From Macrotis lagotis (taxonomy: Eukaryota; Chordata; Mammalia; Peramelemorphia; Peramelidae): 64,000 bases of DNA. Positions 1 through 64,000 of the stretch are shown in pieces. The position numbers were made by a program, and so were the translations under genes. The notes beneath the pieces were generated by a model. That model saw only the letters and a list, made by a program, of their open reading frames with translations. It did not search any database and was not told where the DNA came from. Numbering within the stretch: the stretch's first letter is position 1; the number at the start of each line of letters is the position of its first letter. The stretch covers positions 621,717,156 through 621,781,155 of the forward strand of contig NC_133666.1 in NCBI RefSeq assembly GCF_037893015.1, given 5' to 3'.

Positions 1-74
1 ACCTTTTTTCAAAAGGCCCTGGGTGTGAGTTATATGTAAAATAGTATCTGGGATACCAGGGTGGGTGACTTAAA

Positions 75-290
75 GAAATGACTAAGAGGTGTTTGTTGTT
101 TTAGTTGTAGTTGACCCCATTTGGGATTTTCTTAGCAGAGCTACTGGGGTGATGTGCCATTTCTTTCTCCAGTTCATTTTACAGATGAGGAAACTGAGAC
201 AAACAGGTCACAAAGCTAGTAAGTGTCTGAAATCATATTTGAACTCAGGTCCAGTATGCCATCTAAGCTGGCCATGTGCCACCTAATCGC
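75..290 (-). mobile_element. RTE-tailed tRNA-headed SINE
   Basis: Inverted copy. Its reverse complement has the tRNA-like head, then the MIR-like CTCAGTTTCCTCATCTGTAA core, then a tail with ATGGCACATCACCCCAGTAG and CCCAAATGGGGTCAACTAC, an RTE/BovB-type 3' end. Confidence 0.75.
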
Positions 291-779
291 ACATGTGCTC
301 TGGTTAGAGACAGGCTCCCTCAAAAATGAACTGATCATATGCCTGAACTAAGAGGCTAGGTTTTTCATGCCCTTGTTGATGCACCATTGGTTTCATTGTT
401 GAAGTTAAGACCTGTAGGATAAAGTGTTCTTCATAACTAGATGTTCCTTTGCCATGTTTATAATTCAGATCAGGAATGTCAGCTGATATTACATGTTTAT
501 TATTGTTCTTCTTGGTGTAACACTTATCCTTTCCCAGGAATAATTTGGGACAAATGCACTTGATATTGCTTGCATCTGAGAGTATGGCTCAGTACATCTG
601 CTTTTAGCACTTTATCTCTGTAAGGCACCAAAGCACGAGCTACAACAGTACATTCAGATGAGCAGGCACAAATATTCCTGGCACTCTTCCAATCTTTATC
701 TAAAATTGGAGGATATGCTGTCAACAGTACTTTACTAGTTCTTTCAGGTCCTATCTGCATTTAAAATTTAGAGGAATGA

Positions 780-1025
780 ACTAATTCCAATAATAATAAT
801 ATAGCTAATATTTATCTGGTGTTTATTTTGAGTCAGATACTGTGCTAGGCATTTTATAAATATTGTCTCATTTGATCCGCACAACAATCCTTTTTAAAAT
901 TTATTATATTATTTTTATTATTTTACAGTTCAGCAAACTGAGGCAGAGTTTAAGTGACTTGCCTGGGGTCACTTGAAACCAGATTTGAAACCAGTTCTTC
1001 CTGAGTCCAAGGTTCAGTATGTACA
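780..1025 (-). mobile_element. MIR SINE
   Basis: Inverted MIR: AATAGCTAATATTTATCTGG, then TCTCATTTGATCCGCACAAC, AAACTGAGGCAGAG and GTTCTTCCTGAGTCCAAGG. Confidence 0.82.
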
Positions 1026-1271
1026 GACATTGAACTGCTCAGTTTGGTTCATGCACTACCACCAACTCAAGAATCCCAATCTGGCTTCTAATTTAGTTCA
1101 AATAATTCAATAACTCAGTGTAAAAACTAAATGTATTTCACTTTAGTGAAAATAAAAATGAAGTATATGAACATTAACCTATAAACAATTGAGGATGAGC
1201 TGTTGCAGCTATTTCCGGAAGGTTCTGAATTTTTAATTCTCCTCCCCAACACCGTATTTATATTTCTCCCT

Positions 1272-1450
1272 TGTTTTTTTTTTTATTTTTTATTGTTGTT
1301 TTTTTTTTTTTTTGCAAGGCAATGGGGTTAAGTGGCTTACCCAAGGCCACACAGCTAGGTAATTATTAAGTGTCTGAGGCTAGATTTGAATTCAGGTACT
1401 CCTGACTCCAGGGCCAGTGCTCTATCCACTTCGCCACCTAGCCACCCCCC
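1272..1450 (-). mobile_element. WSINE1-type SINE
   Basis: Inverted tRNA-headed SINE with an A-tail (T run at the left), flanked by TTCTCCCT at 1264-1271 and 1451-1458. Confidence 0.9.
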
Positions 1451-1974
1451 TTCTCCCTGGTTTTAACAGAGCTGGGGTTGGGGAGACAGATGCAAAGGCC
1501 TTTCTTGGTAGATGGATGCTGTTAGACATCATCTATTTCAAGATCATGGTGTAGATGGGAAGCCATCTTACTCATAGTGGAAGCCTCTTTGGCATGACTG
1601 GTGCTGATCACTAGCTCTAACTTCTGTCCAGACTTGCCTGCAATACTTGACCAGTTGTCAGGTGAGTTTTTGGCTTAATATTTCCATGGCCTTGGGAACT
1701 CCCCCAACCATATGTCAGACAACTTAAGTCTCTCTGCAGGTGTTTTATCACCCCAGGACCACCACATTGGTTTAACAGTCCTCCAAGGAAATGTGACCAG
1801 TGTGATTTATGATAGAGGCACTTTGTAAATCCTTTTGCCCTCTTCCATTCATTTCCATATTTTTCTCTTTGGTGTCCAGTATCCTCTCAGTGTTACCATC
1901 ACTGTTCTTTGTTCTTGATATTATCTAGCACATCGTGTCTTTATTATTGACAAGAGTATGAAACTGCAAGTGAG

Positions 1975-2975
1975 CAATATTTTCTTTTTTATTGATTTTT
2001 TCCCATTACATGTTATGAGTTTTTCAACATTTATCCATATTTATAAGTTACACAGTCTTCTTCCACCCACCCATCCCACTCCACTCCCCTCCTCTCAGTA
2101 GCAAACAGTTTAGTGAACATTAAAGATGTACAGTTGTGTTTAACATCTTTACATATTAATGATTTTCTGTATGAGGAATTGGAACAACAAGAAAAGAAAG
2201 AAAACCATGAGAGGAAGGAAAAACATAAGAGAAAATTTTAAAAAGTGAACATAGTGTTCATTCAGATTCTCTAAGTTTGTTTTTTGTTGTTGTTTTTTTC
2301 TTCATCTGGATGTGGATGACAGTGTCCATAACAGGTCTCCCAGGGTTTTCCCAGCTTTCTGAACTGCTGAGAGGAGCTGCATCTATCAAAGTTGATTAAC
2401 TCACAATTTTTTTGTTATTGTGTACAATATTCTCTTGGTTCTTCTCTCTCTACTCAGCATCAGATCCAGTGATTCTTTCATGCTTCTCCAACCATTCATA
2501 GTTTCTTTTTTTTTTCTTTTTTTTAGGTTTTTTTTGCAAGGCAATGGGGTTAAGTGGCTTTCCCAAGGCCACACAGCTAGGTAATTATTAAGTGTCTGAG
2601 ACCGGATTTGAACCCAGGTACTCCTGACTCCAAGGCCCGTGCTTTATCCACTACGCCACCTAGCTGCCCATTCGTAGTTTCTTATAGAACAATAATATTC
2701 CATAATACTCATATACCATAACTTGTCCAGTTATTCCCCAATTGATGGGCATCCCCTCAATTTCTAATTCTTTATCACTACAAAAAGAGCCGCTATGAAT
2801 ATTTTGGAACTTCTGGGATTTTTCCCATTTTTAATGATTTCTTCTGGATATAGGCCTAATATTGGTATTGCTAGGTCAAAGGATATGATTAGCTTCATTG
2901 CTCTTTGGGCATAGTTCCATGGTGAATAGTGTTTTCTAAGCACCAGAAGGAAACAGAAATATGAGTTATAGGTTT
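1975..2975 (-). mobile_element. L1 3'-end fragment (ORF2 C-terminus and 3' UTR)
   Basis: The minus strand encodes an L1 ORF2 C-terminus (WNYAQRAMKLIISFDLAIP, LYPEEIIKNGK) at 2940-2764 and continues into a 3' UTR to about 1980. It is split by a SINE at 2508-2669. It is older than the 50 kb L1. Confidence 0.85.
2508..2669 (-). mobile_element. WSINE1-type SINE inside an L1 fragment
   Basis: Full-length inverted copy. TSD ATTCATAGTTTCTT (2494-2507) and ATTCGTAGTTTCTT (2670-2683), one mismatch. Confidence 0.93.
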
Positions 2976-3292
2976 CTTCCCTCAACAAGAGCACTTGCCT
3001 TACAATGTACTAAGAGACAAAAGTTTAAGTGAATAAGCTTGATAATACTTTGGTCACTCCCAGAGGTAAGACTGGAAAAGCTCTTGCTGAGACATTGAAT
3101 GATGCTTCTATTTTGTACATGTTGTGAAGGTGGCTATAGGCCCTTGCCTTTGCTTTCCCCTTCTTTAGTCCTTCTTATACATTTATAGATTGACTTGCCT
3201 TCATTTCCTCATCTCCCATCCTTTGTTTTTTTTCTCATGCTATTCTGAAGATTACCAAAATTTTTTTGACTCTTGTCTACATTACCAAAAAT

Positions 3293-3447
3293 ATATTTTT
3301 TAATTTTTTTATTTAAGGCAATGAGATTAAGTGATTTGCCCAAGGTCACACAGCTAGGCAATTATTAAGTGTCTGAGATGGGATTTGAACCCAGGCACTC
3401 CTGACTCCAGGGCCAGTGCTCTATCTACTGTGCCACCTAGCTGCCCC
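3293..3447 (-). mobile_element. WSINE1-type SINE
   Basis: Inverted copy from ATTTAAGGCAATGAG to CACCTAGCTGCCCCC, with CCAAAAATAT and TCAAAAAGAT as a poor flanking duplication. Confidence 0.85.
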
Positions 3448-3929
3448 CATCAAAAAGATTTTAATTTCATTCTCTATTTTAAGTGAACCAAAAGGAATAC
3501 ATGCATTACCGTTATAAATCAGAGTACATTCATTGAATAGAAGGAAAGTTAAAAAGAAAGTAAAGAGTAAAAAGAAAGCAAAAAAATATTATGTAAGCTC
3601 CTTCAGCAGGGATATTTCCCTGAGGATTTTTTGGGGCTTAGGAGTATCTCATTACTGGTAAGAAAGTACCTTCCCATGCTACATCTTGGTCAGGTTTCCC
3701 ATAAGGTATGTTTCAAGAAAGGCAATTGTCTTTGTTTTGAAAATCCCACTACAGCATCATGTAATAGGAGTTTTTGAAAGTTTTGATTCTCATTTCTCTC
3801 TGGTGTCTAAAGATGGTAGAAAAATGAAAGTGAAATCATTGCTCATCTCTGGAAGGAGCTTAAAAAATGCAATTTGCCTTTTTTGACTTTGACATAGTAG
3901 GGAATGAGCACTGATCTGGAAAATGAATG

Positions 3930-3943
3930 CGCACACACACACA

Positions 3944-3984
<41 letters not shown>

Positions 3985-4006
3985 ACACACACACACGCGT
4001 ACACAC
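3930..4006. repeat. (CA)n microsatellite
   Basis: CA repeat with GTA, AT and GCGT interruptions. Confidence 0.97.
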
Positions 4007-4099
4007 CCTCTGGTCATATCCAAAGAACCTGTGAGAATTAAGGACATTTCTTGGAATTAATTGTTACTATCATGAATTTGTGAATAACTAGGTTATTAT

Positions 4100-5470
4100 T
4101 GCTAAACCTTTCAATAATATCATCTAAGGAGATATGATTTTCATAGAACTAATAGCAGAGAGGGGAAAATTTGATGAAATTGACTCAAGTCAGTCAAATT
4201 CACAGAAGGCTTTTGGAGACCTTAGAATGGAAAATGTGAACAAGCTTTTAAAAATTTGGTAAACTGCTTCATGCATGCACCAGTGTTAGCTTATGCAGAG
4301 TCAGAGTCAAACTCTATGTTTTCTCCTGTTGCTAGTTTAAAATTCTTGGAAGCAGTTCCTATATGGGTAATTCATGCTCATAAATATACTGTTGTACTCA
4401 CCAGTAGAGCACTTACTGGTATACAATCTATAAAACTAGACTTTTTGTCTTTAAAGTGGATCATAGCCGAAAGCATGAAGGCATTAAATGATGATTTTGG
4501 AGACTTGGGTCAAACTCAACTATTACTCAACTATTGAGAAAAAGGCTTGATTATTCTAAAATGGTGGCAGATGTGTAAAAGGAGCCTGGAGCTTGTACTT
4601 GATAGATGCAAAGAAAAGTTTTGCCACCTTGGACTGCATACTCAGAAAGTAATAGGCACCAAAAAGCGATTGGAATTTGTGTAAATTAGTAATAATAGCT
4701 AGCATGTATATAGCACATACGCCAGACTCTATGTTAATGCTGTTTACAAATATCTCAATCGATCCTCACAACAACCCAGGGAGTCAGGTGTTATTATTAT
4801 CCTATATTCAAGTTGAAGAAACTGAGGTAACTAGAAATTAAATGACTTGCCCAAGATCATACAACCAGATAAGAACTCAGGTCTTTTTTATACTAGGCCC
4901 AGCATTTTACCCTATGCACCACCTAATTTCATTGATACATTGTTTCTAGAAGCAGACATGAATCTGATGCCAGTGGTGATTGGCCATTTTACCCACTATG
5001 CAAAGGCATACCCAATGAGGGACATTAGGAGCTACTTCCATTGCTGAGATATTATAGGGGGAAATCTTTATCAGAATATGGCTTCCCATATGAAATTCAA
5101 GCTGGTCAAAGTAGAGACTTAAAAAGCAAACTACTCAAAGAAATATGGGCTTAGTCTGAATCAAGAACCATACCTTACCACCCCTGAGGAGACCTACCTT
5201 TTCAGTGCCACCACATCTAGTTAGGATCATTACAATCTAAACAGAAATCTCAATGAAGTCAACATGTGACATTTCTAGTTCATATTTACAAAGCTACTGG
5301 AAACAATGCCTTAGGTTTTATTCCATACTTGCTAATATTTAGAAAGGAGTCATTTTTTGCTTCTTGTTTTGTGGTTTTGAGTTCAAGAAAATGGGAACTC
5401 TGGAGAATTTATAGTCAGTGTGCATCTTGGTTAAAGGATAGCCTGACAGACCTCAAAAATCTCTGATAGA
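4100..5470 (+). pseudogene. Ty3/Gypsy-type pol remnant: RNase H and integrase
   Basis: 4256-4537 reads as a retrotransposon RNase H/connection region (APVLAYAE, TSRALTG, KLDFLSLKWIIAESMK). After a MIR insertion, 4945-5460 reads as an integrase core (VVIGHFTHYAKAYPMRD, GFPYEIQAGQSRDLKSKLL, SRTIPYHP, then GNNALGFIPYLLIF) with several stops. The positions expected to hold the first two catalytic aspartates are Gly and Gly/Gln, so it is inactive. No LTR or gag was recognised. A domesticated relative or an old Metaviridae-like element are both possible sources. Confidence 0.65.
4683..4925 (-). mobile_element. MIR SINE inside Gypsy remnant
   Basis: Inverted MIR: GATCCTCACAACAACCC, then AAGAAACTGAGGTAAC and TGACTTGCCCAAGATCATAC. 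It separates the RNase H and integrase parts. Confidence 0.85.
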
Positions 5471-5788
5471 AACAAATGTTTGAACAATAGCAATATTGTC
5501 AACAAATTTATACAGGTGACAGAATTCTGATGTGTATAGACCACGAGATAGCAAACCAATGAAAAGTCATATGCTCTACCGTGGTATTGGAGACTGAGCA
5601 ATTTGCCAGTTTTACACAATAGACCCTGAGTAGAGAAGCCAGGATGACAAAATAAGAGGAAGTAGAGTTCAGTTCCCTTCACAAGTACTCCCACAATAAC
5701 TGCACCAAGTAGTGATTGGGAAATCAATGAAAAAAATTCTAATGGGTCATCCTTCCATTCCAAGAATGCAAATATGACCTAAAGACAA

Positions 5789-6970
5789 GTGGCAAGAATA
5801 GAAATGACTTGTAATCATAGACTCAAAACCAAGAACTACAAGCTAGACAAGAAGCACAGGGGCACCCACTCAACTAGCAGCACAGGATCTCCAAGAAGGT
5901 TTGAGAATGCAGACTCATCACTCAGAGTTCCAAGTATTGGGCCACTTGGAGAAGATTGTGAAGGAAGTGTGGAGAAAGGGAAAGAAACTTCTCAGAGAAT
6001 CCAGGATAGCAACATTAACCCCAAAGCAGCAAACCTTGTTTTTCTGAAGCAGAATAATGAAAAAATGACTAAACAAATGATATAAAGGACTATTAAGAGA
6101 TTAGGGGTGCCTAAAACACAAACCCAGAAATAAAGAGATAACTTCAAAGCACCTCAAGACCACAAGGGAAAAATATAACTTGCCCAAAAATAAATTAAAA
6201 TTCTCCCCAAAATCCAAGAGTTAAAAATTATATTTAAATGAAATAAGAGTGGTAGGAAAAGCATTGGGGAAAAAATGAGATCCATGGAAAAGAGATTTGA
6301 AAAGAGAATCATAGGCTTCCACAACAGGTACAAAATCACACCTAAGTAACAGACTCCCTAGAAATTAGAATGGAACAAATAGAAGTACTTGACTCTATAA
6401 GATAATAAGAAATATCAAAAGAAAGCCAAAAAATGGGGGGGGGGAATGTAATACATCTCATATGCAAACAACAGGTTTCAAAATTTAATAATTATTCAAC
6501 CATCTAGAAGCTTTGACCAAAGGAAAAAAAAGTAAAAGAACCTGATTATCATATTTCAAGAAATCACAAAAGAAAATTGACCAGATATTAGAACAAGTGC
6601 ACAAGGTGAAAATAGAATCTCCCAATTACAACAGGAAGGAGAGCTTCCAGGTCAAAGAAAAATAATACTGTAAGCATCTATAAAGTAATTTTAAGTTCCA
6701 AGTAACTATGGTCAGGATCACACAAGACTTAACAGTTTCTATTAAAATAAGAAGAGATCTTGGAATGAAATATTTTCAAGAATAAAAGATATTGGTTTGA
6801 AGTCAAGAATAACTTACCATCAAAGCTGATTTATAATATACTACACAGGAGGGACAAAGGCATTTAGTGAAATAAAGTACTTTCATAGAAAAGACCAAAA
6901 CTGAGTTGAAAAAAAGAAAGAACAATTGACTCTATTATAAAATTTTATAAAAAGAATAGAAGAAAGTTAA
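5789..6970 (+). pseudogene. Decayed L1/HAL1-type ORF1 element
   Basis: The opening 98-codon frame is Lys/Ser-rich and unassigned. The later part, with many stops, carries the ORF1 C-terminal signatures seen in the better copies: a NLIIIFQEITKEN-like segment (6535), VRITQDLT-like coding (6712-6735), a RRDLG-like run (6753) and a GLKSRITYH-like run (6796). No RT sequence follows. It is probably an old HAL1-like copy. Confidence 0.6.
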
Positions 6971-7429
6971 GAAGGAGGCACAAACAGAATTTTAAAAATA
7001 AACATTTTAAATTTATTATCTACATTTTTAAAAATGGTATGATATTGAAATTTAATCAGTTTTATATACAATAATTATTTTTACTTTGCTAATAACCATA
7101 GAGAAATGCTCTTTGTTATTGAATTTCAGAATTAAAAAATTAAGATATCTCCCATCTAAAACTACTTCTGTGAACACTATTTTATCCAAGGAAAAAATTT
7201 GGAAAAATCTGGATTTGGAGATGACTAAATTAATTATGGTAAAAAAGTATAATAGAATGTTATTACATAAATATTTAAATACATCTGCGATCTCTTCAGT
7301 TTGGAATATCCTTCCAACTAATCCAGAGCACAATACAGCCATGCTTGGTCATCCTATAACTTTGATTCTTGTCCATGTCCTCATCCTATAAATTCATCAC
7401 AGAGTCCTCCCAGCTGACATTTCCAGGTA

Positions 7430-7735
7430 CTTATTTTCACCTGACATTGCCAGGTTCCAGTAGTGGTTTCTACCATCCAAATGGCATCTTCACTCAGACA
7501 TATGACCAGCCAATATTATCTTTCTTTTAGAGAAGACCTTGATGGCATCTTTCACTCCTGTTCTTTGGAGTGTCTCATTGATGCTATGTTGCAGCCTGAT
7601 CACATTCACAACATGTACTTTGTGGATTCCAATTTTTAATTCTTCAGATGCATTTGTATTCTGTATGCTGCTTTCCAGAAGATTATTGATATTAAAAAGA
7701 TGAGCCTTAGCTTTCATTAAAAACTTGAGAGTCAG
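7430..7735 (-). pseudogene. Possible RTE-like LINE C-terminal fragment
   Basis: The minus-strand frame includes RTGVKDAIKVFSKRKIILAG followed by HMSED. This resembles the C-terminal WAGHVxRM tail of RTE/jockey-type reverse transcriptases. The resemblance is short and the remainder is unassigned. Confidence 0.3.
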
Positions 7736-7937
7736 TAAAGAGCTTTGTAATTCTGCTAAAACAACCCAGATGACTGTTTAAGCTCCTACCTAGAGTCCTT
7801 TGTGCTATAATATTGCACATTTATTGTTTTTGTTAATATTTGTATATTGACATGAGTACCCATAAACAGAACAATGTCTAAAAAGAATTGAGACAGTGAA
7901 ATGATATTATCATATTTACATTTGAAAATTGTAGGGT

Positions 7938-8095
7938 TGGGGGCACCTTGGTGGTGCAGTATATAGAGAACTGGCCCTGGAGTCAGGAGTACCTGAATTC
8001 AAATCTGGTCTCAGACACTTAATAATTACCTAGCTGTGTGGCCTTGGGCAAGCCACTTAACTCTATTTGCCTTGCAAAAAAAAAAAAAGAGAAAA
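7938..8095 (+). mobile_element. WSINE1-type SINE
   Basis: Plus-strand copy with A-tail. TSD GAAAATTGTAGGGT (7924-7937) and GAAAACTGTAGGGT (8096-8109). Confidence 0.93.
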
Positions 8096-8351
8096 GAAAA
8101 CTGTAGGGTCTTCTGATATTGGGAGTAGATCCAAACTTTAATAGTGAGAGCATTTTTGAAGATGTTGTGCAGAAAAGTTAAAGATTTATTAAAGTATAAA
8201 ATTTAGGCCTCTAATTTTAAGGCAAATCTTTCTAGACCTTCCTGAGAATTTCAACCATGGAAATATACCTTAAGATAAAAGAAACTATTCCTGGGAATTT
8301 TATATTAGACTGTTCTTGAAAGAGGAAGAATTGCTTTAAAAGTTAGGAACC

Positions 8352-8504
8352 AGGGGTGGCTAGGTGGCGCAGTGGATAGAGCGCCAGCCCTGGAGTCAGG
8401 AGTACCTAGGTTCAAATCCGGTCTCAGACACTTAATAATTACCTAGCTGTGTGGCCTTGGGCAAGCCAATTAACTCCATTTGCCTTCCAAAAACCTAAAA
8501 AAAA
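8352..8504 (+). mobile_element. WSINE1-type SINE
   Basis: Well-preserved copy with an A-box-like TGGCGCAGTGG and a B-box-like GGTTCAAATCC. TSD AGGAACC at 8345-8351 and 8505-8511. Confidence 0.93.
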
Positions 8505-8878
8505 AGGAACCCCACTATTCAAAGAAGGCATTCTTTTGGAATATTGGATGTCTCAACTAAGTCTAGAAGTGTTACTATACCTTATAAATAGGGTTGAAGT
8601 CTTACCCCTGTGGTAGACATGAAGTCTACACCTTAGAGTAGACAAATACATTAGACCAAAAGGTTAGCATTTTCTTTGGATGAGAATCATCTCAACAGTT
8701 AAGTGGACTGTGGCTCTGATATGTCCAGACCCTCCAATAGGAGAACAGTGATGGAAGGCTTTAATTAGACACAGATACAAAGATGATAAGGTAAGAGAAG
8801 GAACAGAGTTCAAAGCTATTCTTGGAGAATGATTAAGTTCTCTTAATAAGAATATCTCTACTTTAACTGGTGTAACAG

Positions 8879-9185
8879 ATCCCTTCCTCCCTTCTGATAT
8901 AACTCTGGATTGGGCCATCTCCAGTCATCCTGATTCATATCTGGTCACTGGATCCAGATGTGGCTCTGGAGGAGAAAGTGAGACTGGTGACTTATCCCTT
9001 CCTCCCTTCTGATATAACTCTGGATTGGGCCATCTCCAGTCATCCTGATTCATATCTGGTCACTGGATCCAGATATGGCTCTGGAGGAGAAAGTGAGACC
9101 AAGTCCAATTCATATGATTGTTATGACATCACCTCCCTGATGCCATGGTCTTCTTCAAGAATGAAGGACAAGCATCATTGTCAGC
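8879..9185 (+). mobile_element. Marsupial core-SINE with an internal tandem duplication
   Basis: Body GGGCCATCTCCAGTCATCCT, then GGATCCAGA and CTCTGGAGGAGAAAGTGAGA, then GATGCCATGGTCTTCTTCAA at the 3' end. A 115 bp unit is present twice (about 8879-8993 and 8994-9101). Probably MAR1-like; the name was not verified. Confidence 0.75.
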
Positions 9186-9359
9186 TCTGGATTATCCTTT
9201 ATGCATAACCCATAGGGTGCTACCAAAACAGAATGGTTAGAAATGTTGTGTGTCAAATATAATGCTTTGAACAAAAGAACTAAAATTGATCCACATGTCA
9301 TGGGTTTAAGATGCCCTGAATTATTCTTTATGCAAATGGTGGCTCCATTTGGGACTTGT

Positions 9360-9530
9360 GTAGTAAATACTATCAGTTATCAATATTTAGTATCTACTAA
9401 GTACTATGTACTATGCTAAATGTTAGGGATACAAATATTAAAAGGAAAAGAAAGATAGTGCCTGACTTCCAAGGAGTTTACAATCTAATTGGGGAAGACA
9501 ACATATAAAAACAGTTGTAAGGTAGAGACT
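9360..9530 (+). repeat. Ancient interspersed repeat (possibly CR1/L3-type end)
   Basis: GTACTATGCTAAATGTTAGG followed by AAGGAGTTTACAATCTAATT and GGGGAAGACAACAT, a widespread mammalian repeat motif. The family was not resolved. Confidence 0.5.
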
Positions 9531-9599
9531 GGAAAATAGAACTACTAGAAAGCCTTTGGAACCTGTCAGCATTTGCTTTCTTTCTCTGGAAGGATATAG

Positions 9600-10060
9600 T
9601 AAAATATAAATCATATCTTACTGATGAATGAACATTTCATTGGTATACCCAAGCATATCCATCCAGAAAAAAAACTACTGTTATAAAAGTGTTTTGCAAA
9701 AAATTATTTTCCAGCATATGGATTCCCCAAGGGATCCATCTGTTATCAAGGTAGAGACTTTGACAGCAATCTACTCAAGACTATTGGTCTTAAAAGATTT
9801 CCAGAATCTAGAACTACCCTTGTCCATGCACAAGGAGAACTAGACAGAATGTTTCAACTGCCCACTTGTATGTGTGAAGAACTGTGAGACCAGAGCAAAA
9901 AATTCAATAGAGTCAACATGGGCCTCTTCCAGTCCATGTAAACAATTCTACCAGTAATAATGTTACAGGCTTTATGCCACATTTGCTCATGTCTGGGTGA
10001 GAATCATACAAACTATTTGAGTTATGTTTTGTAACCTTGGATAAAGAAGGTGATACAGAC
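9600..10060 (+). pseudogene. Second Ty3/Gypsy-type integrase fragment
   Basis: One frame at about 9727-9860 reads GSICYQGRDFDSNLLKTIGL and then ESRTTLVHAQGELDRMF. This aligns with the integrase core where SDQG, SRTTPYHP and GxxER are expected; the catalytic Asp and Glu are replaced by Tyr and Asp. The TGLMPHLL-like segment near 9968 matches the one at about 5315 in the first fragment. It has the same strand as the 4-5 kb copy. Confidence 0.55.
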
Positions 10061-10144
10061 ACTCATACTTAGTATATCTTTTAGTTGAGAAAAAAACCTG
10101 AAAGATGTCTAACAATTAGCTATAGTTTCATTTTAGAAGAGTTA

Positions 10145-10362
10145 TGATAATAATAGCTAACACAGTGTTAAATGCTTTATGATTTTTATCTTATTTGATC
10201 CTAACAACAACCCTGAAAGGTAGGTGTTATTACCTTCATTTTACAGATGAGAAGACTTTGGTAAACAGAGGTGAAGTGAAGCTAATGTCTGAGGTTGGCT
10301 TTGAACTCAGGTATTCCTGACTCCAGACTTAGTGCTCTATCCACTGAACTACCTAGCTGCCT
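10145..10362 (-). mobile_element. MIR SINE
   Basis: Inverted MIR: TTTTACAGATGAGAAGAC, then CTTTGAACTCAGGTATTCCT and ending CTACCTAGCTGCC. Confidence 0.85.
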
Positions 10363-10519
10363 ATATGGGCAAAAAACACCCAAAATATGTTTTGATGCTA
10401 AAGTATGTAGTCAGCACCTTCACAAAGAGACAGAGAAATGTTGGCATTTGAGAGACTCACAAATTGGGCCACTAATGGAAGTTTCTGAGAAACTGAGTCA
10501 CATCTCTTTATAAGGTAGC

Positions 10520-12700
10520 ATAAAAAAATGGAAGCAACCCTATGAAAAACATTCATAACTACCTATTGTTCATAGGAGAGTTAGTTGAATTATCTAATGA
10601 GGAGGAAGAGAGAGCAGATGGACACTTGCCCGGGAAATGTTGAGCAAGAGAGACTGTTCACTAGTTGTATAGACTGACCCAGATTTGGGCACCAAGAGTG
10701 GTGATTTCAATAAAGGAAACTATCTGTACTTTACCAAAGCAGGAAGACAACCCAGAAATAATTCCTCTTGCCTAGGACTGCTGTTGCAGAGAGTCCCAGG
10801 GATAGCAATGCAACAGAAAGAGCAGACAACCTACTTACCTCTGCCATGGGGTAGACTATCAAGTTTAAAATAATTCCAATTTTGTTAAAAATCCGATTTA
10901 AAATCTGACCCATTGGTTAGTAAATTAAATTATGATGTTACAGGTGAATCCAAAGACATAGTTACATATAACTAGGTTACAGCTAGCCAGTTTTGCTTTG
11001 TTAGTAAGTCATTCTATATTTGGTAGGTTTTTAATCTCTATATAAATGAATGTGAGTGGATATAAATAAATTTTTTAATTCTCAGAGTACTGAAGTATCC
11101 TGTCAGGTGATGCCCTCTATTATAATGTCTACTTCATGTACTATTAATAATGTGTAATTTTTCTTTTGCTTTTAATAGAATGATACATCAGGAAAAATCA
11201 TCCTAGTTGCTTTAAAGCACTAATGTTTGTGTTTATCCCATATAGTTTATAGGTTTTAAGTTTATCTCAGTTAATTTTTGATATGGATGATAAAAAGTTT
11301 TAGTTTAGAGGAAGAATGACACCCCAATTCTTCTCCTGCTTGGTAGTTTTCTTGAGGGACAGTCCTATGATGCATGAAGTGACTCCTGATTGGCCAAAAA
11401 ATCTAAGTCTACAACACTATATATTAGCAAGTCAAGGGAAAAATAATGGGGGCGGAGAGGAAGATTGTAGGTGCCTCAGAGATGGATGGGAGACTTAAAG
11501 AAAGGTGAGTGCACATTTTTGAATGGCGGACTGGAGGTTACATAGGTAGATCACAAGGTAGCTCTCACCTTGTCTCTGATTTCCATCACTTGCAACTCTA
11601 AAGACTGCATAAGAGAAACTCTCCCTGATGCAGTCTAGATTGAGCTAAGGTGTTATATCTTGCTCCAAAATCAAGGAGCCCATTTCCTTTAGTGTACATG
11701 ATTATCTATCCTAATTTGGATAATGTCTTTGATTTCTGTTACTGCTTATTTTGCTAAAAGAGATATATTTGACATTCTAGATGTCTTGGTAGACCTCTGA
11801 TCTATCTATATTTGAGTTGTGGCAGATAGATATTCCATCCCTAAACTTGCCTTGGAGATACAAATAATGGAAAACTCATCTAAGCTATAGTGTCCTGAGA
11901 TCTTGCAAGCTCCTCTCTATAGTGAAGCTGGCTTGTCCTTCCTATTCTCCACAAAGGTGGAAATTACAATCTCTCTTAGAGATGGGGTAGACAAGATCCC
12001 AAATCACATTTGTCCAAACTACACATGGGCAAGCTATATTTATATCTAGACAAAAATCACACACACATATCTTGTATAAAAAAGAAGTTAAGAAAAATCT
12101 TTGGGGATAAATATATCTTGCAAAAATCTGGCAAAATCTAATAAAAGTTTGTTCTATGAGGAACTGACAATCACAAACTTATTTGAATTGATTCAGATTT
12201 ATAGAGTTACATACATTTCATATGGGAGGAAAAATCCAAGGACAGGTGGAGATGATTTTTGTTGCAAAAAAACCCAAATTATTAATAATTTCTGAAAAAA
12301 GTTCTCATATTCTGAGAAACACAAATTGAGGTAATGTTAGTATATTGTCTTATAACCATCAATATTAGAAATTTTGATTAGAAATTATAAAAATAGAAAT
12401 TAGGAAAAAAGAGGTAAGAACAACAAAATCTTATGTTGCTGAGACTTAGGGAACCAGGCACTCTTTTATACAACCAAGGTCACAATTCAGGGTCTACTTA
12501 TAGTAAAAAGTGAGTTTCCTCTAAAGTTATTTGCCTATCACTTGTGAAAGTAATTAAATTGTACCTGGAATAGCAAATATTGAAGTTTTATCTTGATTCA
12601 ACTTATTCTCTAAAAAGCCCAGTGTTAAAGATTTATATTTGCTTTAAGGGATGATATATAATATCTTCAGAGATATATATTTGTTAGTATAGACGTTTAT
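10520..12700. other. No gene recognised
   Basis: AT-rich sequence with only short chance frames; no repeat family recognised by eye. Confidence 0.5.
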
Positions 12701-12714
12701 AGAAGTGATCAATG

Positions 12715-13039
12715 GGCAGCTAGGTGGTGCAGTGGATAGGGCACTGGTTCTGGATTCAGGAGGACCTGAGTTCAAATCCATCCTCAGATAACTAATAATT
12801 ACCTAGTTGTGTGTCCTTGGGCAAGTCACTTAACCCCATTGACGTGGTTTGTTTTAGGTTTTTTCTAGGCAATGGGGTTAAGTGGCTTGCCCAAGGCCAC
12901 ACAGCTAGGTAATTATTAAGTGTCTGAGGCATATTTGAACCCAGGTACTCCTGACTCCAGGGCCAGTGCTTTATCCACTGGGCCACCTAGCCACCCCAAC
13001 CCCATTGACTTGTAAAAAACAAAGACAAACAAACAAAAA
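12715..13039 (+). mobile_element. WSINE1-type SINE split by a second SINE
   Basis: Outer copy, plus strand, interrupted at 12844-12997. Perfect 14 bp TSD AGAAGTGATCAATG at 12701-12714 and 13040-13053. Confidence 0.95.
12844..12997 (-). mobile_element. WSINE1-type SINE nested in another SINE
   Basis: Inner inverted copy. Perfect 12 bp TSD AACCCCATTGAC at 12832-12843 and 12998-13009, which is the outer SINE's own sequence. Confidence 0.95.
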
Positions 13040-13053
13040 AGAAGTGATCAATG

Positions 13054-14620
13054 CTCCCCCCCCAGGTTTTTGAGTAAACTAGCATATATTCATTATGTAG
13101 AATTTCAGAAATTAATTATTTTCTTGATTTCTAATAGATTTTCTTATACCAGAATGAGATTAAACTCAAGGTGCTGAAGAAAAAGAAAAAAGAGGGAAAG
13201 AAAGTTTAGTGGAAATTTTTTTTAAGGTCTGGTAAACTTTTATTAGTGCAACATCATGGGAGAAATAATAGTAATTTTGCCCTAAGCTTTGATTAGTGAA
13301 ACTTGCTGTTTGAGATAAAATCTGATGGGGTTATAATCTGATTTTATTCTAAATTATAATTGTTTGCATTATCATGAGACCATTAGTGCATCTTCGGGGG
13401 GAATGCTATGTGCTACCCAGAAGGAGTATGATCTAGGAAATGCTTAAGGTGGAAGTGCCTGGGAATGCTTGATGGGACAACCTTGGCATGATCTGATTTT
13501 CCCAATTTGTTACTTCCATTTGATCAAGAATGTTCCCCACCTGGTTAATCCTGAATCTAGTTATGAGACCCTATAAAGGAGATACAATTTGATATAAGAC
13601 TGACTGACTGTAAAACTTAACTATGACTCTAGGCTGAAATCAAACAGAACTAAGGAGCATTTATCCTTGTATCCCTGGGTTGAATCATTCTATGCCCTTA
13701 GGCTTGGGCAAGGAGGACTGCATCTATTAATTATTAGCTTGATCCTAAGGAATCTAGTTTGATATAAACTACAAGTGGGAAAGATCTCACTATTTTCAAT
13801 ATGAATTTGTAGTAAGGTTACCTTAAAGATATTCCAGGAGTCTAATATCTATGCCATTTGAATATGGTTAAATGATTGAACATTTTTACTACAGACAACT
13901 CATTTCATACAAATTGTTCTCTACACAATTTGAGATTTATTAACTTAAGTGTATTTACACATCTCATCCCAAGTCTTTTGTGATTTGGAGTTGAATAAGC
14001 AAATTCAGTTGTGTGATGTTGAACTTAATGCTAAAAAAGTATCTTTTATAATGAGTGTGGTAGCTATGTATTCATATATTGGATTAGATCTTTAAAGTAT
14101 CTCTTCTTCTTAAGGGGTAAATTAGCAAGAGTGAAAAAAAACTTGGGAAAGGCAGTAAGATCAGATAATTGTATGTATCAAATGTAAATGATTAAAATGG
14201 GATATGCAGGTCTTGAGCATGTTCTAATGAGTTATAAAGCCTTGTGTGTATTATGGTAATAAAATCTAGAAATTGGATTCATGATTTTCCATATAAAATT
14301 GCATTGATTACTGTAAAGAAGAAAGATGGAGAAAGCAGTTAGTGCATAATAGCTGGAAATTTCAGAAGTTTTGGATAAATTATGGGTTCACAATTTGAGT
14401 ATCTAACAGTTCAATTGCTAATAAGAACAGAATCATAAGTAGGAGCTAATTTTCACCTCAAGACTTAGTTAATGGAAAAAGCAACTTTAGGAAGTTACAC
14501 TGATTACATTGAGAACTGTTTTGCAAAAGATTTTAATAGAATTATCTGAGAATCTCTTTAAGTGACTTAGAGCCAGGGAAACAAATTCACTGGGAAGATT
14601 CTTCAGAGCTTCTTTGAGAA
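13054..14620. other. No clear gene; possible old retroelement traces
   Basis: Mostly unassigned. A VKKKDGE-like RT motif can be read near 14300-14330 on the plus strand and a TATA-like CCTATAAAGG lies near 13570; neither is enough for a call. Confidence 0.35.
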
Positions 14621-14624
14621 TGCG

Positions 14625-14850
14625 TCTGTGTGATCTTGGGTAAGTCATTTAACCCTGATGCCTTGCATCCAGGGCCATCTCAAGTCATTCTGATTCATAT
14701 CTGGCCACTAGATCCAGATGGTTCTGGAGGAGAAAGTAAAATTGGTGACTTAGCACTGCACTCCCTCACTCAAATTCATGTGCTTGTCATGGCATCACTT
14801 CTCTGATGTCATGGTCCTCTTTGATAAAGGACAAACATCATCATCATTCT
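14625..14850 (+). mobile_element. Marsupial core-SINE (same family as 8.9 kb)
   Basis: Starts in a tRNA-core piece (TGTGTGATCTTGGGTAAGTC), then AGGGCCATCTCAAGTCATTC, and ends TGATGTCATGGTCCTCTTTG and AAGGACAAACATCATC. Confidence 0.8.
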
Positions 14851-15639
14851 GGATTGTCCAAGGGAAGATGTTTCTAGAGACCAGAAAACTTCATGAGACA
14901 TTTGGAACTTAAGATGAAATGTGCTGGTGAATTGAGAATTGTTTACCAGGTTACATGGAGGGTTGATGTTATTTGATACTTATGATCATTACTGCATTAC
15001 TTTGGTCTTTTGTTTAATAGAATTTAAGTTTAATGAGTTTTCTTAGTTGATATGTAAATCTTCCCTCTAAAATTAGTAAATAGTGGGCCCTATAAATGAC
15101 TTGATCTTTAACTTGTTTTAGTTTACTTACAAAGTCTGTTTAGTAAGGTTTGTCCTCTGTGGGGAACACTTGTGCATATTCAACGTTGTGATACTGATGG
15201 AAAACATGGGATTGGGATTGTGACCCACAGTACACTTATTTCCTGTTGTGAGTTTAAGTTTCCTAGTTTATAGTCACTAATGCTCTCTCACCTTGATTTG
15301 GCATGAACAGAAGAGAATAAGGATGATGCAGAGGATTATAGGAGAGATAAAAGATTGAATGTGGTACTGAACCATATGTATTGTTTCATTATTCAGTTGT
15401 TTCTGAATATAAGATTAGCACCAAATGAGGGAGCTATTGAAAGTTATGCTGACTAAAGACTCATTGTTTCCAGTACTATTTGTCAACCCTGACCTGATAA
15501 ACATCATGGATAGGTAAGTGAGGAAGAACTGAGATGTAATGACCCATCCCCTATAGCAGACATGGTCCTAAACCAAATTGTCTTGATTTCATTTTAAAAG
15601 TTATCAATTAAAAACTGGCTCCACCTTGAAACCATTGCA
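14851..15639. other. No gene recognised
   Basis: Unassigned AT-rich DNA between a core-SINE and the L2; part of presumptive SPATC1 intron 1. Confidence 0.5.
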
Positions 15640-16100
15640 GATCTCCAGTGATCAACTCATCAATGTGTTGTTACCTTGACGCACTTTTAAATAAACTCTT
15701 TTTAATTCTCTTTGACTTGAATTTTGTCTCATTAATCAGGGCTTGGGTGTCCCATAGGGACTGGTCCTGGGACCCGTTTTCTCTTTCTCAGTATCTAATC
15801 TATTGTCATGGGTTCAGTTATCTCTCTGCAGGGGACTTTTATGTTTATATAACCATCCCTAACCTTTTCTCCTGAACTCCTCACCAGAATCACTATCTGC
15901 TGGACATATCCACCTGAAATTTCAAACTCAACTAATCCAAAATGAAACCAATGTTCTGCCCCTTCAGCTTGTCACACCTCCAAACTTTGCTTCTTCTATT
16001 GAAGACACTCTGCATACATCCACTCAAGTATTCATCCTCACAGTCATTCTCAACTCTACTCACTTCCTTTACTCTGACTATAGAAAATATGTTTCTGGAA

Positions 16101-16236
16101 TAGCTAAATAGCAGAGTGACTAGAGTACCAACCCTAAAGGAAGGAGGATCTGAAATCAAATCTTTCCTTAGACACTAATTAGCTGTGTGACTCTGGGAAA
16201 GTCAGTTGACCCTAATTGCCTCAACAAAAAAAAAGA
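16101..16236 (+). mobile_element. Older tRNA-headed SINE within L2
   Basis: Diverged SINE body (TTAGCTGTGTGACTCTGGG, then an A-rich end) inside the L2 element. Confidence 0.7.
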
Positions 16237-16398
16237 AAAAGAAAAAATTCCTAATGTTTTCAATTCTATTTCCACATCTTTTGCTCTCATCTTCTCTGCA
16301 CCTATAGGACTACTACACTAATTTAGTTTCTTGTCACCTCTTTCTTGTATTATTGCAAGGGGTTTTTCTAATTGGTATCTTTGCTTTCAGTCTCTCTA

Positions 16399-16544
16399 AT
16401 TTTTTTTTGGCAAGGCAACTGGGTTAAGTGACTTGCCCAAGGTCACATAGCTAGGTAATTATTAAGTGTCTGAAGCTGGATTTGAACTCGGGTCCCTCCT
16501 GACTCCAGGGCCAGTTCTTTATCCACTATGCCACCTAGCTGTCC
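16399..16544 (-). mobile_element. WSINE1-type SINE within L2
   Basis: Inverted copy. TSD CAGTCTCTCTA (16388-16398) and CAGTCTTTCTA (16545-16555). Confidence 0.9.
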
Positions 16545-17282
16545 CAGTCTTTCTACTTTTTAATCCTCAAAATAAATTTCCTAAAACACAGGGAGAAACA
16601 GCTACTCCCTTGCTCTGGAATCTTCAGGAGTTTCTTACTGCTCCTGGGATAAAATACAAACTTTTCTATTTGGTATTTAAAGCCCTTCTCAATCTTTCTA
16701 GTCTTATTTTACATTATTCTCCTTCATTCTTTAAAATTCTACCCAGGCTGGCCTACTTGTCAGTCAGTTGGCTAACTCAGTTTTCCACCTTCCTATTGTT
16801 CCCCATGCCAGGAATGTATGCTCTTTTCATTTCCATGTTAGACTTCTTTCCTTAATATAAGACTCAGCAATGGAAAGTCTTCCCTGTTTCTCCTAGGAGT
16901 TAGTGATTGTCCTTCAGATGATCCCATTTTTACATATCAGCTTGCATATTCTATCATCACACTGGTAGATAATAAGTCCTTTGGGTTCCAGGACTATTTT
17001 TCATCTTTTGGAATCTCAGCTTTAATGAACTTCCAGTTCTTCCTCTGATCTGAATAGAACTGAATTGATTAAATCCTCACTGAAGTGAATGGAGTCAAAT
17101 TGAGGCCACCCTTTGACTCTGGGATCCCAAAGCTGAACTGTAGGCTAGGGGTTCATGAAAAAAGGGAAAGTGGACTAAAACATTCAAGATAGCTTTATTT
17201 GTAATAATAAAAAAAACCCGGTCATTTCCAACATAGCCAATAATTGATGAATCACTGAATACATTAGGATGATAAAAATGGG

Positions 17283-17375
17283 AAAGGGAGAGACCTTCAT
17301 GATCCTTTAGGCCAATCCCTCATTTTACAGAGGAGAAAACTGAGACCTTGAGAAGGTAGACATCCTGTCCAATTG
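17283..17375 (-). mobile_element. MIR-like fragment
   Basis: CCCTCATTTTACAGAGGAGA and AAACTGAGACCTTGAG are the inverted MIR core. Confidence 0.55.
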
Positions 17376-17773
17376 TAATAAGTCAATGTAAAAAGCTATT
17401 TTTGTGTCCTGAAGGTAACCACCTTGTTCAGTTGTAGTGTATGTATGCAAGTATGTCTATAAAGTTAAATAGTGACTTAAAATGACAGATATAAATAGTA
17501 CAAAGAAATATTAAAAAAACTTATGCCAAGTGATGTTTAGTTAGGAGAAGAATAACATACATGCTGACTATGACTATATAAAAACTAGCAATAATAACAA
17601 AACCTTATGACTAGAGACAGCAAAAAATTTGTTAATGTTGGCTAGATACTCATATTGGTCTATTTTTAAAATCAAAATAAAAAATTTCTACCTTATATTT
17701 TTATTCAAAATTCAATAACATATTTTTATTTATATTTGAGAAAAACATTAAGAACAAATACTTTTGAAAAAAG

Positions 17774-17922
17774 AAGGGGTAGCTCAGTGGATAGAGCACT
17801 GGCCTTGGAGTTAGGAGAACCTGTGTTCAAATGTTGGCTTAGACTCTTGATACTTACTAGTTGTGTGACAGCTACTTGGGCAAGTAGCTTAAGTCCATTG
17901 CCTTGCCACCCACGAAAAAAGA
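17774..17922 (+). mobile_element. WSINE1-type SINE
   Basis: Plus-strand copy with GTGGATAGAGCACTGGCC and GTCCATTGCCTTGCC, and a duplicated CTACTTGGGCAAGTAG variant in the body. Confidence 0.85.
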
Positions 17923-17959
17923 TGATGATAGAGAATAATAGAGCCTAATTTGTGAGTCA

Positions 17960-18330
17960 TAGGAGAAAACTTAAGAGCTGAATGAAGGAGTGAGTAAGGT
18001 GATATTTAGAAATAAGTGATTTAGGATAGGGGTGAATAATGAGAATAATTTAAGACAAATTAAAGGGAAATCAGTACAGTTGTGAGGACTTTGAGGGGTG
18101 AGTGATGACAGACAATAAATATTGGAGTGACTCTGAAATGTATAATAGAGTCATGAGGATGAGAATTGTAAGGAAGGGGCGATATTGGGACTCTGAGGTT
18201 GTTAATGGACACGATAAAGAATGAATGATGGTAGAATGTATAAAACATTAGTGATGATAATGGAGATACTCTGGGGGTAAATAATGGGAGTAGGGAGACT
18301 GGTCATTTAGTAATGATAAAGTGACTTCAT
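17960..18330. repeat. Degenerate minisatellite-like region in SPATC1 intron 1
   Basis: Motifs of the type GGGGTGAATAATGAG, GGGGTGAGTGATGAC and GGGGGTAAATAATGGG, and GACTCTGA-like pieces, recur at irregular 40-75 bp steps. The units are too diverged for a clean period. Confidence 0.35.
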
Positions 18331-18867
18331 AAGTCACTGATGGGCTACCTTGAAATTTGAGGGCACTAGACTGGTAAGTCATTTGTGAATGGACTTTGCA
18401 GAATGATTAAGAGCTTGGTAAAGCAGTGAGTGGTGATATCCTAGGACTGATATGGAAAACCAGAGGTATGAAAAACAGGCTCAGGTGTGAATGGAAGTGA
18501 GGGATTCTAAGGCAGGGAGAAGTTAGGAAAGTCCTTATAGAGATTCACATAGGAGAATACGGAATATTAGGAGCAGACTTAGGAGGAACATCATCTTCCT
18601 TCACAATCAAGTAGAAAACTCAATTCCCTGGGGTTTATTTTTCGAACAGGAGACCACTGATATGGCCTTCTATCTTTCTTTCACTACCTGTGTCTTGATT
18701 CCATTCTATAACTATTCTGCCTGTCTTTCCAAACTCCCCCCATTTTAGGACACTCTTTAAATAAAAATCTCTCAATTGTCTTCATATCTTCTTGCCACAA
18801 GACAAAAGAAATCACCCTGACCTCCTGAGCCACCCACCTCTATATTACTCAAGTCTATAATTTCAAC
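18331..18867 (-). other. SPATC1 intron 1, donor-proximal part
   Basis: Repeat-poor intronic sequence directly downstream of the exon donor; no second exon seen. Confidence 0.55.
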
Positions 18868-18873
18868 ACTTAC

Positions 18874-19084
18874 AATTGTTTGCCTGAGGTGCAGAGCCAG
18901 TCATTACTTCGCCAAACATGCTGCTGATCCCACTGGCACCCGTAACATTTCCTTGGGTCTTAATGGCTGACTTCAGGTCATGGTTCTCTTGGATCAATCT
19001 CACCAGTTTCTTCAATGACTCATTTTCCCGAATCAACCTCTCAATCTGTTTCCTCAACTCTTCATAGTTGCTAAGGAGTGACAT
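18874..19084 (-). CDS. SPATC1: First coding exon of speriolin (spermatogenesis and centriole associated 1)
   Basis: On the minus strand an ATG at 19084-19082 opens a reading frame of 70 codons plus one base, ending at a consensus donor (GTAAGT, plus-strand ACTTAC at 18868-18873). The peptide begins MSLLSNYEELRKQIERLI and continues with a charged coiled coil carrying the RENESLKKLVRLIQENH pattern, then a Gly/Ser-rich stretch. I recognise this as the N-terminus of speriolin, a testis protein of the sperm centriole/centrosome reported to bind CDC20. The coiled coil covers about residues 5-45. The in-frame stop beyond 18874 lies in the intron, so the exon ends in phase 1. No later exon (Ser/Pro/Leu-rich middle, conserved C-terminal domain) was recognised toward the left edge, so the gene is partial here. 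Upstream non-coding exons were not identified. The assignment rests on remembered family sequence and the canonical donor; the alternative is a close paralogue. Confidence 0.85.
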
Positions 19085-20530
19085 AACCTAGGGAATAGGA
19101 GCAGAGACAGTGCTGCTCTAATAAGGTCCAAGAACCCAGGGCCACAGCCCTGGGTTGGTGGGAGGCATCGAGAAGCCTGCAATGGTGACTAGGCAGGACT
19201 CCAGGGTTATTATGAAGTCAGAGGCTCACCTCTCCAACTCCTCCCAACCCTAGACTGACGTCCACCTCAAGGAGAGTCCCAGAGACCTTGAAAGGGCCCC
19301 ACCTTCCTTGCTATGATAATCCCTGCTCTTCATATCACTGACTTGTAGGGGTTTGTGAGGGTTTTCAAGTAAAGGCTTGAGGCTGACCCAGTCCAAAGAG
19401 GTCTCAAACATCATACCTGAAGCCAGAAAACTAAGGAGCTTAGGCAAAACTGGACTGCCTGGAGCCTCAGACCATGCCCTCAGACATCAGACCTAATATA
19501 GATCCTATGGGTGATATCTTCTGGTCTTCTGAAGGGTCACTGACCTCAGAATCCCCCTTTCAGGATCCCAGGGTCTCTACCTTCTGAGTTCAAGACCTCA
19601 GTCTTGGCTAGGTACCAGATCCTCATCATCATTTGTCCTGCTAGAGTTCTCTGACTTCTCCAGGCGCTGCTCCTGGATCCAAGTCCCTACCATGTCTTGC
19701 CTCCTTTTTCATAAGAGTCCTTGAATTAGGAAGCTCAACCTCCCCTCTCCCCTTTTCCTCTTCATCTCCAGGTCATAGCCATTAGATATGTAGAATGGCA
19801 ACTTTGAGAATCTGAGTAGCATTAGGCCTGTCCCTTTCCTTCCACTGAAACATAGACCTGAGCTCATTCCCTAGAAAGTTCGGGACAGTCAACAAACAAG
19901 AAGAGTTCTAGTTTGGGGGAAAAGAAAAATGGGAAAGGAGGCTGATTGGAAGAATGTGGCTCAAGATTCTACCCAGACCTCATAATGGTAAAGGTTAGAG
20001 GGGGCTGTTCCTCCCCAGGCTGAGCTGCTCCCCTGCCCAGCCCATATGTTGGCTTGGTCCCAAGAAATCAGTGCATTTTGATTAAAGAAATCAGACTCCA
20101 GGATGGGAGACATTTGGGGTTGGAGTGAAACTGATGTCCATGTGTTTGTTATCTGTTATTGGAGGCTTCCCCATATCCTGGGACTTTCTATTTTAAGTAA
20201 ATTGTTCTTTTCGCACAAGATGTGAAGTCAGATGATTTGATAATAATTTATCTGTAAAGGAGCAAATTCAGGGGTATTGGGCTTGCATGCAAAGGCAAAG
20301 AGAATCTTAATGTGGCACAAAGGATTTGCTACAAATTTCCTTAAAGAACTTTTCCTTGATAACCCGAAGAGCAGAAAGGCACTCTCCAAATCTTTTCATC
20401 TTTTCTTCTGGGAGCAAGTCCAGTCTGTACTGTAAACATAGATAATATTATTTGACCTCGTGCATTCTGCAGTCCCTGCAAACTTGTGCTCTATATTCTG
20501 GAAATAAGATGCTTTGTTAGTTTTGGGAGT
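19085..20530. other. Repeat-poor 5' flank of the SPATC1 exon
   Basis: About 1.4 kb upstream of the SPATC1 start codon holds no recognisable interspersed repeat, unlike almost all the rest of the window, and is locally richer in G+C. It is the natural place for a 5' UTR and promoter. A plausible donor-like CAG/GTATG is present on the minus strand near 19417-19425, but I cannot show that it is used. No TATA box or CpG island stands out. Confidence 0.4.
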
Positions 20531-20537
20531 TCGTGGG

Positions 20538-20658
20538 TTTTTTTTTGTTTATTTTTGCAAGGCAATGGGTTAAGTGACTTGTCCAAGGTCTAGTGATCAA
20601 ATTTGAACTCAAGTCCTCCTGACTCCAGGGCTAGTGCTCTATTAACCTAGTTGCCTCC
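20538..20658 (-). mobile_element. WSINE1-type SINE, shortened
   Basis: Inverted copy missing part of the middle (CCAAGGTC is joined directly to TAGTGATCAAATTTG). Confidence 0.82.
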
Positions 20659-20659
20659 T

Positions 20660-21670
20660 TATTAGTCTTATGGATATTGCTCTGGGCCAACTTCCTCTAA
20701 CACTGATCCTAGCAACGGCTGTTTCTCACCTCTTTGACACCTGGGTCTTACCTTGAAGAAAAGTACCTGGAGAGGCAAACCTGCCCTCGTTGCTTTTATC
20801 TTATCAACTCCTCTCCTTGAATCCTTCATCTCATCAGTTATTTTCTCCATTCTTTTCCAGTCATTTTCCTTATATCTGAGCTTTTTCATTTTCATTCTCT
20901 TAAATTTCCCCAAATGAAATGCCAACAGCTGCCCTTTTCCATTCCCAAATCCTCCAAATTTCATTCTTACAACTGCCTGTTTTTTCACTTGTATCTTCTC
21001 AGTTCAAATCCTCGCCTCTTCTCTTTCTCTTCCTTCCTGCCTGTCCCAGAAAAACAATATGGGCATAGTGTACAGACCAGAGGTAGGGAGATTTCTACCC
21101 CATCCTACTACAGTCAGAGCCTACCTGGAATATTGTGCCCAGGTTGAGGTCCCACATTTTAGGAAGTCACTCAAAATCATTCTATAGTAATCATCAGGGA
21201 TCTCCGGCAGAAGCCTAATAATGCCAGGTCAACTGGATCTCAGACATTATTCCTGGTGCAAGAAAGCTGGGGTATAAGGCAAAGTCTAGTAGCAGTCTTC
21301 TTTTTAAAGCATAAGACAATCGATTAAATGCCAAAAGAACTAGGTCTTCAGACACTAGGCCTAATAAATTCTACATATGGAATTAACTTCTGTACACTGG
21401 CATCTTTTCTGGGGGAATCTTTCTTGGGTATGTATTAGAGAGGACACTTGGATGTATTTATAGCATTATGTGGTTCTAATTAGCCAGGCAAAGGAGAAGT
21501 ATGGAGAAAAATAAAGTTCCAAGAACTATCATAAATTCACAACTTAATTATTTTTATCCAAGTTTGAAAACAGACATTAAGTTAATTTTGATCATGGTTC
21601 CAAATAGAGACATATGATCAACCAAATAGTACCTACACACAATTTGAATTCAATTAATTCAGAATATAGG
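20660..21670. other. No gene recognised
   Basis: Contains two overlapping chance frames of 77-106 codons without recognisable domains; no splice-flanked exon could be supported. Confidence 0.45.
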
Positions 21671-21890
21671 AAAGGTAGCTGGAGGTGTAGCTGCTAAAGC
21701 ACTAGATTCCTAGACAGAAAGGAGTCGAGTTCAAATTCCTCTTAAGATACTAGCTCTGTAACAGGCCACTTGGACTTCCCTCTACCTCTCTAAAATGGAG
21801 ACACCAAAAGCATGTACCTCACAGAGAGTCATTGTGAGGAATCAATGGCATAATAAATGCTAAGTGTTTTGCAACCTTATATAACACTAG
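21671..21890 (+). mobile_element. MIR SINE
   Basis: Plus-strand tRNA head with GAGTTCAAATTCCT, core and tail (GCATAATAAATGCTAAGTG). Confidence 0.7.
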
Positions 21891-22369
21891 AGAAAGATTA
21901 TTTGCTATTCATCTTCTCATTGCTACTATTACTATGAGAAAGAACACTGAATCAGGAGGAGATCTGGACTCTACCTTTACCTCTACTCATTAACAAGTTG
22001 TGGAAAACAGGACCCTCAGTTTCCTGCTCTGGAGAAAAAGATTGGCAGGTACTCTCTGAGGTGGCTGAGTATAGAATCTGAGGAAATAGGGAACAACCAG
22101 TCTTGGGAGAAGATGAAGATAGTACCTGACCATACATCTAATGAATTACTTAATGACTAATGATTGGGATAGCAACATGAAATCCTTCCTCATTTTCCTA
22201 GGAACAGTAAATGTGTGAACTTATCCATTAACTAGCAGTTGTTGCTGGTCACGAAAATGACTTGTATAAAGGGTCAAAGTGCCCTCCAAAGTGGACCTCA
22301 ACCTGGTGCTATTACTGTATGGTTTTAGACCAGTCTTCCTAAATTCTAGTCCAAGTGGATCACATCAAG

Positions 22370-22580
22370 TGGAAGAGGAAATAAGAATATCAATGCAAAA
22401 TGAAATCAGAACTTCAAAAAGGTGGTGGATTATAAAGGATGAATGGGGCATACATTTTTAGACATGGTCTGTGTGTTTTTATTGATTGCTTTTTTGTTAC
22501 AAAGGAGAATTCTGTCTACAGTGAAGAAGTAACAATGATATTTTAAAAAGGTATCAATAAATTTTTTTTAAAGGAAATTA
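22370..22580 (+). mobile_element. LINE 3' UTR fragment
   Basis: The string TAGACATGGTCTGTGTG and the following TTTTATTGATTGC, with an AATAAA-rich end, match the shape of the fragment at 59.24-59.55 kb. It is probably the tail of an older L1. Confidence 0.45.
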
Positions 22581-22920
22581 GTCTCAAACTATATTTTTGC
22601 TTTCCATTCTGGTTCTCTCTTACTACATATCTTATCATCTTATCTTGCTCTTCTCTTCCTTGGCTTAGTTCACATATATTCTCATTTCTTTATTTCTCCA
22701 TAGCTCTATGAACATTTTGCACTAATCTCACTAATGCTCTACATATCCTGCTTTTGGTTGTAGTGAGACAGTCCAGATATTCTTTGCTGAGTTTGGCAGA
22801 AGGAACATGGCTTCTTCCTCCCACATCTCAACCTCATTGTCCATGAGATTCAGGGAAGAAATTTCTCAAGACCCTCAGAACCACCTATATATCCTGTATA
22901 CAAGCTAGTCCAATAAATTT

Positions 22921-23181
22921 CTAGGCAGTTAAGTAGAACAGTGGTTAGAGTGTTGGTCCTGATGTCAGGAAGACTCATCTTCCTGAGTTCAAATTTGACT
23001 TAAGACTCTTACTGGCTGTGTGACCCTGGGCAAATCACTTAACCTTGCTCGCTTCAGTTCATTTGTAAAATGATCTGAAGAAAAAAATGTAAACCACTTC
23101 ATTATCTTTACCAAGAAAAGTACAAATAGTATCATGAAGAGATGGACATGACTGAAATGATTGAACAAGAACAACAAAATA
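22921..23181 (+). mobile_element. RTE-tailed tRNA-headed SINE, nearly complete
   Basis: Head (AGTTAAGTAGAACAGTGGTT), B-box-like GAGTTCAAATTTG, core, then an RTE-type tail: GTAAACCACTTCATTATCTT, ACCAAGAAAAG, GATGGACATGACTGAAATGA and an ACAACAA end. Confidence 0.82.
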
Positions 23182-23254
23182 AGTTTCTACAATCATAGAA
23201 GTCCTACAATCTCTGTGGTAGGGGTGGGGGTGGAGGTTTGAGTTATAATTCTGA

Positions 23255-23900
23255 ACTAGGGTTTCCAGAATCTACAAAATCACTGACTAAAATGGTCAAC
23301 CATGATTCCAGAGAAATAATGATGAAATATGATACCCATCTTCTGCTAGAGATGTGATAGATCCAAAATGCAGAATAAGATATATGTTCTTAGGCACAGT
23401 AATAGTGGGAATCTATTTGTTAAAAGCATGGTTTTGCACCCAAAACTATAAGAAGAAAAACCTGGGAAAATTTGCAACAAATATATCTGATAAAAGTCTC
23501 ATTTCTCAAACAGATAGAGAACTGAATCAAATTTATAAGCATACAAGTCATTCTCCAATTGACACATGGTCAATATTGTTCAATGAAGAATTGTGAATGA
23601 CTTAGCTGTTCTCAGCAATAGAATGTTCCAAGACAATCCCAAATGACTAATGAAATATACTATCTACCTGCAGAGAAAGACTGAAGCATTATGTTTTTAA
23701 CTTTATTTTTTACTTTATGAGTCTTCTTGTAATGATTTATGTAATTGCACATTTATAACCTATATTTGATTGCTTACTATCTCTGAATGTAAAGAGAGAA
23801 AAGAGAAAGGAAGGGATAGAATTTGGAACTCAAACTTTTAAATAAAAATGCTTAGGGGATTTAAAGTAAATAAAAATGCTTAGGGGATTTAAAGTTTAAA
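23255..23900 (+). mobile_element. Old L1 3'-end fragments with ORF2 remnant
   Basis: A 3' UTR-like segment (23255-23440) is followed by an ORF2 piece reading NISDKSLISQTDRELNQIYK (about 23482-23541). It then drops directly to the terminal region, ending near a duplicated AATAAAAATGCTTAGGGGAT (23840 and 23869). It may be two fused fragments. Confidence 0.6.
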
Positions 23901-23928
23901 AATAAGAGCTGAGTTCACCATAGTCTAC

Positions 23929-24076
23929 TTTTTTTTATTTATTTAAGGCAATGGGGTTAAGTGATTTGCCCAAGGTCACACAGCTAGGCAATTAAGTGTC
24001 TGAGGCAGGATTTGAACTCAGACCCTCCCAACTCCAGGACTGGTCTTCTATCCATTGCACCACCTAGCTGCCCCCA
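23929..24076 (-). mobile_element. WSINE1-type SINE
   Basis: Inverted copy, T-rich left end, ending CACCTAGCTGCCCCC. It lacks four bases of the AATTATTAAGTG motif. Confidence 0.88.
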
Positions 24077-24309
24077 TACTACTTCTTTATAAAGTCCAGT
24101 GCATACTGCCTTATGAGAGCAATATTATCTACCAGAGTCTTCCTCTCTCTCTCTGTCATCTTATTCTATGTCTTACTAATACTTACCCTATATCTTCCAT
24201 TTCCTTCACATTTCTAATTTTTCCTTAAGTCAACGCCCTTGCATTGTGACACTTTTCTTCCTTATCTCAACCACTTGGTACACTAATTCAACTGTACAAT
24301 ATCTTCTCA

Positions 24310-25500
24310 ACTCTAAAAAAAAGAATAAAACTTGGGGCAGAGCTTTGGGGGACGTCCACTTGACATGAGACTGAAAATAAGAGAAGCAAAAAAATAATAT
24401 TAAAAGAAATTATCCTCATTATTCAAGTAAAACATATATGGATTTTGAAGGGGCAATCTAAAAATTATAGATCTTCCAGGAGGATACTATAGGACCAAAA
24501 AGCTTAAAAACCTAATGAAGAAAATAGAAGAGGACTCTAGAATATGTGAACATAGAAAATGAAATTCCAATTCAAAGAATCCACAAATTTCTTCCAGAAA
24601 AATACCCAAGCCTAAAACTCCAAGACATATAGTGCTTAAATTTAACAATACAATTCAGAAACAAGTTCTGCAAGCCATTAAGAGAAAATCGTTCAAAGGA
24701 AAGCATTCTGCACTTAACTGGAAAAAGGAGAGGGAATGGAAAAAAATCATTGGAACTCAGGATGCAGTCCAGAGTGATCTACCCTGCAAATCTGAGTTTA
24801 AAAATATAGGACAAAAGTTGGACATTCAATAATAAAGATGAGTTTGAAACATTCTTTAGAAAGAAAACCAGAATAGAAGAGATTACTTGCTTCTGGAATA
24901 TTCCAAACAAGAGAACTGAAGTAATAGTAATGCTATGACAACAGGAAAGTCTTTCTAAATATATACAAGGAGAAAGGGATGAAGGCAGAAATCTGGTAAA
25001 GGTAACAATGAAGAGTCAGAAGGGAGTACTATGAACAGATTCTGGCCATAACTCTTCCTAAAGGTGAATGCTTCTTTTGTTGGGATTACTTTAGAACAAG
25101 ACAGAGAGTGGCAGGGGGATATAGAGGAGAGACTGGTGTGCTAAGGGTCAAATCAAGGGCTAGCAATGATGGGAAAGTAATTTCTGTGTGAAGATCCTAC
25201 AGGACAGGATTTATGGAGGATAGGGGAAAAGACTGAAAAAGAGGAGGAAAGGCGGTCTTACTTCGGAGATAAAGGGGAAGGAATTTCACTGATGAATGCT
25301 TTTGTGAGGAAAGGGAGATGAGGGTCTTATGCTAAATGAGGTCTCAAAGTTTTGATGATGCTTTTGTTTTTTCCAAGTTAGAGGATGGTTAGAAAGAAGG
25401 GGAGAAATAAAGATATGATAGCTTAAAAAAAGGAAAAGAAATAAATGAAAAGAGGTTAACAGGACATCTTTGTAAGTTATATGTTGAATTTATTATATGT
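24310..25500 (+). pseudogene. Decayed L1/HAL1-type ORF1 element with 3' region
   Basis: Plus-strand frames around 24420-24830 show the ORF1 order NLKII-LPG, then RIHKFLPEKYPKPKTPRH, then VLKFNN and VLQAIKRKSFKGKH, all with stops. A purine-rich tail without RT follows to about 25480. Its family differs from the copies at 30-48 kb. Confidence 0.5.
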
Positions 25501-25512
25501 TTAAAAAGAAAT

Positions 25513-25675
25513 GGGGGGGGGGAAGTTAGGTGGCACAGTGGATAGAGCATTGGCCCTGGAGTCAGGAGAACCTGAGTTCAAATCCAACCTCAGACACTTA
25601 ATAATTACCTAGCTGTGTGATTTTGGGCAAGTCATTTAACCCCACTGTCTTGCAAAAGCAAAACAATAAAAAAAG
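25513..25675 (+). mobile_element. WSINE1-type SINE
   Basis: Plus-strand copy preceded by a G run, with GCACAGTGGATAGAGCATTG and an A-rich tail. Confidence 0.9.
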
Positions 25676-25839
25676 ATAAAAAATAAATGCAGGTTAAATA
25701 AAATAGGGATTCAAAGATTCATGTACAATTCCCTTTTCTATTTTATTATTTATATAGAAATGCTCATTTTATTTGTTTTTGCTTAAGCTCTAATTTTTTT
25801 AAATTAGATTAAAATTTTTTAAAATTAGATTTAAAAAAT

Positions 25840-26000
25840 CATTGGTCTAGAGTCAAAAGTTCATTAAATCTTTCTTTTAGTTGTATCTACCAACAGGTCA
25901 TGAAACCTCCCTGATCTGTTTCCTTATTTGTAAAATGAGATTAGATTAGATACCTTCTGAGGTCTTTTCCAGTTCCAGATGTGTTGTCCTCTGTGATTTT
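25840..26000 (+). mobile_element. MIR-related SINE tail
   Basis: CTTATTTGTAAAATGAGATT, then TACCTTCTGAGGTCTTTTCC and AGTTCCAGATGTG. Confidence 0.6.
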
Positions 26001-26459
26001 CTGTTCCTGGCCAGTCATTCTTCAGATCCCATCTACTCATGCAGCCTGACCATCTTGTCATCTGCCCTGTTGTTAACACATAATCCATTGTCCATCACCA
26101 CTTCCTGCTATTCACACAGTTCTGGTAACTGTAGTCATGTTAATGTTACCTCTGGTATAGTAAAGGACATATCAATCAGCTCTCCTGTGTTTCCATTTAA
26201 TATCCCAGACCAAAACATCCCTCCCTGGCCACATGATAGGTGCTGGCAAGACTCAATTTCATTGTTTTCAGGACTAGATTACTTTTATATTTTATATTTA
26301 TTTTATATGTATATTTACATTTCATATTCCTAAGGCTCAGCACAGATGAAGCTTGACAGTAACATTTCTTCATTGTTAAGAATGTATTTATACTTTACAT
26401 GTTAAAATGTGGTTATATTAATTATGCCCCATTTGTTTTCTCATTTTTATTCTATTTAT

Positions 26460-26755
26460 GTGTACTGAGGGTTTATTTGGGGACTGTAACCCAAGGGAGT
26501 TCGTGTTGTGGGAATGAGTATATAAAGGTTATTTCACTGGACCTCCTTTGGAAACTTCAGAGAAGGTCTCCACAGACAACTGTGTCTCAGTTCTAAAGGA
26601 CCTGTCCTTTGAGATGACCGAGCAATCCCTTCTTCACCGTTAAGCAGGAAGAGTCAAAGACTCTGTAACTTCACTCATTAACCTGTACCTCTCCCCATTT
26701 CTGATTTCCCCTTGTAATAAAGAGCCCTCTTCTCTCACTTCTCTTGGTACAGACC
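26460..26755 (+). repeat. Possible solo LTR (TATA - polyA signal block)
   Basis: A TATA-like GTATATAAAGG at 26518-26528 is followed about 190 bp later by AATAAAG (26717-26723) and a CT-rich stretch ending CCCCAACA. This spacing resembles an LTR R region. No terminal TG/CA pair with a TSD was established and no internal gene is present. Confidence 0.35.
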
Positions 26756-27369
26756 CCAACATTCCATCAGGCCATGTAACTAGGGCTTGCTGCAGCAGCT
26801 GAACTTTTTTTGATTCTATGAGGCAGCGGTGAGGAAAGTGCATTCCGGGTAACTCCCCTCCCCTGCTTGCTTTACAACAGGTATAGGGAAATAAGAGTGA
26901 GTGCAAAACCCAAAGGAAGAAGATGAAATACCACATTTGGGAAATCACACACAGAGTGTGTGAAGGGTGGTAAAAAGAAGCAAACAGAAAATTAGGTTGG
27001 AACCAGATCAGATGGGACTGTATATACTAAGATGAAGAGTTTTATTTCACCCTAGAATCAAAGGGAGGTTTTATGAAGGCTGGTGTGGTCAGACCTGTTA
27101 CATCTTGCAGTTTAAGTGATTTTTTCTTGTCATAATTATGTTTAACAATAATATGTGAGATCTAGAGTTCTCCTTGTCTAGTCCATGGACTCTTTTTCTT
27201 TGAAGGGAGATATTTGCTTTTATAATTATTCCAGGCTTTTGGGGGGAATTTTCTGAAATATAGTGATTAGATTTTTTTCTTTAAATTTTCTGGTATTTCT
27301 GGTATTTCTGGTATTTCACTGGACCCTGAGATCTCTCAGTCTTGTTCTCTTAAGATTTGACTGGATAAA
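26756..27369. other. No gene recognised; old repeat traces
   Basis: 26985-27110 has the GATCAGATGGGACTG, TTTATTTCACCCTAGA and TGGTCAGACCTGTTACAT pattern of a common old mammalian repeat. The rest is unassigned. Confidence 0.45.
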
Positions 27370-27460
27370 TAGAGCAATGTGGTAGAAAAAGTGCTATATT
27401 TAAAGTCAGAAGACTTGAGTTTGAATTCTGCTTCTGTGACCTAGTACTTGTGTGACCCTA
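27370..27460 (+). mobile_element. tRNA-headed SINE head fragment
   Basis: AGTCAGAAGACTTGAGTTTG and AATTCTGCTTCTGTGACC, a MIR-like head. Confidence 0.55.
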
Positions 27461-27499
27461 AAGAAGGAAAGCTAGAAAGAAAAGAAGAAGAAAAGGGAG

Positions 27500-27665
27500 G
27501 AAGGGAAGACCATTTATTAAGCCAGTCATGCTGAGTGATTTATAAATATCTCATTTGATCCTCACAATCCTGGGAAATAAATGATATCATTATCCCCCTT
27601 TTATAACTGAAGAAACTGAGGCAAATAGAAGTTATGTGACTTGTGTAGGTAACAGCCAATAAGTG
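27500..27665 (-). mobile_element. MIR SINE
   Basis: Inverted: TCATTTGATCCTCACAATCC, then GAAGAAACTGAGGCAAATAG. Confidence 0.78.
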
Positions 27666-27717
27666 GGGAGTAAGGCATCAAGAATGAAGAGTAAATACAG
27701 GGACTTGCCAGAGCTCG

Positions 27718-27719
27718 CG

Positions 27720-27767
<48 letters not shown>
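27718..27767. repeat. (CT)n microsatellite
   Basis: About 24 uninterrupted CT units in the 5' part of a HAL1-like element. Confidence 0.97.
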
Positions 27768-27768
<1 letters not shown>

Positions 27769-27800
27769 AAACCTCCAAATACCATTAAATAATGACTCTA

Positions 27801-27935
27801 GGGTCACTAGGTGATAAAGTGGATAGAGCACCGGCCTTGGAGTCAGGAGATCTGAGTTCAAATTAGACCTCAGACAATAATTATCAAGTTGTGTGACCTT
27901 GGGCAAGTCACTTAACCCCTTGCCTTGCAAAAAAA
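27801..27935 (+). mobile_element. WSINE1-type SINE inside HAL1-like 5' UTR
   Basis: Plus-strand copy. Flanks AATGACTCTA (27791-27800) and ATTGACTCTA (27936-27945) are the host element's own sequence. Confidence 0.9.
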
Positions 27936-28740
27936 ATTGACTCTAAAGTTCTAGACTGGCAGAACCCACAAAAAGACTGAGTGGAACAATTTTCCATCAC
28001 AAGACAACTTGGAAGATCTGGGGGAAGGGTCTGCTTCTTTGGGGTGAGAGAGAGTGCAGAGCAGCCCAGGTGCACTGGAGTCAACAGCTTCCAACAATGC
28101 AAAAATAAGACAGTAGGGCAACTGGGTCAATGGTAACAGTCTCCACGTCTCTCAGCCCATGAACAGTAATGGGGTCAGAAGGAGATTTCAGGGTGTCTTT
28201 GCTATCAGGACTCTGTTACTTTGCCCATACTCAGATCTAGGTCTCAGTCACAGAAAGAGGAACAGAAGCACAACAGAACTTACTGCCACAGTGGAATAGA
28301 GAACCTTCCTCACAGTTTCAGGGCAGGAAGGTCACCCACCAACCCAAACATAGTCTAGGAGAGTAGTAAAAATCTCCCTTTAGATTATAAGATCTTGGAA
28401 GAATTGAAAACTTGCAGGTCCCTAGAAGTATCTCTGAGAACAGATGCAAAAACTGTCAAAAGCTTAGGACAGTGCATCCTCCACCCTGGAAGCAGAGCCT
28501 TAGTTAAACGGAGAGATAAAATCAAGTCATAGGCTAAGGAAATGAGCAAACAAAGGAAGTAAAAAACTGACCCTAGACAATTACTTTGTCATAAGATCGA
28601 AATACATACTATGAAGAAGATAACAAAGTCAAAGATATTTCCAAAGCCTCCAAGAAAAAATATGAATTATTCTCACAGAAGAGCACAAACAGAATTTTGA
28701 AAATCAAATAAGAGAAATAGAGGGAAATTGCTAGGCAGTT

Positions 28741-30298
28741 TACTTTGAGAAAGGACCTCAGTGTCTGGTGTCTTCCTAAGACAATTTAAGTGGAAGCAAT
28801 TCAGTTTCCTGACATGGTACTGGTAAACTGTCCAGGTTTCATAGGCATATAGCAATGAGGTCAACACAATGACTCTGTAGACCTTCAATTTGGTGGTCAG
28901 TCTAATAACTTTTCTCTTCCATACTTTCTTTTGGAGTCTCCCAAATCTTGAGCTAGTCTGGCAATACAGGTGTCAACCTCATTGTCAATATGTACCTCCT
29001 TGGAAAGGACACTGCCAAGGTAAGAGAACTTGTCCACAGTACTCAAAACTTCTCCATTTGCAGTAATCGATAGCTCCACATATGGATGGAGTGGTGCTGG
29101 CTGATGGAGCACCTGTGTTTTCTTGGTATTAATAGACCAAAATTAGCACAAGAAGCAGAGAATCGATCCATACTTTGTTGCATCTCAGCTTCAGAGGACT
29201 GCGTTGAGTGTATGATCATGCAACAACACTTTCTCCACTTTGGTCTTGGCTTGTAGCCTTTTTAAGTTGAAGAATTTGCCATTGGCACGGTAGCTGACTT
29301 TGAGATCATGTTCATCCTCAGTGAAGGCCTTTGATAACATGGCTGAAAACATCATGATAAAAAGTATGGGATCAGGGTCATATCCTTGTTTTACTACATT
29401 GGTACTGGGAAATCTCAAGAGCATCATCCATTATCCAGAACCTGGGTATGCATGCTGTCATGGAATAGTATAATACTGATGAACTTCTCCAGGCAACCAA
29501 ATCTTGACATAATTTTCTGTAAACCCTCATGACTGTTGGTATCAAAGGCCTTGGTGAGATCTACAAATGTTGTAAATAGAGCTCTATTCTGTTCTTGGCA
29601 TTTTTCCTGGAGTTGTTGGGCAGCACACAATGTATCGACTGTTCCTCTACCCCTTCTGAAGCCACACTGGCTCTCAGGGAAGTGAGCAACTTCCAGTTTA
29701 TTGAGAAGAACTCTGGAAAGAATCTTACCAACCTAAAAGAGAAATATCCCCTGTGATTGTTACAGGAAAATCTATTCCCTTTACCTTTCTAGAGATGGAC
29801 GATGGAGGCATCCTCAAATTCTTGGGGGAATAACCGCTTCATGCCATATAACCTGGAAAATTTCAGTCTGTTTTTGGATGAGCAATGGACTCCTCTCCTT
29901 ATAGATCTCAGCTTGAATAGAATCAACAATAGGTGTTTTGCCATTTGAAAGGAGACTAATGGAATCCACAACCTCTTCTTCAGATGGAACTTCACCTAGG
30001 GTCTGATTGACTTCAACTTGAGGGAAATGGTCAGTGGCTTCTGCATTGATAGATGATGGGTTGTTAAGAACACTATGGAAGTGTTCAGTCCATCTCTCTA
30101 GGATCATGGCCCTATTGTTAATCATTATGGATGCATCAGCACTGAGTAGTTGAGATGAACCATAGGTCTTTGGCCCATAAATAGCCTTCAGGGCATCATA
30201 AAAGCACTTTGGTTTGTTATTGTCTGCATAAAACTGAATTTCATCTGCCTTCTTACTGAGTCAAGAATCCTGTAACTCTAAGCTTCTCTTCTACTTTA
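28741..30298 (-). mobile_element. RTE-clade LINE, reverse-transcriptase fragment
   Basis: On the minus strand, reading from 30290 down, successive frames show the RTE linker (KADEIQFYADNN, CFYDALKAIYGPK), LLSADASIMI and EVPSEEEVVDSISLLSNGKTP. The RT follows, with the FVDLTKAFDT palm motif (about 29560), the VxKQGY palm motif (about 29390) and the C-terminal YETWTVYQYHVRKLNCFH segment (28888-28760). Frameshifts separate the pieces. It lacks the extreme C-terminus, the 3' UTR and the 5' endonuclease. A short continuation may lie at 33311-33345 beyond the HAL1-like insertion. RTE elements encode the machinery used by RTE-tailed SINEs such as those at 0.1, 22.9 and 61.0 kb. Confidence 0.85.
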
Positions 30299-30702
30299 CT
30301 TTTTTTCACTTTTAACATTTTATTTGTTTTCCAATTATATACAATAGTAATGTGTACCCACCATGTACCCATCTACAATTTCCCCCCTCCTCCCTTCCCT
30401 CCCCCCAGAAGGCTTTCTGACAGTCTCTACATTGTTTCCATGCCATACATTGATGTAAATTGAATGTTATAAGAGGAAACATAAGAATAAACATGACCCC
30501 CTTCCCCTCCCCAAGAAGATGGGAAATCTCAAGAATAGAGAGACAGAGAGAAAAAAATGTACTTTAGTCTGTGTTCAGATTTCAATGGCTCTATCTCTGG
30601 GACTTTATCATAAGTCCACCAGAGAAGTTGCTTCAATATTTTTCCCTCAGTTGCTATTACTAGCTGTACCTCCACTCTATTTCTCCCCACTCTCATTTAT
30701 TC

Positions 30703-30704
<2 letters not shown>

Positions 30705-30768
<64 letters not shown>
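30705..30768. repeat. (CT)n microsatellite
   Basis: About 31 CT units; (GA)n on the strand of the HAL1-like element, in its purine-rich spacer. Confidence 0.97.
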
Positions 30769-30769
<1 letters not shown>

Positions 30770-31369
30770 TTCATCTGGCCCTGTCCAAAAGTGTGTTGAA
30801 TCTGAGTACCTTCTCCCTCGATCTTCCCTCTCTTCTATCACCTATTACCCCCTTCCCTCCCCTCATTCCCCCTCATCCCGTCCCTTTCCTCCCATCCTTC
30901 TCCAGGGCAAGATAGATTTTCTCACCCTATTAAGTGTATATGTCATTTCCTCCCTGAGCCATTTCCTATGAGAATAAAGGCTCACTTATTCCCCCTTGCC
31001 TTCCTCTCTCCCCTCCATTGAAAAAGCTTTTTCTTGACTCTTATGTGAAATCTCTCAGCTTCTTCTTCATCTCCTTTTCCTTCCTCCCAGTACTTTCCCC
31101 CATTGCCCATTGACTCCATCCCTTTACCACATCATACCATTATATTCTGCTCCTTCCTATGTTTTGTCTATATATGCTCCTCTAATAGCTCTTATCAATG
31201 AGAAAGTTCATATGAGTTATCAATATCTTCTTCCCATGCAAGAATACAAACAGTTCAATATCATTAAGTTCCTCATAGTTAGTTCTCTTCCACCCCCTCT
31301 ATGGTTCACCAGAATCCTGTACTTGGATATACAGCTCTGGTTGTTTCAATAGGAAAGTTTGAAAGTCCC

Positions 31370-31500
31370 CTGGATAAAGCACTGTCCTTGGAGTCAGGAG
31401 TACATGAGTTCAAATCCCGCCTCAGACACTTAATAATTACCTAGCTGTATGGGCTTGGGTAAGCCACTTAACCCCATTGCCTTGCAAAAACAAAAAAAAA
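31370..31500 (+). mobile_element. WSINE1-type SINE in the end of HAL1-like ORF1
   Basis: 5'-shortened copy beginning at TGGATAAAGCACTG, inserted antisense to ORF1. It supplies the spurious last codons of that frame. Confidence 0.9.
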
Positions 31501-31502
31501 AA

Positions 31503-32490
31503 TGTCCCTCTTTTTCCCTGAAAGAGGATGTTCAGTTTTGCTGGGTAGTTGATTCTTGGTTGTAAACCAAGATCTTTTGCCTTCCAGAATATCATATTCC
31601 AATCTCTACAAGTCCTTAATGTAGATGCTGTCAGATCCTGTGTAATCTTGATTATGGAGCCTCTGTTGTTGAATTGTCTGTTTCTGGCAACTTTTAGAAT
31701 TTTCTCTTCGATTTGGGAGTTTTGGAATTTGGCTATAATATTCCTGGAAGTTTTTCTTTTGGGATCCCTTTCAGGGGGTGACCAGTGAATTCTCTTGATT
31801 TCTATTTTACCCTCAGCTTCTAGGATCTCAGGGCAATTCTGCTGTATTATTTCTTGAAAAATGAAGTCTAGGCTCTTTTCTTGGTTGTGGCTTTCAGATA
31901 GTCCAATAATTTTTAAATTATTTCTTCTGGATTTGTTTTCAAGGTCGGTTGTTTTTCCAATGAGATATTTCACATTTTCTTCTAATTTTTGGCTTTTTTG
32001 GAAGAGTTTTATTTCTTCCTGATTTCTTGCAAAGTCATCAGCTTCCTTTAGTTCCATTTTGCATTTGAAGGAGTTATTTTCTTCAGAGAGCTTTTTTATT
32101 TCCTTTTCCAGCTGGACAATTCTGCTTTTTAAGGCATTCTTATCCTCATTTGCCTTTTGTTTTGCTTTGTCCATTAGGCCTAAACTGGTTTTTAACATTA
32201 TTTTCTTCAGTATGTTTTTGTATATCTTTCACCAAACTTTCGATTTGGTTTTCATGATTTTTTTTGTATCGCTCTTATTTCTCCTCCCAATTTTTCTTCC
32301 ACCTCCCTTAATTGCTTTTCAAAGTCTTTTTTTTGAACTCATCCATAGTCTCAGTCCATTTTCTATTTCTCTTGGAGGTTTTGGATACAGAAGCTTCAAT
32401 TTTGTCATCATCTGAGTATGTGTTTTGAGCTTCCATGGGACTAAAGTAATTCTCTATGGTCAGATTCTTCTTTTTCTGTTGTTTACTCAT
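31503..32490 (-). pseudogene. ORF1 of the minus-strand HAL1-like element, one internal break
   Basis: The frame opens with MSKQQKKKNLTIENYF at 32490. It is broken between about 32308 and 32200 and then open for more than 200 codons. The second part has a coiled coil (NALKSRIVQLEKEIKKL), the RRM start RRNNLKIIGLSES, the SPPERDPKRKTSRNIIAKF linker and the C-terminal ITQDLTASTLRTCRDW and FQGKR motifs. This is L1 ORF1 domain order. The last codons of the open frame come from the inserted SINE (31370-31500) and are not original. Confidence 0.82.
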
Positions 32491-33150
32491 TTCCTCAGCC
32501 CATGACTAATTTACAGCACTTCCAAGGTTTTGGGGTTTTTTTGGGGGGGGACGCCCCACTGGGACCTTTATTCCTCCAATGTCTTATACTTTCTTTCTTG
32601 CCTGTGCTTTGATATGTAGATGACCACAGCACTGCCCTCTGCCCTGGGACTATAAGGAGGGATCCAGCTATCTTAGTATGGAAGCCCAAACTACAACCTG
32701 GGTCTGAGCATAGGCAAACAGTAGAGTTCTACCCCAGGGAAAGCAGAGAAATCTCTGCAGACTTCCTTTACCATCTCTGAGAGTGCAGGCGCTTTCTCTG
32801 GATTCTCGCTGCAGGTTCTGTGGCCATGCTCCTCACTCCACACACACCCAGGTGCAGCAGAGTTCTTTCCCCGCCCCTTCAAGCTGTTGCTGGTGATTTC
32901 TGGGCTGTGCTGGGCTGTGCTAGGCTGGGACGTGGCTTTTTCCCAACCCTTGTCCTGGTGAATCACACCTTTTCCATGGAACTTCTAAGTTATCTTGGAC
33001 TGGGAAAATGTATCACTCAGTCTTTCAGAGGGTTCTGCCCCACTAAATTTTGTCTAGAGCCATCCTTTGTTTGCTTTTTGGGAGTTTGGGTGGTAGGCAT
33101 TCTCTGGGAATGCTGTCTTCACACCATCTTGGCTCCGCCCTCTACTTTTT

Positions 33151-33297
33151 GTTTTTTAGTTTTTGCAAGGCAATGGAGTTAAGTGGCTTGCCCAAGGCCA
33201 CATGGCTAGGTAATTATTAAATGTCTGAGGTCAGATTTGAACCCAGGTACTCCCGACTCCAAGGCTGGTGCTCTATCCACTGTGCCACCTAGCTTCC
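33151..33297 (-). mobile_element. WSINE1-type SINE at the HAL1-like 5' junction
   Basis: Inverted copy with a perfect 13 bp TSD CCCTCTACTTTTT at 33138-33150 and 33298-33310. Confidence 0.95.
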
Positions 33298-33339
33298 CCC
33301 TCTACTTTTTAAGGAATTAAATGCTGTCTTTTAAAAATG

Positions 33340-35705
33340 ATGGCTCTATAAGAAATCAAGAAACAATAAAACAAAATCAAAAGAATGAAAAATAGAAGAA
33401 AATGGAAAATATCTCAGTGGAAAAACAACTGACCAGGAAAACAGGGGAGATAATTTCAAAATTATTGGACTATCTGAAAGCCGTGGTCAAAAAAAGAGCC
33501 TAGACATCATCTTTTAAGAAATTATAAAGAAAACTGCCCTGCTATTCTAGAACCAGAAGATAAGCTAGAAATTGAACCACCAATCCTAAAAGTGATCCTA
33601 AAATGAAATATTATATTATAACCAGGAATATTATAGTCAAATTTCAGAGCTATCAAGTCAAGGAAAAAACATTGCAAGCAATCAGAAAGAAACAATTCAA
33701 TCATCACGGAGCCTCAAAGGGATATAACACAACATTTAGCAGCTTCTATATTAAGGGATCATTTATGATATTCCCAGGGGCAAAATAGCTTGAATTACAA
33801 CCAAGAATCAACTACCTGGTAAAACTGAATATATTCTTTCAAGGGAAAAGATGGACATTCATTGAAACAAGGGATTTCCAAACTTACTTGGAAAGACCAG
33901 AGTTGAAGAGAAAAATCTGATCTTTAAATATGAGACTCAAGTGAAGCATAAAAAGGTAAACAGGAAAGACAAATCATAAGGGACATAATGATGTTGAACT
34001 ATTTATATTCCTGCATAGAAAGATAATACTGATAACTCATATGAACTTTCTCATTTTTTAGGACATTTAGAAGGAGCATATTATATCACAAGCACAGGAG
34101 GGAATTAAATATGAAGGAATAATATATTTAAAAAGATGGAGTTAATGGATGAGAGAGGAAATACCAAGAGAAAAAGAAAGAGGGAGGTAGAAGTATTAAG
34201 TTATTTCACATAAAAAAAGGCAGCGGCATGGAAAAGAGGGGAGCTGAGAGAGAGAGAGTGAATGAGTCTTATTCTCATTGGAATTGACTCAGAGAGGGAA
34301 TAACATACACACTCAATTGGGTATAGAAATCTATCTTGCCCTAGAGAAAAGTGGGAGGTAAAGAGGATGGGAGAAGAGGGAGAGGTGATACAAGGGAGGG
34401 AAGATTGTGGGAGGGGGTAGTTAGATGTCAAACACTTTTGAGAAGGGACATGGAGAGAGAGAATAGAATAAATGGGGGGGGTGAGGGAAATAGGATGGAG
34501 GGAAATACAGTTGACAATAGCAACTGTGGGAAAAAAATATTGAAATGTTTCTCTGATAAAGACCTTATTTCTCAAATATAGAGAACTGAATCAAATTTAT
34601 AAATAAATAATAACCATTCCGCCAATTGATAAATGATCAAAAGATATGAACAGATTTCAGATGAGGTTATCAATGCTATCTATGGTCGTATTTTTAAAAG
34701 ACCTAATTTGGGCCAGCTAGGTGGCACAGTGATTAGAGCACCAGCCCAGGAGTCAGGAGGACCTGAGTTCAAATTTGACCTCAGACATTTCATAATTGCC
34801 TAGTTGTGTGACCTTGGGCAAATCACTTAAACCCATTGCCTTAAATAAATAAAATTTTAAAAAGAAAGTTAAAAAAAGGCCCAATTCACTATTGATAGGA
34901 GAAATGAAAATGAGAACAATTCTGAGATAATACCTTATATCTATTGGATTGACTAATAGGACAGAAAGAGAAAATGACAACTGTTGGAAGGTATGTAGGG
35001 AAATTGAGTCATTAAATTACTGTTAGGGGTGTTGTGAAATAATTCAACAATGCCATAGAGCAATTTGGAACTATGTCCAAAGGGTTATAAAAGCATATCT
35101 GCCCTTTGACCTCACATTGCCAAGACTAAGTCTATATTCTGGAAAATATAAAAAAAAACAGGAAGGAAAAGGACCTATACACAAAAGGATATTTATAGTA
35201 GCTCTTTTCTGATGTCAAGGAACTGGAAATTGAGGGGATGTCCATCAAGTGGGGAGTGTCTGAACAAATTGTGGTATGAGATTATGTTGAAATGCTATTT
35301 TTCTATAAGAAAAGGTGAAGAGGATGCTTCAGCTAACAAACTTGCAAGAGCAGATGGAATGGGAAATGAACCATATACAAAATTACAGCAATAATGTTGG
35401 ATGACCAACTGTGATTCTCAGCAAAACTGTGACCCACAACAACTCTAAAGGACTGATAGTAAAGAATACTATCCATTCCAAAAACAGGACTGCTGATATC
35501 TGAATAGAGATTGAAGCATCCTTTTTTTACTTTATTTTTCTTGAGGTTTCTCTTTTTTTGGGTCATAACATGACTACTATGATTGTGTTTACCATATTAT
35601 GGAACATTTTTCTCAGTGAGGATGAGTGGGATGAGAAGAAGAAAGAAAATTTGGAATTCAAAGGTTTAAAAATGAATATTAAAACTTGCTTTTACCTGTA
35701 ACTGG
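33340..35705 (+). mobile_element. 3' part of a HAL1-like element: ORF1 C-half, spacer, ORF2 C-terminal remnant, tail
   Basis: 33350-33920 is a stop-ridden ORF1 (GDNFKIIGLSES, NIIVKFQSYQVKEKTLQA). 33930-34540 is the same purine-rich spacer as at 47.6-48.1 kb, including CTCATATGAACTTTCTCATT and AATAGCAACTGTGGG. It then joins directly to the C-terminal third of L1 ORF2 (34550-35450; SDKDLISQ at the joint, WKLRGCPSSGECLNKLWYE near 35220) and ends in a 3' UTR. Endonuclease and RT are absent, so this copy keeps more of ORF2 than the other HAL1-like copies. A SINE interrupts it at 34709-34872. Confidence 0.75.
34709..34872 (+). mobile_element. WSINE1-type SINE inside a HAL1-like element
   Basis: Plus-strand copy. 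TSD AAAAGACCTAATT (34696-34708) and AAAAGGCCCAATT (34873-34885). Confidence 0.9.
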
Positions 35706-35735
35706 GGAAAAATAAAATAAAAAAAGACACAAAAA

Positions 35736-35815
35736 AGAACCAATAAGTATCTGAGATTGGATTTGAACTCAGTTCTTCCTGACTCCAGGACCAGCAGTAT
35801 GCCATCTAATTGCCT
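35736..35815 (-). mobile_element. SINE fragment (WSINE1-like)
   Basis: Partial inverted copy: AATAAGTATCTGAG, then GGATTTGAACTCAG and CTTCCTGACTCCAGGACC. Confidence 0.75.
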
Positions 35816-35819
35816 GGGA

Positions 35820-38400
35820 AACCTTTCCTAGGCAATGCATTTAAATTCTCTAGGTATCAATATTGATGCTGCTTGAATTTTTGAATGCCATTTAAACTGC
35901 CTTTTAATTAAATATCATTCTGGGGAAGCCATTTAAATTCTTTGGGTCCTAGAGAGATGACCACTAAGGTCTTTATAACTTAAAAGTCTCTGATCCTATA
36001 AATTTTTTTCCAAATAATTTCTTTTCTAAGTCTTCTGCAGACGCCACAAGACAAGTGACAGTGTAAGGAGTGATTACAGAAGGGATGAGGATACCTGTGA
36101 GGTTTCATCTGTAATGTATTTACAAGGACTCACTGGAGAGATTCTTTACCTGGGACTTCCATTATCAGACACCTTAGATTTAAAAATCCACTACAAAAAT
36201 ATTAGCATTTTTGCTTTCCTCTTTATTCTCTTTAGAAGTCAGACCAGGTCTTTAAAGACAACTTTTGCTTTTTTTGAATGCTTCTGTACTTATGTTTATT
36301 GTACTATTTTTAACATTCTTGTCCTTCAGTCAGTTCTGGCCTAGAACACTATTAGTATGCACACATCCATCCATACATACATAAGCAAACAAACATAAAT
36401 AAATGGGGGAAAAGAAAATAGAAAATTCTCAATAATTGTCATATGAATATATATACATATAAATCATATATATATATATACATTAATGGTAGCATATATG
36501 ACATGTGTGATCAGTTATGTTCCTTTTATATTATCATGTTAATTTGCCACTTGTTTGATAGTTTTAGACCTGCTATAGTCAAGTTTTTAACCTCTTTTTT
36601 TTTATCAATGGAACTCATTGATCACTTGAGGAAGCCAATGGACTCCTCAGAATCAAGGTTTTAAATGCATAAAATAAAATTCATAGTATTACAAAACATT
36701 GAAATACAGTTGTGAAAATATTTTTAAAAAACAAATTCATATACCTTGGTAAAGAACTGCCCAGTCTAGGCTGACCACTAGTATCTTTGGATCTATAGCT
36801 TTGCATTCCTAAATCTTGAATGTATAGATGTCTAGATAGGCATTGTCAAAGACTATAGATTGTGTCTTTGTCCTGGGGGAGGTCTTTACAGCTGAAGTAC
36901 TGGGCAAAAAAGATTAACCTCTAGGTTCAACTCTTCCCCTTGTCTGAATTTTAGTCTGCTTCAGTTTCATATGGTCAGTGAGATAATACAGAGTCCTCCT
37001 TGAGATATTATTATTTTATGTTTTTTTTAGGTTTTCAGTGACCTCTGACCAAAGGCTTCAATCCTGTTTTACAAAGCAATTTCCTTGGAATTCAACATCC
37101 AAAATATTTACACTAAACTGACCATGATTGGTCATCTCCCACAACCACAGTTTCTCTGACATTGTTTTTTTGGTACCAAACCATTTATGACCCCTGATCC
37201 CTGGAATTTTTGCCTGTTCAAGTGGAATTATTCCATCAAAGGTTCCCTTTCTCATCAGGTTTTCTAAAAAACTTTTGAGTCTGGGTGACCAGGGTGCTCT
37301 ATTATTGCCTTGCTTCTATTGCCTATACATAAAGAGTTATTCACTAAAGTTGTATTTTCCTGTATTTCATTTCTCCATTTAGGCTCTGACTATTCTCAAT
37401 AATTCCATAACTCTCCTGTACTAATTATGCTCATTTTTGTTCTTTCGTCATAACCAGTTGTGTCCTCTCCTCCATAGAGGGTTATAAGACCTTTGCCCAC
37501 TTTTACCATGGAAACCTGGCACTTTCCTGAAGAATTTGAAAAAGCCAGTAAGCTAGAATGAGAGCGAGTAAAAGGAGTAAATATAAAATAAGGCTGTAAT
37601 GGAAGCTGTAGTCACATTATAAAGGTGCACAGGCTGAGGCATTTCATCTTCATGCTGGAGCTAATAGGTAATCAATGATACTAGTTCTATCAGCAATCAT
37701 AGCTACCAGTTCTTCCAGTACCTGAGAATGTAGGTCAACTGGACCAGGTGATTTGAATTTATTTGAATTTATCAAAGACAACTTCTCCTTACTTAGCCTA
37801 TGTGTCAAATATCAATTAGTCATTTTTGTTCTGTCATTTTCCATGCCCCCAAACCACCAACACTGGTAAATTGGATCCTTTATAATGGATGCAATTATTG
37901 CATTATGCAATTAGCAATGTATCAATATTTTCAATTGTGCAGAAAGTTATTTCAAAGGAACTCTGTGACTTGTAAAGCAAGCACATGTGAAACTGCTGAC
38001 TATTTCTCTAGTAGATCCTTGCAAAGTAGAACACCCAAGAAGAAAAGTACCATGTGGAAGATCACTACAAGTGGGTCCCAGCAGATGTAAAGGTCGCCCA
38101 AATATATCCCAGATGAGTTCCATGAGTAAAAACCCTTCTGGGCTTACTTGCCCAAGCCATATCAGCTGTGGCAGATTGAGTCTCTGGGTTTGAAAATCTT
38201 CCTAACACTGGTTTATAAGATTCCACCATATTATCAAATGAGATAATATTTGTAAAGCACAACATAAAATAAATGTTTATTCCCTTCCTCTACATTTGCC
38301 TGACAGCACATTTAGCAGTCAGTAGACTTTATTTTTCTTCAGCTTACTCATTTTAAAAAAATTATTAATTAAATTTATTTTTAATTAATTTATTCATTTT
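35820..38400. other. No gene recognised
   Basis: AT-rich, with an AT tract at 36450-36482 and weak SINE-like traces (35930-36000). The open frames are short and unassigned. Confidence 0.5.
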
Positions 38401-38407
38401 GAACATT

Positions 38408-38507
38408 AAAATATGGAACACTTTATGAATTTGTGTTATCCTCACACAGAGGCCATGCTAATCTTCTCTTTATAGTTCTAATTTTAATATATGTGCTCCT
38501 AAAGTAC
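38408..38507 (-). pseudogene. U6 snRNA retropseudogene
   Basis: The reverse complement contains AGCACATATATTAAAATTAG, AGAGAAGATTAGCATGGCC and the 3' end AAAGTGTTCCATATTTT. These are near-identical to U6 snRNA over about 95 nt. The 5' loop has changes (TTTAGG in place of CGCTTCGGC), and an A/T-rich tail follows toward 38340. No upstream snRNA promoter was checked in detail; substitutions across conserved U6 positions indicate a pseudogene. Confidence 0.9.
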
Positions 38508-38797
38508 TAGTTCTTTCTTTAGCAAAGGCATTTACTCAAATGACATAGCAATGGAAATACTTACAAAGCATCTCCCCTAAAACTAGGGGGTACACTCTCC
38601 CACAATTACAGAATCCATGAGGAAAAGAGTGAATATGAATTTAATAGTACAATTTTAAGAAACACACATAGGGAACATATATGGCTAATGTAATTCCCAA
38701 TTCTGGGACCATAGAGCTTCAGTGTCTGAAACTCTAGAGGATCCTCATGAAGTTCATTATAGGTTGTGGAGTCAGGGATGGAATGAGTTGTTTCTTT

Positions 38798-38951
38798 TTT
38801 TTTAAGTTTTTTTTGCAAGGCAAATGGGGTTAAGTGGCTTGCCCAAGGCCACACAGCTAGGTAATTATTAAATGTCTGAGACCGGATTTGAACCCAGGTA
38901 CTCCTGACTCCAAGGCTGGTGCTTTATCCACTACACTACCTAGCCGCCCCC
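38798..38951 (-). mobile_element. WSINE1-type SINE
   Basis: Inverted full copy. Perfect 13 bp TSD GAGTTGTTTCTTT at 38785-38797 and 38952-38964. Confidence 0.95.
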
Positions 38952-39749
38952 GAGTTGTTTCTTTGCTCAGTTGAGTTGACTCTTAGCAAAGCTGTGGCAT
39001 CTCCATTGGAAAGGCAGCTCAATTGGACTTACTCCTCATGGAGTCCAGTGTCATGTATGGACTGGTAAATCTACTACTGGGTTGGACCAGTTAGGTTTCT
39101 TAGTCAATAAATTACTACTGGATCAGGACAGGCAAGTCATTCAGATGTTGGAAAGCTGCTGCCAGGTTGGGTTGGGTGGAATTCTGATATGCTGGACTCT
39201 TCTAGGGTCACAGGGATACACTACACAGATTGAAATTGCTATCTGATAGGATGTTGTTTTGTTTTGTTTTGTTCTTTATTTTGTTTTAATTTTAATTTAT
39301 TTTCTATTACATTTTGAGTTTTGAGTTATCTCTCACTTTGCTTCCCAGCCCCACATTAGAGAAGGCCAACATTTGATATACATACATATGTAGAACCATG
39401 TATCAGTTTTTTCTCTCAAAGTAGATAGCGTTTCCCTTCATAAGACCTTCATAATTGATTTTTATGATTATATTACTCACAATAGCTTAATCATTCACCA
39501 TTAACTCTTCAAACACTATCATGACTGTTTATCACATTCCTGATTCTGCTCATTTCACTTTTCATTCTTTCCTGCAAGTCTTTCCATGTTTTTCTAAAAC
39601 CAACCTGCTCATCACTTCTTACAGAATACTACTATTCCTTTACAATCATAAACCACAACTTATTTGTCATTCCCTTTCCTTCCCTTCTATTTCCAGTTCT
39701 TTGTCACCACAAAGAATTCTACTATAAATATTTTAATAATAATATTAAC

Positions 39750-39932
39750 GATAATAATGTTTTGTTTTCGAAGACCATGACATCAGGGAAATGATGCATA
39801 ATGAGGAGGTGAACTGGATTTAAGTGAGGGGGGGCTGTGCTAGGTCACTAGACTCACTTTCTTCTCCAGAGTCATTTGGGTCAAGTGACCAGATATGAAT
39901 CAAGATGACTGAAGATGACCCTGGTTATAGTG
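39750..39932 (-). mobile_element. Marsupial core-SINE inside old L1
   Basis: Inverted copy from TTTTCGAAGACCATGACATC to GACTGAAGATGACCCTGG. It interrupts the L1 3' end. Confidence 0.8.
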
Positions 39933-41795
39933 ATTTTATTTGTACATACTCTTTTTTAATTTAATGCAATCAAAAGTATCCACTTTATATGCCACAATGC
40001 TCTTAATCTCATGTTTATTCATAAATTCTTCTCTTAACCTTATATCTAATAGGTTATATGTTCCATGATCTTCTAATTTACTTATTATATTTCCCTTTAT
40101 GTCTAGGTCATGTATACATTTTAACCTTATCTTGCTAAAACTACAAGATATTGGATCATACATGACAGACCGCTTTCCAGTTTTCTCAGCAATTTTGACC
40201 AACTAGTGAGTTCTTATCTCTAAAACTTAGATCTTTGAATTTATCAAACATGAGGTTATTATAATAATTTGCAAGTGTATATTGAATACCATCAACTCCA
40301 TTCCACTAATCTTCCCTTTTGTTTTTTAGACAGTACCAGAGAGTTTTGATAATTTCTGCTTTATAATACAGTCTAAGATCTAATACTGCTAGGCCCCCTT
40401 CCTTTACATTAAAAAAATTAATTTATTTGATATTCTTGACCTTTTCTTCTTCAAATGAATTTTTTTCTAGTTAAATAAAATGATTTTTTGTAGCTTAATT
40501 GGGATGACATTGAATAAGTAGATTATTTAGGTAGGATAGTCATTTCTATCTTATTGACTGGTCTGGTCCAATAGTAAATTAATATTTCTCCAAATATTAA
40601 ATTTTGACTTTATTTGCATCAAAAGTATTTTATAATTATGTTCATATAGTTTCTGTGTTTGTTTTGTCAGGTATACTCCCAGGTATTTTATATTGTCTAT
40701 AGTTATTTTAAATGAATTATTTCTTGCTATCTCTACTTGTAGGACTTTGTGGGTCACCTATAGAGATGCTAATGTTTTATATGGGTTTATTTTATATTCT
40801 GTTACTTTGCTAAAATTATTATTTCAGCTAATTTTTTAGTTGACTCACTAGGATTTTCTAAGTATAGCATCATATTATCTGCAAAAAATTGATATTTATT
40901 TCCTCATTACCCATTTTAATTCCTTTAATTTCTTTTTCTTTTCTTATTGCTGTTGCTAGCTTTTCTAGTACAACAGTGAATAATATTGGTGACAAGGGGC
41001 ATCCTTGTTTCATTCCTATTCTTAATGGGAAAATTACATTACAGATAATGCTTGCTCATTGTTTTTAGGTAAATGCTTCTCATCATTTTAAAAAAATCAC
41101 CTACCTACGTTTTCAAATGTTTTTAATAGAAATGAGTGCTGTATTTTGACACAAGTTTTTCTCCATCTATTGATATGATTGTATGATTTTGTTGCTTTTG
41201 TTACTGATATAATCAATTATCTTAATAGTTTTCCTTATATTAAACCATCCCTGCATTCCTGGTATTTCTCTTGGTCATATAATCTTTATTATATACTGTT
41301 ATTAATATCCCAGCTAGTATTTTATTCAGGATTTTTGCCTCAATATTCAATATTGAAATTGGTCTAAAATTTTCTTTCTCTTTTTTATGGTCTTCTTAGT
41401 TTAGATATCAGCACCATATTTGTTTCATAAAAGGAGTTAGGCAAGACTTCCTCTTTGTCTATTATTTTGCAGAACTTATTTAATATAAGAATTAGTTTAT
41501 CTTTAAATGTTTGGTAGAATTCTCTTAAAAATCCACGTTGTGTCAAGGCTTTTTTCTTAGGATGCTCATTATGATATTAGTGATTTGGTTTTCTTCTCAC
41601 TTTTTAAATAAAAACAAATTAACCAATGGTTTATCTACTTTATTAATTTTTTCTTAAAACTCTCCCTTAGTTTTACTTATTAATTCAATTACATTTAATT
41701 TTTAGAATTTTAATTTGTTCTTTTCCTAGCCTTTTAAATTGCATACCCAATTCATTTATATCTACTCTTTTCTCTTTTATTGGTGCTAAGTTTTT

Positions 41796-41951
41796 TTTTA
41801 GGTTTTTTTTTTTTGCAAGGCAAATGGGGGTTAAGTGGCTTGCCCAAGGCCACACAGCTAGGTAATTTTTAAGTGTCTGAGACCGGATTTGAACCCAGGT
41901 ACTCCTAACTCCAAGGCCGGTGCTTTATCCACTACGCCATCTAGCCGCCCC
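41796..41951 (-). mobile_element. WSINE1-type SINE inside old L1
   Basis: Inverted full copy. Perfect 15 bp TSD TGGTGCTAAGTTTTT at 41781-41795 and 41952-41966. Confidence 0.95.
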
Positions 41952-42471
41952 TGGTGCTAAGTTTTTAAAGATAAACATTTTTCCTCTGATTACTAGTTTT
42001 ACTGTATTCCATAAGATTTGGCATGTTGTCTCCTTATTCTTTTTTAATGAAATTATTTATTGTGTCTTTGATTTGTTCTTTGACCTATTCATTCTTTAAG
42101 TTAAGTTATTTGTATTCTAATTAATTTTGAATCTGTGTTTCCTTGGTTCTTTATCAAATGCAATTTTTATTGCATTATAATCTGAAAAGGATGCAATTAA
42201 TATTTCTGCTTTTCTGCATTTTGACTATAAAGTTTAATGCACTAATACAAGGCCAATTTTTGTAAAGGTGTCTTGAACTGCTTAGGAATTGGTATATTCC
42301 TTTATATCACATTCAGTTCTCTCTAAATATCCATCTTATCTAAGATTCTATTCATATTATTTACTTTTGGGGGCTAAATGTTATCTTGTTCTGAGAGGGG
42401 AAAGTTGAACTGCACATAGTTTTGCTATTTCCACCTGTGATTGATTTAGCTTTTTCTTTAAAAATTTGGAT

Positions 42472-42629
42472 CTTGGGGTAGCTAGGTGATACAGTGGAGA
42501 AAGCACTGGCCCTAGAGTCAGGAGGACCTGTGTTTAAATTTGGCCTCAGACATTTGATATGTACTAATTGTGTGACCTTGGGCAAGTCACTTAACTCTAT
42601 TGCCTCACAATCCCCCCTCCCAAATAAAT
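42472..42629 (+). mobile_element. WSINE1-type SINE inside old L1
   Basis: Plus-strand diverged copy. TSD AAATTTGGAT (42462-42471) and AAATTTGAAT (42630-42639). Confidence 0.88.
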
Positions 42630-43110
42630 AAATTTGAATGTTATAGCATTTAGTTTAGCATGAATGTTTAGTTTTTATATTATTTTATTTTCCATGGTAA
42701 CTTTTTAAACAAAATATCCTTTCTCAGCTTATCTCTTTTTATTAATCTATTATACCTCTAACTTTGTCTAAGATCATGATTGATACCCCTACTTCTTTGT
42801 ACATCAGCTAAAGAATAGTAAATTCCACTCCAGTCTTTTATTTTTACAATATGATTATCTCACATTTTTAAATGTTTTTCTTATAAACAACATATTGTTG
42901 GGTTCTGTTTATGCTTCTCCTCCTCCTTCTTCTCTTTCTTCTTCTAATTCTTCTTTTCTCCTCCTACTCTGTGTGTGTGTATCCTTTCTCAAAAGTCTTA
43001 CTTCTTGAACATTGCTTCCCTAATGTGCATTCCCTTTAAAAGTCACCTCCTTTGTCTATCCCCTTGCCCTCCCATTTCTCTGTAATTTAATAAAACTTTT
43101 GTGCTCAATT

Positions 43111-43176
43111 ATATATAGATATAGATATAGATATAGATATAGATATAGATATAGATATAGATATATAGATATATTA
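43111..43176. repeat. (AGATAT)n microsatellite
   Basis: Hexanucleotide tract of about 10 units inside the old L1. Confidence 0.96.
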
Positions 43177-45900
43177 CATTTTACCTTTCTTTATCCAAGT
43201 TTATTTTTTAGGCTCATCTCAACTCAAACCCAAGCCTTCTATCTATGTATATTTTTACTAACTACCCTAATAATGATAACATCCATAAGAGTTAGAAATC
43301 TCATTTTCTCATTTTAGACAGTAAACAGTTTAAACTTATTAAATTCCTTATGATTAAAATTTCATGTTTACATTCTTATCTTTCTTCTGATTCTTTTATC
43401 TGAAAGTCAAAGTTTCTATTCAGTTCTAGTTTTTTTCCTCAAGAATGTCTGAAAATCTTTTAATTTATTAAATATCCAATTTCCCTAATGAGATTACACT
43501 TAACTTTGCAGGGTAACCTTATTCTTGGTTGTAAAACCAACTCCTTTCAAATTATTCTTCAAAATATTCTAAACCATATCTTTTTAGGTAGAAATTGCTA
43601 AATCTTATGTTATTCTTACTGTAACTCCACAATATTTGATTTTTTTTCTAGTTGCTTTCTAGTTGGGAGCTTTGAAACTTAGGTATAAATGATCTTGTGA
43701 ATTTTCCTTTTAGGATTTCTTTAGAGGCAGTCATCAGAGGATCTTTTTAAATTTCTGTTTTATCTTCTAGATTTAAAACTTCTGGGTAATCTTCCTTAAT
43801 AATTTCTTGAAATATAATATCTAGATTCATGACTTTCATGTAGCCCAACAATTCTTATATTCTCTCCTCAATCTGTTTTTCTTATCAGTTGTTTTTTATG
43901 ATGATCTATTTTATGTTCTATTTTATTTTTTCCATTCATTTTTGTTTTATTGTTTCTTGAATTTTATTAAGTCATTAGCTTCCCCTTGCCCAATTCTAAT
44001 TTTTAAGAGCTATTTTCTTTTGGGGCAGAACCAAGATGGTGGAATGAAGGTAGGAAATCCTGGCAGCTCTCCCCCAGACCACTCTTTTAAATAATGACTA
44101 CAATCAAATTCTAGAGTAGCAAAACTCACAGAAAGACTGAAAGAAACAATTTTTCAGCCCAAGACAACTTGGAAGATCCATAGGAAAGGTCTGTTATACC
44201 TGGGTTGGAAAGCACCACAGCACAGCCCTGGTTACATTGGAGTGAACTGGTTCCAGTTATCCAGGAACAGTCCAAGGATCACCTAGGTTGCAGGGGCACT
44301 TGGGTCTGGGGGGGGGGGGATTCCAGTCCTCTCATCCCAGGGATTGCCAATGACAACTTGGAAGGTCAGTGGGAAAACTCTGCCACACCAGAGTGAGTAT
44401 GGAACCCAGTCCAGGGCAGGCCTCAGTACAGCCCTAGACCTGGGAACCAGAAGCAGGACTAGAGAGCCACCTGGCAGGAAGCCACTCAACAACTGCTTCC
44501 AGAGAGTAAGGGGGTCAGAGGAGACTGCAGAAGTCTCTCTGCTATCTTTGAGGTAGGACTCTTGCTTTACTCATACTCAGATCCCAGTCTCAGAAAGGAG
44601 AGCTTTACTGCCATAACAAAGCAGGGACCCTCCTCATAGCTCCTGGGCAGAGGGGTGTGCTTGTGGTCATCCACAGACCAGAGCAAGGTCAGGATTGCAG
44701 TAAGAGTCTCTCATAAGATCTTGAAGGAATTGAAGTCCCTGAAGGGTGTCCATAAAAACAGCTGCAAAATCCTCAAAAGCTTGGGAGTGTGCCCTACACT
44801 CTGAAAGCACAGCCCCACCTTAGCAAAGAGTTAAAATCAGGTCATAGCAAACAAAGGAAGAAAAACAATCTGACCAAAGACAATTACTTTGATCCCATGT
44901 AGGATCAAAATACACACTCAGAAGATAACAAAGTGAAAGTTTCTGTATCTAAAGCCTAGGAGGTGTTGGTTTATGGACGAGCTCAAAAAAAAAAGATTCT
45001 GAAAATCAAGTAAGGGATGTAGAAGAAAAATTTGGAAGAGAAATAGAGTGATGCAGGAAAATCACGAAAACTAAGTCAGAAACTTGGTGATGGAGATACC
45101 AAAAAAATACTGAAGAAAATATCATCTTAAAAACAAGTTTAGTTGGAGCTAAGATGGTGACAGGAAAAGAGCCTCTCCTAGGAGTTCTCTCCATAACATT
45201 TCAAAAATCTTAAATTTATGGCTCTTAACTAAATTTTTGAGAGACAGAACCCACAGAAGGATCCAGTGAGGCAATTCTCCAAACCAAGGTAACCTGGAAA
45301 ATAGTGGAAAAACTCCACTCCACGGGGTTAGAGTGGCGGCCCCACCAGAGTAAAGAAACTTCAGCCTCCCAGAAAGAGCTCCAAGGTGCCTGGGAGCCTC
45401 GGCTGCTACAGCAGGAGCAATTTCCTGACCTGCACCCTGGGGAGGGGAGCACCAGCCACAACTTGGAGGATCAGCCAAAGGCCTCTGCCTGAGTGAGCAT
45501 GAAGGCTACACCCTCAGGGCACTCAGCACAACAATGGCCACTGCAGCCCAGATCCAGAACCCAGAAGCAGGTGTGGAGCCTGCCAGCAGGAGCCTCCAGG
45601 CAACTGAACCCTGAGTGCTCAGTCCACAAAAGGTAAGGGAGGGAGACTTCCAAGGTCTGTCCTCTGTACCTGGAACAGGACTCTGGGCTCTGACTACATT
45701 CAGATCCTGATCACAGTCTAGGCCCCCCATAGAACATCAGGGCCCCCCCACCTCAGTCCCATGGCAGAAGGGTGCACTTGTGGTCATTCACAGACCAGGA
45801 GAGCAGTCAGAGCTCCACACACTGAGATCCTTGTGTGGGGCTGTCCCAATAATACTCAAAAGCTCAGGAAGCACCCCAAAACCAGGCACAGGCTGGAGAA

Positions 45901-46227
45901 ATGAGTAAACAGAGAAAAAAGAGGAACACCACTGATAAATACTTTGTCTATGATCCCAAGAAGGATCAAAACACTCAATCTGAAGATGAGGAAGCACAAG
46001 CTCCTGCATCTAAAGACTCCAAGAAAAACGGAAATTGGGTTCAGGCTATGACAGAGCTCAAAAAAGATTTTGAAAATCAAGTAAGGGTGATAGAAGAAAA
46101 ATTGGGAAAAGAAATGAGAGAGATGAAGGAAAAACATGAAAAAGAAGTCAGCAGCTTAGTCGAGGAGATCCAAAAAAATGCAGAAGAAAATAACATGTTA
46201 AAAAACCAGCATAGGTCAAATGTATAA
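45901..46227 (+). pseudogene. ORF1 N-terminal part of the HAL1-like element
   Basis: The 108-codon frame begins MSKQRKKRNTTDKYF and carries a Lys/Glu-rich coiled coil. It has the same start as the ORF1 of the minus-strand copy at 32490 (MSKQQKKKN). It is stopped after 108 codons, but the ORF1-like sequence continues with frameshifts to about 46780, where the satellite replaces it. A 5' UTR of about 760 bp (45142-45900) precedes it. Confidence 0.75.
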
Positions 46228-46779
46228 AACAGTTCAAAAAGTTATTGAGGAGAAGAATGCTTTATAAAGCAGAATTGGCCAGTTGGAAAAGGAGATAAGA
46301 AAGCTCTGTGGAAAACAAACCCTTCATATGTAGAATAGAGCTAAAGGAAGCTGATGACTTTACAAGAAGACACAATACTTCAACACCAAAAGAATGAAAA
46401 ATTAGAAGAAAATGTGAAACAGCTAATTGAAAAAAGAAACTGATCTGGAAAACAGATTCAGGAAAGATAATTATTGGAATACCTGAAAGTCATGTTCAGG
46501 AAAAGAGCCTTGACCTCATTTTAAAGATTCCTACAGGAAAATTGCCCTGATATCCTAGAAGCAGAGGGCAAAAAATAGAAATTGAGAGAATCCATCGATC
46601 TGCCCCAGAAAGAGATCCAAAAAACCCAACCCCCCCCCAGGAATATTATAGTCAAGTTCCAGAATTGCTAAGTCAAAGAGAAAATATTACAAGCAGCCAG
46701 ATAGACACAGTTCAAATATCGTGGAGCTCCAGTCAGGATCACACAGGACTTAGCAGCAACTACATTAAGAGCATGTAGG

Positions 46780-46996
46780 GCTTAGAATATAATATATGAT
46801 ATATGATATATGATATACGATATACGATATACGATATATGATATATGATATATGATATATGATATATAATAAATATATAATATATATATAAATATATAAT
46901 ATATAATAAATATATAATATATAATAAATATATAATATATAGCATATAACATATGGTATATAGTATATAGTATATGGTATATAATATATAATATCC
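46780..46996. repeat. ATATGAT/TATA satellite within HAL1-like ORF1
   Basis: About 215 bp of ATATGAT, ATACGAT and TATAATA variants replace part of the ORF1 C-terminal coding segment. The three overlapping minus-strand Tyr/Ile-rich frames through it are simple-repeat artefacts. Confidence 0.9.
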
Positions 46997-48333
46997 AAAC
47001 AAAAAAGCTTGGAATGCAACCAAGAAACCCAGCAAAACCGAGCATCCTCTTCCAGGGGATGAGATGGACTTTCAAAGGGAAATTTCAAAGGAATTTCAAA
47101 TGTTCCTGTTGAAATAACTAGAGCTGAACAGAAAGTTTGACCTTCAAATACAGGACTCAGGCAAAGCATAGAGAGTGGAGGAGAAGGGTAAAATATGAGG
47201 GAGGAGAAAATATTACAAGCAGTCAGAAAGAAACAATTCAAATATCATGAAGCTACAGTCAGGATTAGGATTTAGCAGTCTCTACATTAAGGGTTCATAG
47301 GGCTTGGGATATGATATTCCAGAAGGCAAAAGAACTTGGATTACAACCAAGATCAACCACCCAGCAAAATTGAACTTATCATTTCAGAGGAAAAGATGGA
47401 CATTCAATGAAATAAGGGATTTTCAAAATTTTCCTGGTGAAATGACCAGAGCTGAACAGAAAGTTTGCTCCTCAAGTACAGGACTCAGCTGCAGTATAGA
47501 GAGGGTTGACAGAAAGGGCAAATTATGAGGGATTTAATGATGATGAACTGCTTGTATTCCTGCATGAGAAGATAATACTGATCATACTCATATGAACCTT
47601 CTCATTTATTAGGGCAGTTAGAAGGAGCATATATAGACAAGGCACAGGAGGGATTTGAATTTGAAGGCATAATATAATAAAGATGAAGTCAATGGGTGAA
47701 AAAGGAATGTACTGGGAGAAAAAGGGAAACGAGACTTGGAATAGGCTGTTCACATAAAAGAGGTAAGAAAAACCTTTTGCAGTGAAATGGAAGGGGAGAA
47801 GGTGAGAGGGAATAAGCAAGCCTTCACTCTAACTTGAAGTGACTCAGAGAGGAAATAACATTAACACTCATTTGTGAATAGAAATCTATCTTACTCTAGA
47901 GGAAAAAAGGAGAGAAAAGGGATGGGAGAAAGGGGACAGGGGGCAGGTAGGACAGAAGAGAGGAAAGATCATGGGAAAGGGCAATCAGATATCACATACT
48001 TTTGAGGAGGGACAAGGTAAAAGGAGAGAGAGAATGAATAAATGGGGTTGGGGAAGAATAGGATGGAGGGAAATTCAGCTAGTAATAGCAACTGTGGGGG
48101 AAAAAAACTAAAGCAATTGCTTTCTTGGACTTATGATAAAAAATGCTATCCATCCAAAGACAGAGCTGATGGTATCTAAATACAGACTGAAGCACACTTT
48201 TTTTTCTCTCTCACTTTATTTTTCTTGAGGTTTCTTTTTCTTTATGGGGTGGGGGGGGGATTATGTTTACTTTTACAAGATTATTGTAGTAATGTGAAAA
48301 ATTAAATAAAAACATTTTTAAAGATATTTTCTT

Positions 48334-48650
48334 CAGTAAGTTTTGGGCTCTCTTTTTCTAATTAGCTGACTTTCTCTCAAATGTTTATTTTCTTGCATAG
48401 CTCTTTTTTCTTATCCTAATTTTCCCTCTATTTCTCTTATCTGATTTTTAAAGTCTTTTTTTTTTGCTCTTCCAAGAACTTTTTAGTCTTGTGATCATTC
48501 TAAATTTTTCTTTGATGCTTTAAAAATAGATATCTTGCTTCATTGTTTTCTCAGCTTGAACTCTGATCTTATTTAGCTATCTGTGATAAAGTTCTTTTTC
48601 TGTTGTTTACTCAGTTTAATAGCCCATTTCTTGACTGTTAACTTCATATT
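48334..48650 (-). mobile_element. Old L1, 5' part of ORF1 (continuation across the HAL1-like insertion)
   Basis: Minus-strand sequence after 48333 continues the ORF1 coiled coil of the L1 that stops at 44010. It ends near 48620 in a degenerate start, CTGAGTAAACAACAG, where other copies have ATGAGTAAACAACAG (MSKQQ). The 9 bp duplication at the two edges confirms that both parts were one element before insertion. Confidence 0.72.
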
Positions 48651-48659
48651 TTACTAACT

Positions 48660-49640
48660 TTATATATATTTAGGTTGTGCTCCTGGGGTATGGAAAATTG
48701 TGATGAATAAAAAGTCTGAGAGATAGAGTTTCTAAATTTATTAATTAGGCTAGCAAATAATAAGTTGGTAGTCAGTGCTGTCTCTCCATAATTGGTTCTT
48801 GTCCTTTGTTATTGAAGAAGACCAAAACAACATTACTATATTAGAGATGAGCTTGGAATGCTCTACCACACACAGGCATAAAGGGTCCATGTGAACACCT
48901 GGAGTGGGTAAACTAAGCTTATGCATCTCACTTTTCTTTGAGTTGCTTCAACTCTCCCATGCTTGTAGAGCACAGAAGATGGCACATCCCACTGGGTGGT
49001 CCAATGCCAGCCCAATGCTGAATAATCTCTATATCCAAAAACATAACCATGGAGATCCTGGAATACTTAAATACCTTTGGAAAAGGAGGTGGCCCTGACA
49101 GGTGAGAAATCAACCTGATTGGTGAACAATCAATGGGGTAGACATCAAAAACCTTCAGCTCCTACTGAGATTGTAATTTGATTTTTAAAACTCAATTGCC
49201 TCCAGCAATATTAGCAAAGGAATGCATAACCATATAGACTATTCTAGTTGGTTTTCTTCTTCATAAACTAGGTCACCCTAAATTCTAGTAGAGGATTCTA
49301 AGGACAGGGGTTCATTTCCTACGGGCAAGAATTTAACTAGATTTTTTAAGGTCTTCCAGTGGGGTGGGGTTCTGCCTAAGATTGCAGAGCATCTGTCTAG
49401 AGGATTTGAGCAATTCCATTGCCCATTGGGCAATATCAGCAATGTCCTTCAGAAACTGACTGATTGACCTGCAAGGCTGGTCTCTGAATGAGGAAATAGA
49501 AAGGTAAAACCTCAATTCTAATTTAATACTTGATTACTAATATAATTGAAAGATAATTTCTCTCAGGATATTGTCTCAGGTTTTTCATGTTGTTTTCAGA
49601 GCTCTATTTTTTTTGACTTTCTGGTTCTTCTAATATGTTA
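48660..49640. other. No gene recognised; old SINE trace
   Basis: 48790-48990 weakly resembles an inverted core-SINE (TTCTTGTCCTTTGTTATTGA). The remainder is unassigned. Confidence 0.4.
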
Positions 49641-49649
49641 AGATTCAAG

Positions 49650-49806
49650 GGGTGGTTAGGTGGCATTGAGGAAGCTAGGTGGCTCAGTGGCTGGCCCTAG
49701 AGTCAGGAGTACCTGAGTTCAAATCTGGCCTCAAACACTTAATAATTACCTAGCTGTGTGACCTTGGGCAAACCACTTAACCCCACTGCCTTGCAAAAAA
49801 AAAAAA
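49650..49806 (+). mobile_element. WSINE1-type SINE with partly duplicated head
   Basis: Plus-strand copy whose 5' part repeats (GGTTAGGTGGCATTG, then AGCTAGGTGGCTCAGTGG). Short flanking ATTCAAG at 49643-49649 and 49807-49813. Confidence 0.88.
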
Positions 49807-49962
49807 ATTCAAGCCCAAGTGTAGTTATTTTCTCCTAGTTGGTGCCTTGATTTATGAGCAATTCCAAGGACTTCTTCCATGCCTAAGCTATGACCAGGTC
49901 CATAGCAGCACCAATGCCATCTCAAAAGCTCTTGCTCTCCATGGTTCCTAAAATACACCACT

Positions 49963-50128
49963 AGGGGCTCAGTGGATAGAGCAGTGGCCTTGGAGTCAGG
50001 AGTACCTGAGTTCAAATCCCACCTCAGACACTTAACACTTAATAATTATCTAGCTGTGTGGCCTTGGGCAAGCCACTTAACCCCATTGCCTTGAAAAAAT
50101 CTAAAAACAAAAAACAAAAAAAAGCAAA
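49963..50128 (+). mobile_element. WSINE1-type SINE, slightly 5'-truncated
   Basis: Plus-strand copy lacking the first bases. Perfect 16 bp TSD CCTAAAATACACCACT at 49947-49962 and 50129-50144. It contains a duplicated ACTTAAC/ACTTAAT step. Confidence 0.95.
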
Positions 50129-50829
50129 CCTAAAATACACCACTGTTCTCCACGGAGGCTGCAAGTGTCAGTTGGCCCCTCTGCCCTGGAACTGAAACAA
50201 GGAACTCCACTTCTCCTGTGATTGATCACATCCAGTCCTTCTCCATCTGAGAACCACAAGAAGGGCTCCTTTGTGCCTTTTAGTCACACTCATCAATATG
50301 TGATCAATCCTCCTCTTCTGTAGTAACAGTCAAGGCTGTGTCCAGTGCCAGTAAAGGTCCCCACTTATCCAGTCTTCTTCTGATCAGCTCTCTAATCCCC
50401 ACCATTCCTGAGATGAAAGTTTCTAAAAGTGAAGCTGTCTGTTACACCTCCCCTAAGGCTTGCTGTTTTTTTTTTAAATTTATTTTTATTAAAGATATTA
50501 TTTGAGTTTTACAATTTTCCCCCAATCTTGCTCCCCCTCCCCCAGATAGCACTCTGTCAGTCTTTACTTTGTTTCCATGTTGTACCTTGATCCAAATTGG
50601 GTGTGATGAGAGAGAAATCATATCCTTAAAGAGAAGAGAATTCTCAGAGATAACAAGAACAGACAATAAGATATCTGTTTTTTTCTAAATTAAAGGGAAT
50701 AGTCCTTGCACTTTGTTCAAACTCCACAGCTCCTTATCTGGATACAGATGGCACTCTCCTTTGCAGACAGCCCAAAATTGTCCCCAATTGTTGAACTGAT
50801 GAAATGAGCAAGTCCTTCAAGCTTGAACA

Positions 50830-52415
50830 TCACCCCCATGTTGCTGTTAGGGTGTACAGTGTTTTTCTGGTTCTGCTCATCTCGCTCAGCATGAGTTCAT
50901 GCAAATCCCTCCAGGCTTCCCTGAAATCCTGTCCCTCCTGGTTTCTAACAGAACAGTAGTGTTCCATGACATACATATACCAGAGTTTGCTAAGCCATTC
51001 CCCAATTGAAGGACATTTACTGGATTTCCAATTCTTTGCCACCACAAACAGGGCTGCTATAAATATTTTTGTACAAGTGATGTTTTTTACCCTTTTTCCT
51101 TATCTCTTCAGGGTATAGACCCAGTAGTGGTATTGCTGGGTCAAAGGGTATGCACATTTTTGTTGCCCTTTGGGCATAGTTCCAAATAGCTCTCCAGAAG
51201 GGTTGGATGAGTTCACAGCTCCACCAACAATGTAATAATGTCCCAGATTTTCCACAACCCTTCCAACAATTATCATTATCCTTCCTGGTCATACTGGCCA
51301 ATCTGAGAGGTCTGAGGTTGTACCCCAGAGAAGCTTTAATTTGCATTTCTCTAATAATTAATGATTTAGAGCATTTTTTCATATGGCTATGGATTGCTTT
51401 GATCTCCTCATCTGTAAATTGCCTTTGCATATCCTTTGAGCATTTGTCAATTGGGGAATGGCTTTTTGTTTTAAAAATATGACTCAGTTCTCTGTATATT
51501 TTAGAAACGAGTCCTTTGTCAGAATCATTAGTTGTAAAGATGGTTTCCCAATTTACTACATTTCTTTTGATCTTGATTACATTGGTTTTATCTGTGCAAA
51601 AGCTTTTTAATTTAATGTAATTGAAATCATCTAATTGGTTTTTGATGATGTTCTCCAACTTTTCCTTAGTCATAAACTATTCCCCTTTCCATAGATCTGA
51701 CAGGTAGACTAGTCCTTGATCTTCTAATTTGCTTATAGTATTGTTTTTTATGTCTATGTCCTGTAACCATTTGGATCTTATCTTAGTAAAGGGTGTGAGG
51801 TGTTGGTCTAATCTAAGTTTCTTCCATACTAACTTCCAATTATCCCAGCAATTTTGATCAAAGAGGGAGTTTTTATCCTAATGGCTGGACTCTTTGGGGT
51901 TATCAAACAGCAGATTACTATAATCATCTCCTGCTTTTACACCTAGTCTATTCCACTGGTCCACCACTCTATTTCTTAGCCAATACCAAACAGTTTTGAT
52001 GACTGATGCTTTATAATATAATTTTAGATCAGGTAGGGCTAAGCCACTTTCGTTAGCACTTTTTTTCCATTAAGCTCCTGGAAATTCTTGACTTTTTATT
52101 TCTCAATATGAATTTACTTACAATTTTTCTAACTCATTAAAGTAATTTTTTGGAATTTTGACTGGTAGGGCACTAAACAGATAGTTTAGTTTTGGTAGAA
52201 TTGTCATTTTTATTATATTAGCTCTACCTATCCACGAGCAGTTGATATTTGCCCAGTTATTTAAATCTAATTTAATTTGTGTGAGAAGTGTTTTATAATT
52301 GTTTTCAAAAAGATTCTGAGTCTGTCTTGGCACATAGACTCCCAAATATTTTACATTGTCTGAAGTTACTTTGAATGGGATTTCTCTTTCTAGCTCTTCC
52401 TGCTGTTTCTTGCTA

Positions 52416-52482
<67 letters not shown>

Positions 52483-54690
52483 GTTGAGGATTTATGAGGG
52501 TTTATTTTATAACCTGCAACTTTGCTAAAATTGCTAATTGTTTCCAGTAGTTTTTTAGATGATTTCTTGGGATTCTCTAGGTAGACCATCGTGTCATCTG
52601 AGAAGAGTGAGAGTTTTGTCTCTTCCTTCCCAATTCTAATTCCTTCAATTTCTTTTTATTCTCTAATTGCTGATGCTAACATTTCTAATACAATATTGAA
52701 TAGTAGTGGTGATAATGGGTACCCTTGTTTCACCCCTGATCTTATTGGGAATGCCTCTAGCATCTCCCCATTGAATATCATGCTTGTTGATGGTTTCAGA
52801 TAGATACTGCTAATTATTTTAAGGAACAATCCATTTATTCCTACACTCTCTAGTGTTTTTAATAGGAATGGATGCTGTATTTTGTCAAAACCTTTTTCAG
52901 CATCTATTGATATGATCATATAATTTCTGATAGGTTTGTTGTTGATATAATTGAGTATACTAACAGTTTTCCTAATATTGAATGAACCCCACATTCCTGG
53001 AATAAATCCTACTTGATCATAATGTATTATCCTAGTGATGACTTGTTGTAGTCGTTTTGCTAAGATTTTATTTAGGATTTTTGCATCTATATTCATCAGG
53101 GAAATAGGTCTATAATTTTCTTTCTCTGTTTTAACTCTTCCTGGTTTAGTTAACAGTATCATATTGGTATCATAGAAAGAATTAGGCAGAGTTCCATCTT
53201 TCCCGATTTTTCCAAAGAGTTTATATAGGATTGGAACCAATTGTTCCTTAAATGTTTGGTAGAATTCACTTGTGAATCCATCAGGCCCTGGAGATTTTTT
53301 TTTTTAGGGAGTTCAATGATGGCTTGTTGAATTTCTTTTTCTGAGATAGCATTGTTTAGGTATTTAATCTCTTCTTCATTTAACCTGGGCAACTTATATT
53401 TTTGTAAATATTCATCCATTTCACTTGGATTATCAAATTTATTGGCATAGAGTTGGGCAAAATAATTTCAAATTACTTTAATTTCCTCCTCATTGGTGGT
53501 GAGTTCACCTTTTTCATTTATAATACTAGCAATTTGGTTTTCTTCTTTCTTTTTTTTAATCAAATTGACCAGAGGTTTATCAATTTTATTGGTTTTTTCA
53601 TAATACCAACTTTGGGCTTTATTTATTAATTCAATAGTTTTTTTTGCTTTTGATTTTATTAATTTCTCCTTTAATTTTTAGAATTTCTAATTTGGTATTT
53701 GATTGGGGATTTTTGATTTGTCCTTTCTCTAAGTTTTTTACTTGCATGTTTAGTTCATTGATTTCCTCTTTCTCCAATTTATTCATATAAGCATTTAGAG
53801 GTATAATATATCCCCTGAGAGTCGCTTTGAATGAATCCCATAGGTTTTGGTATGTTGTTTCATTATTATCATTATCTAGGATAAAATGGTTAATTCTTTC
53901 TATAATTTGTTTTTTGGTCCACTCATTTTTTAAAATGAGGTTATTCAGTTTCCCATTTGTTCTGGGTCTATATCTCCTTGGCCCAGTATTGCATATGACT
54001 TTTATTGCATTGTGATCTGAGAAAGATGTATTCACTATTTCTGCGTTTCTGCAGTTGATCATTAGGTTTTTATGTCCTAGTACATGGTCAATTTTTGTAT
54101 AAGTTCCATGTACTGCAGAGAAAAAGGTATATTCCTTCCTGTCCACATTCAGTTTCCTCCATAAGTCTACCATATCTAATTTTTCTAACAATCTATTTAC
54201 CTCCCTAATTTCTTGTTTGTTTTATGATTTGATTTATCTAGATCTGATAGCGGGAGGTTGAGGTCTCCCACTAGTAGAGTTTTGCTGTCTGTCTTCCTAT
54301 AGTTCTTTCAGCTTCTCCTCTAAGAATTTGGGTGCTGTCCCACTGGGTGCATATGTATTCAATATTGAAATGACTTTATTGTCTATGGTACCTTTTAGGA
54401 GGATAAAGTTTCCTTCCTTATCTCTTTTAATGCTATCTATTTTTGCTGCTGCTTTGTCTGAGATAAGGATTGCTACCCCTGCTTTTTTTACTTCAGCTGA
54501 AGCAAAATATATTTTGCTCCAACCTTTTACCTTTACTCTATATGTATCTCTCTGCTCCAAATGAGTTTCTTGTAAGCAGTATATTGTAGGATTCTGGTTT
54601 TTAATCCACTCTGCTATTTGCTTACATTTTAAGGCGAGAGTTCATCCCATTCACATTCAAGGTTATGATTACTGATTCTTTATTGCCCTC
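50830..54690 (-). pseudogene. L1 ORF2 (endonuclease - reverse transcriptase), frameshifted
   Basis: ORF2p would nick target DNA and reverse-transcribe L1 RNA. Pieces in order on the minus strand: the APE-type endonuclease start near 54660-54297 (LNVNGMNS, QETHL, KKAGVAILISDK), endonuclease C-part 54191-53631 (YTFFSA, KIDHVLGHK, SFSDHNAIKV), the RT fingers and palm 53419-52656 ([41 protein letters not shown]), the catalytic motif near 52610 read as FSDD instead of FADD, then an (AT)n tract at 52418-52479. The C-terminal segment follows at 52420-50830, with the Cys-rich CWKGCGKSGTLLHCWWSC region in 51673-51017. Breaks lie around 54620, 54290, 53440, 53240, 52450, 51680 and 51030. The exact start codon is uncertain. 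Confidence 0.88.
52418..52479. repeat. (AT)n microsatellite inside L1 ORF2
   Basis: About 31 uninterrupted AT units lie inside the ORF2 region downstream of the RT catalytic motif. They interrupt the frame between the INPHKSS-like segment and the [10 protein letters not shown] segment. Confidence 0.97.
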
Positions 54691-55451
54691 TCTGCTATCT
54701 TCCCTCTGTTTGTTTTTCCCCCCCTTTCCTCTTTTATCCATATTCCCCAGTATTGTTTCTGAATACCACCCCCTTCAGTGTGTTTGCCCTCCTATATCAC
54801 ACCCTTTCCTTTCTTTCCCCTTTCCCTTTTTTCCTTTTCCCTTCCCTTCCTTATTTCCCCCACTCTCCTTCCCTTTCTCCATCCCCCCTCCCCTTTTCCC
54901 CTTTTAATACTTGAAAGGTTAGATGTTTTATAAGTTAACTGAGTATGTGTAGGTTGACTTTAAGCCAAGTCTGATGAGAAGAAGATTCAGGTGTTTCTCC
55001 TCTGCTCCCTTCTTCCCCTCTATTACCATATGTTTTTGTACCTCTTAGTGTAATGAGATTTGTCCCATTCACTCCCCTCCCTCCTCCCGTCTCTTTTCTG
55101 TCCCCCTTTTTATGGAGATAGTGTTTTTTTAGATCATTATATCTAAGTCATAGAAAATTCTGAGTGTCTGTCCCTTCTAGTTCAGTATATTCTATTGAAT
55201 AGAGTCAAAATTCCTGAGAGTTATTAGAGTCTTTCTCCCAAGTGGGGTTAAAGCCAGTTACATCCCATTAGATAGCAGTCTCATAGATAGGTCATGAATG
55301 TCCATAATTTCTGGCTAGGTATATTCTCTCTGTTAGAGTTACATTTCTCAAGATTTATGAGAATCTTTTTTCCCCCATGCTGGGATATAGCCAGTTTCAA
55401 CTTACTGGATTGCATTTTTTTCCTTTTCCCCCCCCCTTTTTTTTTACCTTT

Positions 55452-56522
55452 TCATGTGTCTCTTGAACCTCCTGTTTGATGTCCAAATTTTCTGTTTAGC
55501 TCTGGTCTTTTCATCAGAAATTTTTGGAATTCTTCCATTTCGTTAAATGTCCATCTCTTTCCCTGGAAAAGAAGGCTCAGCTTTGCAGGAAAGTAGATTC
55601 TTGGCTGCATTCCAAGCTCCTGTGCTCTTCGAAATATTTCGTTCCAGGCCCTTCGATACCTTAACGTTGATGCAGCCAGGTCCTGCATGATCCTTACGGT
55701 GGCTCCTTGATATTTAAATTGTTTCTTTCTGGCTGCTTGCAGGATTTTCTCTTTTATCTGATAGTTCTGCAGTTTGGCCACAACATTCCTTGTTTTTTTC
55801 ATTTTAGGATCTTTTTCTGGTGGGGATTGATGTACTCTTTCAATAACTACTTTGCCCTCCGATTCCATGATATCAGGGCAGTTTTCCATCACTAGATCCT
55901 GTAATATTAAATCTAGGATTTTTTCCTTTTCAATGTTTTCAGGAAGTCCTATAATTTTCAGGTTGCCCCTCCTTGATCTATTCTCGAGGTCAGTGGTTTT
56001 GTTGATGAGGTATTTTACATTTGCTTCTATTTTTTTATTTTGTTTAATTGACTCTTGCTGTCTCATGGAGTCATTAGTTTCTGTAGACTCCATTCTTTTT
56101 TGGGGGGAGGAGTTTTCTTCATTAACCTTTTGCAACTCCTTTTCCAATTGGTCAATTCTACTTTTGAAAGAGCTTTCCATTTGACCAATTGAGGTTTTGA
56201 GAGAATTAATTTCTTTTTCCATTTGCTCATTTGAGGATCTGAGGGAATTATTCTTATTTTGTAATTGTCCAATTGATGATCTGAGAGATTTATTCTCCTG
56301 TTGTGTTTGTCCAATTGTACTTTCTAAGGTTTTGTTTTCTTGTTGCAAGGTATTAATTGTCTCTCCCAAATTTTTAAGCTCCTTCCTTATTTCTTCAAGG
56401 AAGTCTTTCTGTGCTGGAGACCAGATTGTATTCTCCTCAGAGGTTCCAGGTCTCTCTGAGTTGGGGTCTTTCCCTTCCAGGAATTTTTCTATGGATCCAC
56501 CTCTCTGCTGACCCTTCTTCAT
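55452..56522 (-). CDS. L1 ORF1p, RNA-binding chaperone, uninterrupted 356 codons
   Basis: This frame encodes the L1 nucleic-acid chaperone that trimerises and coats L1 RNA in the cytoplasmic RNP. Residues about 41-182 form a long coiled coil, in which residues 57-126 consist of 14-residue units (QQENKTLESTIGQ-like) repeated about five times. An RRM-like domain follows at about 185-264 (RRGNLKIIGLPE at its start), then the C-terminal domain at about 265-340 (RKKQFKYQGATVRI, RRAWNEIFRRAQELG, FQGKRWTFNEMEEFQKF). The total is close to other mammalian ORF1 proteins (human 338). There is no internal stop or frameshift. The ATG lies about 775 bp inside the element, after the 5' UTR. Whether it is expressed cannot be told from the sequence. 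Confidence 0.92.
   Translation of the reverse strand: MKKGQQRGGSIEKFLEGKDPNSERPGTSEENTIWSPAQKDFLEEIRKELKNLGETINTLQQENKTLESTIGQTQQENKSLRSSIGQLQNKNNSLRSSNEQMEKEINSLKTSIGQMESSFKSRIDQLEKELQKVNEENSSPQKRMESTETNDSMRQQESIKQNKKIEANVKYLINKTTDLENRSRRGNLKIIGLPENIEKEKILDLILQDLVMENCPDIMESEGKVVIERVHQSPPEKDPKMKKTRNVVAKLQNYQIKEKILQAARKKQFKYQGATVRIMQDLAASTLRYRRAWNEIFRRAQELGMQPRIYFPAKLSLLFQGKRWTFNEMEEFQKFLMKRPELNRKFGHQTGGSRDT
56165..56350 (-). repeat. 42-bp tandem repeat encoding 14-residue coiled-coil units in L1 ORF1
   Basis: About five consecutive 14-residue (two-heptad) units are seen, each ending in a form of SLRSSIGQ or TLESTIGQ. On the plus strand they appear as recurring blocks containing TGTCCAATTG or TTGACCAATTG followed by a GATCTGAG-like motif. 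Unit divergence is moderate, so this is an established part of the coiled coil, not a slippage tract. Confidence 0.75.
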
Positions 56523-57296
56523 TATGCTAAGACCTTGAGTTGGTGTGGGGCCTGGTTCACCTGGGCTTGGGATCGCTAAAGGCTTTACTCACTGAGTGCA
56601 GTTTCTCTTCCTGGCCAATAGGAGGTGCTGGTTGCTTTCTCTGGAGTGTCTGACCTTGGTTGCAAGGCCTTCTCCCTTTGCTTGAGGGGAAGAATTGGAG
56701 CTATTGAATTCTTTTGCCTTCAATCAATGGTGGGCTTTACCCTGGCCTGAGGTCATTCCTCAGCTGGGCTGGTTCTTTTGCTTACACACCTGGGCCTAAG
56801 GCAAAAGTAGTTTGCATTTGTTTGTTTGGGAGGAGGTCTGAGCTGCAATGGAACCAGAGGAGCCCAGGATGGTGTCCACAGCTCTCCTGCGCCAGAACTC
56901 TACCCCCAGCCCAGTCCCCAGGCTCCAGGGGGACAGCACCTACACCAGCACCTCTGCTTCCCCGCAGACCCAAGCCCCTTTCGTCCAGCCCCACCGCTGA
57001 TCCAGCAGGTCCGGCTCTCGGGCCCTCAGACTCCCGGTTCCAATTCAGCTGTTAATCTGTCTGATTGGGGCTGATCCTCCCTCTGAGCCCAGACTCACCC
57101 ACCTGTACTCAGCCAAAACTGCTGTGGGAGACAAATCCTGAGGTAGATGTTCTTTCTCCTAGCTTTTCTTTCTGGGTTTTGTGGGTCGGATTTCTTTTAA
57201 GAGGTTTATTTCATGTGATAGCTGGGGAAGAGATCAGGAGACTTTAGAACTGTGCCCGTCTTCTCTCCGCCATCTTGGCCAGAAGTCCCTCGTTTT
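56523..57296 (-). promoter_or_regulatory. L1 5' UTR / internal promoter with YY1-like box
   Basis: The 5' UTR of the full-length L1 is the most G+C- and CpG-rich block of the region. Its first bases on the minus strand contain CCAAGATGG (plus-strand CCATCTTGG at 57270-57278), which matches the YY1 core that sits at the start of the human L1 internal promoter and fixes its start site. The short open frames inside this block are not supported as genes. Confidence 0.7.
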
Positions 57297-57669
57297 AGGC
57301 TTGCTGTTTGTTGACAGGCTATAGGTGTATCTCTTCACTCCTGGCCAGACCACAACCCCATAAGTCAGATCTATCATCGGGGACCATGGGGAGTGAGAGA
57401 TTTTTGGGTAGATTGGTGCTGCCAGGGACATCACAGAGGTGATGAATGGAAGAATAAAGGATAGTTGGCCAATGGAGGTTTTAAGAAAAATCCACCTATG
57501 GTTGAAGGGGCCCTCAAAAGTGGAGAGGTTTCAGCATGAGAAGATCACAGAGGGAGAGGAAGCCTACAGGGTAAGAAGGTAGCTGAGGCATGGTTTTGAA
57601 ATCCAGAGTGTCAAAAGCAGAGGAATGAAAGACTCTCAGCCTGGGCCCTTCCTCTGAAGGAAGTCTTTT

Positions 57670-58189
57670 CTTTCTTTTTTCTTTTTCTTTTTTGATATTT
57701 ATTTCTTTTTATTTTTTTGAATTTCTTTTTTTTGAATTTTACAATTTTTCCCCTAATCTTGCTTGCCTCTCCCTACCCCCCACAGAAGGCAATCTGATAA
57801 TCTTTACATTGTTTCCATGCTATACATTGATCAAAATTGAATGTGTTGAGAGAGAAATCATATCCTTAAGGAAAAAAAAAACAAAATATGAGAGATAGCA
57901 AGATTACGGAATAACTTTTTTTAAAATTAAAGGTCTTCAGTCTTTGTTCAAACTTCACAATTCTTTCTCTGGATACAGATGGTATTCTCCATTGCAGATA
58001 CTCCATAATTGTCCCTGATTGTTGCACTGATGAAATGAGCAAGTCCATTAAGATTGATCATCACTCCCATGATTCTGTTAGAGTGTACAATGTTCTGGTT
58101 CTGCTCATCTCACTCAGCATCAGTTCATGAAAATCCTTTCAGGCTTCTCTGAATTCCTTTGTCTCCTGGTTTCTAATAGAACAATAGTG
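57670..58189 (-). mobile_element. 5'-truncated L1 3' end
   Basis: About 520 bp of L1 3' end (end of ORF2, 3' UTR, A-tail at the left) is close to the tail of the full-length L1, including the ATTTCTCTCTCAACACATTC and ACATTGTTTCCATGC blocks. An imperfect 12 bp duplication (AGGAAGTCTTTT at 57658, AGGAACCCTTTT at 58190) flanks it. Confidence 0.85.
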
Positions 58190-58201
58190 AGGAACCCTTT
58201 T

Positions 58202-59235
58202 TCTAGGGCAATGAACTTTGGTCTAGGATCAGCAGTGACTCCTCATTTTTGATTTCCTCTGAGTCATTACTGTGAGGTCTTTAACTGCCAGGAAGGAGGT
58301 GGTAGAATTCTAATTCAACAATCCTTCCTGGCAAAAGCTAAAGAAAGCTACTGTACTTTGACTTGTGGGGATCAATCTCAAGCCAGTTAGATATATCCCT
58401 GTTGCCTGTCTTGTGAGAAAGAGTGGCTAGGGAAAAAGGTTCCTAGGTTTTGCTGGCTTCATCATATAACAATTGAAGTCTCAGATCCTTACCAAGGGGT
58501 GGAATGTTTATTTTGAAGCATGAGATCTCTCAAACTTTTTCAATATCCCCTGCCTATTCAGCCCTACATATCTTTAGTTTTTACTAAAAAAAGGCACCTT
58601 TTTATGGTTGCAAAGGTCATTCTCTTTGGCAGAGAAAGCAGAAGCCAAATAAGATCTGGGCAGTTCTGCTTCCTCTCCATTGGCAAGGAGTGATCTTTGT
58701 CCTATCCACCTCAATGGTCTTCTCCCTTCTTTATTTCTTCTCTCCAACATAACTTAAAAACACATTTTTTTATTTTTAGCTTCCCTTACCAAACTTGGAT
58801 CATACTTAGCTTTGACACCACTGCTACTATTATTTTATATAAATATATAAAATATGTATATTCATATATATAACATATTACATATAGTTCCAAAATTTTT
58901 TTCATTTAAAACATTTTTTATATCTCTTGCTTTTTCAACCCCTCATTTTGTCCCTACCCTGGGACCTCTCCTTTGAAACCAAGAATAAAAAAGAGAAAAA
59001 AAATTTTCAGCAAAACTAACAGTGTCCATAAAAGCAGTGTTCTACATTTTCAGTTCCCTATCTCTAGAAAGAGGGGAAGGAGGTGCACTTTCATTCTCTT
59101 CTCTGTGGTCAACCTTTGCCATTAAAATTAAATCATATTTTGCTTTATGGTTGCTTTTTTATTTTTTCTATTTACATTATAGTGATCCTTTCTATATTAT
59201 TTTCCTGGTTCTCAGGAGAACAATTTACACAATAA
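58202..59235. other. No gene recognised
   Basis: Unassigned sequence with AT-rich tracts near 58840-58890; no supported frame. Confidence 0.5.
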
Positions 59236-59239
59236 CAAC

Positions 59240-59550
59240 AACATTGTAACTAGGAACAATTTTCAAAAATTTAACAACTCCAGATTAATATTATGGACAA
59301 CCAAGATTCCAGAGGACTAATGATAAAGTATGCCACTTATTTCTGACAGAAGCAGAGAAAGGCATATATGTTTGGATATGGTCAGTGTGGACATTTATTT
59401 CACTTGATGATGAATATTTGTTATGAAGATTTCCTTTTTCTTCTCTCCTCCCCAAATTGGGGTAACAGAAAGTGGGTAGGAGAGAATTTGTGCATGTGTG
59501 AATTTAATAAAAAGTTTTATATTGAAATAAAGAAAAAATTATTTTTCTGG
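59240..59550 (+). mobile_element. LINE 3' UTR fragment with polyadenylation-like end
   Basis: This contains GATTCCAGAGGACTAATGAT, TTTGGATATGGTCAGTGTGG and an AATAAA-rich end, the same tail type as at 23.3 kb. No coding sequence is preserved. Confidence 0.5.
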
Positions 59551-60367
59551 TTCTAATTATATTACTTTATATTACTTCATATGTCTTTGAATGCTTATCT
59601 GAATTCTTTATATTCATGGTAACTTGAAGCATAGTAATATAAGCTCCTTATGTTCATTCCCCATTGTTTGGTCATTCTCTAACTGATAAGCACAGTGCTC
59701 TGTTTCCAGTTCTGCAAAATGTCTATGGGACATTAACCAGTCCAATGAGATCTCTGAATCAAAGGTTTGAATACTGGACTCCACGACCTCTAGATGCTCT
59801 TCCAGATCTAAATCTAAAGCTATGACATTTTGTCCTTTTTAAAAGCAGAATTCTTAATTGTTTTCCTGAATGGCTTGATTGGTTCATAGTTACACCAACA
59901 GTGTTCCTATCCTTCTGCAGATTCTCTAACATTGACTATTATCAAATCTGTCCCTGACAGTATTTTTACAGGACTGAAACACCCTATCCTGTGGCAGGGC
60001 TCTCAGTTCCAGAATTCATCTTTCTTCCTTATCTCTCCTTCTCCAATGCTCAAACTCAATGAATGAGTGCCAGAAACCTTCTCAAGAGTGAAAAACAGAA
60101 GAAAATCAAAGATTTGGTCATCTGAATTCCCATATACATTTCTGAGTCTTCTGTGGTGGCTCACTGATCTATTTTCTTCTATCAGACTTTGGGAGAGGAA
60201 AGACACTTGCTACATTTTCAACTTATATAGATAACCCCTCCTTCAAATGCTACATAGACTATATACATTGTTATTATAGCTTTAAGGGGTAAATAGAACT
60301 CAAAGAAAATGAGAGAGGAAAAAAGTTTGTGCTGAAAGTTTAAAGAGTCATTTAAGAAAATTGTGTA

Positions 60368-60533
60368 GGGGTGGCTAGATGGCATAGTGGATAAAACACC
60401 AGCCTTGGAATCAGGAGTACCTGGGTTCAAATCTGTTCTCAGACACTTAATAATTACTTAGCTGTGTGGCCTTGGGCAAGCCACTGTTTGCCTTGCAAAA
60501 AAAAAAAAACCCTAAAAAAAACTAAAAAAAAAA
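60368..60533 (+). mobile_element. WSINE1-type SINE
   Basis: Plus-strand copy with a long A-rich tail. Perfect 14 bp TSD AAGAAAATTGTGTA at 60354-60367 and 60534-60547. Confidence 0.95.
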
Positions 60534-61029
60534 AAGAAAATTGTGTAATGTGAAATACATTTCCCCAGTGAAGTACATTTCCCCATGGGGTCAGTGAAAG
60601 GGATGTGTTTAACTTGTGATCAGTGATGATTTATGAAGAAGGCAAAGGAAGAAAAGTGATGTAAACTTCCTCCTCAGAGCTATTGTTATCTGTTATAATG
60701 AAACTTTAGAAGGTAAATTCCACTGAAAGATTGTTCTGAGAGTTTTGAAGTGACATTTGAGAAATATCTCAAAATGAAGTGCTTCTCCCTATGGAATCAG
60801 GAAGAAAAGGCTATGTTTTAATCTGCGTTCAGTGAGGTTCTACTTCATAAGCTATAGAGACAGATTGTTAAGAGAGCGTGGGAGAAACTGAAGAGATTGA
60901 TTCCTGTTGTAGTTGGGGTGCTTCTGTCTTCAAGAGAAAAGAAATGTCAAGATCATTTCTCAGGAAGACATTTTCAACTTTATCTTACAAAAAAGGATTC
61001 TGAAAAGAAATTTTATGTGATAACTATAT

Positions 61030-61255
61030 TAGAGGCAACTGGTGACTTAGGGGAGAAAAGAACTCAGGAAGACCTGAGTTCAAATCCAGCCTTAGACATA
61101 CACTCCTTAGTTGTATGTCCTGAGCATGTCACTTAACCTCTGATGACTGACAAAATGGATCCCTGGAGCCACTGGGAAAAAAACATGGCAGATCATTCCA
61201 ATATCTTTGCATGAAGGTAGGACACATCAAAATTTCTGAATAACAACAAAAATGA
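61030..61255 (+). mobile_element. RTE-tailed tRNA-headed SINE
   Basis: GACCTGAGTTCAAATCCAGC, the core with CATGTCACTTAACCTC, then a tail (GGCAGATCATTCCAATATCT) ending in AACAACAAAAATG. Confidence 0.72.
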
Positions 61256-61408
61256 TGAAAAACTGAATATTGTAAAATAAGTTTCTACAAGTGAAGAGAA
61301 GTCTATTGATATTATATTGAGGGCTTGAAGACACTGAATATATCATTGGTCATAATCAAAATATTGTAAATAGTAATATGTCTTGTTTATTATTGATTCC
61401 ATTTGTTG

Positions 61409-61430
61409 AATATATATATATATATATTTA
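61409..61430. repeat. Short (TA)n tract
   Basis: About 10 TA units. Confidence 0.85.
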
Positions 61431-61676
61431 GTAAGTTTAATATTTAACTGTAGATAAATAAGAGTAATTACTATTGGAGGAGGAAGTTTCTTCATTTCAT
61501 TAAATAGTTAACATTTGATGAGCTAGAGTGGGGGTTTAATTAATTAATGAAAAATATTGTATTTATTAATGAGAAATAACATATCACAACATTCCTCAAG
61601 ATCATTATAGAGCTTGGGAAGATAAAATTAAATAAAAAGGAATGAATCAAATGGCAGGTTAAGATTCAATGACATA

Positions 61677-61804
61677 CAATGTACAACATGGAAACAATGT
61701 AAAGACTGACAAATTGCTTTCTGTGGAGGGTGGGGGGAGGGAAATAAGATTGGGGAGAAATTGTAAAACTCAAAATAAATAAAATCTTTAATTAAAAATA
61801 AAAA
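61677..61804 (+). mobile_element. Very short L1 3' UTR insertion
   Basis: Only about 128 bp of L1 3' UTR with A-tail is present (ACATGGAAACAATGTAAAGA, then a G-rich run, then AATAAAATC). It is flanked by ATTCAATGACATA (61664-61676) and ATTCAATGATATA (61805-61817). Confidence 0.85.
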
Positions 61805-62023
61805 ATTCAATGATATATAAAATGAAATATAGTAAGACTCTAGATCCAGAAATGTCATCTATCTCTCAACTTGTTGTATGTGGGGTGGCATATTATTACA
61901 ACTCAATATATAGGTAAATATACATATATGAATATACACAGTACACATTCATACACACATGTGCATATACATATTTTATCACAGAAAGGAGGGCTATACA
62001 TGTTTTATATATGTGTGTATATG

Positions 62024-62025
<2 letters not shown>

Positions 62026-62064
<39 letters not shown>
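62026..62064. repeat. (TA)n microsatellite
   Basis: About 19 TA units, preceded by TG/TA-mixed sequence from about 61965. Confidence 0.95.
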
Positions 62065-62066
<2 letters not shown>

Positions 62067-62284
62067 CACAGAGACTATCACTTTCTGTAAATTTGTATTT
62101 CACAATTCAACTTTAGGTAAACAATGCTGAAATAAATCTACATTAAAAAAACTGTGTTAAGTTTACTTCTCTCTTCAGTTAAATTCATAGTCAGCCCCCC
62201 TCAAAAAAAAACCCTACCGAAGTATGGGGAGGCTGCCACCTCCACCCCAGCCAGATTGGGAGCTTACTTAAAGAGGACTAATAA

Positions 62285-62790
62285 TATTGTGAAGTTACTG
62301 TCTTAACCTGAGTGTAAATTGGATTTAAGTAAGGCAGAATTACACAAAGTCTTACTCTCTTTCCCAAAGTCATTGAAGTTCAGTTATAAGACAAAAGTCA
62401 AGGTGACTGGAGATGGCCAGGATGCTGGGGATAACTGGTTATCTTTGATGTCTGACCAAGCTTTAAGTGCTTCACAGTGCCTGCTTCTTGGCTATTGGAA
62501 CAAATTGTTCTTATCTGCCTAGTCAGCCAGGGGAAGTCTTCTTCTGCTTGGACTAGATTTCCCCCTATCTCTGACGAATTTGAGGCCTGTTGGTTACCCT
62601 CAACCTAGTCTAATTCGTCGTCTGTGGTCACCATGCATGCTACAGCTACAGCTTCTTGGAGCCATAGGTAGGAACTGGATGGCAGATAAACTGCAAAAGC
62701 AGATAAGTGGTCCTGAAAAGGACTCAGTAAGCCCTCCCACCAGAGGTGCTAATCCTCTCTGAACACTCCTGCAGAGGCATCATGCAAATT
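62285..62790 (-). mobile_element. Diverged core-SINE and attached repeat
   Basis: 62285-62440 is an inverted core-SINE body (AAGGTGACTGGAGATGGCC at its right end). 62440-62790 continues in a repeat-like segment with no open gene. Its family is unknown to me. Confidence 0.45.
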
Positions 62791-62799
62791 ATATCTGAG

Positions 62800-63162
62800 T
62801 GCAAAATATATAGAACTAAAAGGAAGTTAATCTCAGAGCAAAGGTCCTGGGGTGGGATAGGGTGGGGTGGGGAACCTTTGCTAGAATTACACTAGCAAAG
62901 GTTTTTTGCTGAAGAAGAGACTTGAGCTGAATCTTAAAGGAAGCTAATTGTCAGAGATGAGGAGGTAGAACATTTTAGGAATGGTAATCAGCCAGTCTAA
63001 ATGCAAGGAATTCATAGCTGTGAGGAAAAGCAAGTATACTGGTTTAGGTGGATTGTGAAACACCTGGAGAGAAGTAAAATGGTAGAAGACGATTATAAAA
63101 GCCAGAAGGAGCTAGACTGTAATGCTTTATCTTATTTCCCCATGTATAAGATGTAACCTTTC
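62800..63162. other. Old amniote interspersed repeat, family unresolved
   Basis: GACTTGAGCTGAATCTTAAA, then CAGAGATGAGGAGGTAGAAC and ATTTTAGGAATGG follow the order of a widespread old mammalian repeat. No gene. Confidence 0.45.
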
Positions 63163-64000
63163 TTAGGTGAACTCACCACCAACAGGGAGGAAATTAAAGT
63201 AATAACTTGTAATTATTTTGTCCAACTCTATGCCAATAAATTTGACAATCTAAATGAAATGGACAAATACTTACAAAAATATAAATTGCCCAGATTAAAT
63301 GAAGAGGAGATTAAATACCTAAACAACCCTATCTCAGTAAAAAGAAATTCAACAAATCATCATTGAACTCCCTCAGAAAAACTCTCCAGGGCCTGATGGA
63401 TTCACAAGTGAATTCTACCAAACATTTAAGGAACAACTGGTTCCAATTCCATATAAATTCTTTGGAAAAATAGGAAAAGATGGAACTCTGCCTAATTCTT
63501 TCTATGATACCAATATGGTGCTGATACCTAAACCAGGAAGAGTTAAAACAGAGAAAGAAAATTATAGACTTATCTCCCTGTTCAAAATAGATGCAAAAAA
63601 TCTTAAATCAAATCTTAACAAAATGATTACAACAATTTATCACTAGGATAATACATCATGACTAAGTAGGAATTATCCCCGTAATGCAGGGTTGGTTCAA
63701 TATTAGGAAAACTGTTAGTATAATTAATTATATCAACAACAAACCTATCAGAAATTATATGATTATATCAATAGATGCTGAAAAAGCTTTTGACAAAATA
63801 CAGCACTCATTCCTACTAAAAACACCAGAGTGTAGGAATGAATGGACTGTTCCTTAGAATAATAAGCAGTACCTACCTGAAACCCAACAAGCATTATATT
63901 CAATGGGGAGAGGCTAGAGGCATTCCCAACAACATCAGGGATGAAACAAGGATGCCCATTATCACCACTACTATTTAATATCGTATTAGAAATGTTAGCT
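63163..64000 (+). mobile_element. 5'-truncated L1, RT region, running off the window
   Basis: From about 63163 the plus strand matches the ORF2 of the L1 at 53.5 kb, starting at the GELTTN-like segment and continuing through [39 protein letters not shown], [24 protein letters not shown] and [21 protein letters not shown] few frameshifts are visible (near 63345, 63600 and 63825). The element continues beyond the right edge. Confidence 0.9.

Follow-up and report, generated by a model that had tools for sequence, protein, structure and literature searches.

A stepwise lineage of HAL1 elements in the genome of Macrotis lagotis

The elements of the window and their coding content

The window, which is the whole stretch of 64,000 nucleotides of Macrotis lagotis DNA analysed here, contains three elements derived from the L1 retrotransposon, called A, B and C, together with an L1 that served as the yardstick (the window L1) and an older minus-strand L1 called D (Table 1). 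The elements are nested, with D acting as the host of C and B as the host of A. The two pieces of B appear to represent one element that was later split both by another insertion and by A, and B is for that reason likely to be older than A. Between the pieces of B is found a minus-strand insertion (approximately 28750–30298) with a reverse transcriptase (RT)-like open frame at 29814–30125, which may be of the RTE type, and about 230 bp of ORF1 are apparently missing across the gap. The initial annotation had located the elements, strands and junctions to within a few bases, except that the plus-strand element B begins at around 27946 and not at 27.7 kb.

Element C is flanked by an imperfect target-site duplication of 19–20 bases (TTTTTAAGAGCTATTTTCTT and TTTTTAAAGATATTTTCTT); the target-site ends of A amount to just a short A-rich candidate. 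C is a composite, in which a second HAL1 5' part (44023–45143) is followed by another 5' end at around 45148, and in which the ORF1 stretch 46678–47202 is repeated at 47204–47532, the two copies being 74–80% alike and the first of them carrying an AT-rich microsatellite (around 46795–46990). Such a build may have come from a chimera, a nested insertion or a duplication. Two more ORF1 remnants, both very diverged, are seen at 24441–24866 and 6322–6850.

Table 1. Positions of the elements and of the deletion scars in the window (a slash within a sequence marks the break)
Feature	Position	Strand	Remarks
Element A (HAL1, A/C-type junction, L1-like 3' tail)	30299–33142	minus	5' end GGGCGGAGCCAAGATGG
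SINE within element A	31371–31502		
Element B, 5' part (5' UTR and ORF1 start)	27946–28740	plus	
Element B, 3' part (ORF1 second half, spacer, ORF2 C-terminal remnant, 3' UTR)	33320–35725	plus	
ORF2 C-terminal remnant of B	34527–35449	plus	923 bp including a SINE at ~34710–34870
Element C (HAL1, A/C-type junction, short 3' tail, composite 5' half)	44023–48310	plus	
L1 D with endonuclease and RT remains	39916–44019	minus	5' part at 48613–48317, beyond C
Window L1, yardstick (ORF1, long purine-rich inter-ORF region, ORF2 pieces)	50400–56522	minus	
Both scars of A	30617–30652	minus	same scars in 30 C-junction loci
Both scars of C	48090–48141	plus	first AACTG/TGGGGGAAAA at ~48094/48095; second at ~48127/48128 (GGACTTATGATAAA)
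First scar of B	34522–34566	plus	AACTG/TGGGAAAA...TTTCTCTGATAAAG, break at ~34526

When pieces of the window L1 were used as tblastn queries, ORF1 matches were obtained in A, B and C, and all three lacked any match to the endonuclease or the RT. With these queries, endonuclease and RT were detected in the old L1 at 42907–40485 and RT in a fragment at 63437–64000, as well as, trivially, in the query L1 itself. With these positive controls, the searches confirm the view, taken at annotation, of three elements that have L1 ORF1 and a purine-rich spacer and are devoid of endonuclease and RT. Among A, B and C, only B was matched by the ORF2 C-terminal piece (34886–35194). In Pfam searches Transposase_22 and Tnp_22_dsRBD scored above the cut-off in A (31437–32198), and the window L1 gave L1 ORF1 domains at 55452–56522 along with a reverse transcriptase; no family was returned for the short ORF1-start frame of C (45901–46227) or for one of the ORF2 pieces of the window L1.

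A profile of the A, B and C spacers matches the window L1 between its two ORFs, at 55533–55351 (E 1.1e-9) and 55289–54841 (E 2.3e-8). The purine-rich spacer is thus the ordinary inter-ORF sequence of this type of L1, which from its likeness is presumably marsupial. The window L1 and the HAL1 copies have in common the ORF1 domains, the long purine-rich inter-ORF region and a homologous ORF2 C-terminus, but unlike the HAL1 copies the window L1 has kept an ORF2 with endonuclease and RT, albeit one that is broken in this copy. Pairwise dN/dS values for ORF1 are 0.383 (A–B), 0.303 (A–C) and 0.335 (B–C), measured on three copies over 121–155 codons with 2–7 stop-bearing codons dropped per pair, and indicate that ORF1 coding was kept while the HAL1 family was active. 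When viral and bacterial contig collections were searched for the ORF1 of HAL1, 4 and 40 pattern stretches respectively turned up, with none confirmed, and a 22-base junction was found in no viral contig.

The two deletion scars

In a MAFFT alignment A and C match base for base through the junction without a jump, which bears out the common spacer-to-3' UTR junction noted at annotation. The A-rich run and GCAA/TTTCT step that had been regarded as the end of the spacer turn out instead to be some 30 bases from the C-terminus of ORF2, left over from a B-type form. Two scars are found in A, the first (AACTG/AGGGAAAA, at around 30647/30648) leading from the ORF2 start to a scrap of the ORF2 C-terminus and the second (CTCTGG/TGGACTT, at around 30618) from this scrap to the 3' UTR. 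In B the first scar joins the first codons of ORF2 to the ORF2 C-terminus (W-E-K-F...S-D-K-D), and A and C retain just the first 30 or so bases of the remnant that follows. The annotated join of B to the ORF2 C-terminus holds, but its spacer point is not merely near that of the others, as the first scar is one and the same in A, B and C. Likewise, the extra 0.9 kb ascribed to B is correct as a length of 923 bp but includes a later SINE, the ORF2 remnant itself being about 0.76 kb. A short L1 3' piece at 23471–23900 also starts near the same ORF2 C-terminal point (ISDK) and has its own internal deletion ahead of the 3' UTR.

The stretch TGGGAAAA...TTTCTCTGAT is read as ORF2 C-terminus because its aligned place continues straight from certain ORF2 homology; the B-type locus L038 (WEKFIETSFSDKDLISQIH) aligns with WETIFTTNDSDKGLVSKIY of the window-L1 ORF2, and L056 does likewise, with weak tblastn E values of 0.37 and 0.18. 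Since the A/C copies keep this C-terminal stretch up to GAT, they are read as descendants of the B-type form. The left side of the first break is placed with the help of an L1 with endonuclease matches that adjoins the HAL1 of locus L008, and whose related spacer ends TTAACTGTG/AATGTGAATGGG at the ORF2 start (IILTV-NVNG). As this ORF2 start matches the HAL1 AACTGTG, the break probably falls within the first codons of ORF2, although this left placing is the weaker half of the assignment. The L1 beside L008 is itself apparently deleted further on, as an ORF2 C-terminal match comes next, at 3109. Compared with the window L1 alone the first breakpoint is mostly non-significant (left arm P 0.50–0.74, none of three comparisons below 0.05; right arm, two of six below 0.05), and further loci were used to place it. 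No L1 with both a close spacer and an intact endonuclease was found, and thus the exact parent is missing.

For the second deletion, 26 of 30 B-type loci match at the start of the 3' UTR, some of them partially, with the majority sequence AACTCTGAAGGACTTATGATAAAG, which puts CTCTGA at both ends of the deleted segment. The A/C majority reads CTCTGAT/GGACTT (CTCTGATGG), one base off the CTCTGAAGGACTT that is predicted from a clean jump between the CTCTGA repeats.

Copies across the genome and the origin of the junctions

The genome to which the window belongs (3.66 Gb in 607 contigs) contains 457 exact copies (225 + 232) of the 25-base A/C junction (TTTCTCTGATGGACTTATGATAAAG), with none for the reversed control. 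Only a fraction of copies this old would be expected to keep 25 bases unchanged, and the A/C family therefore probably numbers thousands. The exact B 25-mer occurs 129 times (64 + 65; reversed control 0), but as it may also occur in parent L1s this is not a clean count of B-type copies. With a 241-base C-junction query all 40 scored places matched, C included, from 4034 first-look candidates, and the 30 loci that were fetched all share both scars, with the majority ...AGCAATAGCAACTGTGGGAAAAAATATTGAAGCAATTTCTCTGAT/GGACTTATGATAAAG... and a mean distance to it of 0.114 (0.059–0.181). A B-junction query likewise matched at 40 of 40 scored places, B included, from 2453 candidates, and all 30 fetched loci read ...AGCAATAGCAACTGTGGGAAAAAATATTGAAACAAGTTTCTCTGATAAAGACC..., at a mean distance to the majority of 0.125 (0.066–0.178).

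As the loci of these two sets are the best matches to a junction-bearing query, their agreement is biased, and searches with the spacer alone were run as a control, 15 of the 40 scored places being fetched in each. The B spacer (34270–34505) matched at 40 of 40 scored places (5352 candidates), and the B-type is the best-scoring form for 14 of the 15 fetched loci, of which L065, L066, L068 and L069 show further minor changes at the scar; the remaining locus, L072, shows another break. The C spacer (47860–48095) also matched at 40 of 40 (4923 candidates), and the A/C junction is present in 14 of 15 loci, L078 having a local deletion at the junction. An endonuclease directly after the spacer was found in none of the 30 loci of both sets, and in L071 and L075 an endonuclease match appears only past the ORF2 C-terminal piece, about 1.1 kb beyond the spacer. 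Within these sets L061 is B itself and L076 is C itself, whilst L087 and L090 come from the same places as L006 and L002, respectively.

If separate L1 copies had each been deleted locally, the same ends could have been reached through repeats at the breakpoints, and recurrence is not impossible given the short direct repeat CTCTGA that flanks the second deletion. Against this stand the 457 exact A/C junctions, the close prediction of junction type from spacer type (14 of 15 in both control sets) and the grouping of the A/C copies in a tree of the spacer alone (see below), which together leave independent deletion highly improbable. The view expressed at annotation, that these are propagating derivatives and not the result of repeated local decay, is supported by the exact copies and by the different sites occupied by A and C.

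The copies might also have multiplied as passengers of segmental duplications and not by retrotransposition. Two pairs of closely similar HAL1 loci, L071/L075, separated by about 95 kb, and L082/L083, separated by about 103 kb, one pair in each spacer-only set, do look like duplicates and are probably local segmental duplications. The 40 scored C-junction places, however, are spread over eight contigs. C is inserted in an older L1 and flanked by a duplication of its own, and A is inserted in B, so that there is scarcely any likelihood of the copies having spread in this way.

The spacer also gives information on descent. A maximum-likelihood tree built from the spacer alone, with 21 A/C loci, A and 20 B-type copies (19 of 60 loci having been dropped for spacer length before alignment), separates all 22 A/C copies from the 20 B-type copies by one split with a UFBoot value of 96. 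The tree is unrooted, the B-type copies form a comb beside the A/C split and many inner branches are weakly supported. When ORF1 was put to a four-taxon test (A, B, C and L1; 508 columns), A and C were grouped in 957 of 1000 bootstraps, the other arrangements receiving 33 and 10, and a wider ORF1 tree gave 95 for A and C versus the rest. In the spacers of the three window copies A+C is not favoured, as shared-state sites number 92 for A+C, 91 for B+C and 56 for A+B, and the B–C distance (0.33) is smaller than that of A–C (0.36).

Retrocopies of spliced L1 transcripts, each made anew from full-length or B-type RNA, would likewise be expected to bear the same junction in unrelated insertions. 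In the B-type majority the removed segment, which extends from GATAAAG or AAAG (after TTTCTCT) to CTCTGAAG, was judged by eye to be without GT...AG ends, and the A/C copies group together in the tree of the spacer, which makes splicing a very unlikely source, if marginally less so than the two alternatives above. On these grounds local decay, splicing and segmental duplication were all rejected as the main source.

Order of the deletions and the 3' tails

It is very probable that A, B and C belong to one HAL1 lineage, in which a B-type form arose from L1 and an A/C-type form from the B-type, the tails were later changed and copying was presumably carried out in trans by L1. As the lost segment does not return, the direction runs from B-type to A/C-type, and the order of the two deletions as read from the aligned sequences is L1, B-type, A/C-type, with the changes of the 3' tail coming later. 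The stepwise series put forward at annotation is supported more strongly than could be shown at that time, since the A/C copies carry the first scar of B.

In the first step an L1 would have been stripped of most of ORF2, between the first codons (AACTGTG) and a point some 0.75 kb ahead of the 3' UTR (TGGGAAAA..., W-E-K-F), to give the B-type. A B-type copy would then have lost this last 0.75 kb or so, probably by a jump between the two CTCTGA repeats, to yield the A/C-type. Finally, the tails of sub-lineages would have changed, the C-type stopping early after AATGTG and the A-type carrying an L1-like tail. Each form was probably transcribed and made ORF1p, which would have been used in cis, whilst the ORF2p of contemporary L1s would have copied it to new sites in trans, as is suggested by the missing ORF2.

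The A-rich end of C, which comes after AATGTG, recurs at the identical point in 19 of the 30 C-junction loci. Four loci of the first C-junction set (L013, L016, L022 and L025) and one of the later set (L085) continue into the older B-type tail, and in the remaining C-junction loci the 3' tail is ambiguous or broken. The third kind of tail, that of A (30299–30480), is 75–82% like other L1 3' ends in the window over 86–113 columns. At the corresponding place this tail was detected in none of 45 C-junction and C-spacer loci (C being counted twice and two places repeated) and in none of the B-type loci that were read; L015 has a piece of A-type tail about 280 bases downstream. When a query running from the second scar of A through the HAL1 3' UTR to approximately the first 40 bases of the tail was used, at least 199 of 201 bases matched at 40 of 40 scored places, from 2912 candidates with A included and read over the query span only. 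On account of this scar–tail join, the A form, too, appears to be a subfamily. The lineage could conceivably have shrunk stepwise and outlived its parent L1 by swapping its 3' tail for that of a later L1 lineage, thereby staying readable to successive L1 RTs, though this remains a doubtful proposal.

Relation to known HAL1 elements and age

HAL1s have been described as non-autonomous, ORF1-only derivatives of L1 flanked by target duplications (PMC5753468, PMC5322556), and they appear as a known kind of L1 derivative also in PMC3627910. Several independent origins within mammals are given in PMC5753468. Dependence on L1 enzymes is stated in PMC5322556 and is stated as likely in PMC4161310. The elements described here resemble HAL1 in being L1-derived with ORF1 retained, in having no detected endonuclease or RT, an A-rich 3' end and many copies with a common deletion junction, and moreover in the target-site duplication of C and the coding constraint on ORF1. 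The guinea pig HAL1 is reported, in PMC3627910, to have kept its ORF1p coding capacity for about 29–44 million years, which implies use of ORF1p in cis and of ORF2p in trans, and the dN/dS values of the window copies fit this account. The present elements differ from the known ones in that a single lineage records two losses from ORF2, one after the other, followed by changes of the tail.

A search of published papers found none on a marsupial HAL1, and among Repbase-style names for such elements only 'HAL1-2a' was matched. The lineage is a real, multi-copy, stepwise and old one of a known kind, and is itself new as far as the search reached; with the kind already known, the surprise is modest. 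It amounts to a fossil series from an autonomous retrotransposon to a smaller, dependent one, showing what part of ORF2 was the first to go, what scrap was left behind and that every intermediate multiplied by itself.

A count of the identical junctions and a dating of the copies by divergence had been envisaged at annotation; the count is 457, and the distances to the majority are 0.06–0.18. The mammalian neutral rate is approximately 2–3 changes per site per billion years, and the distances to the majority then suggest an age for the copies of roughly 40–60 million years. Leaving out its match to itself, C is matched at 87% at best. No young copies were seen among the best matches to the old copies, and the HAL1 family is likely to be extinct. 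Within this genome the ordered scars can be used as markers of insertion age.
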